From Siphonodentalium dalli (Eukaryota > Mollusca > Scaphopoda > Gadilida > Siphonodentaliidae): 64,000 nucleotides of DNA. This document shows positions 1-64,000 of the stretch, piece by piece. The stretch is from NCBI GenBank assembly GCA_032622095.1, contig CP136068.1:118779509-118843508 (forward strand). Reading direction: 5' to 3'. A program made the position numbers and the translations under genes. Below the pieces are notes generated by a model. That model saw only the letters and a list, made by a program, of their open reading frames with translations. It searched no databases and had not been told where the DNA came from. Every line of letters begins with the position of its first letter. Within the stretch, counting starts at the first letter, position 1.

Positions 1-275
1 TCGTGGTGTCATCAGCTTTTTTTTTATCAACGGCATTGGTTTGTCAATGCAATGGGCGTTGCATGTTAACCGATGAACCTTTCAAACAATTGTAACGTTT
101 GCGCCCTTTGTGAGCACATTTCATACGTGACGCATGGTGTGTGAATATTTCATAATTATCATAACTTTAGTTTAGCACGTCCGATTTTTAAAATGTGTTC
201 ACATGCGTCATCACCAATCACACACACCATACACACATACGAAAACAAAAGAATTCTAAAGCTCCAATATATTGT

Positions 276-336
276 ATATATGCCTAATAATATGATCTTG
301 AGGGCGTTACCATTTCTGACTATGGTTTTCTTGTTA
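276..336 (+). repeat. Dispersed ~60-bp repeat, inverted copy at 14698-14763
   Basis: About 60 bases around CCATTTCTGACTATGGTTTT match the reverse complement of 14698-14763 with few differences. It lies upstream of the Kazal exons. The hydrophobic frame across it (MILRALPFLTMVFLLFIAY) imitates a signal peptide but belongs to the repeat. Confidence 0.7.
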
Positions 337-392
337 TTCATTGCTTACGAATTTAGTCGGGATCCCGCATTCAATGTACGCCTCGTCACTAA

Positions 393-592
393 GTCGTGGC
401 CATATTGGATCCATCCAGCCCGCGTTCCGTTCCGTTTTTTAGTGCCACAGGTCAAAGTTTTGGAGTAGCATTCCATATGTGAAATTCATGGATATTCAAA
501 AGCTCCGTATATAAGGAATGCTACTCCAGAACTTTGACCTGCAATGCTAAAAAAAAACGGAACGGGGTGGATGGATCCAATATGGCCGCGAC
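393..592. repeat. Foldback repeat
   Basis: Arm 393-474 is the inverted complement of 515-592 (ends GTCGTGGCCATATTGG / CCAATATGGCCGCGAC) with a ~40-base loop and a few mismatches. It ends 28 bases before the first Kazal exon, inside the presumed upstream intron. Confidence 0.8.
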
Positions 593-620
593 TCAACGTA
601 TTTCTCCATTATGTTCACAG

Positions 621-774
621 TTGTTTCCGACGAAAGGCATGCCAATAATAGAGTTGCCTCGCTTGATTTGGCCACGACGTGCGCCAAATTAACAGCTGTT
701 GGATGTACAGGCTACGTCCATACTCTGGCGGACGAAATAGTGTGCGGGACAGATGGCAGAATGTACAACAACTT
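621..774 (+). CDS. Kazal inhibitor exon: N-terminal half of Kazal domain 1
   Basis: The acceptor is TTATGTTCACAG ending at 620 and the donor is GTGAGT at 775. The open frame has codons starting at 623 and covers 50 residues: a ~19-residue hydrophilic lead-in, then Cys1 to Cys3 and CGTDGRMYNN. It ends two bases into a codon (TT), completed by the C at 5326. The first two bases also belong to a split codon, so an upstream exon must supply one base. Confidence 0.85.
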
Positions 775-3700
775 GTGAGTAGATATTGTGGCCTATCGTA
801 AATTTTCGAACCCCCAACTCACATTTATAAAATATATGCCATATTATATACCATTTGAAAGAGGAACGTCAAAAATATGGTATTATCAACTTATCCGGTG
901 TAATGAACTGTGAACATGTTTTTGTTGAGTTACCGACGTGTTTTTTTGCTTAAGTTTCATCTGGATTGAAGTGCAAAGTGTATTATTTTCAATGGTTGGG
1001 GAATAACTCTAAATAGTCTATCTTAAATATAGAGTTATTCCCCTTCCATTGAAATACATTTTAGTTTGAATTATGTTGCGTTCAGGGAGCCATAACTTGG
1101 GAAATATTTCTATGATTATAGCTGTTTTCTAGTTCTCTATGGGCATCTTCTGAGACACAGACATTTCAAATGGTGATGGATTATAGTATTTTGATCATAT
1201 GTTATGGCATAGGTAGCAGTACACGATTTCACGGGTTGTAGGGGGTCTGAAAAATAGAAAAATAAGTATCTGGGGGGCACAACAGCCAGTGTAGCCTGTG
1301 TTAACTTTGTCATTACTGGTTTGAAGGTTTAATTATTTTACAAAACTGGGAAAGTTCTCAAAAAAGTGACAAATTTGGATACGCAACAGGGTTTTCGTAT
1401 TCAGTGAAGGCCAACTCTGTGTTATTGGTTACAGGAAAATAGCCCGATTTCTCTCCCCTGGATTCTGTCATCTGGGCTCGCAAGACATTTTTTTTTAATT
1501 GATACGATAACAAATTTCAAATATTTCTCAGCTCTAACATAGCTCTACCGGGTAGAAGAAGCTTATTTACTGACATTCGCTCTATAATGGTCTGTTTTTG
1601 GGTTGAAAATGGTCAATTTTAGTCCAAAAATGGGTAAAATTGAGCGTTTTGTGTGTGCAAACCAAGGGGCATAACTCAATGACAAATTGTACGAAGAAGC
1701 TAAAGTACAGACATATGATTACACCTAAAATTTCTGTCGAAATTAAAACATGCTTGATGGGACCTATGCCAAAGATGATGGCTCAGCATTGATTTGAAGT
1801 ACAGCACCCGCCCAGGTTGTCAAAATTGCTGGAAATCGTGTATTGCTACCATAGATTGTTATTGAAACCAAAAATCAAAGCAGTATAACAAAAATAATTG
1901 GTGACTCGAAAATTAAGTGGGCCTTTAAAACCCAGCTCCTTTGTTCTACCTATTTCTCCGAGTAAGGATTTTATACTATGCTTTATACCACAAATCAACA
2001 TTCGTAATTTGGAATGGTCATATTTCCCAATGTATGCATAACGAACTCCCACGGGGACCTCTAATTCGAAAACTAGTTCACTTTTAACTCCCGCCAACAA
2101 TAACAAACATCTGCATAGTGCTTATAAACTACACGTATAATACAATTCCTTGTCACAAAAGGCAACATGTTAAATGGCATACCAGTTGTATAAATATCAC
2201 ATTCAAATATAAGTCATCATAATAGAGTTACTGTTCTTCTGCACCCAACGATATTACTTTGATAATTCTCAAAACTATCCTAAAATTCATTCGTGCACAC
2301 AATACAGATAATTGCGTCGACAGTACATAATAACGTATATATAATAAGCTATATTTACAGCGAAAACAAATATATTTCATTTATATATATGTTTGCGTAT
2401 ATCGAAGTTTAATTCCTTCAATGACTGGAGATTCCTGATTTTTTGTGAAAACCCTGTGCCAATGCATTCTCTTATATAAGCGTGTCTCCCATAGGGATCC
2501 TCGTATATATATATAAGAGAATTCAGTAAGCCAGTGCACTCTCTTATATATGCGAGGCTCCCTATTATTATTCTCGCATATATAAGAGAATGCACTGGCA
2601 CATGAACTTTAATGCTGCAGTAGCGCAGCTCCCGTCATGAAAAGGTTAAGTCGGTTAATTCGACTCGCTGTTGGACATTCAGTAATATAAATGATCTCGG
2701 GCTACGCTCTCGACCATCTAGTTTATACGGATGCCCAGTAGCTTGTCCATTAACCATGACATAATATGAATGAAACAATGTTTCTCCTAAGTTAGTTCCA
2801 AAAGGGAGAAATGGGGGACTCAAAAAGAGACACCGGATTCATTTTATTGAAAAGAATGTTTAACTCAACCCGTTTCAAGTAACCATGCCGGCAAAAATAT
2901 AGTTTCCCAGATTCTTGCTTGGGAATTATTCCAATATATTCAGAAACTTACATGTATAATATTCTTGCAAGCCAAAATTCTTGTACTTTATATTATTGCG
3001 CGATGAGGTACTTTCATCTAAATACTTGGCAACCCAACTGTATATATTATTTTGTGAAATGCGATGCGTTATGGCGTAGTGATATCTCGATATCAAACAT
3101 GTTCGCGTTTGGAGAAACATATTCTTTAAAGTCACTCGCATAGTTAATCCTTTGGGGAAAAATACGTCGCTCTTACGGCTATGTTGTATTGCACCAATAT
3201 TTCTTATAAATTGTGTTTTGTCTAAATTAGGTGCGGTACAAATTGTCGAAACATTTGCAGCCTGGTGTTGTGTTTGTGCATTGGTTACATTTCAGAAGTA
3301 CCTAAGATACAAAAAATATGATTCAAGAATAGGTTCAAGCCCGCGAGTACTCAGATTATTCATGTACACATGGTACACATTTTGTTGCTTTCATTGGAAA
3401 TCCAATGTTATAAGGGTATAATGGATACAGGGATGTGGCTAGAGGGTCTCCGTGTACTAGTCCCAGTTCACTCGATGTAATCCAGCTAGTGATATGGGTA
3501 GAAATAATACTGACTTACGTCGAAGTGCGGTTGCCTTACTCTTCTATAGCTGACTGTACGCCCAAATCCTGAGGCGGGATTTTTCATCCATTTTAATCTT
3601 CTTTTTCATATACAAATCAGTACAAAATGCTATATTTCTCAGAAAGAGTGATTATCTTTCGGTCAAAATGATGTAATTTAACACACAATAATCTAACATC

Positions 3701-6700
3701 CGTGTTGAATTACACACCTACTATGTCGTGTAATTAGTAGTAACTCACATTTAATATGTGCTTGTTTAAAGATACTCAACCCGTAAAGAGGGTCCCCATC
3801 TCAACAGATTCCAACAACAACAATCCGATCAGAGGGTCCTATATTACTATTTCTTTGGCTTTGGGTGTAAAAAATATTTGATTCGAGTCGAGGAACCCAT
3901 CAAACAAAGCTCAGAGTTATTAGATATTGATTTTTGAAAATTCTTATGTTCTCGAGATGAGTACTTATAACTGCCGTCAATTTGGTAACATGCTCGAGAT
4001 TTTACGCCAAAATTCTATTCAAACAGACAAGGATGGATAACTCTATAATCAAGTGGTAATAATTGACTACGTACTGGGCCAGAAAGAATTCCCGATAATG
4101 AAAAATAATAGATTTCTAAAATCGATATCTAACAAATCTGAGCTTTGATGGGTGACTTCCTCGACTCGAATCAAATATTTTTGACCCCCGAAGCCATTGA
4201 AATAGTAATTGAGAGGAGTTGTATCGGGTTGAGTACCTTTAAGTTCAGAGAAGTGTTTAAATGAGTTCGTATTCTTTTTAAATTATGTAAACATTGTGAT
4301 CAAATATTTGTTGACTCTAAACTACTACTTTCTATTGACAACAGTTTACTCGTGTGGAGTTCAGGGCAAATATAATGTTTTCTATGAAATAAGCCGGGTT
4401 ACTGTCATAATTGTTACTTTTTATTACCGTCATTGGTGATTTTCGATGTAGGGGAGGTAATTCGAGCATAAAGTCCGCCATAGGAGAGTAAAGCAATGGT
4501 ATATATACTTGGACGTATATATACGCTTTCACTGGATGGTTTATGTCGAAGTAAACTTTGACTAATAATACACATGGTTACTTATGGTTACTTCGCCTTC
4601 AACTATATGTTGCATTGATTACTTTTATGAAATTTATGCAGTTAAGGGTACACTGGGTACAAATTAAAATAGATATTCACATATATACCTATAATAACAC
4701 GTGCGTAGGTCTACACACGCAGTGTATGCACATTGTTACTTATGCTTACTTTTCAATTTCAACCTGAGTCTGAATGTTACATTATTGTTCATTGTGCTGT
4801 TCGAAATCTCAGGGTACACGTGTTCATATATAGGGTACAAATTAAAACAGATATCCCAGACTTAATTTCAAGCCAATGGGTATCTTTTTAATGACTTAAA
4901 TCAACATCAGTTTCTAATTTCAGATTGAAATTATTCTATAAATTATAGGTTGATATTTTTTCTAATACATGAATTTTCTAACCAAAAGTAAAATTGTCGT
5001 TTTAACGAAGAGTCGAGACAAACAATATTGTCCTGCTTTCTAACTGAATTTTAGGCCGTTTCTAACCGTTGGAATTCCAAATCGATGCGCCGACAAGTGG
5101 GTCCCTATATAACGGAAAACGACTAATCACGTGTGCACATTTTCAATGGGTGCAAAGTTTAATTGGGTGCAAATTTTCCCAGGGCTGGGTTTTTTTTTTT
5201 ATGTGAAAGCGTTCGTGCAGTTAAAATTTATATTTATACGCGTCCCTCAACAGGGCTCAATTGCTTCTAGCCACGCCCCTGATATGCAAGTATCACTGCT
5301 CTCCTGTTACATTATATCCATACAGCTGTGAGTATAGCTTAGCTAGATGCCAGGGAAGCACACACCTAGCCCATGTGGGACACTGTCCGGCAACCCCGAC
5401 ACCCACGCCCACCACACAACAGACGTCTCCGACTGGGACAACAACAGGAGTTACAAGACCAATAACTACACTATCTCCAAAATGTGAGGATTTAGTCGAC
5501 AAAACGTGTGATAAGACCTTCCAACCTATATGCGGCAGCGACGGGATATACATGTATAACGAGTGAGTGTTTTTAAAGATACATAATCCGATTCGCACCT
5601 GATACAGACCAATGTTACTCTGTAGTAATACAAAACTATTAGTTAAAAGGCCTCAGTGGTAAAGGGTATGTGGCATGCCACGCCAGCCGTTGAGGCATGC
5701 CAATATCCCATAATATGTCAAATACAGCGAATTATCGAAATATTAAATACAACGAAAAAGCGAAATAGGAAAATACAGCGAAATAGCGGAATAAAAAATG
5801 CATCGAAGTGACGAAATAGCGCGAATTATAGAAATAAGAATAAAATAGCGCGAATTATAGAAATAAGAAATCATTTTTATTAACTAAATAACGGAGATAT
5901 TTGAAGAAGTGTTTTTGACGAAATATTTGAAGAAGTGTTTTAAAGAGCATAACCCAAACCTCCCCAAGCACACCCACCCTTTAGAAGAATTAGATTTATA
6001 TTCCACCAGAGTTGATCTATTGTGGTGTTGTAATTTCTCATACAAATCGCCGTTAGTTCGTAAAGGTACATTCTTTATAGAGTTATTACCCTTTGGCAAT
6101 GTTAGGATTTTAGCTTTTTAAAGAGCCTGTGGCATGCTTCAACGGCTGGCGTGGCTTGCCACATACCCTTTACCACTGAGGCCTTTTAACTAATAGTTTT
6201 GTATTACTACAGAGATACATTGGAATTCGTTGGTTCTCGTATCATCCAATTACAAAAACAATGGAATTTCATCAAAAGCCTATTCAGTTATCCAAATTAG
6301 TTTATTACCAATAAATATTCACAACAATACCAGTCACGATATCATATCTGCCGAAAGAGTTTTTTCCCGGCAGTGTGTTTGATGAGCGAGTGTGGTTTAC
6401 AACTTCCATATATGGTGATTCCTAGTTCAAATTGGATTTCCCCAACACGTGTTATCACAAATGTAAACCCATGTTACTTACATGTGTAATTAGCCAGCAT
6501 GGTGCCATATATACCATGTCTATTTGAACGAATAAGACATGATTACCTATTCGTAAATAAGTATGTGTATGTATCCGCACGTCAACTATTACAACATACC
6601 GTATTCTTTTTGATGATAGTGCTTTTCATCGTCCTATATTCCAAAATTAATTTGCGACCGCTACCGATGCACTGATCGTACAGGGAACCGTGACCTTGTG

Positions 6701-7540
6701 TGACCCCTCGTGGCGGCGTCCGCGCGCTAATTATGGAAGAAGTCAGCGGATTTTTTGGAAGGCTGCCAAATATTTCAGGTGGTGAAAAATAACAGACTTC
6801 AAAAGTCGAAATCTGATAACTCTGAGCGGGTTCCTCGACTCAATTACAATATGATTTACCCCCGAATCCGAAGAAGTCGTAATTTAGGGGCGTTAAATCG
6901 GATTATCTATATTGATGTTGAATAGTTTTATACGAAATTTCAATCAGACAATCATCAATTTATTAGAGTACGATCGAGCCATATAAGTTTGGTTCTTATA
7001 ATTACTATATACTCTGTACATACGCAAAACCAGCTTAATACATGTATAAGAATGCCGTTATGATTGTGTCACATCTGAATTCTTACTCCCTCCTATTCAC
7101 AGTGTTCCCGGGCCCATGATCTTTAACCTGTCGCTCGCTATTCACAGTGTTCCGGGCCCCTGGCCTTGTAACCTGTCACTGGCTATGCACAGTGTTCCGG
7201 GCCCCTTGCCTTGTAACCTGTCGCTCGCCATTCACAGTGTTCTGGGTCCCCGGCCTTGTAACCTGTCGCTCGCTATATTCACAGTGTTCCGGGCCCCTGG
7301 CCTTGTAATCCGTCGCTCGCTATTCACGGTGTCCCGGACCCCTGGTCTTGTAACCTGTCGCTCGCGAACATTCGAGAACGCGGATTCGAATACACCCCTA
7401 CACCAAAGAGGTTCACGTCACTTTAAGTCAATTTACTTTGTTCATACAATGTTTGCTCCATTTCCAGGTGTGCGTTCGAGAAAAAGAAGTGCCGTCATCC
7501 AAATCTGACGAAACAAGAATTCGGTGCGTGTGCCAGCTGA
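621..7540 (+). CDS. Two-domain Kazal-type serine protease inhibitor, three 3' exons (5' end missing)
   Basis: Joining 621-774, 5326-5562 and 7468-7540 gives 153 residues ending in TGA. Kazal domain 1 starts at Cys20 of this fragment with spacing C-x7-C-x12-C-x10-C-x6-C-x11-C and the core CGTDGRMYNN. A ~32-residue Thr/Pro-rich linker follows. Kazal domain 2 has spacing C-x7-C-x7-C-x10-C-x6-C-x12-C and core CGSDGIYMYNE. In the Kazal family the residue two after Cys2 is P1 of the reactive site; in domain 2 this is Lys (CDKT), which predicts inhibition of trypsin-like proteases. Domain 1 has five extra residues in the reactive loop and Gly at that place, so it may not inhibit. All splice sites are GT-AG and both introns are phase 2. 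The fragment starts mid-codon, so at least one upstream exon (signal peptide) is missing and is probably outside the window. Family assignment is firm; secretion and target are inferred. Confidence 0.9.
813..1215 (-). repeat. F3 MITE copy
   Basis: F3 family, about 480 bp when complete, with outer ends TTAAAGGCCCACTTAATTTT. Family hallmarks are ATACCATTTGAAAGAGGAA, CCGGTGTAATAAACTGTG, GTTTCATCTGGA, TATGTTGCATTCTGGGAG and ATCATATTTTATGGCAT. This copy carries all internal blocks but lacks one TTAA end. It lies in Kazal intron 1. Confidence 0.75.
1848..1930 (-). repeat. F3 MITE fragment (end only)
   Basis: Contains GATTGTTATTGAAACC, the ATAACAAAAATAATTGGTGA block and the terminal CGAAAATTAAGTGGGCCTTT. 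Only the last ~80 bases of the family remain. Confidence 0.7.
2408..2649 (-). repeat. F1 TTAA MITE with two internal hairpins
   Basis: TTAA at 2408-2411 and 2646-2649. Terminal repeats TTAATTCCTTCAATGAC and, inverted, TTAACCTTTTCATGACGG. Inside are two adjacent hairpins (2459-2530 and 2532-2598), each built from CTCTTATATATGCGAG and its complement. Confidence 0.75.
3766..4243 (+). repeat. F2 TTAA MITE
   Basis: TTAAAGATACTCAACCCG at the left and CGGGTTGAGTACCTTTAA at the right. Internal blocks are TTTGATTCGAGTCGAGGA and its inverted partner TCCTCGACTCGAATCAAAT, so the element is a long imperfect inverted repeat. A full-length copy in reverse orientation lies at 38651-39129. Located in Kazal intron 1. 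Confidence 0.85.
5326..5562 (+). CDS. Kazal inhibitor exon: C-half of domain 1, T/P linker, N-half of domain 2
   Basis: The acceptor is ATATCCATACAG ending at 5325 and the donor GTGAGT starts at 5563. It is a phase 2-2 exon of 78 whole codons. It starts with CEYSLARC (Cys4 and Cys5 of domain 1) and ends domain 1 at HVGHC. It continues through a Thr/Pro-rich spacer of about 32 residues (PATPTPTPTT start), likely extended and possibly O-glycosylated, then enters domain 2 at CEDLVDKTC and stops after MYN. The open frame extends upstream of the acceptor, but that part lacks Kazal residues and is intron. Confidence 0.9.
5609..6223. repeat. Non-autonomous TIR element in Kazal intron 2
   Basis: Arms of ~90 bp (5609-5705 and 6125-6223) match inverted: CCAATGTTACTCTGTAGT against CCAATGTATCTCTGTAGT, continuing through GGCCTCAGTGGTAAAGGG. 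The interior contains a short tandem GAAATAGCGCGAATTATA. The superfamily is unresolved because no target duplication is clear. Confidence 0.8.
6780..6915 (+). repeat. F2 MITE fragment
   Basis: Contains GATAACTCTGAGC, GGTTCCTCGACTC and ACCCCCGAATCC as in the right half of the F2 family, with a degenerate end near 6915. In Kazal intron 2. Confidence 0.6.
7097..7368 (+). repeat. 45-bp tandem repeat, ~6 copies
   Basis: The unit starts TTCACAGTGTTCCGGGCCCC and ends CCTGTCGCTCGCTA, 45 bases (47 in one copy). Because 45 is divisible by 3, one frame reads a 15-residue repeat (NLSLAIHSVPGPWPC). It lies in Kazal intron 2, 100 bases before the last exon, and has no plausible splice sites of its own. 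Confidence 0.85.
7468..7540 (+). CDS. Kazal inhibitor terminal exon: C-half of domain 2 and stop
   Basis: The acceptor is GCTCCATTTCCAG ending at 7467. GA from 5561-5562 plus G at 7468 restores a Glu codon, followed by CAFEKKKCRHPNL and EFGACAS, then TGA at 7538-7540. This supplies Cys4, Cys5 and Cys6 of domain 2 with normal spacing. The upstream 45-bp tandem repeat (7097-7368) is open in one frame but is intronic. Confidence 0.88.
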
Positions 7541-7709
7541 GTTAGATATACATGTGTATAGGAAGAAATCTCAGTGTGAAAATTAGCGCTGTATTCTGGA
7601 GTCTTCGGCCTTGGCCTTTCCGACGAAGTTTGTCAAAAAAATTAATGACCAGTGGTGCATGGTCTTCTCAAGCAATCCATATTCCAGCGTACGGTTGAGT
7701 TTTATTGCG

Positions 7710-7715
7710 AATAAA
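7710..7715 (+). terminator. Poly(A) signal of the Kazal gene
   Basis: AATAAA lies 170 bases after the Kazal stop codon, the first canonical signal in the 3' flank. The 3' UTR would be about 190 bases. No stronger signal is seen before the palindrome at 7831. Confidence 0.6.
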
Positions 7716-7830
7716 GCAATGGGTCGAAAATTATTTTAGACACGTATGATATACGTTTTTGAATTTGGCCATTTGTGTGACCCATCCCTTTTTCCGATCC
7801 TTTTTACAACCCCTAAGGCAGCACTAATAC

Positions 7831-7950
7831 TAGTCCAAGTCTTCTCGTACTAAAACTAGCTAAGATTTTGGGATGGAGATGCTAGTGTTTAAACACTAGC
7901 ATCTCCATCCCAAAATCTTAGCTAGTTTTAGTACGAGAAGACTTGGACTA
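7831..7950. repeat. Perfect 120-bp palindrome with 9-bp flanking direct repeat
   Basis: 7831-7890 and 7891-7950 are exact reverse complements (60 of 60) with no loop; the centre is GTGTTTAAACAC. CACTAATAC flanks it at 7822-7830 and 7951-7959. A 9-bp duplication fits Mutator-like transposition. It starts 115 bases after the Kazal AATAAA. Confidence 0.92.
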
Positions 7951-8164
7951 CACTAATACAAAACAATTGCGAAAATAAAAACCAATTTGAATGTATTTCC
8001 CTGCATTACATAATTATAATGAATGCATGTATGTGATTTTCAGTGATGAACTGCTCATTTTCTTAGTTTTACACCTGAGTTTTAAAATTATGCTGAGGTT
8101 GTCATATTTTCATAAGTAAATTATACTAAAACAAATTATTTTTATTACAATTGTTTTTGTTTAT

Positions 8165-8400
8165 AAAAGCATTCCCTTCCCTAATGTTCGCTCACCTGAG
8201 ACGAAGTCACTGGTGGAGCTATAGTCATCACTCCCCGTCCATCGTCCGTCCATCCGTCAACAATTCTTTAAACATCTTCTTCTCCAGAACCATAAGACCG
8301 AATGGGTTCATATTTGGTTTTAATGTTACCTATATATGTGACCGGGGTTCAGATTTCTTCAAATGTAATCACCAGATCAATTAAGGGTGACCCAGGGACA
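8165..8400 (+). repeat. Probable dispersed invertebrate repeat (GTCCGTC-type)
   Basis: The segment with CCTGAGACGAAGTCACTGG, CATCGTCCGTCCATCCGTCA and GTGACCGGGGTTCAGATT has the look of interspersed elements common in marine invertebrate genomes. No second copy lies in the window, so this is recognition only. Confidence 0.4.
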
Positions 8401-9004
8401 CAACTCTTTCCCTATATCGATATGCTGAAGTCATAGCCTCGACTGAAATAACTTTTAACAAATTGTTTGATGGAGAAAATGCTATTTTAATTTTGTCATG
8501 ACAATACTTCAAATCCTTTAAGATGCATAATTTTGATAAAATACCCAGCGGTATTGTTGCCAAAATGCTATAGATCACTTCTAGTTCTAAACTAGTATTA
8601 TGGCTTATATACGTGTTATTTGGCAGGAGTAAGGTTCTAACATTTACAATGAAATCGTGGGTATAAATGGCCGGGCGTCGCCATGAACACGATCACGTGA
8701 CTACGAAAAGAAATAATAGTACGCGGACCACGTGTATGGCAGATGTGAAAAAAGATATAAAACAAGAGAGAAAAGTGTAGTAGTCGTCTTGGTGACTAGT
8801 ACATTATGTGTTTATTTTATATAGAGTTACATGCTGTGTTCGTTCAAGGAAGTAGTTCGCCAAAAATGCACTCGGTCTCTCGGGCTACAATCTGGATTCG
8901 ACCGTCAGGGACCGCGGGCAGAGAAGATTGTTTGAGCGGCATGCTCTTCCAAAAATGTTCTAAAACAAAGTATCATTCATGAGAAATTGACAAGGAAACG
9001 TCGA

Positions 9005-9285
9005 CAGAAATCAGATTTCATAGAAAGATTTTCCCCGTTATGGCTCCCAGAATGCAACATAATTCAAACTAAAAATGTATTTTCAATGGAGGGGAATAAC
9101 ATTATATTTAATTTATATTTAAAAATAATAAACATTGCATTGCAATCCAGATGAAACTTAAGCACAACATACGTCGGTAACTCAACAAAAACAACATTTT
9201 CACAGTTTATTACACCGGATAAGTTGATAATACAATGTTTTGGAGCTTCCTCTTTCAAGTGGTATATAATATGGCATTACTGTAC
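9005..9285 (+). repeat. F3 MITE copy, partial
   Basis: Holds GTTATGGCTCCCAGAATGCA, TTTTCAATGGAGGGGAATAA, TTTATTACACCGGATAAG and CTTTCAAGTGGTATATAAT in family order; both TTAA ends are missing. Confidence 0.75.
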
Positions 9286-9454
9286 TGATGTCATCTTTGT
9301 CCATGAATCCGCATTTAAAACGCTTTCATGGACAAAGATGGTCATATATTTTAATGCATCACACGAGCGGCCCAGTCTCTGATTGGTAGAATATGTCTGA
9401 TCTTATTCATTTCATTGACAGCTGTGGAAAGTTCAATTGCATATGCAATCACTA

Positions 9455-10640
9455 TATATCCACAGGTATTTGGCCAAAAAAACAAACAAAATATATATAA
9501 AGGTAAGTATGAAGGCTGATAGTGAAAATAGGAGGTAAAAAATCATCCTCACAAAAGCAAAATGTTTTATCAAATTGATCTGGAATTCTAGCGTTATGTG
9601 CCCAAGTAATCATATTTTTGGTTAAAGTTTAGCTTTCCGTCGTACTTTAAACAAGTGAGCATAGAACATCATTCGAAGTTGTCAATGAAATGTATTTTTT
9701 GGTACCCGAAACATCCGTCCAATGAAAATTCCAAAAATCAGATAATCCAACCCCTAAATCACCGAAATCTATTATATTATCATCAAACTAAATAGTCCTA
9801 TTGTCAAACAGGCGTTGTTTCACGAAGTACAACTAATTTGGGGGTGGTACTCAACATATATCGAGTTTAATAACGATTTATGTCCTTTTTTTTCGTCAGT
9901 TTTACAGATATCTTTTCGCGGGAGGCCATTTTGCAAAACTGAAAGCGAAACTAACTTGAACTTTATTAAATTAATTTTAATATCTCTCTTTTAATTGATA
10001 TCCGGTATTCTTAATGACAAAAATTATTGAAAAATCATGCGGTGGATATACAATACCCACTAGATAAGGAATTAGATAAAACATTTTTTTTATCGATGTA
10101 AAATTATTTTATTTTGGAGTCATTTACTGCAGCGTTTCTCGAGTTTGTTTCGCACTTTAAAAATGGCCTCCCGCGAAAAGAAATCTGTAAAACTGACGGA
10201 AAAAAAAGACAAAAATCGTTATTAAACTCGATGTATGTTGAGTACCACACCCAAATTAGCTGTCCTTCGTGAAAAACGTCTGTTTGACAATAGGGCTATT
10301 TAGTTTGATGATTAGAGTATAGATTTCGGTGATTTAGGGGTTGGATTGTTTGATTTTTTTTATTTTTCATTGGACGGACGTTTCGGGTACCAACCAAATA
10401 AATTTGATTTATCAACTTTAAATGTTTTTCTATGTTCACTAATCTCAAATACGACGGCGAACCAAACTTTTTTGAAAACTATGATTATTTGGTCTCATAG
10501 TGCTGCAATTACAGATCAATAATGTTGCTTTTGTAGAGAAAAATGCTGACCTCTATCAAAAATGAGATAGATACCTTTCCGAGATTTTTAATAAATTAAA
10601 AAAAAAAACCATTGTGTGCCTAATACCTGTGTATATATCC
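9455..10640. repeat. Large foldback element, ~480-bp arms
   Basis: Ends TATATATCCACAGGTATT (left) and AATACCTGTGTATATATCC (right). The arms stay complementary inwards through GTACCCGAAACATCCGTCC / GGACGTTTCGGGTACC, AACCCCTAAATCACCGAAAT and GCGGGAGGCCATTTT / AAAATGGCCTCCCGC, at an estimated 80-85% identity. The unpaired centre is about 170 bases (9960-10130). No coding remnant was seen. Confidence 0.8.
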
Positions 10641-10914
10641 ACATATAGATGCTATAGCGGAAAGGAAACTGTTAACAGTGACAGCAACTTCGACAACATA
10701 TTAAGTATAGACTGTCTACAATCTGTATGAATGTTGTTTTTGTTTTGAGTTTTAAGGCCAAATATATTTAATAAAAATACTGAGGAAATCTATTTGGAGT
10801 TGTGAAAAAAAATTGCGTTTGCATATGGGACTCATTGAGAACCGCAAGGGCATGTAGTTAAAAGCGAGTAAATCTATAAATTAAAAAGAATCCAAATGAA
10901 CGAGCGCTAGACTA

Positions 10915-11315
10915 GGCCCATTTCATTTTCGAATCACCGATTATTTTGTTATAGTGCCTTGATATACGGAGTTAATAACAATATATGACATAAAATATGA
11001 TTAAAATATTATAATTCATCACCATTTTGGAACGTATGTGTCTCAGAAGGTACTCACAGAGTAATAGAAAATAGCTGAAATCATAGAAACATTCTCCTTC
11101 CATTGAAAATAATAGTAGTAGTATATGTCCAGATGAATCTTAAGCACAGAAAACACGCCGATACCTCAACAAAAACAACATGTTCACAGTTTATTACACC
11201 GGATAATTACAAGTTGATAATACAATGTTTTGTCGCTTCCTCTTTCAAATGGTATATAATGTGGAACATGTTTTATGGGGGTTCAAAAATTAAGTGGGTC
11301 TTTAATTTGTATTTT
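10915..11315 (+). repeat. F3 MITE copy, nearly complete
   Basis: Left end AGGCCCATTTCATTTTCG and right end AAAATTAAGTGGGTCTTTAA, with all internal family blocks between, slightly shorter than the 26335-26816 copy. Confidence 0.8.
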
Positions 11316-11354
11316 TTAATATAGAGGTGATAACTTTGGATTTTTGAATTTCAG

Positions 11355-11459
11355 TCATAATCGATCAATCACACCGTGTTGGGGTATATCCCATCTACGG
11401 ACGCCCATGCGACTACACCGCAATATCGAGGATGCGTTCACTCACTCGCAAGTTATCAG
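11355..11459 (+). CDS. Possible orphan exon (uncertain)
   Basis: An acceptor-like GAATTTCAG ends at 11354 and a donor CAG/GTATGT starts at 11460. The 105 bases between have CpG-containing, coding-like composition. A phase 2-2 reading is open (HNRSITPCWGISHL start), as is a second frame (VYPIYGRPCDYTAISRM). I recognise no domain, and there is no partner exon, so it may be chance. Confidence 0.2.
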
Positions 11460-11497
11460 GTATGTTTTGCAGGCATTATACGTCGTAGAAAACCATG

Positions 11498-11697
11498 TGG
11501 TGCCAGAATATAAAACCATATGGTGCCAGAATATAAAACCATATGGTGCCAGAATATAAAACCATATGGTGCCAGAATATAAAACAATATGGTGCCAGAA
11601 TATAAAACCATATGGTGCCAGAATATAAAACAATATGGTGCCAGAATATAAAACAATATGGTGCCAGAATATAAAACCATGTGGTGCCAGAATATAT
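11498..11697 (+). repeat. 23-bp minisatellite, ~8.6 copies
   Basis: The unit is TATGGTGCCAGAATATAAAA plus CCA, 23 bases, almost identical between copies (C/A variation at one site). All three minus-strand frames stay open because 23 is not a multiple of 3 and the unit lacks stops, which yields spurious ORFs rich in FIFWHH and YILAPY. Confidence 0.92.
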
Positions 11698-12763
11698 ATG
11701 AATGGGATCATGCGTGTACAATGCACTTGTACCACAATAAAATCTCTTTAGTTCCACCTGAAACGATGCTGCCGATATGTTCACAAATCAATTATACAGG
11801 CATGTTTCTGTTCTGTCGACATATGGTTTTCTACGACGAAATGCCTTCGAAAATTACAGTACAAAGTTGCGAGTTTGTGAACGTACCCTTATGTGACGTA
11901 CACATATTCGCAGATTTGCCCGACATTGTATTTGCAGGCATTTCGATACATAATGCTATACTGTGCCAGGGCAGAAAACGAACGCAAAAATGCTTATAAG
12001 ATGCCAACTCTGTGAGAAATAAAAAAAAACCCTGTAGTTCCACATGTATAGTGATGCTACCGAAATAAATAAATAACATGCAATTACCTGGCAAGAATAT
12101 CGTCATATATACGGGGGGGGGGTCGTGAGAAAATGTACACATACATGGCCCAAAAAAAAACAAATTACAGCCCTTTTGCTGCCCACCCACCCTTTTTGTG
12201 CAAAATATTTATTCAAGACCAAATCAAAGGTAAGTTTTAAATTGGTCAGTTTCTGGCAGATTCCAAGTGTTCAAACAATTGAAAAACTATCAACGGTTAT
12301 GATGTTGTTTTCGACATTGAAAAATACATTTTGAAATAAAAAGTGTTTTATTCTACAGTATGCACAGATATTGTGAGGTAATATTTATAGTGCCAATAAG
12401 CCAACATTGTGTTTAATTTTTACATAAATAGTCCAGTTACTAATTAATGACTTTTTCACTGTTGTTTCCAAAAAGGTGCCACCAACCATCATATCAGAAC
12501 ACCTTATATCCATACCTGCAATGACAGTTATATAGTATATAAGTATCACTATTTGGAGCCAAATAAACAGGCTGGCATGTTTATTTTTTAATTTGAGGTA
12601 ATTTGTTAGCCAGCACTCTGCAGCACTAGTATTATTTGGTCATTAGACATGCCAGAGTGAAAATGCCAGCACTATCAGGCACTATTCAATATTAATTTGA
12701 GGTGAAATGCAAACCAGCACTCCTATTCAGTCATCACTTTTATTTGGCACCAGAGAGTGCTTT

Positions 12764-13170
12764 ATCTTATACCTACATATGTTCTTAAGTGTTGGTTAAG
12801 GTCATAATCTATGTTAGAACACATTTATTAGTGAAAACAACTTAAAACAATGTCCATAATGTGGGTTGAAAAATATTTGCATAAAACAATTTTGTTCAGG
12901 CCTCTGAGATGCACCCACCCCGCCTGGTATAGGTATGTTTTTGGAAGATCTCCCCTGTATTACTTATATCTTATACCTACACTGTCCCTAAGTGTCTGTA
13001 AAGGCCATAACCTGCCTTAGAACACAATTATTAATGAATATATTTGAAAACTACTTAAAACAAGGGCAAAAATGTGAATAGAAAATTTTTTGCACAAACT
13101 CATTTTTTCGGGCCTCTTCGGACACACACACCCCGGCCCTGTATGATAAAACTTTTGTGCGACCCCCCCC
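12764..13170 (+). repeat. Tandem duplication of a ~200-bp unit ending in a C tract
   Basis: 12764-12960 and 12964-13170 share TATCTTATACCTACA, TAGAACACA-TTATTA, ACTTAAAACAA and a GGCCTC-CACCCCG block; the second ends in CCCCCCCCC. A related C-tract module recurs at 55540-55610. A weaker ~90-bp repeat with AGCCAGCACT / TATTTGG precedes it (12550-12770). Confidence 0.65.
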
Positions 13171-13334
13171 CCCGATATATACAGGTATTTTGAAGGCAAA
13201 TGTGTGTAGCACCACTATACGTGTGGAACTGCAGCAATTTTACTTTATTATGTCGTTAGCTTTGGTAAAGAAATTAAGATGCATTGTATATGTATGTTGC
13301 CGTGCATATTCTGGTTCCATACATGTATGCTCGC

Positions 13335-13845
13335 TGGGGAATCACGTGGTTTCGAGTTGATGAGTTTCGTGCATTCAAAATTTCAAAATGGCCGAGGCGA
13401 TCACAAACGCCACAAGAAACGAGGAAAAATGTAATAAACTATGATAATATATTACATAGTATTTTTGGCAGCTATGAGCGTACGCTATACCTTTTTTCAA
13501 ACAAGTTGAGACTCCATGTGTGTCCAAACTCACAGTCGTTTGCTCCTATTCTGACCAAAGGATTCTCCTAGATGTAAGGACAGGTGTATTACACGAACCT
13601 CCTACTGGCAACTTGGTCAGCTTGTTATAGAAAACTATTGAGTATTTCCTAACACATAAGGTATGCATGAACTTGTTTTTAAAATAGACTAGCATAATTA
13701 TGCTAGTAAAAGCCAAAATGCTATGCATTGTGTCAGTTCCTCATATATTATGCTATATAGTATGTTATTGTGTGTTTTTGCAATCGCCTCGGCCATTTTG
13801 AATACGTGGTACTCACCAACCTCGAAACCACGTGATTCATCACCG
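13335..13845. repeat. Inverted repeat pair
   Basis: 13335-13430 (AATCACGTGGTTTCGAGTTG, CAAAATGGCCGAGGCGAT) is the inverted complement of 13760-13845 (ATCGCCTCGGCCATTTTG, CAACCTCGAAACCACGTGAT). The arms are ~85 bp with a ~330-base centre, so this is a probable foldback element. Confidence 0.75.
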
Positions 13846-14697
13846 TGATATGGTTGTCTGTAACGAAATGCCTGCACAAATAGCATGCAAACTTATCATT
13901 GTATCGTCGGTGGGTTTTTAAAAGGTCGAACCTGCCATTTTTGCGCGAAATTTGTATTGCCTTTTCGGATATTAAGTTCATCAATATTTCAAGTATATCT
14001 ACCATTTTTCATTTTTTTTCCGCGGAAATTCGTATTCTAAAATGTCGTATCTGGGTTCCCCGCGAACAAAAAAAATCGTTAGTTCTGAAATGTCGTAATT
14101 GTTAGTTTCTAAACCGTTCCTGGTAATTCTGATTTGACTGTTTTGAAGAAGTATTACCGGTGTGTGTATCCTCATTATCCTACTTATCCTGAGTGACAGT
14201 GACCAACGAAGCCGCGGAAATTGTCAAAATTAAAATGTCGTATAGACAAGATTTCTACTTGTTACTTCTAAAGTGTCAAATGACACCATACAATCATAAT
14301 TTCTCATCAACTAGAACATAATAAAAATATGAAAGTGTTTCTATTATAACAACTGTGATATAAATCGTTATTGTGCAAAGTTATTGGCAGATACCTATTC
14401 TAGTTCCAGAGATAAATAGTTTTTTGTGTCTCCTGAACAGTTTGATTTTCCTGGGGTACGACCTTTTAGAAGCCCACCGACGGTGTATGAACGTACCCTT
14501 AGGGTACGTTCATACGCTGGCAATATTGCACTGCAAACTGCAAAAATGCCAGCTGCAAAGGTTGTTTTGTTTTGTTTTGTTAGCTGGCATTTTTGCCAGC
14601 TACCGACGAGCTCGTGCTGTGTCGTGGCTGGTCGTCAACAATCAACGGTGTTATATGATAACGGGTGTATACCTCTCTGTCGGTGGCCACAGCACAA

Positions 14698-14763
14698 GGC
14701 CACTAACAACAAGAAAACCATAGTCAGAAATGGTAACGCCACCAAGATCGTATTATTAGCCAT
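14698..14763 (-). repeat. Dispersed ~60-bp repeat, partner of 276-336
   Basis: Reverse-complement copy of 276-336, about 200 bases inside the left end of the Harbinger element. Confidence 0.7.
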
Positions 14764-14962
14764 AAATATAAATAATAATACAATTATTCTATAAACTAGC
14801 TTTCAAATTTTATGCGGGAAATTTGCGTACTTCCATATTTCAAGTTTTCCCGTTTCTCGTGGCATACATTACTTTCATCAAACTGTCTTCTTTATTACAC
14901 AAGCTGATAGGCCCGACTTCACCCGGGCTGTTTCCCATCTGCTTTCCGGTGAAAGGTGCGAT

Positions 14963-15480
14963 TTGACCTTCAATTGACTATTTCGAAAGTCAAGGTCAGG
15001 TCAGGGTCATGATTTGTCCAGTCCAAAACACCCCCACCCGTAGAAAACTACCCATAGGTATCAAATTTCGTCGAAATCCGTCCGTTTACCCAACTTGACC
15101 TTTAATTAACAATTTTGAAGGTCAAGGTAAGGTCAGAGTCATGATTTGACCCGTCCAAAACACCCCCCCCCCCCCGACAAAAGTACCCATAGGTATCAAA
15201 TTTCGTCGAAATCTATCCGTTTTATCCGAGTTGACCTTTGATTGGCCATATTGAAGGTCAAGGTCAGGCCGAGGTCACGATTTGACCCGTTCAAAACTCT
15301 CCTCGGACCAAAGTATCCCTAGGTATCAAATTTCGCCGAAATTTGTCCGTTTTACCCAAATTGACCTTGCATTGACAGTTTTAATGGTCAAGGTCAGGTC
15401 GGGGTCACGATTTGACCCGTTCAAAACACTTCCCGGACACAAATACCCATAAGTATCAAATTACGTTGAATTCTATGGAA
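14963..15480 (+). repeat. ~132-bp tandem repeat rich in AGGTCA half-sites, 3.9 copies
   Basis: Units begin near 14963, 15095, 15231 and 15361 with TTGACCTT, followed about 20 bases later by AAGGTCAAGGTCAGG, then TGATTTGACCCGT and TACCCATAGGTATCAAAT. It lies inside the Harbinger element. One unit has a C tract expanded to 13 (15164-15176). Confidence 0.85.
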
Positions 15481-15556
15481 AGCCGAGGAGGACATGTTGG
15501 TTGCTAATTGCTAGATATACGACGCGGTATTTTGAAGGTGTTTCAAACTAGGAGAT

Positions 15557-15684
15557 AGAAGTATTCTGCGTTTCAAATGGTGATGAATTATAGTAGTTTA
15601 TTCAAATTTTATGGCATAAATTGTTATTAAAACCGTATATACTATAAAAAATTAATGACTCGAAAATTAAGTGGGCCTTTAAAC
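15557..15684 (-). repeat. F3 MITE fragment inside the Harbinger element
   Basis: Contains GTTTCAAATGGTGATGAATT, TTGTTATTAAAACCGTATA and the terminal GACTCGAAAATTAAGTGGGC followed by CTTTAA. Confidence 0.75.
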
Positions 15685-15929
15685 AAAGTCACAATTGCAT
15701 TTAGGCTCATCTCATACTCGTCCATTCAGCGATATTCTACTGCGCAGTTTGTTATAGCCTCCAGTATTTATTGAGCGTTATACCCCCAACTGTTATAATT
15801 CGCCTTTAGCAGGCGTACTCTTGCCTCAGATTATTGAGATATTAGGTCACACATAATCACATTAAATCGCATCGTAACATAGCAATTGTGTGGGCTCCTT
15901 GGCGTGAATATGTAATGAGAAATAAGGTC

Positions 15930-16700
15930 ATACGTAATGACATTAAACTCAAGAAAACCCTCGAAAACAAAACAAAATCACATTTAATGTTTTATGTTAT
16001 TTCCTTCATAAAAAGAATCTTCGTGATAATGAACCCTCTCGTTACTTTAGAATATAGAATTAACCCTAAAATAAAAAAAATCTTTGGAACACAGAACCTT
16101 CGGAATAACGAACCTTCGGATTGGTGAACCTTCGGAATAGCGAACATTCAGAGAAATTTCGGAATAGTGGACCTTCGGGATAGTGAACCTTCGGAATAGA
16201 GACATGCCCCCCAATATTCATATTATATGCCCAGAGTTCAAAGGTATGGACCCATAAAATTCTAAACTTGGCCCTTAAAATATTGAACTCCAAATTGGAG
16301 CACACACAGAACACCACTTAAGTCAACTGAACCTATGTCATGTCCCAATGCGGGAGGGTCCATATATACCACAACATTCATAGTATATGCCAAGAATTCA
16401 AAGGTATGGGCCCACGTAATGACATAAAATCTCAAGAAAACCAGCGAAAACAAAACAAAATCACATTTAATGTTCTAAGTTAAGTTATTTCCTCCTGTAT
16501 CTGTATCGGTGTGCGCGCATGATCAGTTCGGATGTGAGCGCACACTCCATATAAAGAATCTTTGTGAAAATGAACCCTCTCAAATTAGTCTCAATACTTT
16601 AAAATATAGAATTAACCTAAAAATAACAAAAACCTTCGGAATAGAGAACCTTCGGAATAGCGGACCTTCGGGATAGCAAACCTTCATAATAGAAGCATGT
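15930..16700 (+). repeat. Duplicated segment with ~16-bp ACCTTCGGAATAG tandem arrays
   Basis: 15934-16100 and 16411-16635 share ACGTAATGACAT, AAAACAAAACAAAATCACAT and ATAGAATTAACC. Each leads into an array of AACCTTCGGAATAGCG (16092-16202 and 16629-16692). A second shared block, TTCAAAGGTATGG, is at 16237 and 16398. The minus-strand frames across the arrays are artefacts. Confidence 0.8.
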
Positions 16701-17495
16701 CCCCACAATTACACCGGTGACGTAAACACATGTGCCAATCTTAGTTGTACTCTCGTAATTATCGGTACGATGAAACGGTGACGGAATCTGACGAGGTTTG
16801 CCGAATGTACAATCACCCAGTGAATTATCGATCGACCATGCGATATCAAAAAACCAAAAGCTAGAAACACCACACTACGGTGGCGTAATAATTGATTGTG
16901 TCTGTACCGTCCTGATACGATCGAATGGGATCGGGGTGTGTTCTCTGTGATTCTCATGCACACATACTTATACATGTGGATCTCCGTTATATGAGGATAT
17001 GATGATATGGCGTGATACAAATAGTACCAAAAGTGATGCCTCCCGAGTCATAAATGTGGGAGGTGGTGGCAGGACTCACTATGAGTATCCATGCATTGCT
17101 TCAAATGTGCTTACTTCAGTGTACAAATTTTCAATTGTTATCGAAATGGTCATGTATCGATCAGAATGGCACATTGAAATATCACTCAATTCAGATCAAG
17201 CTGGGGTTCGAATACGTGCCAACACCATCTACACAGACTGCGATATCGATGTAATTGAAGTGGTTTAAAGGTGACTGGTTGTGTCGTCGTGGTGGTGGGG
17301 TGGGGGTCTAACAGTAGGGATAATGGGATATTAGTCTTTGGCATTGATAAAGCATATATGGGCCAATATTATTATTCATGCCATTTGAATAACAATATAT
17401 TGTGTGCTTTTGATTAACTTGTATTACTATTTATTTGATTTCTTTGTTTTGTTTAACATCAGCACCACGTCCCCCTCCCCCCCCCCCCGTTTTTC

Positions 17496-17831
17496 TTAAC
17501 TTATTGTTTTGCTTAACATGAAGACCAACGAGTATGTGACTAAAATTATTGGAATGACAAGTTTGGAGTTTGTGATGATATCCGAGAAGATTTGAATTCG
17601 TCGGTTATCTTCGTTGAGCCAAGTGCGGACGCACCATCTCCTGTCTAGGTGACGTTTATTGTACTCATATATGAGCAGCATCCCATCGAGAGAGCTGGCC
17701 GTGGCGATATCACATTCCAACATGTCAAGTGACATTATTTTGACTGGCCTAAGAATACCAACACGCATCGTGTTCTGATATATTGCAAACAGCTCATCAA
17801 TCACGCAAAACGGCTGTCGTTCATTGATCAC
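17496..17831 (-). pseudogene. Harbinger transposase N-terminal remnant
   Basis: A 111-aa minus-strand frame starts 51 bases inside the right TIR of the 14502-17940 element. Residues ~59-75 read KRHLDRRWCVRTWLNED, which resembles the basic R-R-W-x-V-R/H-P-W block before the DDE domain of Harbinger/HARBI1 proteins. After about residue 93 the sequence stops looking like the family and becomes hydrophobic, so it is truncated or followed by an unrecognised intron. No DDE motif was found in the element. Confidence 0.4.
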
Positions 17832-18091
17832 TACTAACGCTGATTTGTTGACAGCGGGCAGAAATTAATCCGTTTTGGCAATTTTGCAGCTGGCATTTTT
17901 GCAGTTTGCAGTGCAATATTGCCAGCGTATGAACGTACCCTTAGGGTGCGTGGTCGTTAGCTACTGCAAAGCTATATTTGTCGCCCATTGTATTCGAAAA
18001 TCAATTGTCCTCGCCATAGACTTGCTGACTGTGCTATTCCAGGCAACCGACAGTTAATTAGTGTAATCCCCATTATCGGCGTGGACCGACC

Positions 18092-18300
18092 TTAACCCTT
18101 TCATACCGAGAGCTGCGCTGGTGCAGCATTAAGTATCACGTGACACTGCATTCTCTGATATATGCGAGTCTCCCATGGGAGAGAATGCCCTGGCTTACAA
18201 TTAAAGTCAAGGTAAATATTGTTAGCCCAATGTATTCACTTGTATAAGCGAGGTTCCATATACGGGAGACTCGCATATATAAGAGAATGCGTTGGCACAG
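18092..18300 (+). repeat. F1 TTAA MITE, right end lost
   Basis: The left end is TTAACCCTTTCATACCGAG. Two hairpin modules follow (18146-18195 and 18230-18300), the second a good stem from CTCGCATATATAAGAGAATG. Closest to the copy at 26073-26265. Confidence 0.7.
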
Positions 18301-18323
18301 GATTTTATGTAGAAAAAAGCGAG

Positions 18324-18520
18324 CAATGGGCCGATAAATGACATGGGTCTCATATTTGTACCCCTTAATTAGGTCGGCGGCCAATTTGGATCTAGGTGGG
18401 GTGTATGGAAAGTTTTACCCTACAATACCCTTTGTTTGATAGAAATCGGTCAATACAAGGGGCCGAAAAATGATATTGGTCCCTCATTTACACCCCTTTG
18501 TGCGGCGGCCAACAACAGTT
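18324..18520 (+). repeat. Two-copy ~125-bp tandem repeat
   Basis: 18324-18390 and 18450-18515 share GGGCCGATAAATGACAT / GGGCCGAAAAATGATAT, then TACCCCTTAATTAGGTCGGC / ACACCCCTTTGTGCGGC. Divergent copies. Confidence 0.55.
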
Positions 18521-18713
18521 ACTGTAATTAGGGTTCGCTGGGGGTGGTGCCCCAGGTGTCCATGATATCGATTCACGCGCAATGTGCACCCCCACCCCAC
18601 CCCCAACCCGGACTAAGGTGTAAGATGTGGCTGTCGCTGAGAAACAATCATAGTTCCGGGCAGGACTGGTGGGTGAAAGCGATAAATTAATTAAAACTAT
18701 GATAACCCGTATG

Positions 18714-20690
18714 TGGAGGAGATTACGGAAGCACAGTAGCGCCACAAATAAATAATAATTACGGAGTTAAACGCCCTAATATAGGCCTAATAAACGCCCT
18801 AATATAGGTCTACAATATAGGCCCTAATACAATATAGGCCCTAATATAATATAGGCCCTAATACAACATAGACCCTAATATAGGCCTACAATGTATGCCT
18901 ACAATATAGGCCCTAATACACTATAGGCCCTCATACAATATAGACCCTAATATAGGCCTACAATGCCCTAATATAGGCCTACAATATAGGCCCTAATACA
19001 ATATAGGCCACAATATAGGCCAACAATATAGGCCCTAATATAGGCCCTAATATAGGCCTACAATATAAGTAATAATACAATAGGCCCTAATACAATATAG
19101 GCCCTAATACAATATAGGCCCTAATAAAATATAGGCCCTAATAAAATATAGGCCCTAATATTGGCCTACAATATAGGCCTACAATATAGACCCTAATACA
19201 ATAGGCCCTAATACGATATAGGCCCTAATACAATATAGGCCCTAATACAATATAGGCCCTAATATAGGCCTACAATATAGCCCTAATACAATAGGCCCTT
19301 ATACAATATAGGCCCTAATACAATAGGCCCTTATACAATATAGGCCCTAATATAGGCCTACAATATAGGCCCTAATATAGGCCTACAATATAGACCCTAC
19401 TACAATAGCCCTAATACAATATAGGCCCTAATACAATATAGGCCATAATACAATATATGCCCTAATATAGGCCTACAACATAGGCCCTAATATATGCCTA
19501 CAATATAGGCCCTAATACAATATATGCCCTAATATAGGCATACAATATAGGCCCTAATACAATAGGCCCTAATACAATATAGGCCCTAATACAATATAGG
19601 CCCTAATACAATATAGGACTACACTATAGGCCTAATACGGCGTTTAAACGTCGTATTGGGGCGTTTAAACGACGTGTTAGGGCGTTATAACGCCGTAATT
19701 AGGGCGTTTAAACGCCATATTACGGCGTTATAACGCCGTCATTAGGGCGTTTAAACGCCGTATTAGGGCGTTTAAACGTCGTATTAGGCGTTATAACGCC
19801 GTAATTAGGGCGTTAAAACGCCGTATTAGGCCTATATTGTAGGCCTATACTAGGGCCTATATTGTAGGCCTATATTAGGGCCTATATTGTATTAGGGCAT
19901 ATATTGTATTAGGGCCTATTGTATTAGGGCATATATTGTAGGCCTATATTAGGGCCTATATTATAGGCCTATATTAGGGCCTATATTGTATTAGGGCCTA
20001 TATTATATTAGGGCCTATATTGTATTATGGCCTATAATGTATATTAGTGCATATATTGTATATTAGGGCCTATATTGTAGCCTTGTAGGCCTATATTAGG
20101 GCGTTTAAATGCCGTATTAGGGCGTTATAACGCCGTAATTAGGGCGTTAAACGCCGTATCAGGGCGTTTAAACGCCGTATTAGGGCGTTATAACGCCGTA
20201 ATTAGGGCATTTAAACGCCATATTACGGCGTTATAACGCCGTAATTAGGGCGCTTAAACGCCGTATTAGGCCTATAGTGCAGGCCTATAGTGCAGGCCTA
20301 TATTGTATTAGCGCCTATATTGTATTAGGGCCTATATTGTATTAGGGCCTATTGTATTACGGCCTATATTGTAGGCCTATATTTTAGGCCTATATTAGGG
20401 CCTGTATTGTATTAGGACCTATATTATATTAGGGCCTATATTGTATTAGGGCCTATATTGTATATTAGGGCCTATATTGTATATTAGGGCCTATATTGTA
20501 GGCCTATATTAGGGCGTTTATTGGGCCTATATTAGGGCGTTTAAATGCCGAATTAGGGCGTTTATTATGTCTATATTAGGGCGTTTAAACGCCGTATTAG
20601 GGCGTTATAACGCCGTATTAGTGCGTTTAAACTCCGTAATTAGGGCGTTTAAACACCGTATTACGGCGTTATAACGCCGTAATTATTATT
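18714..20690. repeat. Palindromic satellite unit 1 (with inverted end)
   Basis: 18716-18762 (ACGGAAGCACAGTAGCGCCA) is the inverted complement of the start of the following spacer (20683-20722). The left arm (18776-19630) is built from 17-bp ATAGGCCCTAATACAAT and 13-bp ATAGGCCTACAAT monomers. A core (19630-19826) has repeated GGCGTTTAAACGCC and GGCGTTATAACGCC palindromes. The right part (19827-20512) holds reverse-complement monomers (TATTGTAGGCCTATATTAGG), interrupted by another core block at 20098-20272, and it ends in a last core block. No coding potential. Confidence 0.9.
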
Positions 20691-21320
20691 TTATTTGTGG
20701 CGCTACTGTGCTTCCGTAGGAAATGTATACACTGGGCTGTCTAAAAAACACACTATATAGTGTGTGTTATGTCAAACAGCAAGTCATTGATTGAGACGGT
20801 CGCGATATTAAATTTAAATATTAATTTGACACCAAATGTTCGTATTTTCAATAATGCATTTCATATCGGTTGTCGAGTTCGGCTCTATTGAAATACCAAA
20901 AAAAAACGACGAATAATATATAATAGGTTTGGCGAATAAAGATGTGTTCATAACGAGAAGCTGCTTCAAACCCCATCATTGTGCTGCCTATCACCGCTCC
21001 AATGGACCAACATTTCGGGTTTCACAAGATGCGGGTTATTTTAGGAAATTGTAGTAGAACGAAGGGTAATATCCTATTCTCACAATATAACACAAAAGGT
21101 GACATCCAATATATTTCTTGGGATATATTCTAAGATGAGTAGTAGAGTGTAATTATAACGTTGTACAAGGACACGGATAGATGGTTTTTCATTGGAGAAG
21201 GGTGTCCATCTCCCTACTATTTTTATTCCACTCCCATTGAATTATTATACCCATGTATATTTGTCACCACTGACATCACCGAAAATATTGGACTTTTCTC
21301 TCAAAAATTTGACATAAATA
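20683..21320 (+). repeat. Satellite spacer, copy 1
   Basis: About 635 bases of ordinary complexity starting TTATTATTTTATTTGTGGCG and ending TTGACATAAATA. It is >95% identical by eye to 22697-23330 and 24298-24936. It contains the short palindrome ACACACTATATAGTGTGTGT and a 35-base segment (20779-20813) found inverted at 41857-41891. Confidence 0.9.
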
Positions 21321-22696
21321 TATAGGCCGTAATACAATATAGGCCCTAATATAGGCCTACAATATAGGCCTGCAATATAGGCCCTAATACAATAGGCCCT
21401 AATACAATATAGGCCCTAATACAATATAGGCCCTAATATAGGCCTACAATATAGGCCCTAATATAGGCCTACAATATAGGCCCTAATACAATATATGCCC
21501 TAATATAGGCATACAATATAGGCCCTACTATAGGCCTACAATATAGGCCTACATTATAGGCCCTAATACAATAGGCCCTAATACAATATAGGCCCTAATA
21601 CAATATAGGCCATAATACAATATAGACCTACAATATAGGCCTATACTATATGCCTAATACGGCGTTTAAACGCCGTATTAGGGCATTTAAACGACGTATT
21701 AGGGCGTTATAACGCCGTAATTAGGGCGTTTAAACGCCATAGTACGGCGTTATAACGCCGTAATTAAGGCGTTTAAACGCCGTATTAGGGCGTTTAAACG
21801 CCGTATTAGGCGTTATAACCCCGTAATTAGGGCGTTTAAACGCCGCATTAGGCATATATTGTAGGCCTATACTAGGGCCTATGTTGTAGGCCTATATTAG
21901 GGCCTATATTGTATTAGAGCCTATATTGTATTAGGGCCTATTGTATTAAGGCCTATATTGTAGGCCTATATTAGGGCCTATATTGTATTAGGGCCTATAT
22001 TATATTAGGGCCTATATTGTATTAGGGCCTATATTGTATATTAGGGCCTATATTGTATGCCTATATATTGTAGGGCGTTTATTAGGCCTGTATTAGGGCG
22101 TTTAAATGCCGTATTAGGGCGTTATAACGCCGTAATTAGGGCGTTAAACGCCGTATCAGGGCGTTTAAACGCCGTATTAGGGCGTTATAACGCCGTAATT
22201 AGGGCGTTTAAACGCCATATTACGGCGTTATAACGCCGTAATTAGGGCGCTTAAACGCCGTATTAGGCCTATAGTGTAGGCCTATATTAGGGCCTATATT
22301 GTATTAGGGCCTATATTGTATTAGGGCCTATATTGTATTAGGGCCTATCGTATTACGGCCTATATTGTAGGCCTATAGTGTAGGCCTATATTAGGGCCTA
22401 TATTGTATTAGGACCTATATTATATTAGGGCCTATACTGTTTTAGGGCCTATATTGTATATTAGGGCCTATATTGTATATTAGGGCCTATAGTGTAGGCC
22501 TATCTTAGTGCGTTTATTAGGCCTATATTAGGCGTTTAACTGCCGTATTAGGGCGTTTATTATGCCTATATTAGGGCGTTTAAATGCCGTATTAGGGCGT
22601 TTAAACGCCGTTTACGGCGTTATAACGCCGTATTAGTGCGTTTAAACTCCGTAATTAGGGCGTTTAAACGCCGTATTACGGCGTTATAACGCCGTA
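21321..22696. repeat. Palindromic satellite unit 2
   Basis: Same order as unit 1: left monomers 21321-21655, core 21656-21848, reverse monomers 21849-22072, core 22073-22266, reverse monomers, final core to 22696. It lacks the inverted spacer end seen left of unit 1. Confidence 0.9.
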
Positions 22697-23330
22697 ATTA
22701 TTATTTTATTTGTGGCGCTGCTGTGCTTCCGTAGGAGATGTATACACTGGGCTGTCTAAAAAACACACTATATAGTGTGTGTTATGTCAAACAGCAAGTC
22801 ATTGATTGAGACGGTCGCGATATTAAATTTAAATATTAATTTGACACCAAAAGTTCGTATTTTCAATAATGCATTTCATATCGGTTGTCGAGTTCGGCTC
22901 TATTGAAATACAACAAAAACGACGAATAATATATAATAGGTTTGGCGAATAAAGATGTGTTCATAACGAGAAGCTGCTTCAAGCCCCATCATTGTGCTGC
23001 CTATCACCGCTCCAATGGACCAACATTTCTGATTTCACAAGATGCGGGTTATTTTAGGAAATTGTAGTAGAACGAAGGGTAATATCCTATTCTCACAATA
23101 TAACACAAAAGGTGACATCCAATATTTTCTTGGAATATATTCTAAGATGAGTAGTAGAGTGTAATTATAACGTTGAACAAAGACACGGATAGATGGTTTT
23201 TCATTGGAGAAGGGTGTCCATCTCCCTACTATTTTTATTCCACTCCCATTGAATTATACCCATGTATATTTGTCACCACTGACATCACCGAAAATATTGG
23301 ACTTTTCTCTCAAAAACTTGACATAAATAT
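22697..23330 (+). repeat. Satellite spacer, copy 2
   Basis: Direct copy of 20683-21320, with a few substitutions and short indels. Confidence 0.9.
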
Positions 23331-24297
23331 ATAGGCCGTAATACAATATAGGCCCTAATATAGGCCTACAATATAGGCCTACAATATAGGCCCTAATACA
23401 ATAGGCCCTAATACAATATAGGCCCTAATACAATATAGGCCCTAATATAGGCCTACAATATAGGCCCTAATATAGGCCTACAATATAGGCCCAAATACAA
23501 TATATGCCCTAATATAGGCATACAATATAGGCCCTACTATAGGCCTACATTATAGGCCCTAATACAATAGGCCCTAATACAATATAGGCCCTAATGCAAT
23601 ATAGGCCCTAATACAATATAGACCTACAATATAGGCCTACACTATATGCCTAATACGGCGTTTAAACGCCGTATTAGGGCATTTAAACGACGTATTGGGG
23701 CGTTATAACGCCGTAATTAGGGCGTTTAAACGCCATATTGGGGCGTTATAACGCCGTAATTAGGGCGTTTAAACGCCATATTACGGCGTTATAACGCCGT
23801 AATTAGGGCGTTTAAACGCCGTATTAGGGCGTTTAAACGCCGTATTAGGCGTTATAACGCCGTAATTAGGGCGTTTAAACGCCGCATTAGGCATATATTG
23901 TAGGCCTATACTAGGGCCTATGTTGTAGGCCTATATTAGGGCCTATATTGTATTAGAGCCTATATTGTATTAGGGCCTATTGTATTAAGGCCTATATTGT
24001 AGGCCTATATTAGGGCCTATATTGTATTAGGGCCTATATTATATTAGGGCCTATATTGTATATTAGGGCCTATATTGTATATTAGGGCCTATAGTGTAGG
24101 CCTATCTTAGTGCGTTTATTAGGCCTATATTAGGCGTTTAACTGCCGTATTAGGGCGTTTATTATGCCTATATTAGGGCGTTTAAATGCCGTATTAGGGC
24201 GTTTAAACGCCGTTTACGGCGTTATAACGCCGTATTAGTGCGTTTAAACTCCGTAATTAGGGCGTTTAAACACCGTATTACGGCGTTATAACGCCGT
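23331..24297. repeat. Palindromic satellite unit 3 (shortened)
   Basis: Left monomers 23331-23650, core 23650-23890, reverse monomers 23890-24112, final core 24112-24297. About 410 bases shorter than unit 2: the second core plus one reverse-monomer block are gone, while the two outer joints match unit 2 closely. Confidence 0.9.
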
Positions 24298-24936
24298 AAT
24301 TATTATTTTATTTGTGGCGCTGCTGTGCTTCCGTAGGAGATGTATACACTGGGCTGTCTAAAAAAACACGCTATATAGTGTGTGTTATGTCAAACAGCAA
24401 GTCATTGATTGAGACGGTCGCGATATTAAATTTAAATATTAATTTGACACCAAAAGTTCGTATTTTCAATAATGCATTTCATATCGGTTGTCGAGTTCGG
24501 CTCTATTGAAATACAAAAAAAACGACGAATAATATATAATAGGTTTGGCGAATAAAGATGTGTTCATAACGAGAAGCTGCTTCAAACCCCATCAATGTGC
24601 TGCCTATCACCGCTCCAATGGACCAACATTTCTGGTTTCACAAGATGCGGGTTATTTTAGGAAATTGTAGTAGAACGAAGGGTAATATCCTATTCTCACA
24701 ATATAACACAAAATGTGACATCCAATATTTTTCTTGGGATATATTCTAAGATGAGTAGTAGAGCGTAATTATAACGTTGTACAAGGACACGGATAGATGG
24801 TTTTTCATTGGAGAAGGGTGTCCATCTCCCTACTATTTTTATTCCACTCCCATTTAATTATACCCATGTATATTTGTCACCACTGACATCACCGAAAATA
24901 TTGGACTTTTCTCTCAAAAACTTGACATAAATATCT
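24298..24936 (+). repeat. Satellite spacer, copy 3, end of array
   Basis: Third direct copy. It ends at CTTGACATAAATAT, after which non-repeat sequence begins. Seven A in CTAAAAAAA (six in the other copies) opens a short spurious frame here. Confidence 0.9.
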
Positions 24937-25399
24937 GCAAAAATTCACTTTTCATGTTTGGACGATTTTTCTCAGGTAAAATGTAACTATCTTTGGATTG
25001 AAAGGTGTTTATTGTTTTGGTCTATCTTAAATGTGTCACACTACGGTGTGTACAGACCAAATTGCTCAAGATGGCTTCCAAAATGGCAACCAAACATTAT
25101 ATCCCGAACATTATTCTCTGCGTTATCCGAAAAGGTAGCAAATTGTGACCCACTTGACTTGGTTATTTAATTAACTGACAACTACATGTTCTATTCTGGT
25201 TGTCCCAGTTCAGTGTGGAGCATGACAAATTCATTTTAAAGTATGTAATTTTGCCGAGAACCTTTTTTTGTGATTTTGGATTTATTGAAAGGAAATGGGC
25301 AGAACTTTGAGACGGAACTGAGATGGACCATAATCTGTGGTTATTCTGGTCCATTATGATAAAAAAAAATGTCAACTGGATACAGTGTGGATGCCAAGA

Positions 25400-25850
25400 T
25401 CGTAGCCAGGGAGTTACTCTATGATCATATGTGAGGTGAATAGGTATACAGGGAGTTATTGTATGTCATGACTTATGTGAATAGGTATACAATGAGTGAC
25501 TATATGGTTATGAGTGGGTTGTCCATGGTAAGATGCATAGGTATGCAGGGAGAGGTCATGGTCAGGTGTGAAGTGAATCGGTATGTATGGAGTGACTGTA
25601 TGGTGTATGGTTGTGTATATCCAGTACGGGTGCACCGGTGTGCCTGTATAGGCATTGGTGTGGTGTATGGATATTTCTACATGGTCATCTGTGTGCTGAT
25701 TATGTATATATGGAGTGACTGTAAGGTCATGGGTGGGATGTACATATGTTGTCTGTATGATCATGGATGTGGTGTGTGGATAAATAGGGAGTGATTTTAT
25801 GGTTACGGGTAATGTGTATAGGTATACATGGAATGATGTATTATAATTAA
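25400..25850 (+). repeat. Degenerate ~37-50-bp tandem repeat
   Basis: Repeats of AATAGGTATACAGGGAGT / GGTATGTATGGAGTGACTGT and ATGGTCATG-type blocks, strongly diverged. Stop codons are rare on both strands (frames of ~100-110 aa on each), which is explained by the repeat and not by coding. Confidence 0.6.
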
Positions 25851-26072
25851 ACGGAATCCCTCAGTGGATACATAATTATTAGCATACACCTCGAGCGGAA
25901 TACAAGCCGGAACTATTCTTATGCATGGTATGGGCGGCCTTTTAGCCAAAATATTCGTCGAAATAAAATCAAAATATGCAACATAAAAATCTATATGTTA
26001 GCGTCTCCACCTTAAAACAACACTTCCTGGTCTTCAAACGAAAATCTATATTCTATACCAAGGTGAATATAT

Positions 26073-26265
26073 TTAACCCTTTCATGACGGAAGTAGCGCT
26101 TATATAAGAGAATGCGCTGACTTACATCTTAAGGTAAATATTGTTAGGCCAATATGTTCTCTTATATATGCGAGGCTCCATGTGGAAGACTCGCATATAT
26201 AAGAAAATGCATTGGCACATGAATTTTTGCTAAATTTGAGGAAGTTCCAGTCGTGGAAGGGTCAA
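26073..26265 (+). repeat. F1 TTAA MITE
   Basis: TTAACCCTTTCATGACGG at the left, CGTGGAAGGGTCAA at the right (last TTAA mutated to TCAA). One strong hairpin at 26150-26217. Confidence 0.75.
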
Positions 26266-26334
26266 ATTATAATAAACCGTGAGTTTACCAGATTACAATA
26301 GAGGTTTTCTGTTTTTATTTTCCATAAGGATTTA

Positions 26335-26816
26335 AAGGCACACGTAATTTTCGAGTCAAAGATTATTTGTTTTATAGTGACTTGATATACGGTTTTAATA
26401 ACAATCTATGCCATATAATATTATTAAAATACTACAATTCATCACCATTTGAAACATCTGTGTCTCAGAAGATGCCCATAGAGAAATAGAAAACAGCTGA
26501 AATAATGGAAAGATTCCTCCGTTATGGCTCCCATAATGCAATAGAATTCAAACTAAAGATGTATTTTCAATGGAAGGGGAATAAAACTATATTAGTTTTC
26601 CTCTTCTATTGAAAATAATACACTTTTTACTACAATCTAGATAAAACTTAAGCACACAAGCACGTTGGTAACTCAACAGAAACAACTTGTTCACAGTTTA
26701 TTACACCGGAAAAGTTGATAATACAATGTTTTGAAGCTTCCACTTTTAAATGGTATATAATATAGCATATATTTTATATATGTGATCTGGGGTTTCGAAC
26801 ATTAAGTGGGCCTTTA
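26335..26816 (+). repeat. F3 TTAA MITE, full length
   Basis: TTAAAGGCACACGTAATTTT to CGAACATTAAGTGGGCCTTT followed by AA. This is the best complete copy, with all internal family blocks in order. Confidence 0.85.
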
Positions 26817-26901
26817 ATTACAATTTGATTGAATTTAGTTGTCAGAAATACTTCTTTTTTCTGTTCAGAAATATGTCACCTAAGTCTGAGATATATATTA
26901 A

Positions 26902-27241
26902 TTAAAGATACTCCGATGGTCCACATATGATCAGATTCCAACAACAGCAACATTTTTTGAAATGCCGCTTCAGTTATCAGAATCGAGTAATTGCCCCAAA
27001 ATAATGCTAACCACGGTCAACTATAGCATACCATTTCCCAAAACCTGTTATTTATCAACATTTTGTTCAACGGCTGCCGATTTATAAATAAAAATAATAG
27101 ATTTCAAACATCGATATCTGATCACTCTGAGCTTTGGTGGGTGGGTTCCTCGACAGTGCTCGACTCGAATCAAATACTGTTTACCCCCGAAGCCAAGGAA
27201 ATAGTAATTTGCGAGCGTTAATTCGGATTATGCATCTTTAA
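26902..27241 (+). repeat. F2 TTAA MITE, shortened
   Basis: TTAAAGATACTCCGATGG at the left and TATGCATCTTTAA at the right. The interior has GATATCTGATCACTCTGAGC and CCTCGACTCGAATCAAAT. Confidence 0.75.
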
Positions 27242-27439
27242 TTAAATAACAACGTACCTGTAATTCCTAAAACAGTGACTCGTTTACAATGAATGCAGTT
27301 AAGTGGCATCAAATCTTTTAAATTTCCATCTCTGAGAAACTGTGATTTTGTGAGTGTGAAAAATTTACCACCTCAGCAAATCGGTTACAACATGGAACCG
27401 GTATTGCCACAGTGAGCTACAGTAAACTCTAATTTTCGA

Positions 27440-27658
27440 AATCTATATCTTAGTTTGAATAATGTTGCATTCTGGGAGCGAGACGGGGGGAAATATTTTT
27501 GTGATTTCAGCTATGGACCTGAGATACAGACGTTCCAATGATGGTGATGATTTATAGTTTTAAATCATATTTTATGTCATATAGTGTTAGTAAAACCGTA
27601 TATCAAGGCACTATAACAAAAATAATCGGTGACTCAAAAATTAAATGGGCCTTCAACT
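27440..27658 (-). repeat. F3 MITE fragment
   Basis: TTAGTTTGAATAATGTTGCA through AACCGTATATCAAGGCACT to AAATTAAATGGGCCTT. Only about half of the family is present. Confidence 0.75.
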
Positions 27659-27759
27659 ATATGGTGAACTGGTGATTCACTATAATTCGAAACATGGTTT
27701 TACCATAGAATCTATGGCAAAATTACACATGGCAAATTAAAACCATGGTTATTCTATAG

Positions 27760-28234
27760 TTAACCCTTTCAGTGCCAGGGGCCGATTGTATCGGCCCTAT
27801 TTTGCGGTCTGTAAAATCGGCCCTAAACAAAATAAAAAAGTATTTTTTGTTTTTGTTTTTTTGGGGTTGAATTTTGTTTGGGTATGCTTAAGCATGCTAT
27901 AGCGAATTTAAAAACAAACTGGATAAAACCTTAGGGGCATGTTATAACTCAAAACTATCACCAATTATTCATAGTAATAATTTTGATGCCCATGAAAAAC
28001 GTAAGATTCCCTGGCACTAAACCTACAAAATAAGTCTGTTAAAGAATATAAGAAAAAATTATTAAAATTGTAAAAAATTGTAAAAAATAATAACAAATGA
28101 TGAAAAATTGTTCGGCCAATGCATTCTCTTATATATGCGAGGCGATCTATGGTCGACTCGCATATATAAGAGAATGCATTGGTACAGGGTATATGGGTTG
28201 ATACAAAAATCGGACCTGGCACTGAAAGGGTTAA
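27760..28234 (+). repeat. F1-type TTAA MITE
   Basis: TTAACCCTTTCAGTGCCAGG at the left and CCTGGCACTGAAAGGGTTAA at the right are perfect inverted ends. One hairpin at 28112-28190 contains CTCTTATATATGCGAGGCGA. It is inserted into a region with repeated ACCATGGT motifs (27690-28405). Confidence 0.85.
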
Positions 28235-29250
28235 ACCACGTTACCATTGTGCAGTTGTGAGATTGATTACATTCACCATATTTTTTACCACACAATAAAT
28301 AAAGTTTTGCCACAAAAACTTTGGTAAATCCAAACATGGTATGCAAATACCACAACATTACCACGGTAACTGTGGTTACAATATATCTACTACAGTAAAC
28401 CATGGGAAATTGTGATAAATGTCTCAGTGCCATGCACCTTATAAGTTAAATCGATAACCGTCCGGCTGCCAAACCTCTCTTTTGTCTGTATCTGAACAAT
28501 ATAGACTGATACAGTCAGCACAATATCTTGAAAGTAACTATATATGGATTTGTGAGAGCTCATTGCATTTTTAATCAATTGCATAAACCCGAGTCGTAGT
28601 AAGGGGTGAGGGTCTGATATATTCCAAGAAATGAGCTCTCAATATTAATACACAGGAAACAATTAATACATTGTCCGTCGTCAAAATATTTATCGCTGAA
28701 ACCTCTTTATCGCCATAACAATACCATATATGAATGGGGTCACCCGACCGTCTTGGTTGTGAGTGCATGCGTACAGCTTGGAATGGAAACTCCGTGTTAT
28801 TAAAATGCCACACCAATCGATGTGTACCTTTGACATAAAACAAATATTTGCTCGACATGCGGCATATGACAGGCTCTGCAGTACGTTTTATCTGCGCGCG
28901 GGAACGGATCGCTCACGTGCACACCCATGCACTCGTATGACTATTGTATGTATTAATTGGAAGAACACATCACCGATGGTCACTTTTTATAGGAACAAGT
29001 TAGATGGATGATATGACATTCATTTCCAATTTACGAGGATAAAGAACTCGGATCTTATCACACAACAGACCCAGTGCGATACCTTATATATATAGTTGCT
29101 ATACAGGTATGTACTTCGAGATCCGGTTTATTTGCATTGACTCACATGTCACCCATAACGTATCTTAACAGTTCAAATTCCATTGTGGTGGTAGATCATG
29201 ACATGAATCTCTACCCTGGCTACCCGGATATATCACGTATACGCAACAAG

Positions 29251-29300
29251 TTAAAGGGGGACTGTACACTAAATCCGGCCATTTATGGAACATCTACTTT
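29251..29300 (+). repeat. F6 element end, solitary
   Basis: TTAAAGGGGGACTGTACACT followed by AAATCCGGCC matches the terminal repeat of the element at 59537-60387. No matching right end is nearby. Confidence 0.6.
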
Positions 29301-29904
29301 TATACTAAACTGAACATGTGCAACAAATGAATGTAGCAACAGTCGCTCAAGTTAGTAGCATCTTATATATAACTCATATAGAGTTTCATGTTTTAGCTTC
29401 GCGATAATTATGTTAATATCGGTAACCGCTGATTATGTTAAAAGCATTTCAATTCTTCTGAAACATTGGTAAGTATAGAAATTTTGGGAAATATTTTGTG
29501 AACAATCCAGGACCAATTTTCAAATGCATGCATTGTACAGTGTACATAGCTCTTAGCGTAACTGGAGTGACTTATGTTTCGAAATAAGCACGAAACTAGA
29601 TATCAGCTGACGATATTTCTCGAATAATAGATAATCAATATATTTTTCAGTGAATGTATGATGCAGAGTCAAATACAAATGCAAATAATATGGAAAAATT
29701 ATTAATCACCAAACGCTCTCTAAATTTGAATAATTGTTTTCAACTCAAGGCTAAGTTATCCATATTACTATATGTTAATATCATACAATATATATATTCG
29801 AGAACTGTCCACAATTTGCTGTAGATCATGGTTTACTAGAATTTTGTCGCATCAAATAAATGAGAAATCCTTCTGGTGTGAGATTGGCTAGAAATGTATG
29901 TATA

Positions 29905-30117
29905 CCGTAATACCCAAAGTAATTGACCACTTAACCACAGCAGAATTATGGGTAATTTTTCAGGATTTAGTCGGAAATATGGCTTGTTGTCATTTATCGG
30001 AAAGCTCTCGCCGAGAGCTTTCCGTTGAATGGCAACAAGCCATATTTCCGACTAAATCCTGGAAAATTACCCAGAATTCTGCTGTGGTTAAGTGGTCAAT
30101 TACTTTGGGCATTACTG
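29905..30117. repeat. Near-perfect 213-bp palindrome MITE, TA-flanked (copy 1)
   Basis: TA at 29903-29904 and 30118-30119. Arms of ~105 bp start CCGTAATACCCAAAGT and meet at GAAAGCTCTCGCCGAGAGC with a ~3-base loop. Ends of the type CAGTAATGCCC with a TA duplication fit Tc1/mariner-derived MITEs. Confidence 0.85.
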
Positions 30118-30296
30118 TATGTTGTCAGATTTTTTTTACCAAAGACATTTATATCCAATTAGTCTGGTAACTTCCTCACTATACTTGAAATTGTATTTAG
30201 ATGAGTCACCCGATATTCTCCTATATATTTTAGAGGTAACAACTGATTCCTGATTTAGGTACGCAAACTGCCATTACACTTGAGAATGACACTATA

Positions 30297-30509
30297 CAGT
30301 GATACCCAAAGTAATTGACCACTTAACCACAGCAGAATTATGGGTAATTTTTCAGGATTTAGTCGGAAATATGGCTTGTTGCCATTCATCGGAAAGCTCT
30401 CGGCGAGAGCTTTCCGATAAATGACAACAAGCCATATCTCCGACTAAATCCTGAAAAATTACCCACAATTCTGCGGTGGTTAAGTGGTCAATTACTTTGG
30501 GCATTACGG
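30297..30509. repeat. Near-perfect palindrome MITE, TA-flanked (copy 2)
   Basis: Same family as copy 1, only 180 bases away. TA at 30295-30296 and 30510-30511; the centre is CTCTCGGCGAGAG. Confidence 0.85.
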
Positions 30510-30511
30510 TA

Positions 30512-31817
30512 GAAGGGTTAGAAGCTCGTGAATAAATTTCACAATAAGTCTATAAAGGTGTTACAAGTTTATTTATATTACTGATTCCTGACACCGGCGG
30601 CCAGATACAGCAAGCACCAGGGGTCAGTATGTATACCACACACATCGTCGCGTGTAAGGGAAATTTTAGGGAATACTAACATCCTTCCACAATAGTCAGT
30701 ATATAGTCAAATTCTTATATTTGCTATACGCACACTATAATAAATATTAATAATACTGTTCATCTCCAAACGTTAATGCTTAACAAGTCTGAGTCAACAT
30801 CTGTACTTTCAGAATAAAAATTTGGTTATACTTTTACCAAGCAGTGGAGCGATATAAAACACTGTAAAGGCACATCGCTCCATGTTGTGTTTCTTAATCT
30901 TGCCCTTTATATATACAGCCAGGCACTGCAGATAAGTGATGTGAAAGTATTATACAATGCTCAGATAATACTTTGGTGACCATATTGGTATCCATCCCTA
31001 AGAAAACTATCCATACGTACATTTACAGCCATTTGTATTATTATTGACTCATTTGATGGTTATTAAACCAACATGACTTGGTTTAAAAGCACTTAATGGA
31101 CAGACAAAAGGCATTCCTAATTCCCTATTTTCATATTTCCCCATGGTTTGTACATATTTTGCATGAAGTGTGGCACTTTTTGCATTTTCATCCACATACG
31201 GCCCAAATAGTCTACTTTGGTAAATACCGATTGGAAATTTAGGACCATACGCAAACTCTGGATATATATGTGTAATCGTTGTTCTTTCATTCATATAACT
31301 CAGGCTGAGATGACATTTGTAGTTTGGTCACACGATCTAGTATGTTAGCAACATGAAATATGCTACCCATGCATATCTAAGTTGTGTGGTTTTTCAAATG
31401 ATTTACGTACACTATATTGACAGCAAAAACACCTGCGATTTTCCATATTACATGGAATTAAACCCATTGTACCATGCATGATATGTATGCTGAGTTTGCA
31501 CCCGTTGCTATGGCAACCACAAAAAACGCCCTAATTGTGGCCAGATCTCATTCATTGTCTACCAAACATATTCTTATAAATTATATTTTTCAGGAGCGAG
31601 GCTACATGTAAGTTATAAAAACGTATGCCTCAGTCCATTTGTATTTGTAAATATCATTTAAAAATGCTTAAAGTAAAGTATAAATTACCACGAGGAACGT
31701 ATATGCCAATTTTTTTGATTTATTCACTAAAATGCACGATTGTACACATATCCGCCAACTACCACTATATATACAGGCGGTCATACTGCAAAAATACTTA
31801 CCATTTTTAGCTCAACT
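30512..31817. other. No gene seen
   Basis: AT-rich sequence with short stop-broken frames only. Nothing beyond simple runs is recognised. Confidence 0.5.
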
Positions 31818-32310
31818 TTACTTTGTAAAGTTTGAGCAATTGCCATGGCTTGGTATCCGCCGTCCGTGTGTGCGTCGTGTGCTAACGTGTGTACGTCCGT
31901 CAAAAATTTCCTTATCACGGGCTACAGGCGTACCTTTGGTCTGATCATTATGAAATTTCTCATATCTGTTGACATTGACATGTAGATGTGAAAGAGTCAT
32001 TTTGGGGTCATTCGGCCATAAAAAATGGCCACCGTCAGCCATTTTGGATTTTACTCTTTGCATGACTAAATCTTTTAGCATGCACATGCACCTACAGATC
32101 ACATCCTGCATCTGACCGTCACCAAACTTCATATTGATCTTCGGGTATAGATCGGAGCTATCAAATATTTTGACCGGTGGCCATCTTGGATTTAACTTTC
32201 TATACATCTCTTCATGTTGATATCTAGTAGACATTTCAACTTTCCGCATTCCTAATCGCTCCATTGATTGTAAAACATGAAATTATGCCCTCTCAAGTTG
32301 AGCTACAGTG
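31818..32310 (+). repeat. Dispersed repeat, inverted relative of 59010-59530
   Basis: TTTGAGCAATTGCCATGGCT, GTCTGATCATTATG, GACATGTAGATG, TTTTGGGGTCATT, and TCTCAAGTTGAGCTACAGTG followed by TCATTGA all recur inverted at 59010-59530. The 148-aa minus frame across it is an artefact of the repeat. Confidence 0.75.
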
Positions 32311-34100
32311 TCATTGATACTTTCATTAATGCCGTCACGCTAATAATTACAACAATGCTGAGAGGGAAACCTAGCATTACAATCAATGCGCACTGAACGA
32401 TGATCCAATTTCGGACGGATTTGGCAGTATCGGTGGCCCACATGCAGTGATTCTAGTATATATGTATAATAATGTCACGAAGCTTACCGCGGCTATAGTT
32501 TGCGATTAAAGCTTACCGGAATGAATTTAGGCCTATACTGGGTATATAATCTCGATGCCCCACGGCGTTTTGATTTATGATTGTATAAAGTTAGTTTGAT
32601 GGTGAGATAATACACTATTCATGCGTATATCAGATTTAAATGTGTTTCTCTATAGAACGAACTGTGACGTATAAGAAGTGGTAGCATATAGTCTCGCGCC
32701 GTCCAAAAATATTGCCTCAGATTTCACACCGGACCCACATAAAGTGGAATTGAGATATTACAAAGTGATTTCGATTTGGAATAATCTGGGTTTGTTTAAT
32801 CACAGGATGTGTGTTTTATATAACAGACAACAGCGATAGACCAATACGGAGACAGGAAATGAAACTTTATAAACATGTATAAACCAATCTTCTATTATTT
32901 CTAGCGTTCATTCCATATTATCTTCTTATATATAGAAGTGGGCATTTTATACCCTCGTTTTAAAGGAATAACAATTATTATAGAGTGGTCACACTATATA
33001 CATTTGAAGCTACCCTGCATTAAATCGGCAAACCTCGTCCGATTCCGTACCGTTTCAGACTCGACTTTAATACAACGCCATGATTTGGTTATTTTTAGCT
33101 GCATGGATCAAGGGCATGCAGTCACGCCTTTTGAATTTAGTTGTATACCGTCGATTCGTGGATATAAAACAGTTACATTAAGCATTATATAAGTTCTGCA
33201 TTACAACACTGATATAAACTGGTCTATATACGCTATCTATATATGAAATTACCGCATGGCCTAAATTGACTTACTAAGTGTATGCACGTCCAATAGCACA
33301 ATAGTTGCGAGGTGAATGAACAATGAATCATATATAGCATCATGTTTTGGTTTGTCGGTTAAAATCAATTAAAATTTACGAAAAATCCCGCCACTGGATC
33401 TGGGCGTAAAGTATGCTATAGCACAATATATCATCGGGGCTCCGACGTAAAGAAGCATTAATTATCCCAAACGATTTCACTCACTGGTTTGCGTCGAAGA
33501 AAACTTGTACTATAGTCAACATACCGCTTAATTGAAGAGACGTTATCAGCTCCAGTCATAAATTAAATTTATATCAAATTATTAACTTTGATTTTAAGAT
33601 AACGTATTAACCTCATCGTTTACAGAATACATAATCGACTCAAATTACTTATTTTTCTATATAATAATCGATGTTAGATCGCTGTTATTACCGGGAATTT
33701 ATTGAAAATGGCGTACAGTACCCCTTTAAGAAACATGTATAATACTAACTAAGACATATATTACCTGCATTATATTTTCACTGTTATAAATTAAAGTTCC
33801 CTGCGAGAAATTAGTTTCCAGGTTTTGAACTGATGCATGGGATATGATCTCTACAAGTCTGCGTGCGTAGCCAGAGTAGAAATGCATGGTATGATCTAAT
33901 ACGTGATATGTTTATTATTATTATTTTAGGTAACCCAGGGTAACCACTAGATAATCAATTGCGGCTCGGTGACAGGAAGGCCGGACCAGCAGTTGCCAAC
34001 ACGCACGTTACCACGATCTATATCTAGCTGATGTAAATTTTTCAATTCAAATCGAAAAAATAACATATTCTGGAGAGAGAAAAACGGGCAGCTTTATATA
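32311..34100. other. Upstream region of the LicD gene, no gene seen
   Basis: Contains a ~33-base block, CGGCAAACCTCGTCCGATTC at 33024, shared inverted with ~16785-16817. No TATA box at a convincing distance was found. TTATTATTATTTTAG at 33915-33929 could be a 3' splice site of a 5' UTR exon, without other support. Confidence 0.35.
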
Positions 34101-34106
34101 TCAAAG

Positions 34107-34916
34107 ATGAGATTCTCGGTATTTCATAAAAGGACTTTAGTCGGCATCACCTTTCTGTTTTTCACGGCTCTGATACTGAAAACATTAGTGTATGAAAGCG
34201 TTAAAAATGACGTCAGTCGATTTTCCGTCGACATGGATTATGAGATACGAGCGATTTTTATGAAAACAATGCATACATTCCACGACGTTATGGCGAAGAA
34301 CAACATCAGTTACTTTCCAGTTTCTGGCACGTTGCTAGGCATGTACCGTCACCATGGTTTCATACCATGGGACGACGACATTGATTACATGGTCAATGCG
34401 ACTGATAAAGCCAAGCTGACAAAGGCGTTAACCAGCCTCGGACCAGATTACAAGTTACTCATTCAAGAAACTGTGGAATGGAAATTTTACTACGCCTTCC
34501 GTGAGATGGATGATTATGAAACATTTTTGTGGCCTTATATAGATATATTCTTCTTCACGGAGAACCAGACTCATATAATGAACACCCATTGGTGGTTCCG
34601 CAGCAGCGAAACGTTCAACAAGAAAGTGGTGTTTCCTCTGAAGAAAAGACCATTTGAAGACATAATGATGGACAGTCCAAATGACATTCGCGGAGCTCTT
34701 TACCAATTCGGAGATCTAGAATATTGCCAGGCGCCGCATTTTAACCACAAATCTCAGTTTTTGACTGCTCTGTACAAATGGGCTTATGTTAAGTGTGATA
34801 CGCTTTCGGACACTTTTTCGTTTGTGAGGAGAACGCAAGTTGCGACAGGGTGTAACGAGACTGTGCATTTCCGTGGTGTTGATCTGTCATGGTTTCTTTC
34901 GGACGATCCGTGTTGA
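34107..34916 (+). CDS. LicD/fukutin-type nucleotidyltransferase-fold protein, single exon, type II membrane protein
   Basis: A complete 269-aa frame with an in-frame TGA at 34029 and no other ATG between, so 34107 is the start. A short basic N-terminus is followed by one membrane segment at residues ~10-28, typical of a Golgi/ER type II enzyme. The LicD signature is residues 73-93: SGTLLG, RHHGFIPW, then WDDDID, where the acidic residues bind metal and nucleotide in this family. A second acidic motif, WPYIDIFFF, is at 142-150. The stretch FPLKKRPFEDI at 176-186 and the following PND match the C-terminal block of invertebrate LicD proteins. NxS/T sites are at N66, N97, N153 and N250. Family members (bacterial LicD, animal fukutin and FKRP) transfer phospho-sugars or phosphocholine; the substrate here is unknown. 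Its codon composition is clearly richer in GC than the flanks. No poly(A) signal is visible close downstream. Confidence 0.93.
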   Translation: MRFSVFHKRTLVGITFLFFTALILKTLVYESVKNDVSRFSVDMDYEIRAIFMKTMHTFHDVMAKNNISYFPVSGTLLGMYRHHGFIPWDDDIDYMVNATDKAKLTKALTSLGPDYKLLIQETVEWKFYYAFREMDDYETFLWPYIDIFFFTENQTHIMNTHWWFRSSETFNKKVVFPLKKRPFEDIMMDSPNDIRGALYQFGDLEYCQAPHFNHKSQFLTALYKWAYVKCDTLSDTFSFVRRTQVATGCNETVHFRGVDLSWFLSDDPC

Positions 34917-34937
34917 GGAATTAATTATGTGATGTGG

Positions 34938-35002
34938 TTATACCTGCTGCATCGATGCGGTTATACCCTGCAGTGATGCGGTTATATCCTGTAGTGATGC
35001 GG
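34938..35002 (+). repeat. 21-23-bp tandem repeat in the LicD 3' flank, 3 copies
   Basis: TTATACCTGCTGCATCGATG, TTATACCCTGCAGTGATGCG and TTATATCCTGTAGTGATGCG, starting 22 bases after the stop codon. Confidence 0.8.
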
Positions 35003-35611
35003 TGGGCATATCTTCGTATAGGTTTTGCAGTGTTGGATGCATCTATCCTGGAAATTTTAATATTCGAGAGAACCGTCTGAGCCTTAACACGAGCATATTA
35101 TTTATTAGTACCCCTGGATACGTACAACGATGGAATTTTTGTGTATTCTTCTATTTTTGCGTATTTAATTTATACATATATCAACCAAGAAATATAGAGC
35201 TACAAGGATAACTATATATTTACTACTATAGAATATCTCGTACAAAGTGCAAGGCAGAGTTCAGTCCCTCGCCACGCTGGTTTGACCACTTCCATCACAT
35301 ATACATAATGTATTAAGAGTAATATTCTTTTTCAAAAAGTATGTTATTGATTATGATTCATTCTTATTTGATCCGACCAACTTCCAAATGAATATGAATA
35401 GTTCTGGGCCCTGTTTCATGAAAGCAACTTATGACATAGTTGGGACTTAAGATGGTCATAAGTTCAAACTGCAGTCATAAGTGCGTTTCACGAACAAGGT
35501 CTTAACTTAAGATGGTTTTAACTTTGATCTTAACTTTAAGACTAGTGTGAGGTGTCTTAAGATAATCTTAAAGTTAAGACCCACGTGATAAGTGGCATAT
35601 CGATCACAAAT

Positions 35612-35766
35612 ATGGTGGCCTATGTTATTTTGCAATTACGGAGAGATCTACGACGACAAAGGCTATTTATAGGGACAGAAGCAATCCACTGGGTTACATG
35701 GACGATGAAGAGATTAGAGCAAAATATCGCTTCACCAGACCGATGATTATGGAATCAGGGAGCTAA
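35612..35766 (+). pseudogene. HARBI1-like transposase 5' fragment, frameshifted
   Basis: From ATG at 35612 one frame gives MVAYVILQLRRDLRRQRLF. Near 35668 the similarity moves to another frame, which reads RDRSNPLGYMDDEEIRAKY and then RFTRPMIME, ending at TAA 35764. R-D-R-x-x-P-L-x-x-[YM]-D-D-E-E and Y-R-F-x-R-P are typical of the N-terminus of HARBI1-like transposases. A small indel near 35668-35670 therefore broke the gene, and no downstream DDE region remains recognisable. Confidence 0.65.
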
Positions 35767-36349
35767 ATGTGTTCTAGAGTCGGGGAACGAGTACACCGTG
35801 GAATGCTAACGGTGAAGGTAACTGAAGAATGACCTTCACCTGATACATGCGACACGTTATTAAAGGATGACATCGCGTTTATTTGATTTGTACATCATAT
35901 CTAAATAATTTAAACTGGTGAATGAATGGGGGAATGGATTTTTGTGAGCGGGAAATTTATTTAACTAGCTGCTGTAGTTCTGGATTTGTCCAGATCAAAT
36001 TTGGCTGTGGGATAGCCCTGTCGTACACTTGGGGATTTATTTTAAAAGGTAAACACATGACCTATCATTTTTCTACCATTTTCGTGATCAACTGGTGTCA
36101 ATCTAGCCGGGTAAACATTACTGATATGGCCTGCAGGCTTCAATTCAATGAATTTGGCCGAAACGTTAACACTGTCGCCTATGGGAAACCATTTAGTTCC
36201 GTGATTTCTTTATGGAATTGTGCGATATGGTGCGTGGTGGAGTCCAACATTCGACGAGAAGATCACGTTCGCTTTCTGTGTCTTTCTGGATCTTTTTATT
36301 CTTTGTTTAGTTGGGATGGGTGTGGTGGGGGGGGGGGGTCTATGTGGTA

Positions 36350-36867
36350 TTTGGTGCGGGTCCCACACCCATGCTGTCAAATTGACCGAAAAAGACATTT
36401 TTTTTCGAATAAGGAATAAAAAGATCCAAACCAGATTTTCACTCCCTTGGGATGGTACCACCGGGTGGGAGGTTTGATGCGTTTCTAGTGAGTATTTAGG
36501 GCGGGACACACACTCCTGCCATCAAATTGACCGAAATTCTTACCGTTTCCGAAAATGGTCCATACCGCATTTTCACCACCACGGGTGATAGGTGGGCGGG
36601 GTCGGAGTGTTTCTGTGGGGTATTTGGGCGGGCCACCTACCCATGCCGTCAAATCGGTCGAAATAATTTCCGTTCTCGAAAATGGTCCATACCCCATTTT
36701 CACCCCCTCGGGTGGTACCCCCCGGGGGTGATGGGTGGGGGTCGGGATGTTTCTAGGGGATATTTGGGGCGGGCCACCCACACATGCCGTCAACTCGTTC
36801 GAAATCTTTATCGTTTTCGAAAATGATCCATACCCCATGTACACCCCTCGGGTGGTACCCCCACCGG
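36350..36867 (+). repeat. GC-rich tandem repeat, ~125-147 bp, 3.5 copies, inside the Harbinger element
   Basis: Units begin near 36350, 36498, 36624 and 36762. Each contains ATGCCGTCAA, CGAAAATGGTCCATACC and CCTCGGGTGGTACC. Copies differ by about 15-20%. Open frames on both strands here are a by-product of the repeat composition. Confidence 0.75.
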
Positions 36868-38470
36868 AGTAATCTGTAAAAACAGATTACCAATCTGTTG
36901 AAATATACAATGGTGTGGCGGTTCTACGCTGCCGTAAATTTGTAACTGTGCTTTTGAATTTAGAAAACAAAACATCTTTATTTGCATGGACAGCTTCTGT
37001 TACTGCCTCCAGTTATTGATTGGAAAACTTAGGATTTCTTTTCGTTGCTGACATTTCGGAAGCAATGCGTCTAGTGACAATGTTATCCTATTCGAAATTG
37101 TTGGAACATTATCACGTGGTGGTTTTTTGGATATTAAATGCCCATGCCCATGTCGTGATTTTCAAGGCTGTAAAAAATTTTGTCATGTTTTTTTTTCAGG
37201 GGTGGGATGGCCATTGTGCAGCATATTGTATATATGATATATACTCACCCGTAACGATGACACCCCTTAATGCGAGTGTGCTAATGAAAACGTAGTTATA
37301 ATATATATCCATGGTTTGACAACAGATAGATATACATCTGCATAAAAATAATAAAAAAGTTACTCTAACAAATATTTTTCATTTCCCTTTGAATCGAAAA
37401 ATGACCTATGTGTGTCCTGATGACATCGCCGATTTATTTTGATTATTGCTACACGTAGAGAGCGATGGTCGATAATACACGTGTTATGTCGGCTCACATA
37501 AAACAAATCGCCGCCTGATCATTGCTCTCAGTGGATTAACTCTGCGTAAATGCATGGTCGAAGTCATGCATCGATCCATTTCTGACACCGCCACTCACCA
37601 GTAAACGCAAAGCTCGTCATTTTAAGAGCCTGTGATGTACTCATTTTCGAATTTACATCGTGAACCCATGCAAGTCTAAGATCCATATGCGAATATAAAG
37701 CCACTGACTATAGACACTAAGATATGTGTGCTGATTTGCCCACCACCACCCCTATCCAGCATCCCTGTCACAGAATAATGTCAACTCGGACTCGGCTCTT
37801 TCTCGATAACCTCTCAATGCCGTACATACAGATTGCACAAGCCCACATTTTTTTGTTCCGGACTGTAGAAAATAGTCGATAACCAGTCTAAATGAGCGGG
37901 AACTTAACTTACTACTTAAGTAGGACTTAATCTTGTTTTGGGAAACGCGTTCTTGAAACGGAAAAGTTACATCATAAGATCAACCTTATATCTTAGATTA
38001 AGTCCATCCTAAGATAATCTTATGACCTTGCTTCATGAAACAGGGTCCTGTTTCTCAGAACAATGCACAATGAATTGTGTCCGACCAACACATTTAGATT
38101 TCCGTATATATTGTATACGTTATGTCAGTGGTCAGACCAGGGTAACGAGGGAACTGAACTCTTGTCTTGCAGTTTGTATCTAGTATGTTGACGTTTCCAA
38201 GTTATATAACTGTGTAAACCTACATGTACGAATCATACACATTTCGATGTAGTCATTGACACCATTGCAGTCTATATAAACGTGAGCATCAAGGAATTGG
38301 ATTATATATCCCCACTTGCAAAGACTATAACTCACTATTAGATGCACGTACGTTTAGTCGCCCCCCCCCCCCTCTGAAATAATATACGTTTACCCCCCCC
38401 CCCCCGAAAAAATGAAACAAACACAGCAACAATCAAAATATATATAATCAAAATATTTCAGAAATTAGAA

Positions 38471-38472
<2 letters not shown>

Positions 38473-38567
<95 letters not shown>
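38473..38567. repeat. (TA)n microsatellite, ~95 bases
   Basis: An uninterrupted TA run, preceded at 38364-38405 by two C tracts. Confidence 0.97.
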
Positions 38568-38569
<2 letters not shown>

Positions 38570-38650
38570 GCCCTCGAATATAGGTACATATTATTGCGGA
38601 ACATATTTTAAGATCACAATAATTAGAACAGTATATGTCACTGAACATCC

Positions 38651-39129
38651 TTAAAGGTACTCAACCCGATAAAACTCCTCTCAATTACTATTTCAATGGC
38701 TTCGGGGGTCAAAAATATTTGATTCGAGTCGAGGAAGTCACCCATCAAAGCTCAGAATTGTTAGATATCGATTTTATAAATCTATTATTTTTCATTATCG
38801 GGAATACTATCTGGCCCAGAACTCAGTCAAAATTGAGTTAAAATTACCACTTGATTTTAGAGTTATTCATCCTTGTCTGTTTGAATAGATTTGAGGTACA
38901 CATCCAGAGCATATTACGGCAGTTATTGGTACTCATCTCGAGAACATAACAAATTTGAAAAATCAATATCTAATAACTCTGAGCTTTGTTTGATGGGTTC
39001 CTCGACTCGAATCAAATATTTTTTACCCCCAAAGCCAAAGAAATAGTAATATAGGACCCTCTGATCGGATTGTTGTTGTTGGAATCTGTTGAGATGGGGA
39101 CCCTCTTTACGGGTTGAGTACCTTTAACA
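38651..39129 (-). repeat. F2 TTAA MITE, full length, opposite to 3766-4243
   Basis: TTAAAGGTACTCAACCCG to CGGGTTGAGTACCTTTAA. Its whole length matches the reverse complement of 3766-4243. Confidence 0.88.
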
Positions 39130-39546
39130 TTTCATTGTCTTCGGGTACCAAAAGCTTCTTTTAAAATTGATTTTGTCATAGGTACATGCATATTATATAT
39201 CCAAGATAACATATATGCAGTTATGAAAGGGAAATAAACTCCAATATGCCTTTTTTTTATCTGGACTCCGTGACGTCACGAAGTAACTCAATTGCCAAAT
39301 GAATCGGTGAAATTGTGATGGGCGCGCATTTAGCAAACGTTTCACTTCCGCATTGAGTTTTGTTTTCACTTCCGTGTTTACTGTTCCAAAGCATGCTTTC
39401 TGATGATCAAATACAGGCTTTTATAGAGAATCAAATGCCGACAAATACCAAACAAAAACCCACAAAAGTTTTATTCCAAAAATTTGGATAAACATACAGA
39501 CGGATAACAAAAATGTCATTATACAATGTTGTGCATAGAATGTCTT

Positions 39547-39647
39547 TTTCTTGTACTCGTCCAGGTTGTGGTGAAAGTCATATTGGACTCGACACTGCGT
39601 GTCTTGTCCAATATGACTATTCACCACAACCTGGACTGGTACAAGAA
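39547..39647. repeat. Hairpin, ~45-bp arms
   Basis: TCTTGTACTCGTCCAGGTTG pairs with CAACCTGGACTGGTACAAGA, and AGTCATATTGGAC with GTCCAATATGACT; the loop is ~13 bases. The 132-aa minus frame here runs through the hairpin and is not credible. Confidence 0.8.
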
Positions 39648-39828
39648 AACACAAACTGTACACACCATTGTATAATATCTTAATATTATAGTACAACTTG
39701 TTTATTTGAGCGATTAGTTTGCAGATCCCACCCATCACCTTCGCCTTTTGGGTTGTTAAATAGTTCTTGGGGTGAGTGAGGTAATATTTTGCTCTAAGTG
39801 TTCGCCTTAAATCGACCAAGGCACCGCA

Positions 39829-40229
39829 TTAACCCTTTACCCAACAGAAGGGCCCTATGCCAATGCATTCTCTTATATATGCGAGTCGACCATAGGTCGC
39901 CTCGCATATATAAGAGAATGCATTGGCTTAACACATTAAAAATTCTAAAATTGTTAAAGAATGTAAGAAAAAATGGTAAAAAGTGTTAAAAAAAGATTTT
40001 TTTTTAGGCCAATGCATTCTCTTATATATGCGAGGCGACCTATGGTCGACTCGCATATATAAGAGAATGCATTGGCACAGGGTATAACTGTAACTATCAC
40101 AATGTGGTCAAGGAGCCGGTTCCAATGATATCCATATTTGTATGGTTCTATTGAGACAGACCGAAGATATTTTAGGCTGTTGAAGCTTTATTTGGCCGGT
40201 TTTGGCCGGTTTGTTGGGTAAAGGGTTAA
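39829..40229 (+). repeat. F1 TTAA MITE with two mutually inverted 69-bp hairpins
   Basis: TTAACCCTTTACCCAACAG to TTGTTGGGTAAAGGGTTAA. The hairpin at 39859-39927 and the one at 40008-40076 are each near-palindromic, and the second is the reverse complement of the first. Intact TTAA at both ends suggests fairly recent insertion. Confidence 0.9.
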
Positions 40230-40775
40230 AGAATTAAGGGTGTGTAATTCATCACCTGGAGCGTCCTTGTCGCATGATTAGCAATTTTTATCATCATCAG
40301 GTAAATCTATTCAGTCTCCTGTTTCTATTGGTTACCGATGGTTTCTATTGGTTACCGATGATTTCGAGAACGAAATTTAAAAAAGTAATAGAATCGTTCG
40401 TTTGCAATTTCGAGAAGTATACATCTTCTCGGTAGATTGTTTTGATGCATTGATATGTAATATACTTATTTGATGAATACAATGTTTGCCACCAGTTTTG
40501 AATATACAGATATTGAATTTTAAGTTGATCTTTTGTAGCCTCGCGGAATATTTTCAGGCGGTCATAAGAGTGTGTAGCCCATATGTGCCTTTGAGCACAA
40601 GTTCATTAAATAAAGAGTAAATATAATTGATCCAGTTAGATTTTATTATTAACATAAATTATCTGCCCCTTTTGTTGTACCGACTACAAATCGTCCAGTA
40701 TAGAGTATATGCGATCTTATTTCGACTTCCGCTCACTGATAATTTAACAACTGCATTAGTGTTGTTTTCCTCGTA

Positions 40776-40988
40776 CAGTAATGCCCTAAATAATCGACTC
40801 CTTAACCACAGCAGAATTATTGGTAATTTTTCAGGATTTAGTCGGAAATATGGCTTGTTGCCATTCATCGGAAAGCTCTCACTGAGAGCTTTCCGATGAA
40901 TGGCAACAAGCCATATTTCCGACTAAATCCTGAAAAATTACCAATAATTCTGCTGTGGTTAAGGAGTAGATTATTTAGGGCATTACTG
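40776..40988. repeat. Near-perfect palindrome MITE, TA-flanked (copy 3)
   Basis: CAGTAATGCCCTAAATAATC to GGGCATTACTG, arms ~105 bp, TA at 40774-40775 and 40989-40990; the centre is GCTCTCACTGAGAGC. Confidence 0.88.
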
Positions 40989-41390
40989 TAATTCTAGTAT
41001 GAAATGAATGGATAAAATTCAGTCCCAAACAAGATGGTCAGTTTATCAGAGAAGCTCATTCGAATATTTTTCTAGTCTCATAAATATTCAAAAATGTCCG
41101 CTCTAATTATTTTCTGCTACAGTGCACTTGCATATGTTGGTTTTATGGTGTCAAATATCGGACAGGGAACTTTAATGATACACTAATGTACATTATAGCA
41201 TTAGTATAGCCTTCGGCAGAAACGTTAATTCTTTGTGTTGTGTAGTAAACCGAGGACATGGTCTATTAAGTATTCAATGCGTGGATCGACAATTAAGTTG
41301 CTATATATTTGAAGTTCAACAATAAATTAGCAATACAATCCATCCTCTATATATAGAATTGGTTCACGTTCACGGAAGCGTTACGCACAA

Positions 41391-41899
41391 TTAAAGGTAC
41401 TCAATCCGATCAGACGGTCCCATATCATCAAGTTACAACAACAACAACATTTCTACAAAATACGCTTTAGTTATCAGAATCGATTAATTACAACAAAATA
41501 ATGCTAACCACGTGACTGTCAATTATGGTATAAAATTTCCCAAAACGTGTTATTTATCAACATGTTGTTCAACGAAATATGGCCGCATTATCACTTGAGT
41601 ATTATCACGAAATTTGGCCGTATTACCATTTGATTTTAAAATAATTCCACCTTCATCCGCAATTCTTTTCGAGATAGTCGGTTTGACGATTTTTTTCTGG
41701 GACACAAATAAGTACACATTTCGAGAAATAAAAAAAATTCAAAAATCGATATCTGATCACTCTGAGCTTTAATGGGTGGGTTCCTCGACTCGAATCAAAT
41801 ATTTCCCCCCGAAGCCAAAGAAATAGTAATTTGGAGCGTCTGATCTGATTGAGTAGATTTAATATCGCGACCGTCTCAATCAATGATTTGCATCTTTAA
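41391..41899 (+). repeat. F2 TTAA MITE with a segment shared with the satellite spacer
   Basis: TTAAAGGTACTCAATCCGAT at the left, GCATCTTTAA at the right. Near the right end, 41857-41891 matches the inverted satellite spacer (20779-20813) at 34 of 35 positions. Confidence 0.75.
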
Positions 41900-41959
41900 T
41901 AACTTTCGCATAATGAACTACGACAAATATAAGAATTACGAATAGCATATACTAATATA

Positions 41960-42176
41960 CAGTAATGCCCTAAGTAATCGACTCCTTAACCACGGCAGAA
42001 TTATTAGTAACTTTTTAGGATTTTGTCGGAAATATGGCTTGTTGTCATTCATCGGAAAGCTCTCCCCGAGAGCTTTCCGATGAATGGCAGGCAACAAGCC
42101 ATATTTCCGACTAAATCCTAAAAAGTTACCCATAATTATGCTGTGGTTAAGGAGTCGATTAATTAGAGCATTACTG
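41960..42176. repeat. Near-perfect palindrome MITE, TA-flanked (copy 4)
   Basis: CAGTAATGCCCTAAGTAATC to GAGCATTACTG with TA on both sides. The right arm has a 4-base duplication (GGCAGGCAAC). Confidence 0.85.
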
Positions 42177-43123
42177 TAATTCGCATAAGGTGATGAAATT
42201 GTGTTAGCTGTGATTAGTTTGTACTGAATCGTGTTCTTGTGGACTTAAAACACGTCTCATTTCTTCTACCTCGAATTTTTATTTCTCCGAATGGGCTAGA
42301 TGATGCCAGTCGACGTAAACATCTCCGTAATAATTATAATATGAATTTATACGATATACTGAGTCGAAATTTATGTCGACTGGATGATGCCATGAATCTC
42401 TACACTGGCTAACGCCCGTTGGGATCATATTCCACCAGTACAAAACCTGGGAACTTTTTGAAGTTTTGACAAGGAACCTTATAAAGTCGAAAAATATTAA
42501 CGCGGGGAATATATCTCTTAGTTATTATTTGTTCATTAATAATGTACTTCACTGTAGGTGGTCGAGGGTGCAACTCAAATTTTTTCGATTTAAGTGACTT
42601 TGTGAGCGATATTTCTTTGCGTTGCTTGCAATTATGGGATTTCTCATGGGTAATTAATTCAACATTTATTGCGATATCGGCTCACAAAAGTTACAGATAA
42701 GCATGCAATTATGAGTTGGGACCTTCATACACAGCGAAGTACACTATTAAGGAACAGATAATCACTAAGAAATATATTACTCGCGTTATATTTTCGACTT
42801 TATATATCATGGCATGATCTGCGATGGGCATTTTATACTATGATTTATTCGACTTGTGCTTTATACCATTCGTTATACATTCGTAATCTAGAATGGTCAT
42901 GTCTCCCAATGTATGCACAACGAACTACCACGGGGACCTCTATTCGAGAAACAGTTCACTTCCAACACCTGCCCACAATAACAAACATCTACATCTAGTG
43001 ATGTATCAATTGGAACATAAATAAAACATTGTTCATTGCATGGACAATGCATGGGTTTCATGTGGCGAAATTCCATTCACTGTATTGTTTATCTCGTCGT
43101 GAGAACGTGACATACATACTGCA

Positions 43124-43432
43124 GATTGATTGCTTTATTGACTTGGGGTTTAATGTCGCTTTCAGCAACTAAGGTCATATCACGACATTGACAGTTTTAA
43201 TGGTCGAGGAAATCCGCACACAGACGGCTAATCTAACAGTGATTCCAATGGCTGATAAACTCGTCGACCATGTGCGGCAAACCGCCGGCCATCGGCGAGT
43301 AATTGGCAACTCCGTCATATACGATTTCGAGTTACAAAAATGGAGACATGTGGATTTGAACCCTCATTGTCAGCGCTGGAGGGCGAGACGGCTTGGAGTT
43401 GTACCCCTAACCGACTGAGCCACCGAGGCCCC
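43124..43432 (-). mobile_element. tRNA-derived SINE
   Basis: Read on the minus strand from 43432 it starts GGGGCCTCGGTGGCTCAGTC, with an A-box-like TGGCTCAGTCGG and, about 55 bases on, a B box GGTTCAAATCC. The T-arm stem pairs apart from one mismatch. A body of ~200 bases follows and ends GCGACATTAAACCCCAAG and TCAATAAAGCAATCAATC, a 3' tail type seen in mollusc and other invertebrate SINEs. RNA polymerase III would transcribe it. It is not a functional tRNA because the acceptor stem does not close. Confidence 0.72.
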
Positions 43433-43575
43433 TTACATTGTGAAGAAAAAGTATTGCAATTCAATAATTTAAATAGGGTACGTATATACATTTGGGAATA
43501 TAAATATTTGATCACATAGAACATGTATATATTATGGTTATGAGTATGTAAACGTTAGTTGTTAAAAAATTTGCA

Positions 43576-43660
43576 GAATGAGATCACCCGAGAGTGAATT
43601 TAGTTAGGCTACCCCGCACAACTTCACCCTATGTGGACCTCGGTCTGCTTACAGGCCTCG
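43576..43660 (+). repeat. Dispersed repeat, relative of 63926-64000
   Basis: GAATGAGATCACCCGAGAGT, GAATTTAGTTAGGCTACCCC and TTCACCCTATGTGGACCTCG. The same order occurs at the window's right end and, more diverged, at 54775-54930. Confidence 0.6.
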
Positions 43661-44044
43661 TCTCCTGGGAAGTATATATAATCTCAAATTAATATTGTTT
43701 TAGTTACTTTTTCCATACAACGAATGTTCTCTATAAAGCGCGTTCTACACCGGCTTATACAAACTAAATTTGACTATGGGGGTGACCAACTGTATTCGTT
43801 ATACGTTGCCCTTTAGTACCTAATACGATACAGTCTCGTGTACTTCAATGTGCCTTTTCGAATCCGGATTTGCCATGCAAATACACATCTAAGTAGACAT
43901 TCCATTAACAAAATAATGCTACATCACCATCTTTGCCCCCACCAATTAACATCATGATAAGATGGCATAAGTGTGACCAACGCTTGTCCTCTGTATAAAA
44001 TAGGTTGTGCCATACACACACACACACCATGATTTATAAAAATT

Positions 44045-44410
44045 AAAGGCCCATTTAAGTTTCGAGTCACCTATTCTACATAACCATTTGGAACATCTGT
44101 GTCTCAGAATGTGTCCATAGAGTAACAGAAAATAGCTGAAATCACAGAAACATTTCCCCCGTTTCGTTCCCAGAATGCAACACAAACTAATATATAGAGT
44201 TATTCCCCTTCCACTGAAAATAATAGATTGCGCAGTATATGCCCAGATGAAACTTAAGCACAGAAAACACGTCGGTACCGCATACAAATTCAACATGTCC
44301 ACAGGTTATACACTGAATAACTTGATAATACAAAGTTTTGGAGCTTCCTCTTTCAAATGGTATATACAATTGCATCTATTTTATGTGAACTGGGGGTTAG
44401 AAAGTTAAAG
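44045..44410 (+). repeat. F3 TTAA MITE, shortened
   Basis: TTAAAGGCCCATTTAAGTTT at the left; AACGGGG/TTCCCAGAATGC, CTTCCACTGAAAATAATAG and CTTTCAAATGGTATATA internally. It abuts the next copy. Confidence 0.8.
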
Positions 44411-44897
44411 GCCTTTAACTTTGGCTTAATTTTCGAGTCAACGAATAATTTTTATACTCCCTTGATATACGGTTTTAATAACAATCTGTGCCATAAAATA
44501 TGATTAAAATATACTACAATTCATCACCATTTGGAGCGTTTGTTTCTCAGAAGGTGCCCATGGAGTAATAGAAAATAGCTGAAATAATAAAATCATTTTC
44601 CCCATTATGGCTCCCAGAATGCAACAGAATTCGAACTATACTTTTATTTTCAATGGGGAATAACTGTAAATAGAGATATAGAGAGTTATTCCCATTCCAT
44701 TGAAAATAATAGACTTTGTGCAGTAACATGAGCATAGAACTGACGTCGGTATCTCAACAAAAACAACATGTTCACGGTTTTTACATCGAATAAGTTGAGA
44801 ATACAATGTTTTGGAGCTTCCTCTTTCAAATGGTATATAGTATGGCATATATTTTATAAAGTGTGATCTGGGGATTCGAAAATTAAGTGGGCCTTTA
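44411..44897 (+). repeat. F3 TTAA MITE, full length, directly adjacent to the previous copy
   Basis: GGCCTTTAACTTTGGCTTAA at the left to CGAAAATTAAGTGGGCCTTT at the right, all internal blocks present. The two copies sit head-to-tail. Confidence 0.82.
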
Positions 44898-45128
44898 AGT
44901 GGTCCTTTAACATCGCCATCATTTCCCCACCAATTAACATTATGCTGAGATGGCATAAGTGAGACCATCACTTGTCCTATATTACCATTGTCTGTATACA
45001 ATTGTTTGTGTTATATACATGTATTCACCATGTTTTATAAAACAAATTAGACAACTTCGCTAAATAAGCAGGACCCACATATTAATTAGCAGGACCACTT
45101 GATTGGGGGTGTTCCCGCCCTCGGATGA

Positions 45129-45502
45129 TTAAAGACATATTATGTACTTGTTCGAGTGCGTAAAACTGATCAGTTAGTACCCAGGCGCTATGCCAACTGG
45201 AGAAATGTACCATTCTACTAACATCGCCGGAAATCTGAAGTAAATCGACCGTGTTTACCACTCCATAGAAAACACCGTGTTAACTACGCTCAAACGTAAA
45301 TATTTACTCCTCGATTCGGGACGCATCTATCGGCGATACGAAAACTATTTCGCCACCGAGAGTCACTGCATTTAATTAATATATAAGAATGACGGTGTGT
45401 GTTGTCAATTTGGATATAATATTTGTAAAAAATTACTACTTTGAACAAGATTATTCTCCATTTATATTTGACCACCCTACCGGAGTGTTTCACATCACTT
45501 TA
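45129..45502 (+). repeat. F4 TTAA element, copy 1
   Basis: TTAAAGACATATTATG to GTTTCACATCACTTTAA. It matches 62080-62449 in direct orientation through CAGGCGCTATGCCAACTGGA, CATTCTACTAACATCGCCG, CTCGATTCGGGACGC and GAATGACGGTGTGTG. Confidence 0.82.
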
Positions 45503-45718
45503 AGCAATTCCTCTGACCAAACAAACAGTAACCCTGATTACCAAGTACACGTGGTACCGTATCTGATGATGAAAAGGGAATATCTATACGCCAGTACCAG
45601 TAATCGTACGAGCCTCCATAACTCTGATATATCTATTCGCCAGAACCAGTAATCGTATGAATGAACACTCATACTGAGTCCAGCCTCCATAACTCTGACA
45701 TAAATATGCGTAATACAC

Positions 45719-46615
45719 CAGGGGGGGGGGGGGACTGCGGGACACAACGTACCGGGGGGTGGGGGGGTACCTAGGCGTAAAAATTTTACACGTAAATTTT
45801 TCCTTATTCATTTAGGGGGGGTTGTCGGAAAAAATTTGCATGTAATTTTTTTCCAAATATGTATTTTCAGACTCACAACTTCAATTTTCTCTCATTTTAT
45901 AGAATATGGGTTAACCTTAATATCCAAATCATATATATACATGAGTAGTACAATCCACCTAAAACAATTTTGGATAACCACTGTCTTGGTTTACATGTGA
46001 TATTGACCCCATTAACCCTCATAATAATGCCGACTATGTCAGTGTCTACCAGTCGAATGCAGAATTCTACCCTGCGATCGCTTATCTGGCAAATATTTAC
46101 TGCAGAACTATCCCATGCATTAAACAATTTCTCCTCCAATGGTATCAGAAAACAGTTATATGCTGGCATCTCACTCATCTCATTTGCATCTTTTTCAAAG
46201 TCGAGGTAATGACTAGTTGTCATTTTTTAAAGTGCATACAAAGCGTTGCGATCACCAATATATATATATATATATACATGTTTGTACATGTCATGACATC
46301 ACGAGGTACAAATCTGCGCTCTACTGGTAGACAATGACCATTTTAGTCATAATAATCTAAACTAAGTTACCAAGCACCTTCTCGTGAATTGTATGCTCCG
46401 GTGTTTTTTCGGTTTCCGGTCAAACCGAGTTGTTGTCCGGCTGGGGTAGATTTGATATTTTTTTTATGGGGGGGGGGGGGAGGGGGGGGGGGGGGGGCAA
46501 TGGTCAGTGGAAAAAAAACTGCAGTTTTTGCTGTTTTGGGGGGGGGGGTACCCAAACCGAAGAAAACAGTTTTTTCCACCCTGTGTCTGCAGTTTTTTTC
46601 GGCCCTACCCCCCCC
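45719..46615. repeat. G/C homopolymer tracts
   Basis: G runs at 45721-45733, 45756-45770, 46468-46496 and 46538-46549, and a C run at 46606-46620. 46500-46605 is also weakly self-complementary around AACTGCAGTTTT. These can form G-quadruplexes. Proline- and glycine-rich frames here are artefacts. Confidence 0.75.
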
Positions 46616-46679
46616 CCCCCTGAATACACACCCCAGAATGGTTCAGTCTTCGTGTGTGTATATTAGGTTATTGTTCAGA

Positions 46680-48700
46680 TAACATGCAAATTTCACAAAC
46701 GCATGCTTCGGCTGTTGGTCATGTTGCCATGGAGTCATCGGCTAAATGTTCCTGCAATTGAGTCAACATGAATGACAAGCAAAACGTACTCATCAACGAG
46801 CGAACGCCTACAATTACAATCGTCCGATTGCTACAATTATTGACTTGAACGGAAACCCATTAAGGTGGCAGCGATGTGGCCAACTCCACTGCTGACATAA
46901 ATCCTATAAACTATGGAGGGACATCAGGGTCACAATTCCAAATGCTATAACTTAATATTTTATATAAAGGATCTTTATTGAGTCGCAATTCTATACGGAA
47001 ATTATTAATCGAATGAAGCTCGAATCGAATGTAGTGGACGAGGTTAATACATTTCGTATAGAATTGCGGCGGTGATTTAATTCCTTATTACAACCGCAGA
47101 GGAAGTAAAGACACCTTCAAGAAAACATATATTTCCGTTCTAAATGTGTATTTTAAATGTTGACAAAAAAATTTCAACCACACTTATGACCAATGTTTCT
47201 CTCTTACAATCAACACTAATAACCCAACACAAATTGAATATCATAATTATATTCTAATTAACATAACACTAAAGTTCCGGCATTGCCATCGATAACATTG
47301 CACTAAACTCTTACGTCACTGTGCGTGCCGATAATACATGTGTGTCTAACTAAAAATATATATGAAGCTGGGTATTTAGTAACTTTACATAGGCCTGTAG
47401 GAAGGTATGTGATATTGGGGGCGACGAATGATAAATGTGTTGCGCGGCTCCGAGGCGCGTAGCGCCGAGATGGGGACTAATATGGGGTGCCTCCTTGCAG
47501 AGTGGACATTTTAGAATTTTCAATATTGAAATGACGCTCTCTTGTGTACTTTGGCATTGCAAATGTTACATTATACATGCTGGGAGAAAATAATGAAATG
47601 TGCATTAATACTCACCGGGGCAATAAATTTAGGATAGTTCGGTTAATCATCAACAAATAATTTGAGCAAAATCTCCACGCAGGCGCACACAAATTATAAA
47701 ATGAACTATATGTTCCAGTATGACATATAGGTATTAATACAGATTTTAGATAGTCCCTGAGACATGTTGATCTGATTAAATTTACTATATCCAACTTCGT
47801 AATTCTCTATATACAGTGGGAGAAGGTACAACAAACTCATCAGGAAAAATATCAAAGTCTGTGAATGAGATGAAATTTATACAAATTACCACCTGTTGGA
47901 TTGTGTAAGTATAGTATTGGCCCAATGGAATGTCTTCTGTTTTCATCACCAGATTCACCCACGTTTGTATCTATCATATAGCACACATTCTAATGTTATA
48001 CATTATCAATAGGGTACTGATCGCCTCTTTAATCACATATTAGTTATTATATCAAGTTTAAGCAAATTTGCCAAATGCTATCCATAAATTTTGTCAAATA
48101 ACATAACAAAATTCTGGAAATTTATGGAGGGGTGGTGTCCCGTTGCCCCCCCCCCCCCCACAAGTCCCTAAGGCTATGATTTTACAACATGAAACAATAT
48201 ACATTAACAGTCAAAAACAGTTTTGATGTTAAATTTACACGGATAGATAGATACCTGTTATCGTACATCAATACTTGAAATAAAACAAGTTTACAGCCGA
48301 TAGACATGACAGAGGCATTGGGAGACGAATACAAGAAATAATCGAATTAATAATATATTATTCTAGTTGCAGCCAATGAGTGGGCAGGGTAGTGACTGCA
48401 TGATGGGTAAGACCAATGAGGACCAAGCACCATACCACACATGGGCACAACCATGGGGATATAGTATGCGGCACTCCTCCGACCGTATCCCGTGTCTGAT
48501 CGGCCACAGTCTGACCTAGCTCCTAGCTATCGGTGGTTTTCTGTTTCTCAGTTTCATTTTGGGCTTGGGCAATTCCAATTTGACTTGTGCGCCAGTATTT
48601 TTCGTTCTGTTGATTATGATTGACAGCAAACAAAATAGTGAGTTTCGCCACCGATTTGACCGTTGTTACATTGTGGACATATTCAATCATCACATTATCT
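46680..48700. other. No gene seen; one hairpin
   Basis: Contains a hairpin at 46993-47072 (CGCAATTCTATACGGAAATT / ACATTTCGTATAGAATTGCG) and a short CpG-rich stretch at 47450-47475. 48390-48540 is more GC-rich and promoter-like in composition, but no exon could be supported. Confidence 0.4.
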
Positions 48701-48707
48701 CTAAATT

Positions 48708-49851
48708 TTAAGGGTCAGACGCACGTTTTGCCAAAATGTCCTGGTATCTCAAAATGGATTTTCTCAAAATCTGTCAGGAATTTCTTTGTGAAATTTGGTA
48801 CAAGCGATTATTGTGACACATTATTTAATGGATATTGGATATTGTAACCTCATTGACTTTACTTTTATGGCATGAAAAATATTTAAAATATCACTGTTTT
48901 CCGGTTCCAAGAACTTCTGTAAAATAGATTATTTTCAAAAGTTCATATATCCATGATATCATATTATAAATCTGAAGATCATGAGAGGAGACTCAAATTT
49001 TCTTGATTCGTGAAATTTAGTGATTATAGTTCTAATAGAAAAGGCAACTACCCATAAATAATTTTCTATAATTGAGAATGTTCATTTCATGCCTGTTTAT
49101 CAATGAAAACTTGGGCTGATATGAGTTCTGGGTCATGGGTTAATAACCAAGTTAAAGCTGACCACCACATCTCTTAACGTTGTAGCCTATAAATTAATAC
49201 CGAAAGGGACAAAATATAAAATCATATTTTCAACCTCTCGTATTAAATTCCATTGTTGTGTCGTCTCTTAACCCTTTACCCAACATAATGGCCCTGTGCC
49301 AATGCATTCTCTTATATATGCGAGTCGACCATAGGTCGCCTCGCATATATAAGAGAATGCATTGGCTTAACACATATTAAAAATTCTAAAATTGTCAAAG
49401 AATGTAGAAAAATATTATAAAAATTGTTTAAAAATGTAAGAAAAAATTCTAAAATTGTTAAAGAATGTAAGAAAAAATGGTAAATGCATTCTCTTATATA
49501 TGCGAGGCGACCTATGGTCGACTCGCATATATAAGAGAATGCATTGGCACAGGGCATAACTGTAACCATCACAATGTGGTCAATGAACCGGTTCCAATGA
49601 TATCCATATTTGTATGGTGTTATTGAGACAGACCGAAGATATTTTAGGCTGTTGCAGCTTTATTTGGGCGTTTTTGGCCGGTTTGTTGGGTAAAGGGTAA
49701 ATAGTTGCTCAGAGTCTAGAGTCTACATACAATGAAGGTGATGATATGTGAAATTCAAGATTTTTCGTCAGATAGATCCAGAGAACTTCTTTGTTGAAAA
49801 TCGCTTGCCATTTTTGGTGGATTTATGCAAAACGTGCGTCTCCCCCCTTAA
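48708..49851. repeat. F5 TTAA element, ~1.1 kb, host of a nested MITE
   Basis: TTAAGGGTCAGACGCACGTT at the left and AACGTGCGTCTCCCCCCTTA followed by A at the right: inverted ends with TTAA on both sides. The F1 copy at 49268-49701 is inserted in it. No transposase remnant was seen. Confidence 0.7.
49268..49701 (+). repeat. F1 TTAA MITE nested in the F5 element
   Basis: TTAACCCTTTACCCAACATA to TTGTTGGGTAAAGGGTAA. It has two hairpins (49303-49371 and ~49484-49550), inverted to each other as in 39829-40229, to which it is very similar. Confidence 0.85.
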
Positions 49852-50308
49852 ACTATTGTGCGTGCCTATTTTTTTTTCTGCATTTATAAAGTAGGTCACA
49901 ATAAATTATGTTCAACATCGAAATAAAGTGCCTGAAGCTCAACTTTACTACTCATGTTAGTTGATATTTAAGCACCCGCGCGTGTCTGTGCACTGATCCA
50001 TATCAGAGAATGTTAATAATGTACATATAGAGCCGGAATCCATTCTAAACAACTTTCCCTGACCTGGGTATCTTTTTTCTTAATATTTAAAGTCTGAATA
50101 AATTTATACAATACGACGAGAGTGACAAATTCAGCCTGTTGTGCATGATACGCGAGATTCTGGTGAATTTAGAGGGTTTCAGGATATTTGTGAGGAGAAC
50201 AAAACAGGAAAATAAATGGCATTAAATGTTCGCCGCATACACATCAGAAAACACGCACATGAACTTTCAGAATAATGAGAGGAGTCTAACTTTCTTTAAT
50301 ATTCGCCT

Positions 50309-50372
50309 TTAAAGACCCACTTAATTCTCGAACCCCAAGATCACATTATATAAAATATATGCCACATTATAT
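50309..50372 (+). repeat. F3 MITE end fragment
   Basis: TTTAAAGACCCACTTAATTC, then CACATTATATAAAATATATG; it stops where the sequence diverges near 50375. Confidence 0.65.
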
Positions 50373-50887
50373 GGCCTGAAATTCCTTAAATGGACGGGTC
50401 TCGTTTTAAATTCGAAATTATATTTTTCATATATCCATATAACGATCATACGATGCCATTTTCAAGTTATATTTTGCTACATTAAGACATGTTTCAAAGT
50501 ATTTTGGCAGATATCGGAGTCATATAGCTGCATCAGTGATCAAAATATCGTGTGTTGTATGCAAATCAAATGTATAAGAGTCCGTTCCGTATGTTATATA
50601 TACTGGTATATAAGTTCCTGTGTATAACTGTATATATGTATGGGGTAGTTTCTCCATGCACTTTAGCATGTCAGCTATAATGTACAATCCCACTAGGACT
50701 GTTCTGCACGAAACGTGACCACATAACATTTACGTATATACCGTACATGCAGTAACAGTCCAGTCACTATACATGGCCGCAGGATATGAAACCGGTGCAT
50801 ACAAACACTGTCTATATGTATGCAGTAACGGAGAAAACAAACCATGTGCAAAATTTCAACTATAAGTTGTGTTGACTAACTTGACTA

Positions 50888-51960
50888 TCTATACTAATAA
50901 AACTAAATGATGTTTGTTTGTCTATCGGGCTATAACCGAACAGCTGGACCCTCGGAGCTGAACATTTACAAATGTACAAATTGGTCAATTGATCCGGGGA
51001 GTGTCATGGTGTAGGTACCGTTGACATCAGATGTCTTAAAATTGGAGGGAACACCACAATTTATATAATCGTAAGCCACTCTGGTTCATTTAATCTCGAC
51101 ATACAAAGGGTGTTTCGAGTTCCAAGTAAACAGGTTCTCTTCTCAGAATGTACTTCAGTTTATATATAGAGAGAGCCCACTTCGATCTGGCTCATTTGAC
51201 CTCGGCGTGCACAGAGTGTTTCGAGTCCAGAGAAAACTGGATATCTTCTCATATATAATGCACTATCGGATTCTATATAAAGCTGATATTAATTTTTATT
51301 TACCAACACTAATAACAGGAAAAAAATATATTATCATATATGAGCAACAAAGAGCGTTCCTTTTCAGCTTAGACGTTATGTACGACAATTGGTACACAGG
51401 GGTCACCTGACCAGGGACATATCATGGGATAGGCGCCTTTTACCTCGGGTGATTTAAACGGCGGCTAATATGTGGACAACAAAGAGCGTTCCTTGTCATC
51501 TTAAGCAATATGTGGGGACAATGGTAGACAGGAGTCACCTGATCAAGGGAATATCATGGGACAGGCGTCTTTGACCTGCAGGTGACATAAACGGGGACAA
51601 ATATGTGATAATAAAGATGGTTCCTTATCAGCTAAAACGATGTGTAGGAAAACTGGTACACATGGGGTCACCTGGCCGGGGGGTACCATGGGATAGGCAC
51701 CGTTGACCCCAGGTGACTGCAATGGGGACTAATAATCTATATTAACATACATACATAGGTTATCAATGGAGACCATTTATTATCAGCTCAGAAAATATGT
51801 GTGAAAATTGGTACACATATAGGTATTTGACACGGGGAGTAATGGAATAGGTGTCGCGCGTTGACACCAGGTGACGTAATGAGGCACTGGTAAAAAGATA
51901 GAGGTAACTTTATCCAATGAGTGTCATGCACTAGGTGATGCTGACCCCAGGTGACTAAAT
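50888..51960 (+). mobile_element. Probable non-autonomous Helitron with internal ~132-bp tandem repeats
   Basis: TCTATACTAATAAAACTAAA preceded by A, then TGTTTGTTTGTCTATCGG, is the common 5' end of animal Helitrons (A/TC insertion). The body carries units starting near 51399, 51531 and 51665 with GGGTCACCTG, ATCATGGGATAGGC and GACCCCAGGTGAC, plus degenerate flanking units. The 3' CTRR end was not identified with confidence. Confidence 0.5.
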
Positions 51961-51969
51961 AATTAATAA

Positions 51970-53165
51970 ATTAGGAGCGCATGTCGCATATATAAATGCC
52001 ATCGATTCCACGTGAACAGTCCTCGTGCGCCCACCCCATGCATGCATATAGTTGACAACTTGACACTGGATCCAATCAACAAAATGTCCAGTACGGCAAT
52101 ATAATTTAAATGAAACTGGTCACACTTAAACATAAATAGAAGGCGTTTCAAACTAAGATCAATAGCCGTGTGTTTTTCGTCATGGGCTCTCATCCTGGCG
52201 GCCATGGTTCAAATCCTGGCAGAGACATTTAAAACAAGAATTATCTATATATTTATTTGCCGAATAAATAAATGTGGATATAATTTTAATGGCATTCGCG
52301 TTAAATATATTTTTGTTTTATACTGTATATGCTATATTATATGCTATATACAGGTAAACAGATATAGTAAGCGCATTCCCAATGTCATCAGATGGAGCAT
52401 TTCCCCATGCAGAGCTGTCAGTTATAGGCATAACAATTATCGAATGACACTATATATAGGCTATATGCCTATAGCTGTCTGAAACCAATTTGTATAATAT
52501 TTAGGTTATTTTGAGTTGGCCACACTTGCCATTGAATGGGCATATTCTGCAGTCAAGTCTCATTATTTGTAACGAGCTACGATGGTAACGGAGAAAACAA
52601 CCTTAAATAAACTATTAGAGACTGATATCGATGCTGTTGGCAAATCCATTAAACGGCGACGAGGACACAAGACATAAGTTTTTCATTGTGACAAAGCATT
52701 TGAGAGTTGCACTATCACATACTCAAAAATATATTAGGATTTCTTCAATGTTTACCGTTGCCTTCAATGGTGGTAACGGAGAAAACCGCGATTGTGTGGA
52801 CACCTTGGCATCTGATTATTTTCTCGGAGAAATGTTTTTCATACAGAAGCTGAATATATGGACTGTCGATACATACAAGTTCAAAGACTTGAGACCATAT
52901 CCACACCGTTTGCAATACAATTAGCTCAGTATACAAAGCTTCTAAAATGTGCACACATGCACGGACATCGGGAAATTGGCAAATAAGTAGTATGTACCTC
53001 GACTTGTAACCACCAAATTAGGCTCTCCACATATCTATTATAACTTATATTCTATTTAAATACATTCCGTGTGTTAATATAACTCATGACTCGTTTAGCA
53101 TTGGGTTGGTATATTCTAACAAGGAAGGTAAGACAACATTTTCCTTGATTTTCAGCGTAAGGAAT
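51970..53165. other. No gene seen
   Basis: Only short frames. A B-box-like GGTTCAAATCC at 52208-52218 has no matching A box. Confidence 0.45.
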
Positions 53166-53169
53166 TTTA

Positions 53170-53545
53170 GGCCCTATACCATTTGAAAAAGGAAGCTCCA
53201 ACAAATGGTATTATCAACTTACCCGGTGTAATAAACTGTGTTTTTCTTGAGGTACCGACGTGTTTTCTGTGCTTAAGTTTCATCTGGAGATATAATGCAA
53301 ATGCTATTATTTGCAATGGAAGGGGAATATATATATATGTATCTTAGTTTGAATTATGTTGCATTCTGGGAGCGAAACGGGGTAAATGTTTCTACGATTT
53401 CAGCTATTTTCTATTACTCTATGGGCACCTTCTGATACACAGACGGTTCAAATGGTGATGAATCATAGTATTTTAATAATAGTTTATGGCATAGGTTGTT
53501 ATAAAAAAAATAGTCGGCGATTCGAAAATTAAATGGGCATCTAAA
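53170..53545 (-). repeat. F3 MITE copy
   Basis: ATACCATTTGAAAAAGGAAG, CCGGTGTAATAAACTGTG, TTGCATTCTGGGAGCGAAAC and the end CGAAAATTAAATGGGC. The left TTAA end is missing. Confidence 0.78.
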
Positions 53546-54774
53546 GTTTGAATAAATTTATAAATACGACGTGAGTGACAAATTCAGCATTTTGTGGTAC
53601 GCGAAATTACGGTTATTTTAGAGGATTTCAGGATATTTGTGAGGACTACTCACAATATACACATCCGAAAACACACACACTAGCATCCAAAATAATACGA
53701 GAAGAATAACCATAAAAGAATGTTTTATTATCTATCTTTAATGTTCACCTTTAATGTGCAAGGAAACCATAAACGCTCTCTATCACATGTGATTTTTCAA
53801 CAGCATGTTTGGACGCAAGACCAAATTGAAAAACCAGATAAAACTAACTTTTTGCGACTGTTGATTGTTTTAAGTGATAGGGAGTGTGAGACGCCATCCC
53901 ACGAAGGGGCGTGGCCAGCAAGTCTTCGCAGGCGATGGTATCCAGCTTATAATTTCAAATTTCAAATTCCCAATTCCGTTATAATCCATTTGCACCGCAC
54001 TGTCCTTGTATTCGAATTTCTAATTAGACTATACATGAAACTTACCGTTTTTCCTATGTCCACAGGGGGGGGGGTGGAAAAAAGTGACATGACAGTAGGC
54101 TGAAAAAACTTTTTTCCGGCTCTTGGGTGCCCATATTTAAAGGAATTTTTTTTTTTTTCCAATTTCACCCCTTTTTTTACCTCCAAATATGTAGTCTCAC
54201 ACCATTTAAGCTTTATGGTCAGTATTACGGTTACCCTATTTCCGTTTCTGGTTCTTCTAAGTCATTCCAACTTTTGTAATAACACGAAACAGGATCTAAA
54301 AACAAACATGGAAAAACCCAAAAATAACACACAGAATACATGTGCTGATCAGTAAATTATTGATTGTTTCGTCCCCAAATATTGTCTGAGGTAGCTCATA
54401 ATACACGTAAACAAGTATAAAAGCATTAGTGTACCTTCTTTTCACCACAGCAAGTGTAACTTTAGATGTGTCCCATAGTATCACATGAATTTATGTCAAC
54501 TATGATTTTTGAAAGAATATTAGGGCAACACCACCTGGCAATTAACTCTCCAACAATACAGGTATTCAGCTGTAATCCACCATGTATCACAAAACTAATT
54601 TTCATTTCCAAGAGCTGAGTTCTTGAGCTAGGTACTATGCTAAGGCCAGACCCAGGTCAAGCATTCAGACACATACATATACGTGTAAATAGAAACTTGA
54701 AAATAAGACGGTCATATGCAGTCTGCATAATAAGCTCCAAGGAGGGTTAGTTTAGTGATGCTGCCCAGCATAGT

Positions 54775-54930
54775 GGCCTATAGCATCAACAAATTCACCA
54801 TATGTGACCCTCATTCTGTAGCTAGTTCTCCACGGTTGGTCGAGACCAAAATTGAATGAGGTCGTCAGAGGTTGAATTTGTTGATGCTATGCCGGGTAGT
54901 ATCGCCCTCTGCTGACCTCGATCATTTTGC
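54775..54930. repeat. Inverted repeat, relative of 63926-64000
   Basis: GGCCTATAGCATCAACAAAT and ATTTGTTGATGCTATGCCG are arms around a ~95-base centre. CCCAGCATAGTGG / CCGGGTAGTATCG extend them. Confidence 0.65.
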
Positions 54931-55409
54931 TGATGACCAGCACATTATTTTTAGACTTGCATATATATTAAGTTATATTATATTTTCTCTCCCTTCTTTT
55001 CACTCGTCTGTTCTGATTTTGTTTATTCCACTTAGCAGCCTTCTCCATATCTACACATTCAAGTTATATGTATGCTCGCCCAATCTTTTATCTGGGTCCC
55101 ACCATCTCAAGATTGTTATCTCAGTGATATGCATTGTTGCAGTCTACAATCTCATGCCCGAGTTCCGATTCAATTTTGACTGGGTCATCTGGTCTGATCA
55201 GGTATAATGAGTAAATATTAATGCTATAAATGAATAGCTTTTTTCATTTTATTTACATTAAAGTTTATTCATGTGCTACATAACTGTCCATTTTCATCTG
55301 GAACCCGTAGCATTGGTACATGGCAATGTGATCGGATCTTAAAGGCGAATTCCTGAGAGTTGGTTCGTAATCTGGATTTCTGAGAAGCATCATGCCCATA
55401 TCCACACTA

Positions 55410-55615
55410 ACTACCCCCTAAGCACTGACCTAAGTGCCAACACACCTTAACAATGATGCTGAACACTTTGAGGCAATTATATTGCAGAAATGTTGTAAGA
55501 GGAAAAAATTGCGACCACTCAGGAAAAAAGTAACTTTTTCGCAGCTGAACCACCCACACACCCCGGCCTACTGTATGGAAAAAAGTGGATGACCCCCCCC
55601 CCCCCCTCCTGATTT
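55410..55615 (-). repeat. C-tract module related to 12964-13170
   Basis: CACACACCCCGGCC, GTATGGAAAAAAGTGGATGA and a run of 14 C resemble the end of the 12.9-kb duplication. An inverted, weaker relative is at 54064-54125. Confidence 0.5.
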
Positions 55616-55619
55616 CCAC

Positions 55620-56985
55620 CAAAATTATGTATATATAGTACTAGTCATTGCGATGATATGGGGAATGTTATAGTGTGGTTTAAATATACCTATATAGGTG
55701 CCGCCCCGAGTTTGGGATTGTGTTAGCGACGGAGCACAAACATTAATAGAACCACTCTGTTACCGATTTCTGCCAAACTATACCGGTATATATATGAATT
55801 TTCTATTTTTTCATGACCATTGATCACTGTCACTATACAATGTCTAGTTAAAATCATTGTTCAAGTTAGTTAAAGTCATAAAAACTATATGTTTAAAAAA
55901 CACACATTTCTTTCGTATTAATTTACTGACAATTTATGTTTCTAACGATGACTTATTATTATACAATTAACCTAATTCAATAAATTAACAAACTAAATAT
56001 ATTCTACATTCAGACATCAAGGTTAAAATTTTTGTTTCTTTTACGAGTATCCAGCTATGTTTGGGCAAATAGCTTTCACATGATAATTCCCCTGATATAT
56101 ATAATCATCATGGTGCGGCTACAGTTTAATTTACTATAGTAGTATACCCCCCAGAAGATACTCACAATCTAAATACGCCAATATCATTATATATATATAT
56201 ATATTTATTTATTTATTTCTATCCTCCATCATATGAAGAGTTACAAGTAACATAACAAAAATACATATAGAAAAAAGAACAGTTCAGTAGAAACGAACAT
56301 ATTTACACATTGATCATACGACCACCGAGATGGCCCCACTTCCCCAGACTATAGACCTACAAAAATTGCACCATAGATAAAAGGTCACTTAAACATTGGC
56401 ATGCGTTGGTCTACAATAGAGATCAGAGTTTGAGGGTCCAGGCTGTGAACCCACTCATTGGCTCCGCAGCACGAACCCGCAGATTGTGTCGCAAGTTTAA
56501 ACCCTACATACAACAAACAGGGCTGTCTGGTTACAACACAGCAGCGACTTTAAAAAACCGGTTTTGAACTATTCCAGCAGAATATAAATCATACAGGGAA
56601 ATCAGCGATCAGAGATTACTCGGAACTTCTGATTATAAATTCATGGCGAGTGATTACGATACGCGCTACAGATTTTCAATTAGACTGATCGATTTTCGTG
56701 CATTGTAATCGATTTGGAATTGTGATTCACAAAATACAATAAACACGACACCCGAGCTTACTGAATGTTTAATTTCCCATGCACCAGCTATTATTATATA
56801 GGCCAAATTAAAATGAATGTGTTTCTCGTAACGCGGAGCCCAAATAAATTGGGGCGGTCCGGGGGTGGGGGGGATGTGTGGGGCAGGAAAACAAGGATAC
56901 AAGGTCCGGATGTTCCAAAATATATAATAGAAAATCGGAAATGATCCGGAATTTTCAAATGTACCGGGATGAGAGCAAGCTATGG
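55620..56985. other. No gene seen
   Basis: AT-rich DNA with a short (AT)n at 56190-56206. No repeat partner was found in the window. Confidence 0.4.
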
Positions 56986-56989
56986 TCGA

Positions 56990-57400
56990 CAATGACCATA
57001 ATTGTGGTAAATATGGACGGACCGAACCTAAATTCCAACTTGATCTGTATTTTCATATATATATATGAGAAAGCCACATACACGATTTGAAAAAAAATCA
57101 GATAGCTATAACTAAAGCTATATCCCGGAAACCAAAATAATCGGCAAATTATAAGTAAAAAAGGGTCATTATTCCGGTAAATATAGTCGGAGGGAACCCA
57201 AATTCGAACTTAACCTCTATTTTCAAAGATGAATAATCAATATACCAAATTTGAAAACAATCAGATAACTATAACTAACTTAAAGTTATCACCCAAAAAC
57301 CATCTGAGACGGACAGACGGACGCCCGGACCCCCTATCTAAGACAGACACCCACACCCGACGGACGGACACCGCTGATTTTGTTCTATAGTTGCCAGAAA
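56990..57400 (+). repeat. Two-copy ~150-bp repeat with a GACGGACAGACGG tail
   Basis: TGGTAAATATGGACGGACCG / CGGTAAATATAGTCGGAGGG, AACCTAAATTCCAACTTGAT / AACCCAAATTCGAACTTAAC, and TCAGATAGCTATAACTAA / TCAGATAACTATAACTAA. The GACGGACAGACGGACG tail at 57309 is typical of mollusc interspersed repeats. Confidence 0.6.
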
Positions 57401-57874
57401 ATAATTATGTGGACAATTAAGGGACGAAACCCGCAGTCTGTGGGTATCCTTTCCGTCCATGTACCATGCATCATTATTCTAAATGAGACAACGAAATCCG
57501 ACAATTAACACCCGAGTTACAAGCTGAAATGTTCGGAAGAAATGTTCAGCTATAGCTATAGTATAGTAACTCATTTATTCAGGACCCTTAGCCAGAGTAG
57601 ATATTTATGGCATGCATGGACATGGCTATAGAGTCTCCGTTGGGGATGTCCACATTTGGAAACACACCCCCCCCCCCATTGAATCAGAATCAGACCAAAC
57701 ACAAGTTTTGCATAATTCCATTTGCACCCCCTTGCATCTCAGTGCTCAGGGCTATATATTCATAAACCATGGTTCTATAGTCCCGGTATGAGATCATTCC
57801 GATATTTTAACCTGAAAAAATGCATAAATCATAACATCTAGTGGTCTAACTCCAGACAAATGCACACGACTATA

Positions 57875-58640
57875 CGGACAAGAGACCAAGACACACCGGG
57901 CTGACCATTGTTATTCGGCCCGGTATGAGAAAATTTGAAAAACTATCCAAGAAAATCGCAAATCCTAGCATCTATAGACTGGCCTCAACTGAAGCTTTCC
58001 TGTAGTGTTGGAAATTTTGAACCTCATACTCCCCCTCAGGTTGGAAAATTCTCCAACTGATGACCATTTCAGTTCACAAGTTTGACCAAATGTATTAAAA
58101 TATTGTTTTGTTAGACTAATTAGCAGTTTTTTATTGGCCACGGGGGAGGGACAATGAATGACACACCGGGCCGACCATGGTTCGTCCCGGTGTGCGAAAA
58201 TTTTGAAATCTGAACAAGAAAATCGCAAAATCCTAGCCTCAAGCCTTCCTAGAGTTGGAAATTTCAAACCTGACACCCCCACTTAGGTTGGAAATTTTCC
58301 AACAGATGACAATTCCAATGAAAATGTTGCTCAAATGTATGACAATATTGTTTTCTCAAATTAACTAGCAGTTTTTTACTGGCCACGGGGGGAGGGACCA
58401 GGACACAAGCTTTCCAATGGTTGGAAATGTCCAACCTGTCATCCCCCTAAGGTTGGAAAATGTCCAACTGATGACCATTTCAGTCCCAAATTTTAAAAAA
58501 AAATAGGAAAATATGCAAATATTGGTCCAAAAACAATTAATTCCCACAATAAATTGTTTGAAAATCAAACTACAAGAACATTTTCAACCTATTGTTGGTG
58601 TGAAATTTCTAACTAATGTTTTGGCAGGTATGAAATTTCC
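57875..58640 (+). repeat. Degenerate ~250-bp tandem repeat, 3 copies
   Basis: Each unit has GACACACCGGGC or a relative, AAGAAAATCGCAAATCCTAG, GGTTGGAAATTTTCCAACTG, TGATGACCATTTCAGT and GCAGTTTTTTATTGGCCACG followed by a G run. The GTTGGAAATTTTCCAAC palindrome recurs. Confidence 0.75.
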
Positions 58641-59009
58641 AACTGTTGAAAATTTTGACCAAAGTTGGGGGTGAGACAACACCCCAAACCCAACCCCCTG
58701 TCGCCACGTCTCTGATGGCATGACTTAAACTCCTTTGAAATGCAGACCGCAAACATATTTGAACTTTCATGTGCCCCATAACAATAAGCTCATGCACATA
58801 CCAAACAATGTTTAATGTCATTAATTATTTCTGAATATATCATCCGGAAACCATCTGGTCGAATTTATAACCTAGGCATGAAGTATGTGCGACAATGGAT
58901 GATTGGATGAAATTATTCATGGTTTTCAACCCAATGGATTTCTCACAGGCATTGTAAATATTGATATTCTCAGAAAGGCTATAAACTGACATCCACAAAG
59001 GGCCTATTA

Positions 59010-59530
59010 AATTAAAGTCTCAATGACACTGTAGCTCAATTGAGAGGGATAATTTCATGTGTTATAGTCAATGGAGTGCTTAGGATTGCGGGAACTTGAA
59101 ATGGCTAATTAAGACTAAATGCCATCATGAAGAGATGTGTGAAGTTCGAGATTCAGCAAGTGTATATGGACTATGGAATGACGAAGTGTGTAAAACCATG
59201 AAGCCAACTTCATTTCACTGCAGGAATTGCAGCAATAACACTGTTATCTTCATTTATTACAACGGCCATGGTCATGATGTTTATCAGACGAACAGGACAA
59301 AATGTAGTCCGTACTAATGGATTGAATTGTGGAATCCAAGATGGCCGATTGCGGCCATGTTTTTGGAACAATGACCCCAAAATGACTTGTTCCCATCTAC
59401 ATGTCAATGTTAACAGCCATGAAAAATTGCATAATGATCCGACCAAAGGAACGACCTGTATCCCATGCTAACGGAAATTGTTGACGTACACACGCAGACG
59501 ACGACCGATACCAACCCATGGCAATAGCTC
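59010..59530 (-). repeat. Dispersed repeat, inverted relative of 31818-32310
   Basis: AATGACACTGTAGCTCAATT followed by GAGAGGG, CCCAAAATGACTTGTTCCCA, ACATGTCAATGTTAACAG and CCATGGCAATAGCTCAAAG occur in the order expected for the reverse complement of the 31.8-kb copy. It ends 7 bases before the F6 element. Confidence 0.72.
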
Positions 59531-59536
59531 AAAGAG

Positions 59537-60387
59537 TTAAAGTGGGATTGCGCACTAAATCCGGCCGTTTATGGGACCATCTCCTATTATAGCAACCACC
59601 AAGGGTGCTTAATCTGCTTATACCTAAGGCAGGTGAATGACCAGTCTATGTAAACATACACTCAGATTCATAATGATACTATTTTTTATATGTGGGTATG
59701 TAGTTTACTCCAGACTGGTGAATGACGTCATATAATTTTTTCTATATCCATCAGTGATTTTTCAAGATTGCGGGTATAGATTTTGGAGAAATTGTCAAGT
59801 GACTTCCGGTTAGCAACCGTGTTGAGATTGCAAAAAAAAAAGCGGAATTGGAAATGAAGCGTCGCGATAAAAATGAAAGTATATAACTACTTTGACACAA
59901 CTTACGAAGAATTCACATGTGATTTAAGTCTATTAATTTCATTTAGACTAATTTCGTTGGTCAGCTTAATGAAAACGAAAAATGAAGAAGTGATGACGAT
60001 AATCCAGACAAGTTATTACAATCCACGACACGTCTTGTCAATTTGGCATGTCGTCTCCGTCGTGACCACTGCATGATGTTACATAAATTATTCTTAGCGT
60101 TATGTCGCCAAAAAAAGGCAAATTTGAGGCACATCATGTGTGGTTGCTCCACTACGTGTCACGTACGATTCATATTACTCAACAGAATATATGCAAACTC
60201 GAGTCATAAACTCATTTTGATTATAATTACCTATTATTACCATGTTGTTTTCATCGATAATATAGCACATGAGTGTATTTTGCACTAATCCATGGCTCAA
60301 ATTCATTCATTTGATGCATATATTCTGTTGGTTATAAAATGACATGGTCCCATAACTGGCAGGATTTAGTTTACAGTCCCCCTTTAA
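59537..60387. repeat. F6 TTAA element with ~44-bp TIRs
   Basis: TTAAAGTGGGATTGCGCACT and, inverted at the right, TTAAAGGGGGACTGTAAACT. The repeats continue through AAATCC and end at ATGGGACCAT on both sides. TTAA occurs at both ends. The 850-bp interior shows no coding remnant. Confidence 0.8.
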
Positions 60388-61159
60388 AAAGTGACATGTT
60401 TTCGCCAAGTCGACGAAGTGGCCAGTCACTGTTGCTGTGGGTCAGGTTACTACGTTTTCAGATTTTTGCAGCTTTCGATCAGGAACCAACCAGTCTATTC
60501 AACAAGAGACAAATAAACAGACATTCACGAGACAGACGACAGTTAGATAGCAATTTTCATTTACTAAACAGTTATATCAACTTTGAGACGAAAATCGTTC
60601 ATTAAAATGTAAATTTACTTCCATGAACTTGAAATTTAAACAGTTGTCGAATTTTGCGCGATTGACTGGTCGTTGTCTTCGTTCACCGAAAAGTTGAAAA
60701 CGTAGTAACCTGATCCTGTCTGCGTCACTGTTAGCTGCAGAGTCGCCAGATTGACTCTAATTCCAACCTCCATTTTCGTATATGAACAAATATGGTCCCT
60801 CTTTATCTATATGCAAGTGAGAATGTCTGTCGATCACATGCATGCATTGTCTGACCGTTGTACATGTATGTATACGGTAACTGACGTTTGAAAGATTAAT
60901 TATTCCACTAATATGCTTATAAACATTTTCTCTCGACCACTGACACAGTGTGACAGGCGAATTTTTGGTCGTGTCAGGGGAAACACACTTGTTTTTATTT
61001 TAGGTCATAGGACCATTGAGTAATTCAAAACTCTTTGATTGATGTATATTTTATTCCCATGAAGCCACTATAATATTATAGTGTTAGAGCTTATCTTATA
61101 AATATTATAATATATTATCTACCACCCAATTCAAATTCAAATTCAAAGATACCCCATCC

Positions 61160-61890
61160 GATTTCACAGCAAATTCACGGGGCAGTAACTGTTCCATGAG
61201 AAAAGATCTTCTTGTGATTTTCGGTCCAGTTCACTTGCGAGTTTTGTGCAAAATGACGACATTTACTACAATTCCAGCGGTTATTCCATAGAATTTCCAT
61301 AAATAGACCACGTATGCAAATAGCACGAGAATGAACTTATTTTGATACTTAAGATTATATTTAAAACGGAGAAACGTTTACTATTAAATAACTTGGTACA
61401 AAACAGTCGTTCTTTACACCATTTACCATATCGCAATAACCATTAGTGATTAATTTCAAACAAAAGTGAGTCCATTGTGAAGTTTTAGTTCCAACATATA
61501 CACTTATTTTACCAAAAATCTGTTACATAGTTGTTCCAAGTACGTTCAGAACGTACTTGGTTGTTCGGGTAGTGAACCGATCTTATCAATGGTGAACTGG
61601 GGCCCATCACCAGTGAACTGGAACATTTTTGAAAATGGATAAATTCTACTATTCCACGTTTACTTAACAATTTCCAACTAGATTGTTTTTATAGTTGACG
61701 TAGCCTGCATGAAAGGTATATTCAACAAATGAACCTGAATGAACAGCATATATTTCTCTACATGTTGCGGAAAACATGCGTTATTTACCATGGGAAAATC
61801 CTGAGTGACCTTGACCAGATCGGATAAGAACTGGACCGAAAATCACAAGAGAATCTTTTCTCATGCAACAGTTACAACCCGGTGAAATTC
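61160..61890. repeat. Foldback element, ~65-bp arms
   Basis: CAGTAACTGTTCCATGAGAA, TGTGATTTTCGGTCCAGTTC (left, 61180-61231) is the inverted complement of GAACTGGACCGAAAATCACA, TTCTCATGCAACAGTTACAA (right, 61828-61878). A 25-bp palindrome (CCAAGTACGTTCAGAACGTA then CTTGG) lies in it at 61536-61560. Confidence 0.7.
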
Positions 61891-62079
61891 ATCCTATCAA
61901 ATTAAAAGATAAAAATATCAAAAAGTATATATTCCTCTGTAATTATATTCAATGCTATTGTCAAGAAAAGCATAAATTCATCATAGCTTAACATTTGACT
62001 ATTTAGGCCATTGGTTAAGTAATTTTATGTTTAGCGTCAGTCGACGCATTTCCTTATTTGGCTGAAAATAAAATCAATA

Positions 62080-62449
62080 TTAAAGACATATTATGGAATT
62101 TTTCGCGCGCATGACACTAATAAGTTAGTACTCAGGCGCTGTGCCAACTGGAGGAATGTAGAATTCTACTAACATCGCCGAAAATCTCAATGAAATCAAC
62201 CACACCACTCCATAGAACACATCGCCCGAATGCGCAATTGTAAATATTTACATCTCGATTCGGGACGCAACAAACGGCGATAAACCAGCGCAAATGATTT
62301 CGCCATCGAGAGTCATTGAGTTTAATTGATATTAGAATGACGGTGTGTGATGTAAATTTTGATTTTATATTCATAAAAATATCTACTTTGAGCAAGATTA
62401 TTCTACATTTGATTTGATCACCCTGCAGGAGTGTTTCACATCACTTTAA
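62080..62449 (+). repeat. F4 TTAA element, copy 2
   Basis: TTAAAGACATATTATGG to GTTTCACATCACTTTAA, about 80% like 45129-45502. Confidence 0.82.
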
Positions 62450-62502
62450 CTAATGGAAGCATTTCCAGGCAATGGCCTTTGATTCATATTTATAATTTTA
62501 TA

Positions 62503-62648
62503 TGGAAATATGGCTTGTTGCCATTCATCGGAAAGCTCTCACTGAGAGCTTTCCGATGAATGGCAACAAGCCATATTTCTGACTAAATCCTTAAAAATTA
62601 CCCATACTTCTGCTGTGGTAAAGGAGTCAATTATTTAGGGCATTACTG
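62503..62648. repeat. Near-perfect palindrome MITE (copy 5), left arm truncated
   Basis: It starts inside the left arm at GGAAATATGGCTTGTTGCC; the right arm is complete to GGGCATTACTG and TA at 62649-62650. The centre is CTCTCACTGAGAG, as in copy 3. Confidence 0.8.
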
Positions 62649-62794
62649 TAGATAAAACTTGTAATAGGAAGTGATAGACCACCTTGAACCATGGCCTTAT
62701 GTGCTTGACAGAAAGTCGAAAGTCTGCTCTTGTAAGTTGATGTCTGACAATCAAAACTACCAATGGCTGATAGGTTGATCTCACCATTGTCTGA

Positions 62795-63255
62795 CAAAGA
62801 AAACATTTAATTTTTGAATCACCAGATCACATTGGATACAGCATATTCTATATTATATACCATTTGAAAGTGGAGGCTCCAAAACATTGTATTATCAATG
62901 TATCTGGTTGAATAAACTGTCAACATGTTGATTTTGTCAAGGTATCGACATGTGTTCTGTGCTTAATTTCGATCTGGTCTGTACTGGCAGTTTATTATTC
63001 TCAATGGAATGGGAATAACTAGCTTTTAATTGTGAATTATGAATTATGGGTTAAATAATAGGGGGGGGGGGGGGGGGGGGTGTTGAGGTAAATCGGAGAA
63101 TCTCTATCACTTGGTGGACACTCCTAGACAACAGCTGTTCCAGATTCTGGTGAAATATATATATTTTTGGTTACTTTTCCAAATGGTATATTTATAATAT
63201 GTAATAAATTGTATATAATTTGATCTATGCAATCGAAAACTGAATGGGCCTTTAA
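62795..63255 (-). repeat. F3 TTAA MITE, divergent, with a G20 tract
   Basis: TTTGAATCACCAGATCACAT, ATACCATTTGAAAGTGGAGG, TGTATTATCAATGTATCTGG and an end CGAAAACTGAATGGGCCTTT. The middle is replaced by a run of 20 G (63061-63080). Confidence 0.7.
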
Positions 63256-63514
63256 ACATACCGGTATTATTACATTTTATTTTTTTTAAATAGAAAATTG
63301 TTTTGGATTAAATCGTACTCTGTGTGGAATGTGTTAAACCAATAACAACAATTGCATGTCCAATCAGAGTTCTATCAGAAAGAAGTCATAAAAAACCAAT
63401 TTAATTTGCATTTAGAGTGTGTTCATATTTTAATTATTGATAACTCTCCAACAAAGAGTTAAGCAAATTCTGATAAAATCATGAATGTTTTAATCTTTTA
63501 TCACAAAAGGTCAG

Positions 63515-63878
63515 ACCAATGAAAATGGAACGTCTGTCTCAGAAGGTGTCCATAGAGTAATAGAAAATAGCTAAAATCATAGAAACATTGCCCCCCCCCC
63601 CCCCCCCCCCCCCGTTTGGCTCCCAGAATTCAAACTAAAATATAGAGCTACATGTACATGTATTTCCCTTCCATTGAAAATAATATACTTTGCAGTATAT
63701 GTCCAGATGGAACATAAGCACAGAAAACACGTCCTCAACAAAAACAACATGTTCAGTTTATTACACCGGATAAGTTGATAATACAATGTTTTGGAGCTTC
63801 CTCTTTCAAATGGTATATAATATGGCATATATTTTATATGATGTGATTTGGGGGTTCGAAAATTAAGTGGACCTTTAA
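63515..63878 (+). repeat. F3 TTAA MITE with an expanded C23 tract
   Basis: GTCTCAGAAGGTGTCCATAG through CTTTCAAATGGTATATAAT to CGAAAATTAAGTGGACCTTT followed by AA. Where other copies read TTTCCCCCGTT, this one has 23 C (63591-63613). Confidence 0.8.
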
Positions 63879-63925
63879 TAAGTTGACTGTCGACCAAGCC
63901 TTGAAATAGTGTGTCTGTCATTTGC

Positions 63926-64000
63926 AGAATGAGGTCCCCAGAGGGTGAATTTAGTTATGCTACCCCGCATAGCGGGCTAGCATCACCAAATTCACCCTCT
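63926..64000 (+). repeat. Dispersed repeat cut by the window end
   Basis: GAATGAGGTCCCCAGAGGGT, GAATTTAGTTATGCTACCCC, with inverted AGCATCACCAAATTCACCCT at the end, so it is a hairpin-like element. Confidence 0.65.

Follow-up and report, generated by a model that had tools for sequence, protein, structure and literature searches.

Architecture of the array

The window, i.e., the whole 64,000-nucleotide stretch of the Siphonodentalium dalli genome analyzed here, contains three head-to-tail units of short tandem monomers, each followed by a similar segment of about 600 bp. Its features are listed below, with the strand in parentheses where one was recorded.

10613..28420 (+): segmental-duplication context, largely collinear with C8:119850000-119863500
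18718..18723 (unstranded): left target-site duplication (TSD), GGAGAT; the paralogous empty site reads GTGGAGGAGAT followed directly by GTATACAC
18724-20718: unit 1, element with both ends (TACGG..CCGTA)
18724..18765 (+): left terminal inverted repeat (TIR), TACGGAAGCACAGTAGCGCCACAAATAAATAATAATTACGG; only in unit 1
18766..18829 (+): hybrid monomers, core unit (AAACGCCCTAA) joined to satellite unit (TATAGGCC)
18811..19617 (+): forward 17-mer satellite (TACAATATAGGCCCTAA), by monomer counts
19639..19830 (unstranded): core array 1, 21/22-bp palindromic units GGCGTTTAAACGCC / GGCGTTATAACGCC
19840..20085 (-): reverse 17-mer satellite, first block
20094..20270 (unstranded): core array 2
20271..20510 (-): reverse 17-mer satellite, second block
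20511..20685 (unstranded): core array 3
20684..20718 (-): right TIR of unit 1, end CCGTA
20719..21318 (+): host flank copy 1 (the "spacer"), starting GGAAAT
21319..22733 (+): unit 2, foldback element without left end; right end present with 1 mismatch in 28
22734..23332 (+): host flank copy 2, starting GGAGAT
23331..24335 (+): unit 3, like unit 2 minus a 437-bp block
24336..24937 (+): host flank copy 3, starting GGAGAT
~24935: duplication breakpoint, from host flank copy 3 to DNA not repeated in the array
24872..25895 (unstranded): ~1-kb segment missing from the paralog, containing the duplication breakpoint

Within the 6.4 kb of the array there were 958 pairs of inverted repeats of at least 30 nt, compared with two pairs in each of two control stretches of equal length. 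When the monomers were read with at most one mismatch each (">" denoting TAGGCCCTAATA, "<" its reverse complement, and "o" either GGCGTTTAAACGCC or GGCGTTATAACGCC), the block orders, with monomer counts, were >35 o10 <11 o7 <10 o5 in unit 1, >14 o8 <10 o7 <11 o5 in unit 2, and >14 o10 <10 o5 in unit 3. An earlier note had described each unit as a macro-palindrome; because the orientation changes in all three, the strand switch at the core is real. Folded as single-stranded DNA, unit 3 (23330-24300) gave -360.8 kcal/mol, against -149.8 +/- 6.5 for 20 shuffled sequences (z = -32). Units 2 and 3 were 99% identical over aligned bases, with indels that include the 437-bp block absent from unit 3, which corresponds, from the block order, to one core and one reverse satellite block. 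The three units are not equivalent, the outer left end (18724-18765) occurring only in unit 1. The spacer that the earlier note put at ~635 bp measures 600, 599, and 602 bp in its copies by redrawn boundaries, with 98.0-98.3% identity over aligned bases.

The 17-bp satellite of the window copy probably grew from the 21-bp unit of the element ends. Hybrid monomers bridge the core and satellite units, and when the two were aligned, 12 of 2000 shuffles scored at least as well. A 17-bp derivative would then have expanded in the window copy, filling the middle of the element.

Insertion and tandem duplication

Unit 1 is a foldback DNA transposon of the non-autonomous type. It inserted once, with a 6-bp TSD, and its target was one of the copies of a segmental duplication. 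The paralog (C8:119850000-119863500), whose empty site lies 1.06 Mb from the window copy, has neither the element nor the tandem copies, and it holds a single, interrupted copy of the spacer. The left TSD of unit 1 is GGAGAT; the nearest right flank, GGAAAT, matches it at 5/6 positions, and the outermost right flank, GGAGAT, at 6/6. The first 28/28 bases of its left TIR are identical to element ends at three other loci (L010, L016, and L024), and it has the long inverted arms, internal tandem repeats, and little or no middle that characterize foldback elements.

The "spacer" is host flank, and past unit 3 it continues into DNA outside the array. The part of the element from inside the left arm to the right end, together with about 600 bp of this flank, was duplicated in tandem in place. 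Units 2 and 3 have a common start, a single spacer/satellite junction with a 2-bp overlap, and the duplication may have involved end joining at a short overlap, with later unequal exchange. The suggestion that a single foldback structure had been amplified is supported, both unequal exchange and tandem duplication being compatible with it. A rolling-circle origin, which had also been proposed, was rejected because unit 1 keeps both ends and its TSD, and because host flank follows units 2 and 3 in register.

The earlier note took the locus for an array of satellite units. In a rival reading it is a true satellite without any transposon, whose monomers switched strand and which rolling circle or unequal exchange then amplified. 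The tandem monomers, the head-to-tail units, and the satellite-like 17-mer all suit that reading, yet it is contradicted by the TIRs, the TSD, the empty site in the paralog, the presence of identical ends at unrelated places, and the identity of the spacer as host flank. The 17-mer is also nearly confined to this locus, with weak matches at two places outside it (70% and 75%), and the locus departs from a conventional satellite, which forms long arrays in one orientation, recurs as arrays in the genome, and has no transposon ends. We regard a true satellite as extremely improbable. That the units might instead be produced by misassembly is suggested by the repetitive sequence and by the fact that the unit structure is known from the assembly alone. 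It is nevertheless highly unlikely, given that substitutions and indels separate the units (95% and 99% identity over aligned bases, and the 437-bp block), that an independent paralog is collinear with the flanks, and that the same foldback design was found again elsewhere in the genome. The earlier note had named a strand switch confined to this locus as a finding that would undo its claim; this is not the case, as foldback copies with the same ends occur elsewhere, and in another family pairs of + then - orientation occur at many places.

Copies elsewhere and their integrase

At least one TIR of the window family was present at all 20 loci (L009-L028, equivalent to 18 insertions) picked from matches to the core, part of the listed core places having been fetched. 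Because the genome searches scored part of the candidates (40 of 173 for the core, 135 of 312 for the integrase, and 40 of 1020 and 40 of 448 in the others), copy numbers are lower bounds. Among the 16 insertions with both ends, the TSD matched at 6/6 positions in 12 and 5/6 in two, and was absent in two (L010, 2/6; L021, 3/6); none of 238 mismatched pairings reached 5/6. This count takes the TSD of the window copy from its outermost right flank (GGAGAT), and leaves out the C4:272.77 pair, which has no right end, as well as L016 and L026, which have one end only. In a smaller control, 2 of 110 mismatched pairings matched at 5/6 or better, and these we read as the flanks of L014 and L015 paired with each other; the two loci have flanks in common and probably represent a single insertion. 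An EEP/LINE-like fragment in the 3.9-kb copies was dropped, having no Pfam support.

Two copies of the family, of 39.5 and 40.9 kb, are largely collinear, with 145 mismatches in 28,945 bases over nine alignments of at least 1.5 kb (0.5% substitutions). Their matches longer than 250 bp begin and end at the TIRs, and their TSDs (GTATCA and AAAGGG) are 6/6 each. Adjoining one end, both contain an open frame for a DDE integrase (P0002; DDE residues D133/D192/E233), which matched rva_4 (2.5e-27) and rve (1.1e-4) in Pfam, and IS3 (3.5e-7) and IS481 (1.1e-4) in NCBIfam, the latter two under the curated cut-offs. Among the 135 of 312 candidates scored, matches to P0002 of 99-100% were found at two places only, which lie in the 40-kb copies and are both open, and a DNA search of the remaining loci among L001-L046 gave no match. 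No N-terminal HHCC zinc-binding motif was seen in P0002 by eye, although a 5' exon may be missing from the frame. Comparison of P0002 with PDB sequences gave four matches (E 0.09-0.87), none meaningful, and with viral contigs a single 14-residue match; a PHROGs scan of six ORFs from the 40-kb copies gave nothing. The integrase of the 40-kb-type copies may have moved the window element in trans. These copies also contain a HECT-like ORF and a Gypsy-type pol (L039:7183 to L040:1571), which was rejected as the transposase because it is distant from the ends, whereas the IS3-like integrase adjoins one.

IS3EU elements are defined by TA..TA termini, a usually 6-bp TSD, and the lack of HHCC (as given in part of PMC10045372), with TAYGG..CCRTA ends in fungal members (part of PMC12730594). 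The window family has such termini, a 6-bp TSD, and an IS3/IS481-like DDE transposase, albeit with the sub-threshold NCBIfam scores given above. Since the integrase is nearest to IS3/IS481, and with these ends and this TSD, we therefore place the family in IS3EU, of which it has the tested hallmarks. In a second family, D, the TSD was 6 bp in 8/11 cases, 7 bp in 2/11, and missing in 1/11.

Polinton/Maverick elements have a 6-bp TSD and reach 40 kb, so that both the TSD and the ~40-kb full copies are compatible with a Polinton, while the Gypsy-type pol would fit an element of Gypsy/Ginger type. Either is very unlikely to replace IS3EU here, as the ends are TAYGG and the end-adjoining integrase is closest to IS3/IS481, with no HHCC seen by eye. 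Polinton was rejected because models for PolB, packaging ATPase, protease, and capsid matched none of 20 larger ORFs and 135/145 ORFs of at least 62 aa in the C8 40-kb copy, a scan that would miss short exons. The 10/145 left out of the short-ORF scan comprised seven that are, or overlap, the 661-aa frame, and three others; two of the ten were in the larger-ORF scan, and 8/145 lay outside both. The sole further Pfam match among the short ORFs was PcrB (one member, E = 0.00099).

Terminal arrays and related elements

Eleven integrase groups were chosen by hand from the integrase matches, not drawn at random. A tandem array lay beside the TAYGG end in eight, with a mean spacing of 19.6-23.3 bp; the array units were palindromic in six of the eight, and unrelated in sequence among groups. 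TRF (period 18-24, at least five copies) detected an array in 9/14 test loci (51,914 bases), and one with a palindrome of at least 12 bp in 7/14, compared with one array and no such palindrome in 161,655 control bases. Shuffling covered families A (the window family) to F, and taken one family at a time its support for palindromicity is weak. Among 5000 shuffles, those equally palindromic numbered 102 for A, 156 for B, and 6 for E; 969 for C and 580 for D, neither significant singly; and 4680 for F, whose unit is not palindromic. The same test on a control unit in the window (11489) gave 869, similar to C. The E figure refers to a palindromic variant as it stands in the array itself, the consensus from TRF having failed an even-axis test, and the array of H had no evident palindrome on inspection. 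The ends of B, D, and F fall at breaks in homology between copies, those of C, E, G, and H were read from the motif alone, and in E the array and the end are 114 bp apart. No array was seen in L062, L063, and L064/L065, i.e., 3/11 groups; the matches in L062 and L063 start at residues 92 and 89, so that their true 5' side may be unseen. Families A and D have arrays at both ends, even in copies without the integrase gene, and have formed foldback macro-palindromes, whereas in the other six array-bearing groups the array was searched for and seen on the integrase side only.

We infer that the arrays may serve as helically phased sites for transposase binding. The arms, as ~21-bp palindromic units about two helical turns apart, would offer repeated sites to a presumably dimeric transposase and would help to bring together ends tens of kb apart; unequal exchange or slippage could then lengthen or shorten the arrays, yielding short foldback copies that are all arm. 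Alternatively, the element is IS3EU, but its ~20-23-bp arrays play no part in transposase binding: they could be neutral products of slippage, could serve another element or a protein of the host, or could belong to the promoter of the transposase gene. We take this to be a real possibility, if somewhat short of an even chance: in six of eight groups the array is known on the integrase side only, neither F nor H has an evidently palindromic array, three groups have none, and non-autonomous copies tolerate large changes. On the other hand, families A and D carry arrays at both ends even in copies without the gene, the spacing stays near 21 bp despite unrelated sequences, and the THAP domain of the Galileo transposase binds sites in the repeats inside long TIRs (in the relevant part of PMC3688188).

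A broader proposal, which we regard as possible though on the doubtful side, is that IS3EU elements here, and perhaps in animals more widely, carry family-specific ~20-23-bp iteron arrays, mostly palindromic and about two turns in spacing, which are coated by dimers of their own transposase and pair ends 40 kb (perhaps 64 kb) apart. On this view the palindrome sequence would change fast between families with the spacing held, so that transposase and array would co-evolve, as with centromere repeats and their binding proteins, and foldback and satellite-like DNA would be by-products. For the locus as a whole, we are highly confident that the best explanation is an IS3EU-type foldback insertion followed by tandem duplication with its flank; the element may have been mobilized in trans, and its arms may act as binding arrays.

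The window family resembles IS3EU/GingerRoot elements, as described in parts of PMC10045372 and PMC12730594, in its TACGG..CCGTA ends, 6-bp TSD, and IS3/IS481-like DDE transposase, in whose frame no HHCC was evident by eye. It differs in features that those descriptions do not mention: 39.5- and 40.9-kb copies with a Gypsy-type pol and a HECT-like ORF inside, ~21-bp palindromic terminal arrays, and foldback derivatives. It is like Tetris, a Drosophila virilis foldback element that seeded satellite DNA, in having tandem-repeat arms that expand into satellite-like arrays; however, in the cited section on Tetris (PMC4079207) the repeats are ~220 bp, the TSD is 8-10 bp, and no transposase was found, whereas the window family has ~21-bp palindromic units, a 6-bp TSD, and an identified transposase-bearing partner. 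Galileo, foldback-like and of the P superfamily, also has long TIRs with internal tandem repeats, but differs in superfamily, in its 7-8-bp TSD, and in its ~140-bp repeats in one copy, short phased palindromes not being described in the portions cited (PMC3688188; PMC4168063). Oyster CgiSat35 (690 bp) and CgiSat47 (129 bp) are likewise satellite-like and annotated DNA/IS3EU; their monomers are longer, and the extract cited describes neither foldbacks nor phased palindromes (PMC8268682).

Most foldback elements are placed in Mutator, Galileo of the P superfamily being one of the exceptions (PMC4079207). Those described here are tied to IS3EU-type elements, which hold the sole close integrase copies among the 135 of 312 candidates scored. 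The locus records the probable origin of a satellite-like array stepwise, from end unit to hybrid monomers, 17-mer array, and tandem copies with host flank, with the empty site in the paralog. After a single landing, a jumping gene was copied in tandem together with neighboring DNA, and its end design is common to several related elements in the genome. Several related families repeat palindromes of unrelated sequence at a phasing that stays close to ~21 bp, and this turns the long-standing puzzle of repetitive foldback arms into a simple binding test.

Structure of the tandem units and the empty site

The earlier note had described three head-to-tail units, each with forward and reverse-complement 13/17-bp monomers and palindromic cores. 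The boundaries determined in the present analysis are:

18724-20718: unit 1
21319-22733: unit 2
23331-24335: unit 3

Block counts bore out the order of forward 17-mers, palindromic core, reverse 17-mers and terminal core in 3/3 units. Across this stretch there were 958 inverted-repeat pairs ≥30 nt long, compared with 2 in each of two length-matched controls, and the folding of unit 3 gave z = -32 relative to 20 shuffles. Units 1 and 2 were 95% identical over 1388 aligned bases, and units 2 and 3 were 99% identical over 973, with indels between units, among them a 437-bp block that unit 3 lacks. Read as its reverse complement, the outer edge of unit 1 (18724-18765) matched the right edge that all three units share (TACGGAAGCAC..GTGCTTCCGTA). 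This left end was missing from units 2 and 3, both of which began at one junction, where the spacer (..GACATAAATAT) meets ATAGGCC.. and the two sides overlap by 2 bp.

The spacers following the units (600, 599 and 602 bp) were 98.0-98.3% identical over aligned bases, in agreement with the >95% similarity claimed previously. A paralogous segment, C8:119850000-119863500, was largely collinear with window 10613-28420, with its empty site 1.06 Mb from unit 1. At the insertion point it read GTGGAGGAGAT|GTATACACTGGG, with neither the element nor the tandem copies, and it contained a single spacer copy interrupted by a ~5.6-kb insertion. When the spacer was searched against the genome (40 scored of 1020 candidates), three matches were the window copies, two were parts of the paralog, and the remaining 35/40 spanned ~118-139 bp of the spacer, representing a dispersed repeat. 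These results identify the spacer as host flank and GGAGAT as the target-site duplication (TSD). Identity across long blocks of this segmental duplication was ~88-95%.

The third spacer continues into sequence with no further copy in the array, which puts the breakpoint of the tandem duplication at ~24935. About 1 kb (24872-25895) was missing from the paralog, with the breakpoint ~64 bp inside it. Rolling circle and unequal exchange had both been suggested as routes of amplification; the tandem units appear to fit an in situ duplication with subsequent unequal exchange, and not a rolling circle. Elsewhere in the window were another foldback-like structure (30000-30511), whose inverted repeats are 128 and 108 nt long with 93-95% complementarity, and a perfect dinucleotide repeat, (TA)47 (38473-38566).

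Ends, target sites and integrase-bearing copies

Twenty places were sampled from part of the list of genome matches to the core, and all 20 had at least one end of the TACGGAAGCAC..GTGCTTCCGTA type. They represent 18 insertions: two pairs of places, L017/L018 and L019/L020, each mark the opposite ends of a single element. Among the 16 insertions with both ends, the TSD was a perfect 6 bp in 12 and 5/6 in two, and there was none at L010 (2/6) or L021 (3/6). The window copy was counted with GGAGAT, its outermost right flank; GGAAAT, directly after unit 1, matches at 5/6. Mispaired flanks matched at ≥5/6 in 0/238 cases. An earlier, smaller control had given 2/110, which we read as the flank of L014 paired with that of L015; these two loci have common flanking sequence, suggesting that they are probably one insertion that was duplicated.

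Two copies were much longer, as follows.

Long copies of the window family
C8:155464449-155505324; ends 40,876 bp apart; TSD GTATCA (6/6)
C7:164195858-164235351; ends 39,494 bp apart; TSD AAAGGG (6/6)

Homology between them was bounded by the ends (matches >250 bp), with 145 mismatches in 28,945 bases (nine alignments of ≥1.5 kb) and indels of up to ~2 kb. The low divergence and the bounded homology suggest that a ~40-kb unit moved recently. Directly inside one end was P0002, a 288-aa open frame matching rva_4 (2.5e-27) and rve (1.1e-4) in Pfam, and IS3 (3.5e-7) and IS481 (1.1e-4) in NCBIfam, the latter two under curated cut-offs. It had a DDE triad at 133/192/233 and, by eye, no HHCC. Among 135 scored of 312 candidates, its only genome matches at 99-100% were the two 40-kb copies, the next best being 58% over most of the query; it was not found in other loci among L001-L046.

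IS3EU is defined by TA..TA termini, a TSD usually of 6 bp, and an IS3-like transposase without HHCC (PMC10045372), and the termini of fungal members are TAYGG..CCRTA (PMC12730594). The window family has such termini, such TSDs and an IS3-like transposase.

The 40-kb copies also contained a Gypsy-type pol and a 661-aa frame (L041:747-2729, + strand, in the 40.9-kb copy) with a low-significance resemblance to HECT ubiquitin ligases (Pfam HECT, E = 0.066; PDB TOM1, E = 0.0068). The frame, cargo of the 40-kb element, is divided in two in the C7 copy. An internal inverted repeat of ~2 kb (L041:6981-9202 / L042:1-2192), containing tandem units of ~361-365 bp and ~140 bp, is perhaps a nested foldback element. 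No Polinton core genes were found among 20 larger ORFs plus 135/145 ORFs of ≥62 aa. Ten further two-ended copies were 3.7-4.2 kb long, with arms of ~0.8-1.1 kb at 94-98% identity (five measured). L014 and L015 (~1.1 kb) were near-complete palindromes, and L021 (1.9 kb) was a partial, more diverged one (78%).

Terminal arrays across integrase groups

The core unit of the window family, family A (GGCGTTTAAACGCC), recurred with a period of mostly 21 or 22 bp (mean 21.3-21.7). Ten additional integrase groups, which we chose from the genome matches to P0002, were inspected for similarly phased arrays.

Terminal arrays in groups B-H (identity to P0002; unit; period in bp; position relative to the TAYGG end)
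B; 55%; CCTGATATATCAGG; mean 21.45; adjoins
C; 58%; TCCTAATTAGGA; 79 units, 21.09; adjoins
D; 48%; TCGTGGCCACGA; 45 units, 20.9; adjoins
E; 40%; GGGAGATAAGTTATCTCCC; 19.6; 114 bp away
F; 44-52%; 3-5 units, not palindromic; 20; adjoins
G; 51%; CAAGTTAGCTAACTTG; 22; adjoins
H; 38%; no palindrome evident; 23.3; adjoins

The ends coincided with a break in homology between copies in B, D and F, and were placed by the motif in C, E, G and H. No array was found beside L062 (42% identity to P0002), L063 (46%) or L064/L065 (31%). Taking the window family and the ten chosen groups together, an array was present in 8/11 and was palindromic in 6/11.

Using TRF with a criterion of period 18-24 and ≥5 copies, an array was detected in 9/14 test loci, with a palindrome of ≥12 bp in 7/14; B was missed because TRF reports a 43-bp dimer. 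Controls totalling 161,655 bases yielded one array and none with a palindrome of ≥12 bp. That array, at window 11489-11696, had nine copies of a 23-bp unit (AAAACCATATGGTGCCAGAATAT) with a 10-bp palindrome and matches in the paralog too; it is possibly the end of another element. When units from A-F and this control were shuffled (5000 each; E being scored on its palindromic variant, not the TRF consensus), A, B and E stood out, with 102, 156 and 6 shuffles reaching the score of the real unit. Palindromicity was not outstanding by this measure for C (969), D (580), F (4680) or the control unit (869).

The family D end had at least 422 genome matches (40 scored of 448 candidates), many of them + then - pairs 0.7-1.9 kb apart. 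Of two pairs read fully, one had 40 forward units followed by 20 reverse ones, and the other 28 forward followed by 35 reverse. Among 11 insertions, TSDs were a perfect 6 bp in eight, a perfect 7 bp in two and lacking in one; mispaired flanks gave 0/110 at ≥5/6. One of the two 7-bp TSDs (CGTGAGG) bounded C4:175392895-175457181, where the D ends were separated by 64.3 kb and an integrase lay inside one of them. On the basis of that single TSD, this interval is a candidate for one transposed unit, which would be a very large transposon.

Probable origin of the 17-mer satellite and a possible mechanism

The 17-mer was missing from 20/20 other loci bearing terminal inverted repeats (TIRs), allowing ≤1 mismatch in its 12-base core. 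A genome-wide search, which skips very common words, gave only weak matches outside the locus (C4:291840739, 70%; C1:39063175, 75%; 3/3 candidates scored). Hybrid monomers with core and satellite parts occurred at 18766-18829, and the alignment score of core and satellite units was matched by 12/2000 shuffles. Judged from sequence, the 17-mer probably arose by shortening of a core unit and then expanded within the window copy.

In the one paper found with both "foldback" and "IS3EU", the passages covered have the former in the reference list and the latter in a table. Precedents are Galileo, with binding to repeats within long TIRs (PMC3688188), and Tetris, in which foldback repeats turn into satellite (PMC4079207). 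The window element may have been mobilised in trans, with dimers binding palindromes spaced about two helical turns apart, and such arrays would enlarge through unequal exchange.
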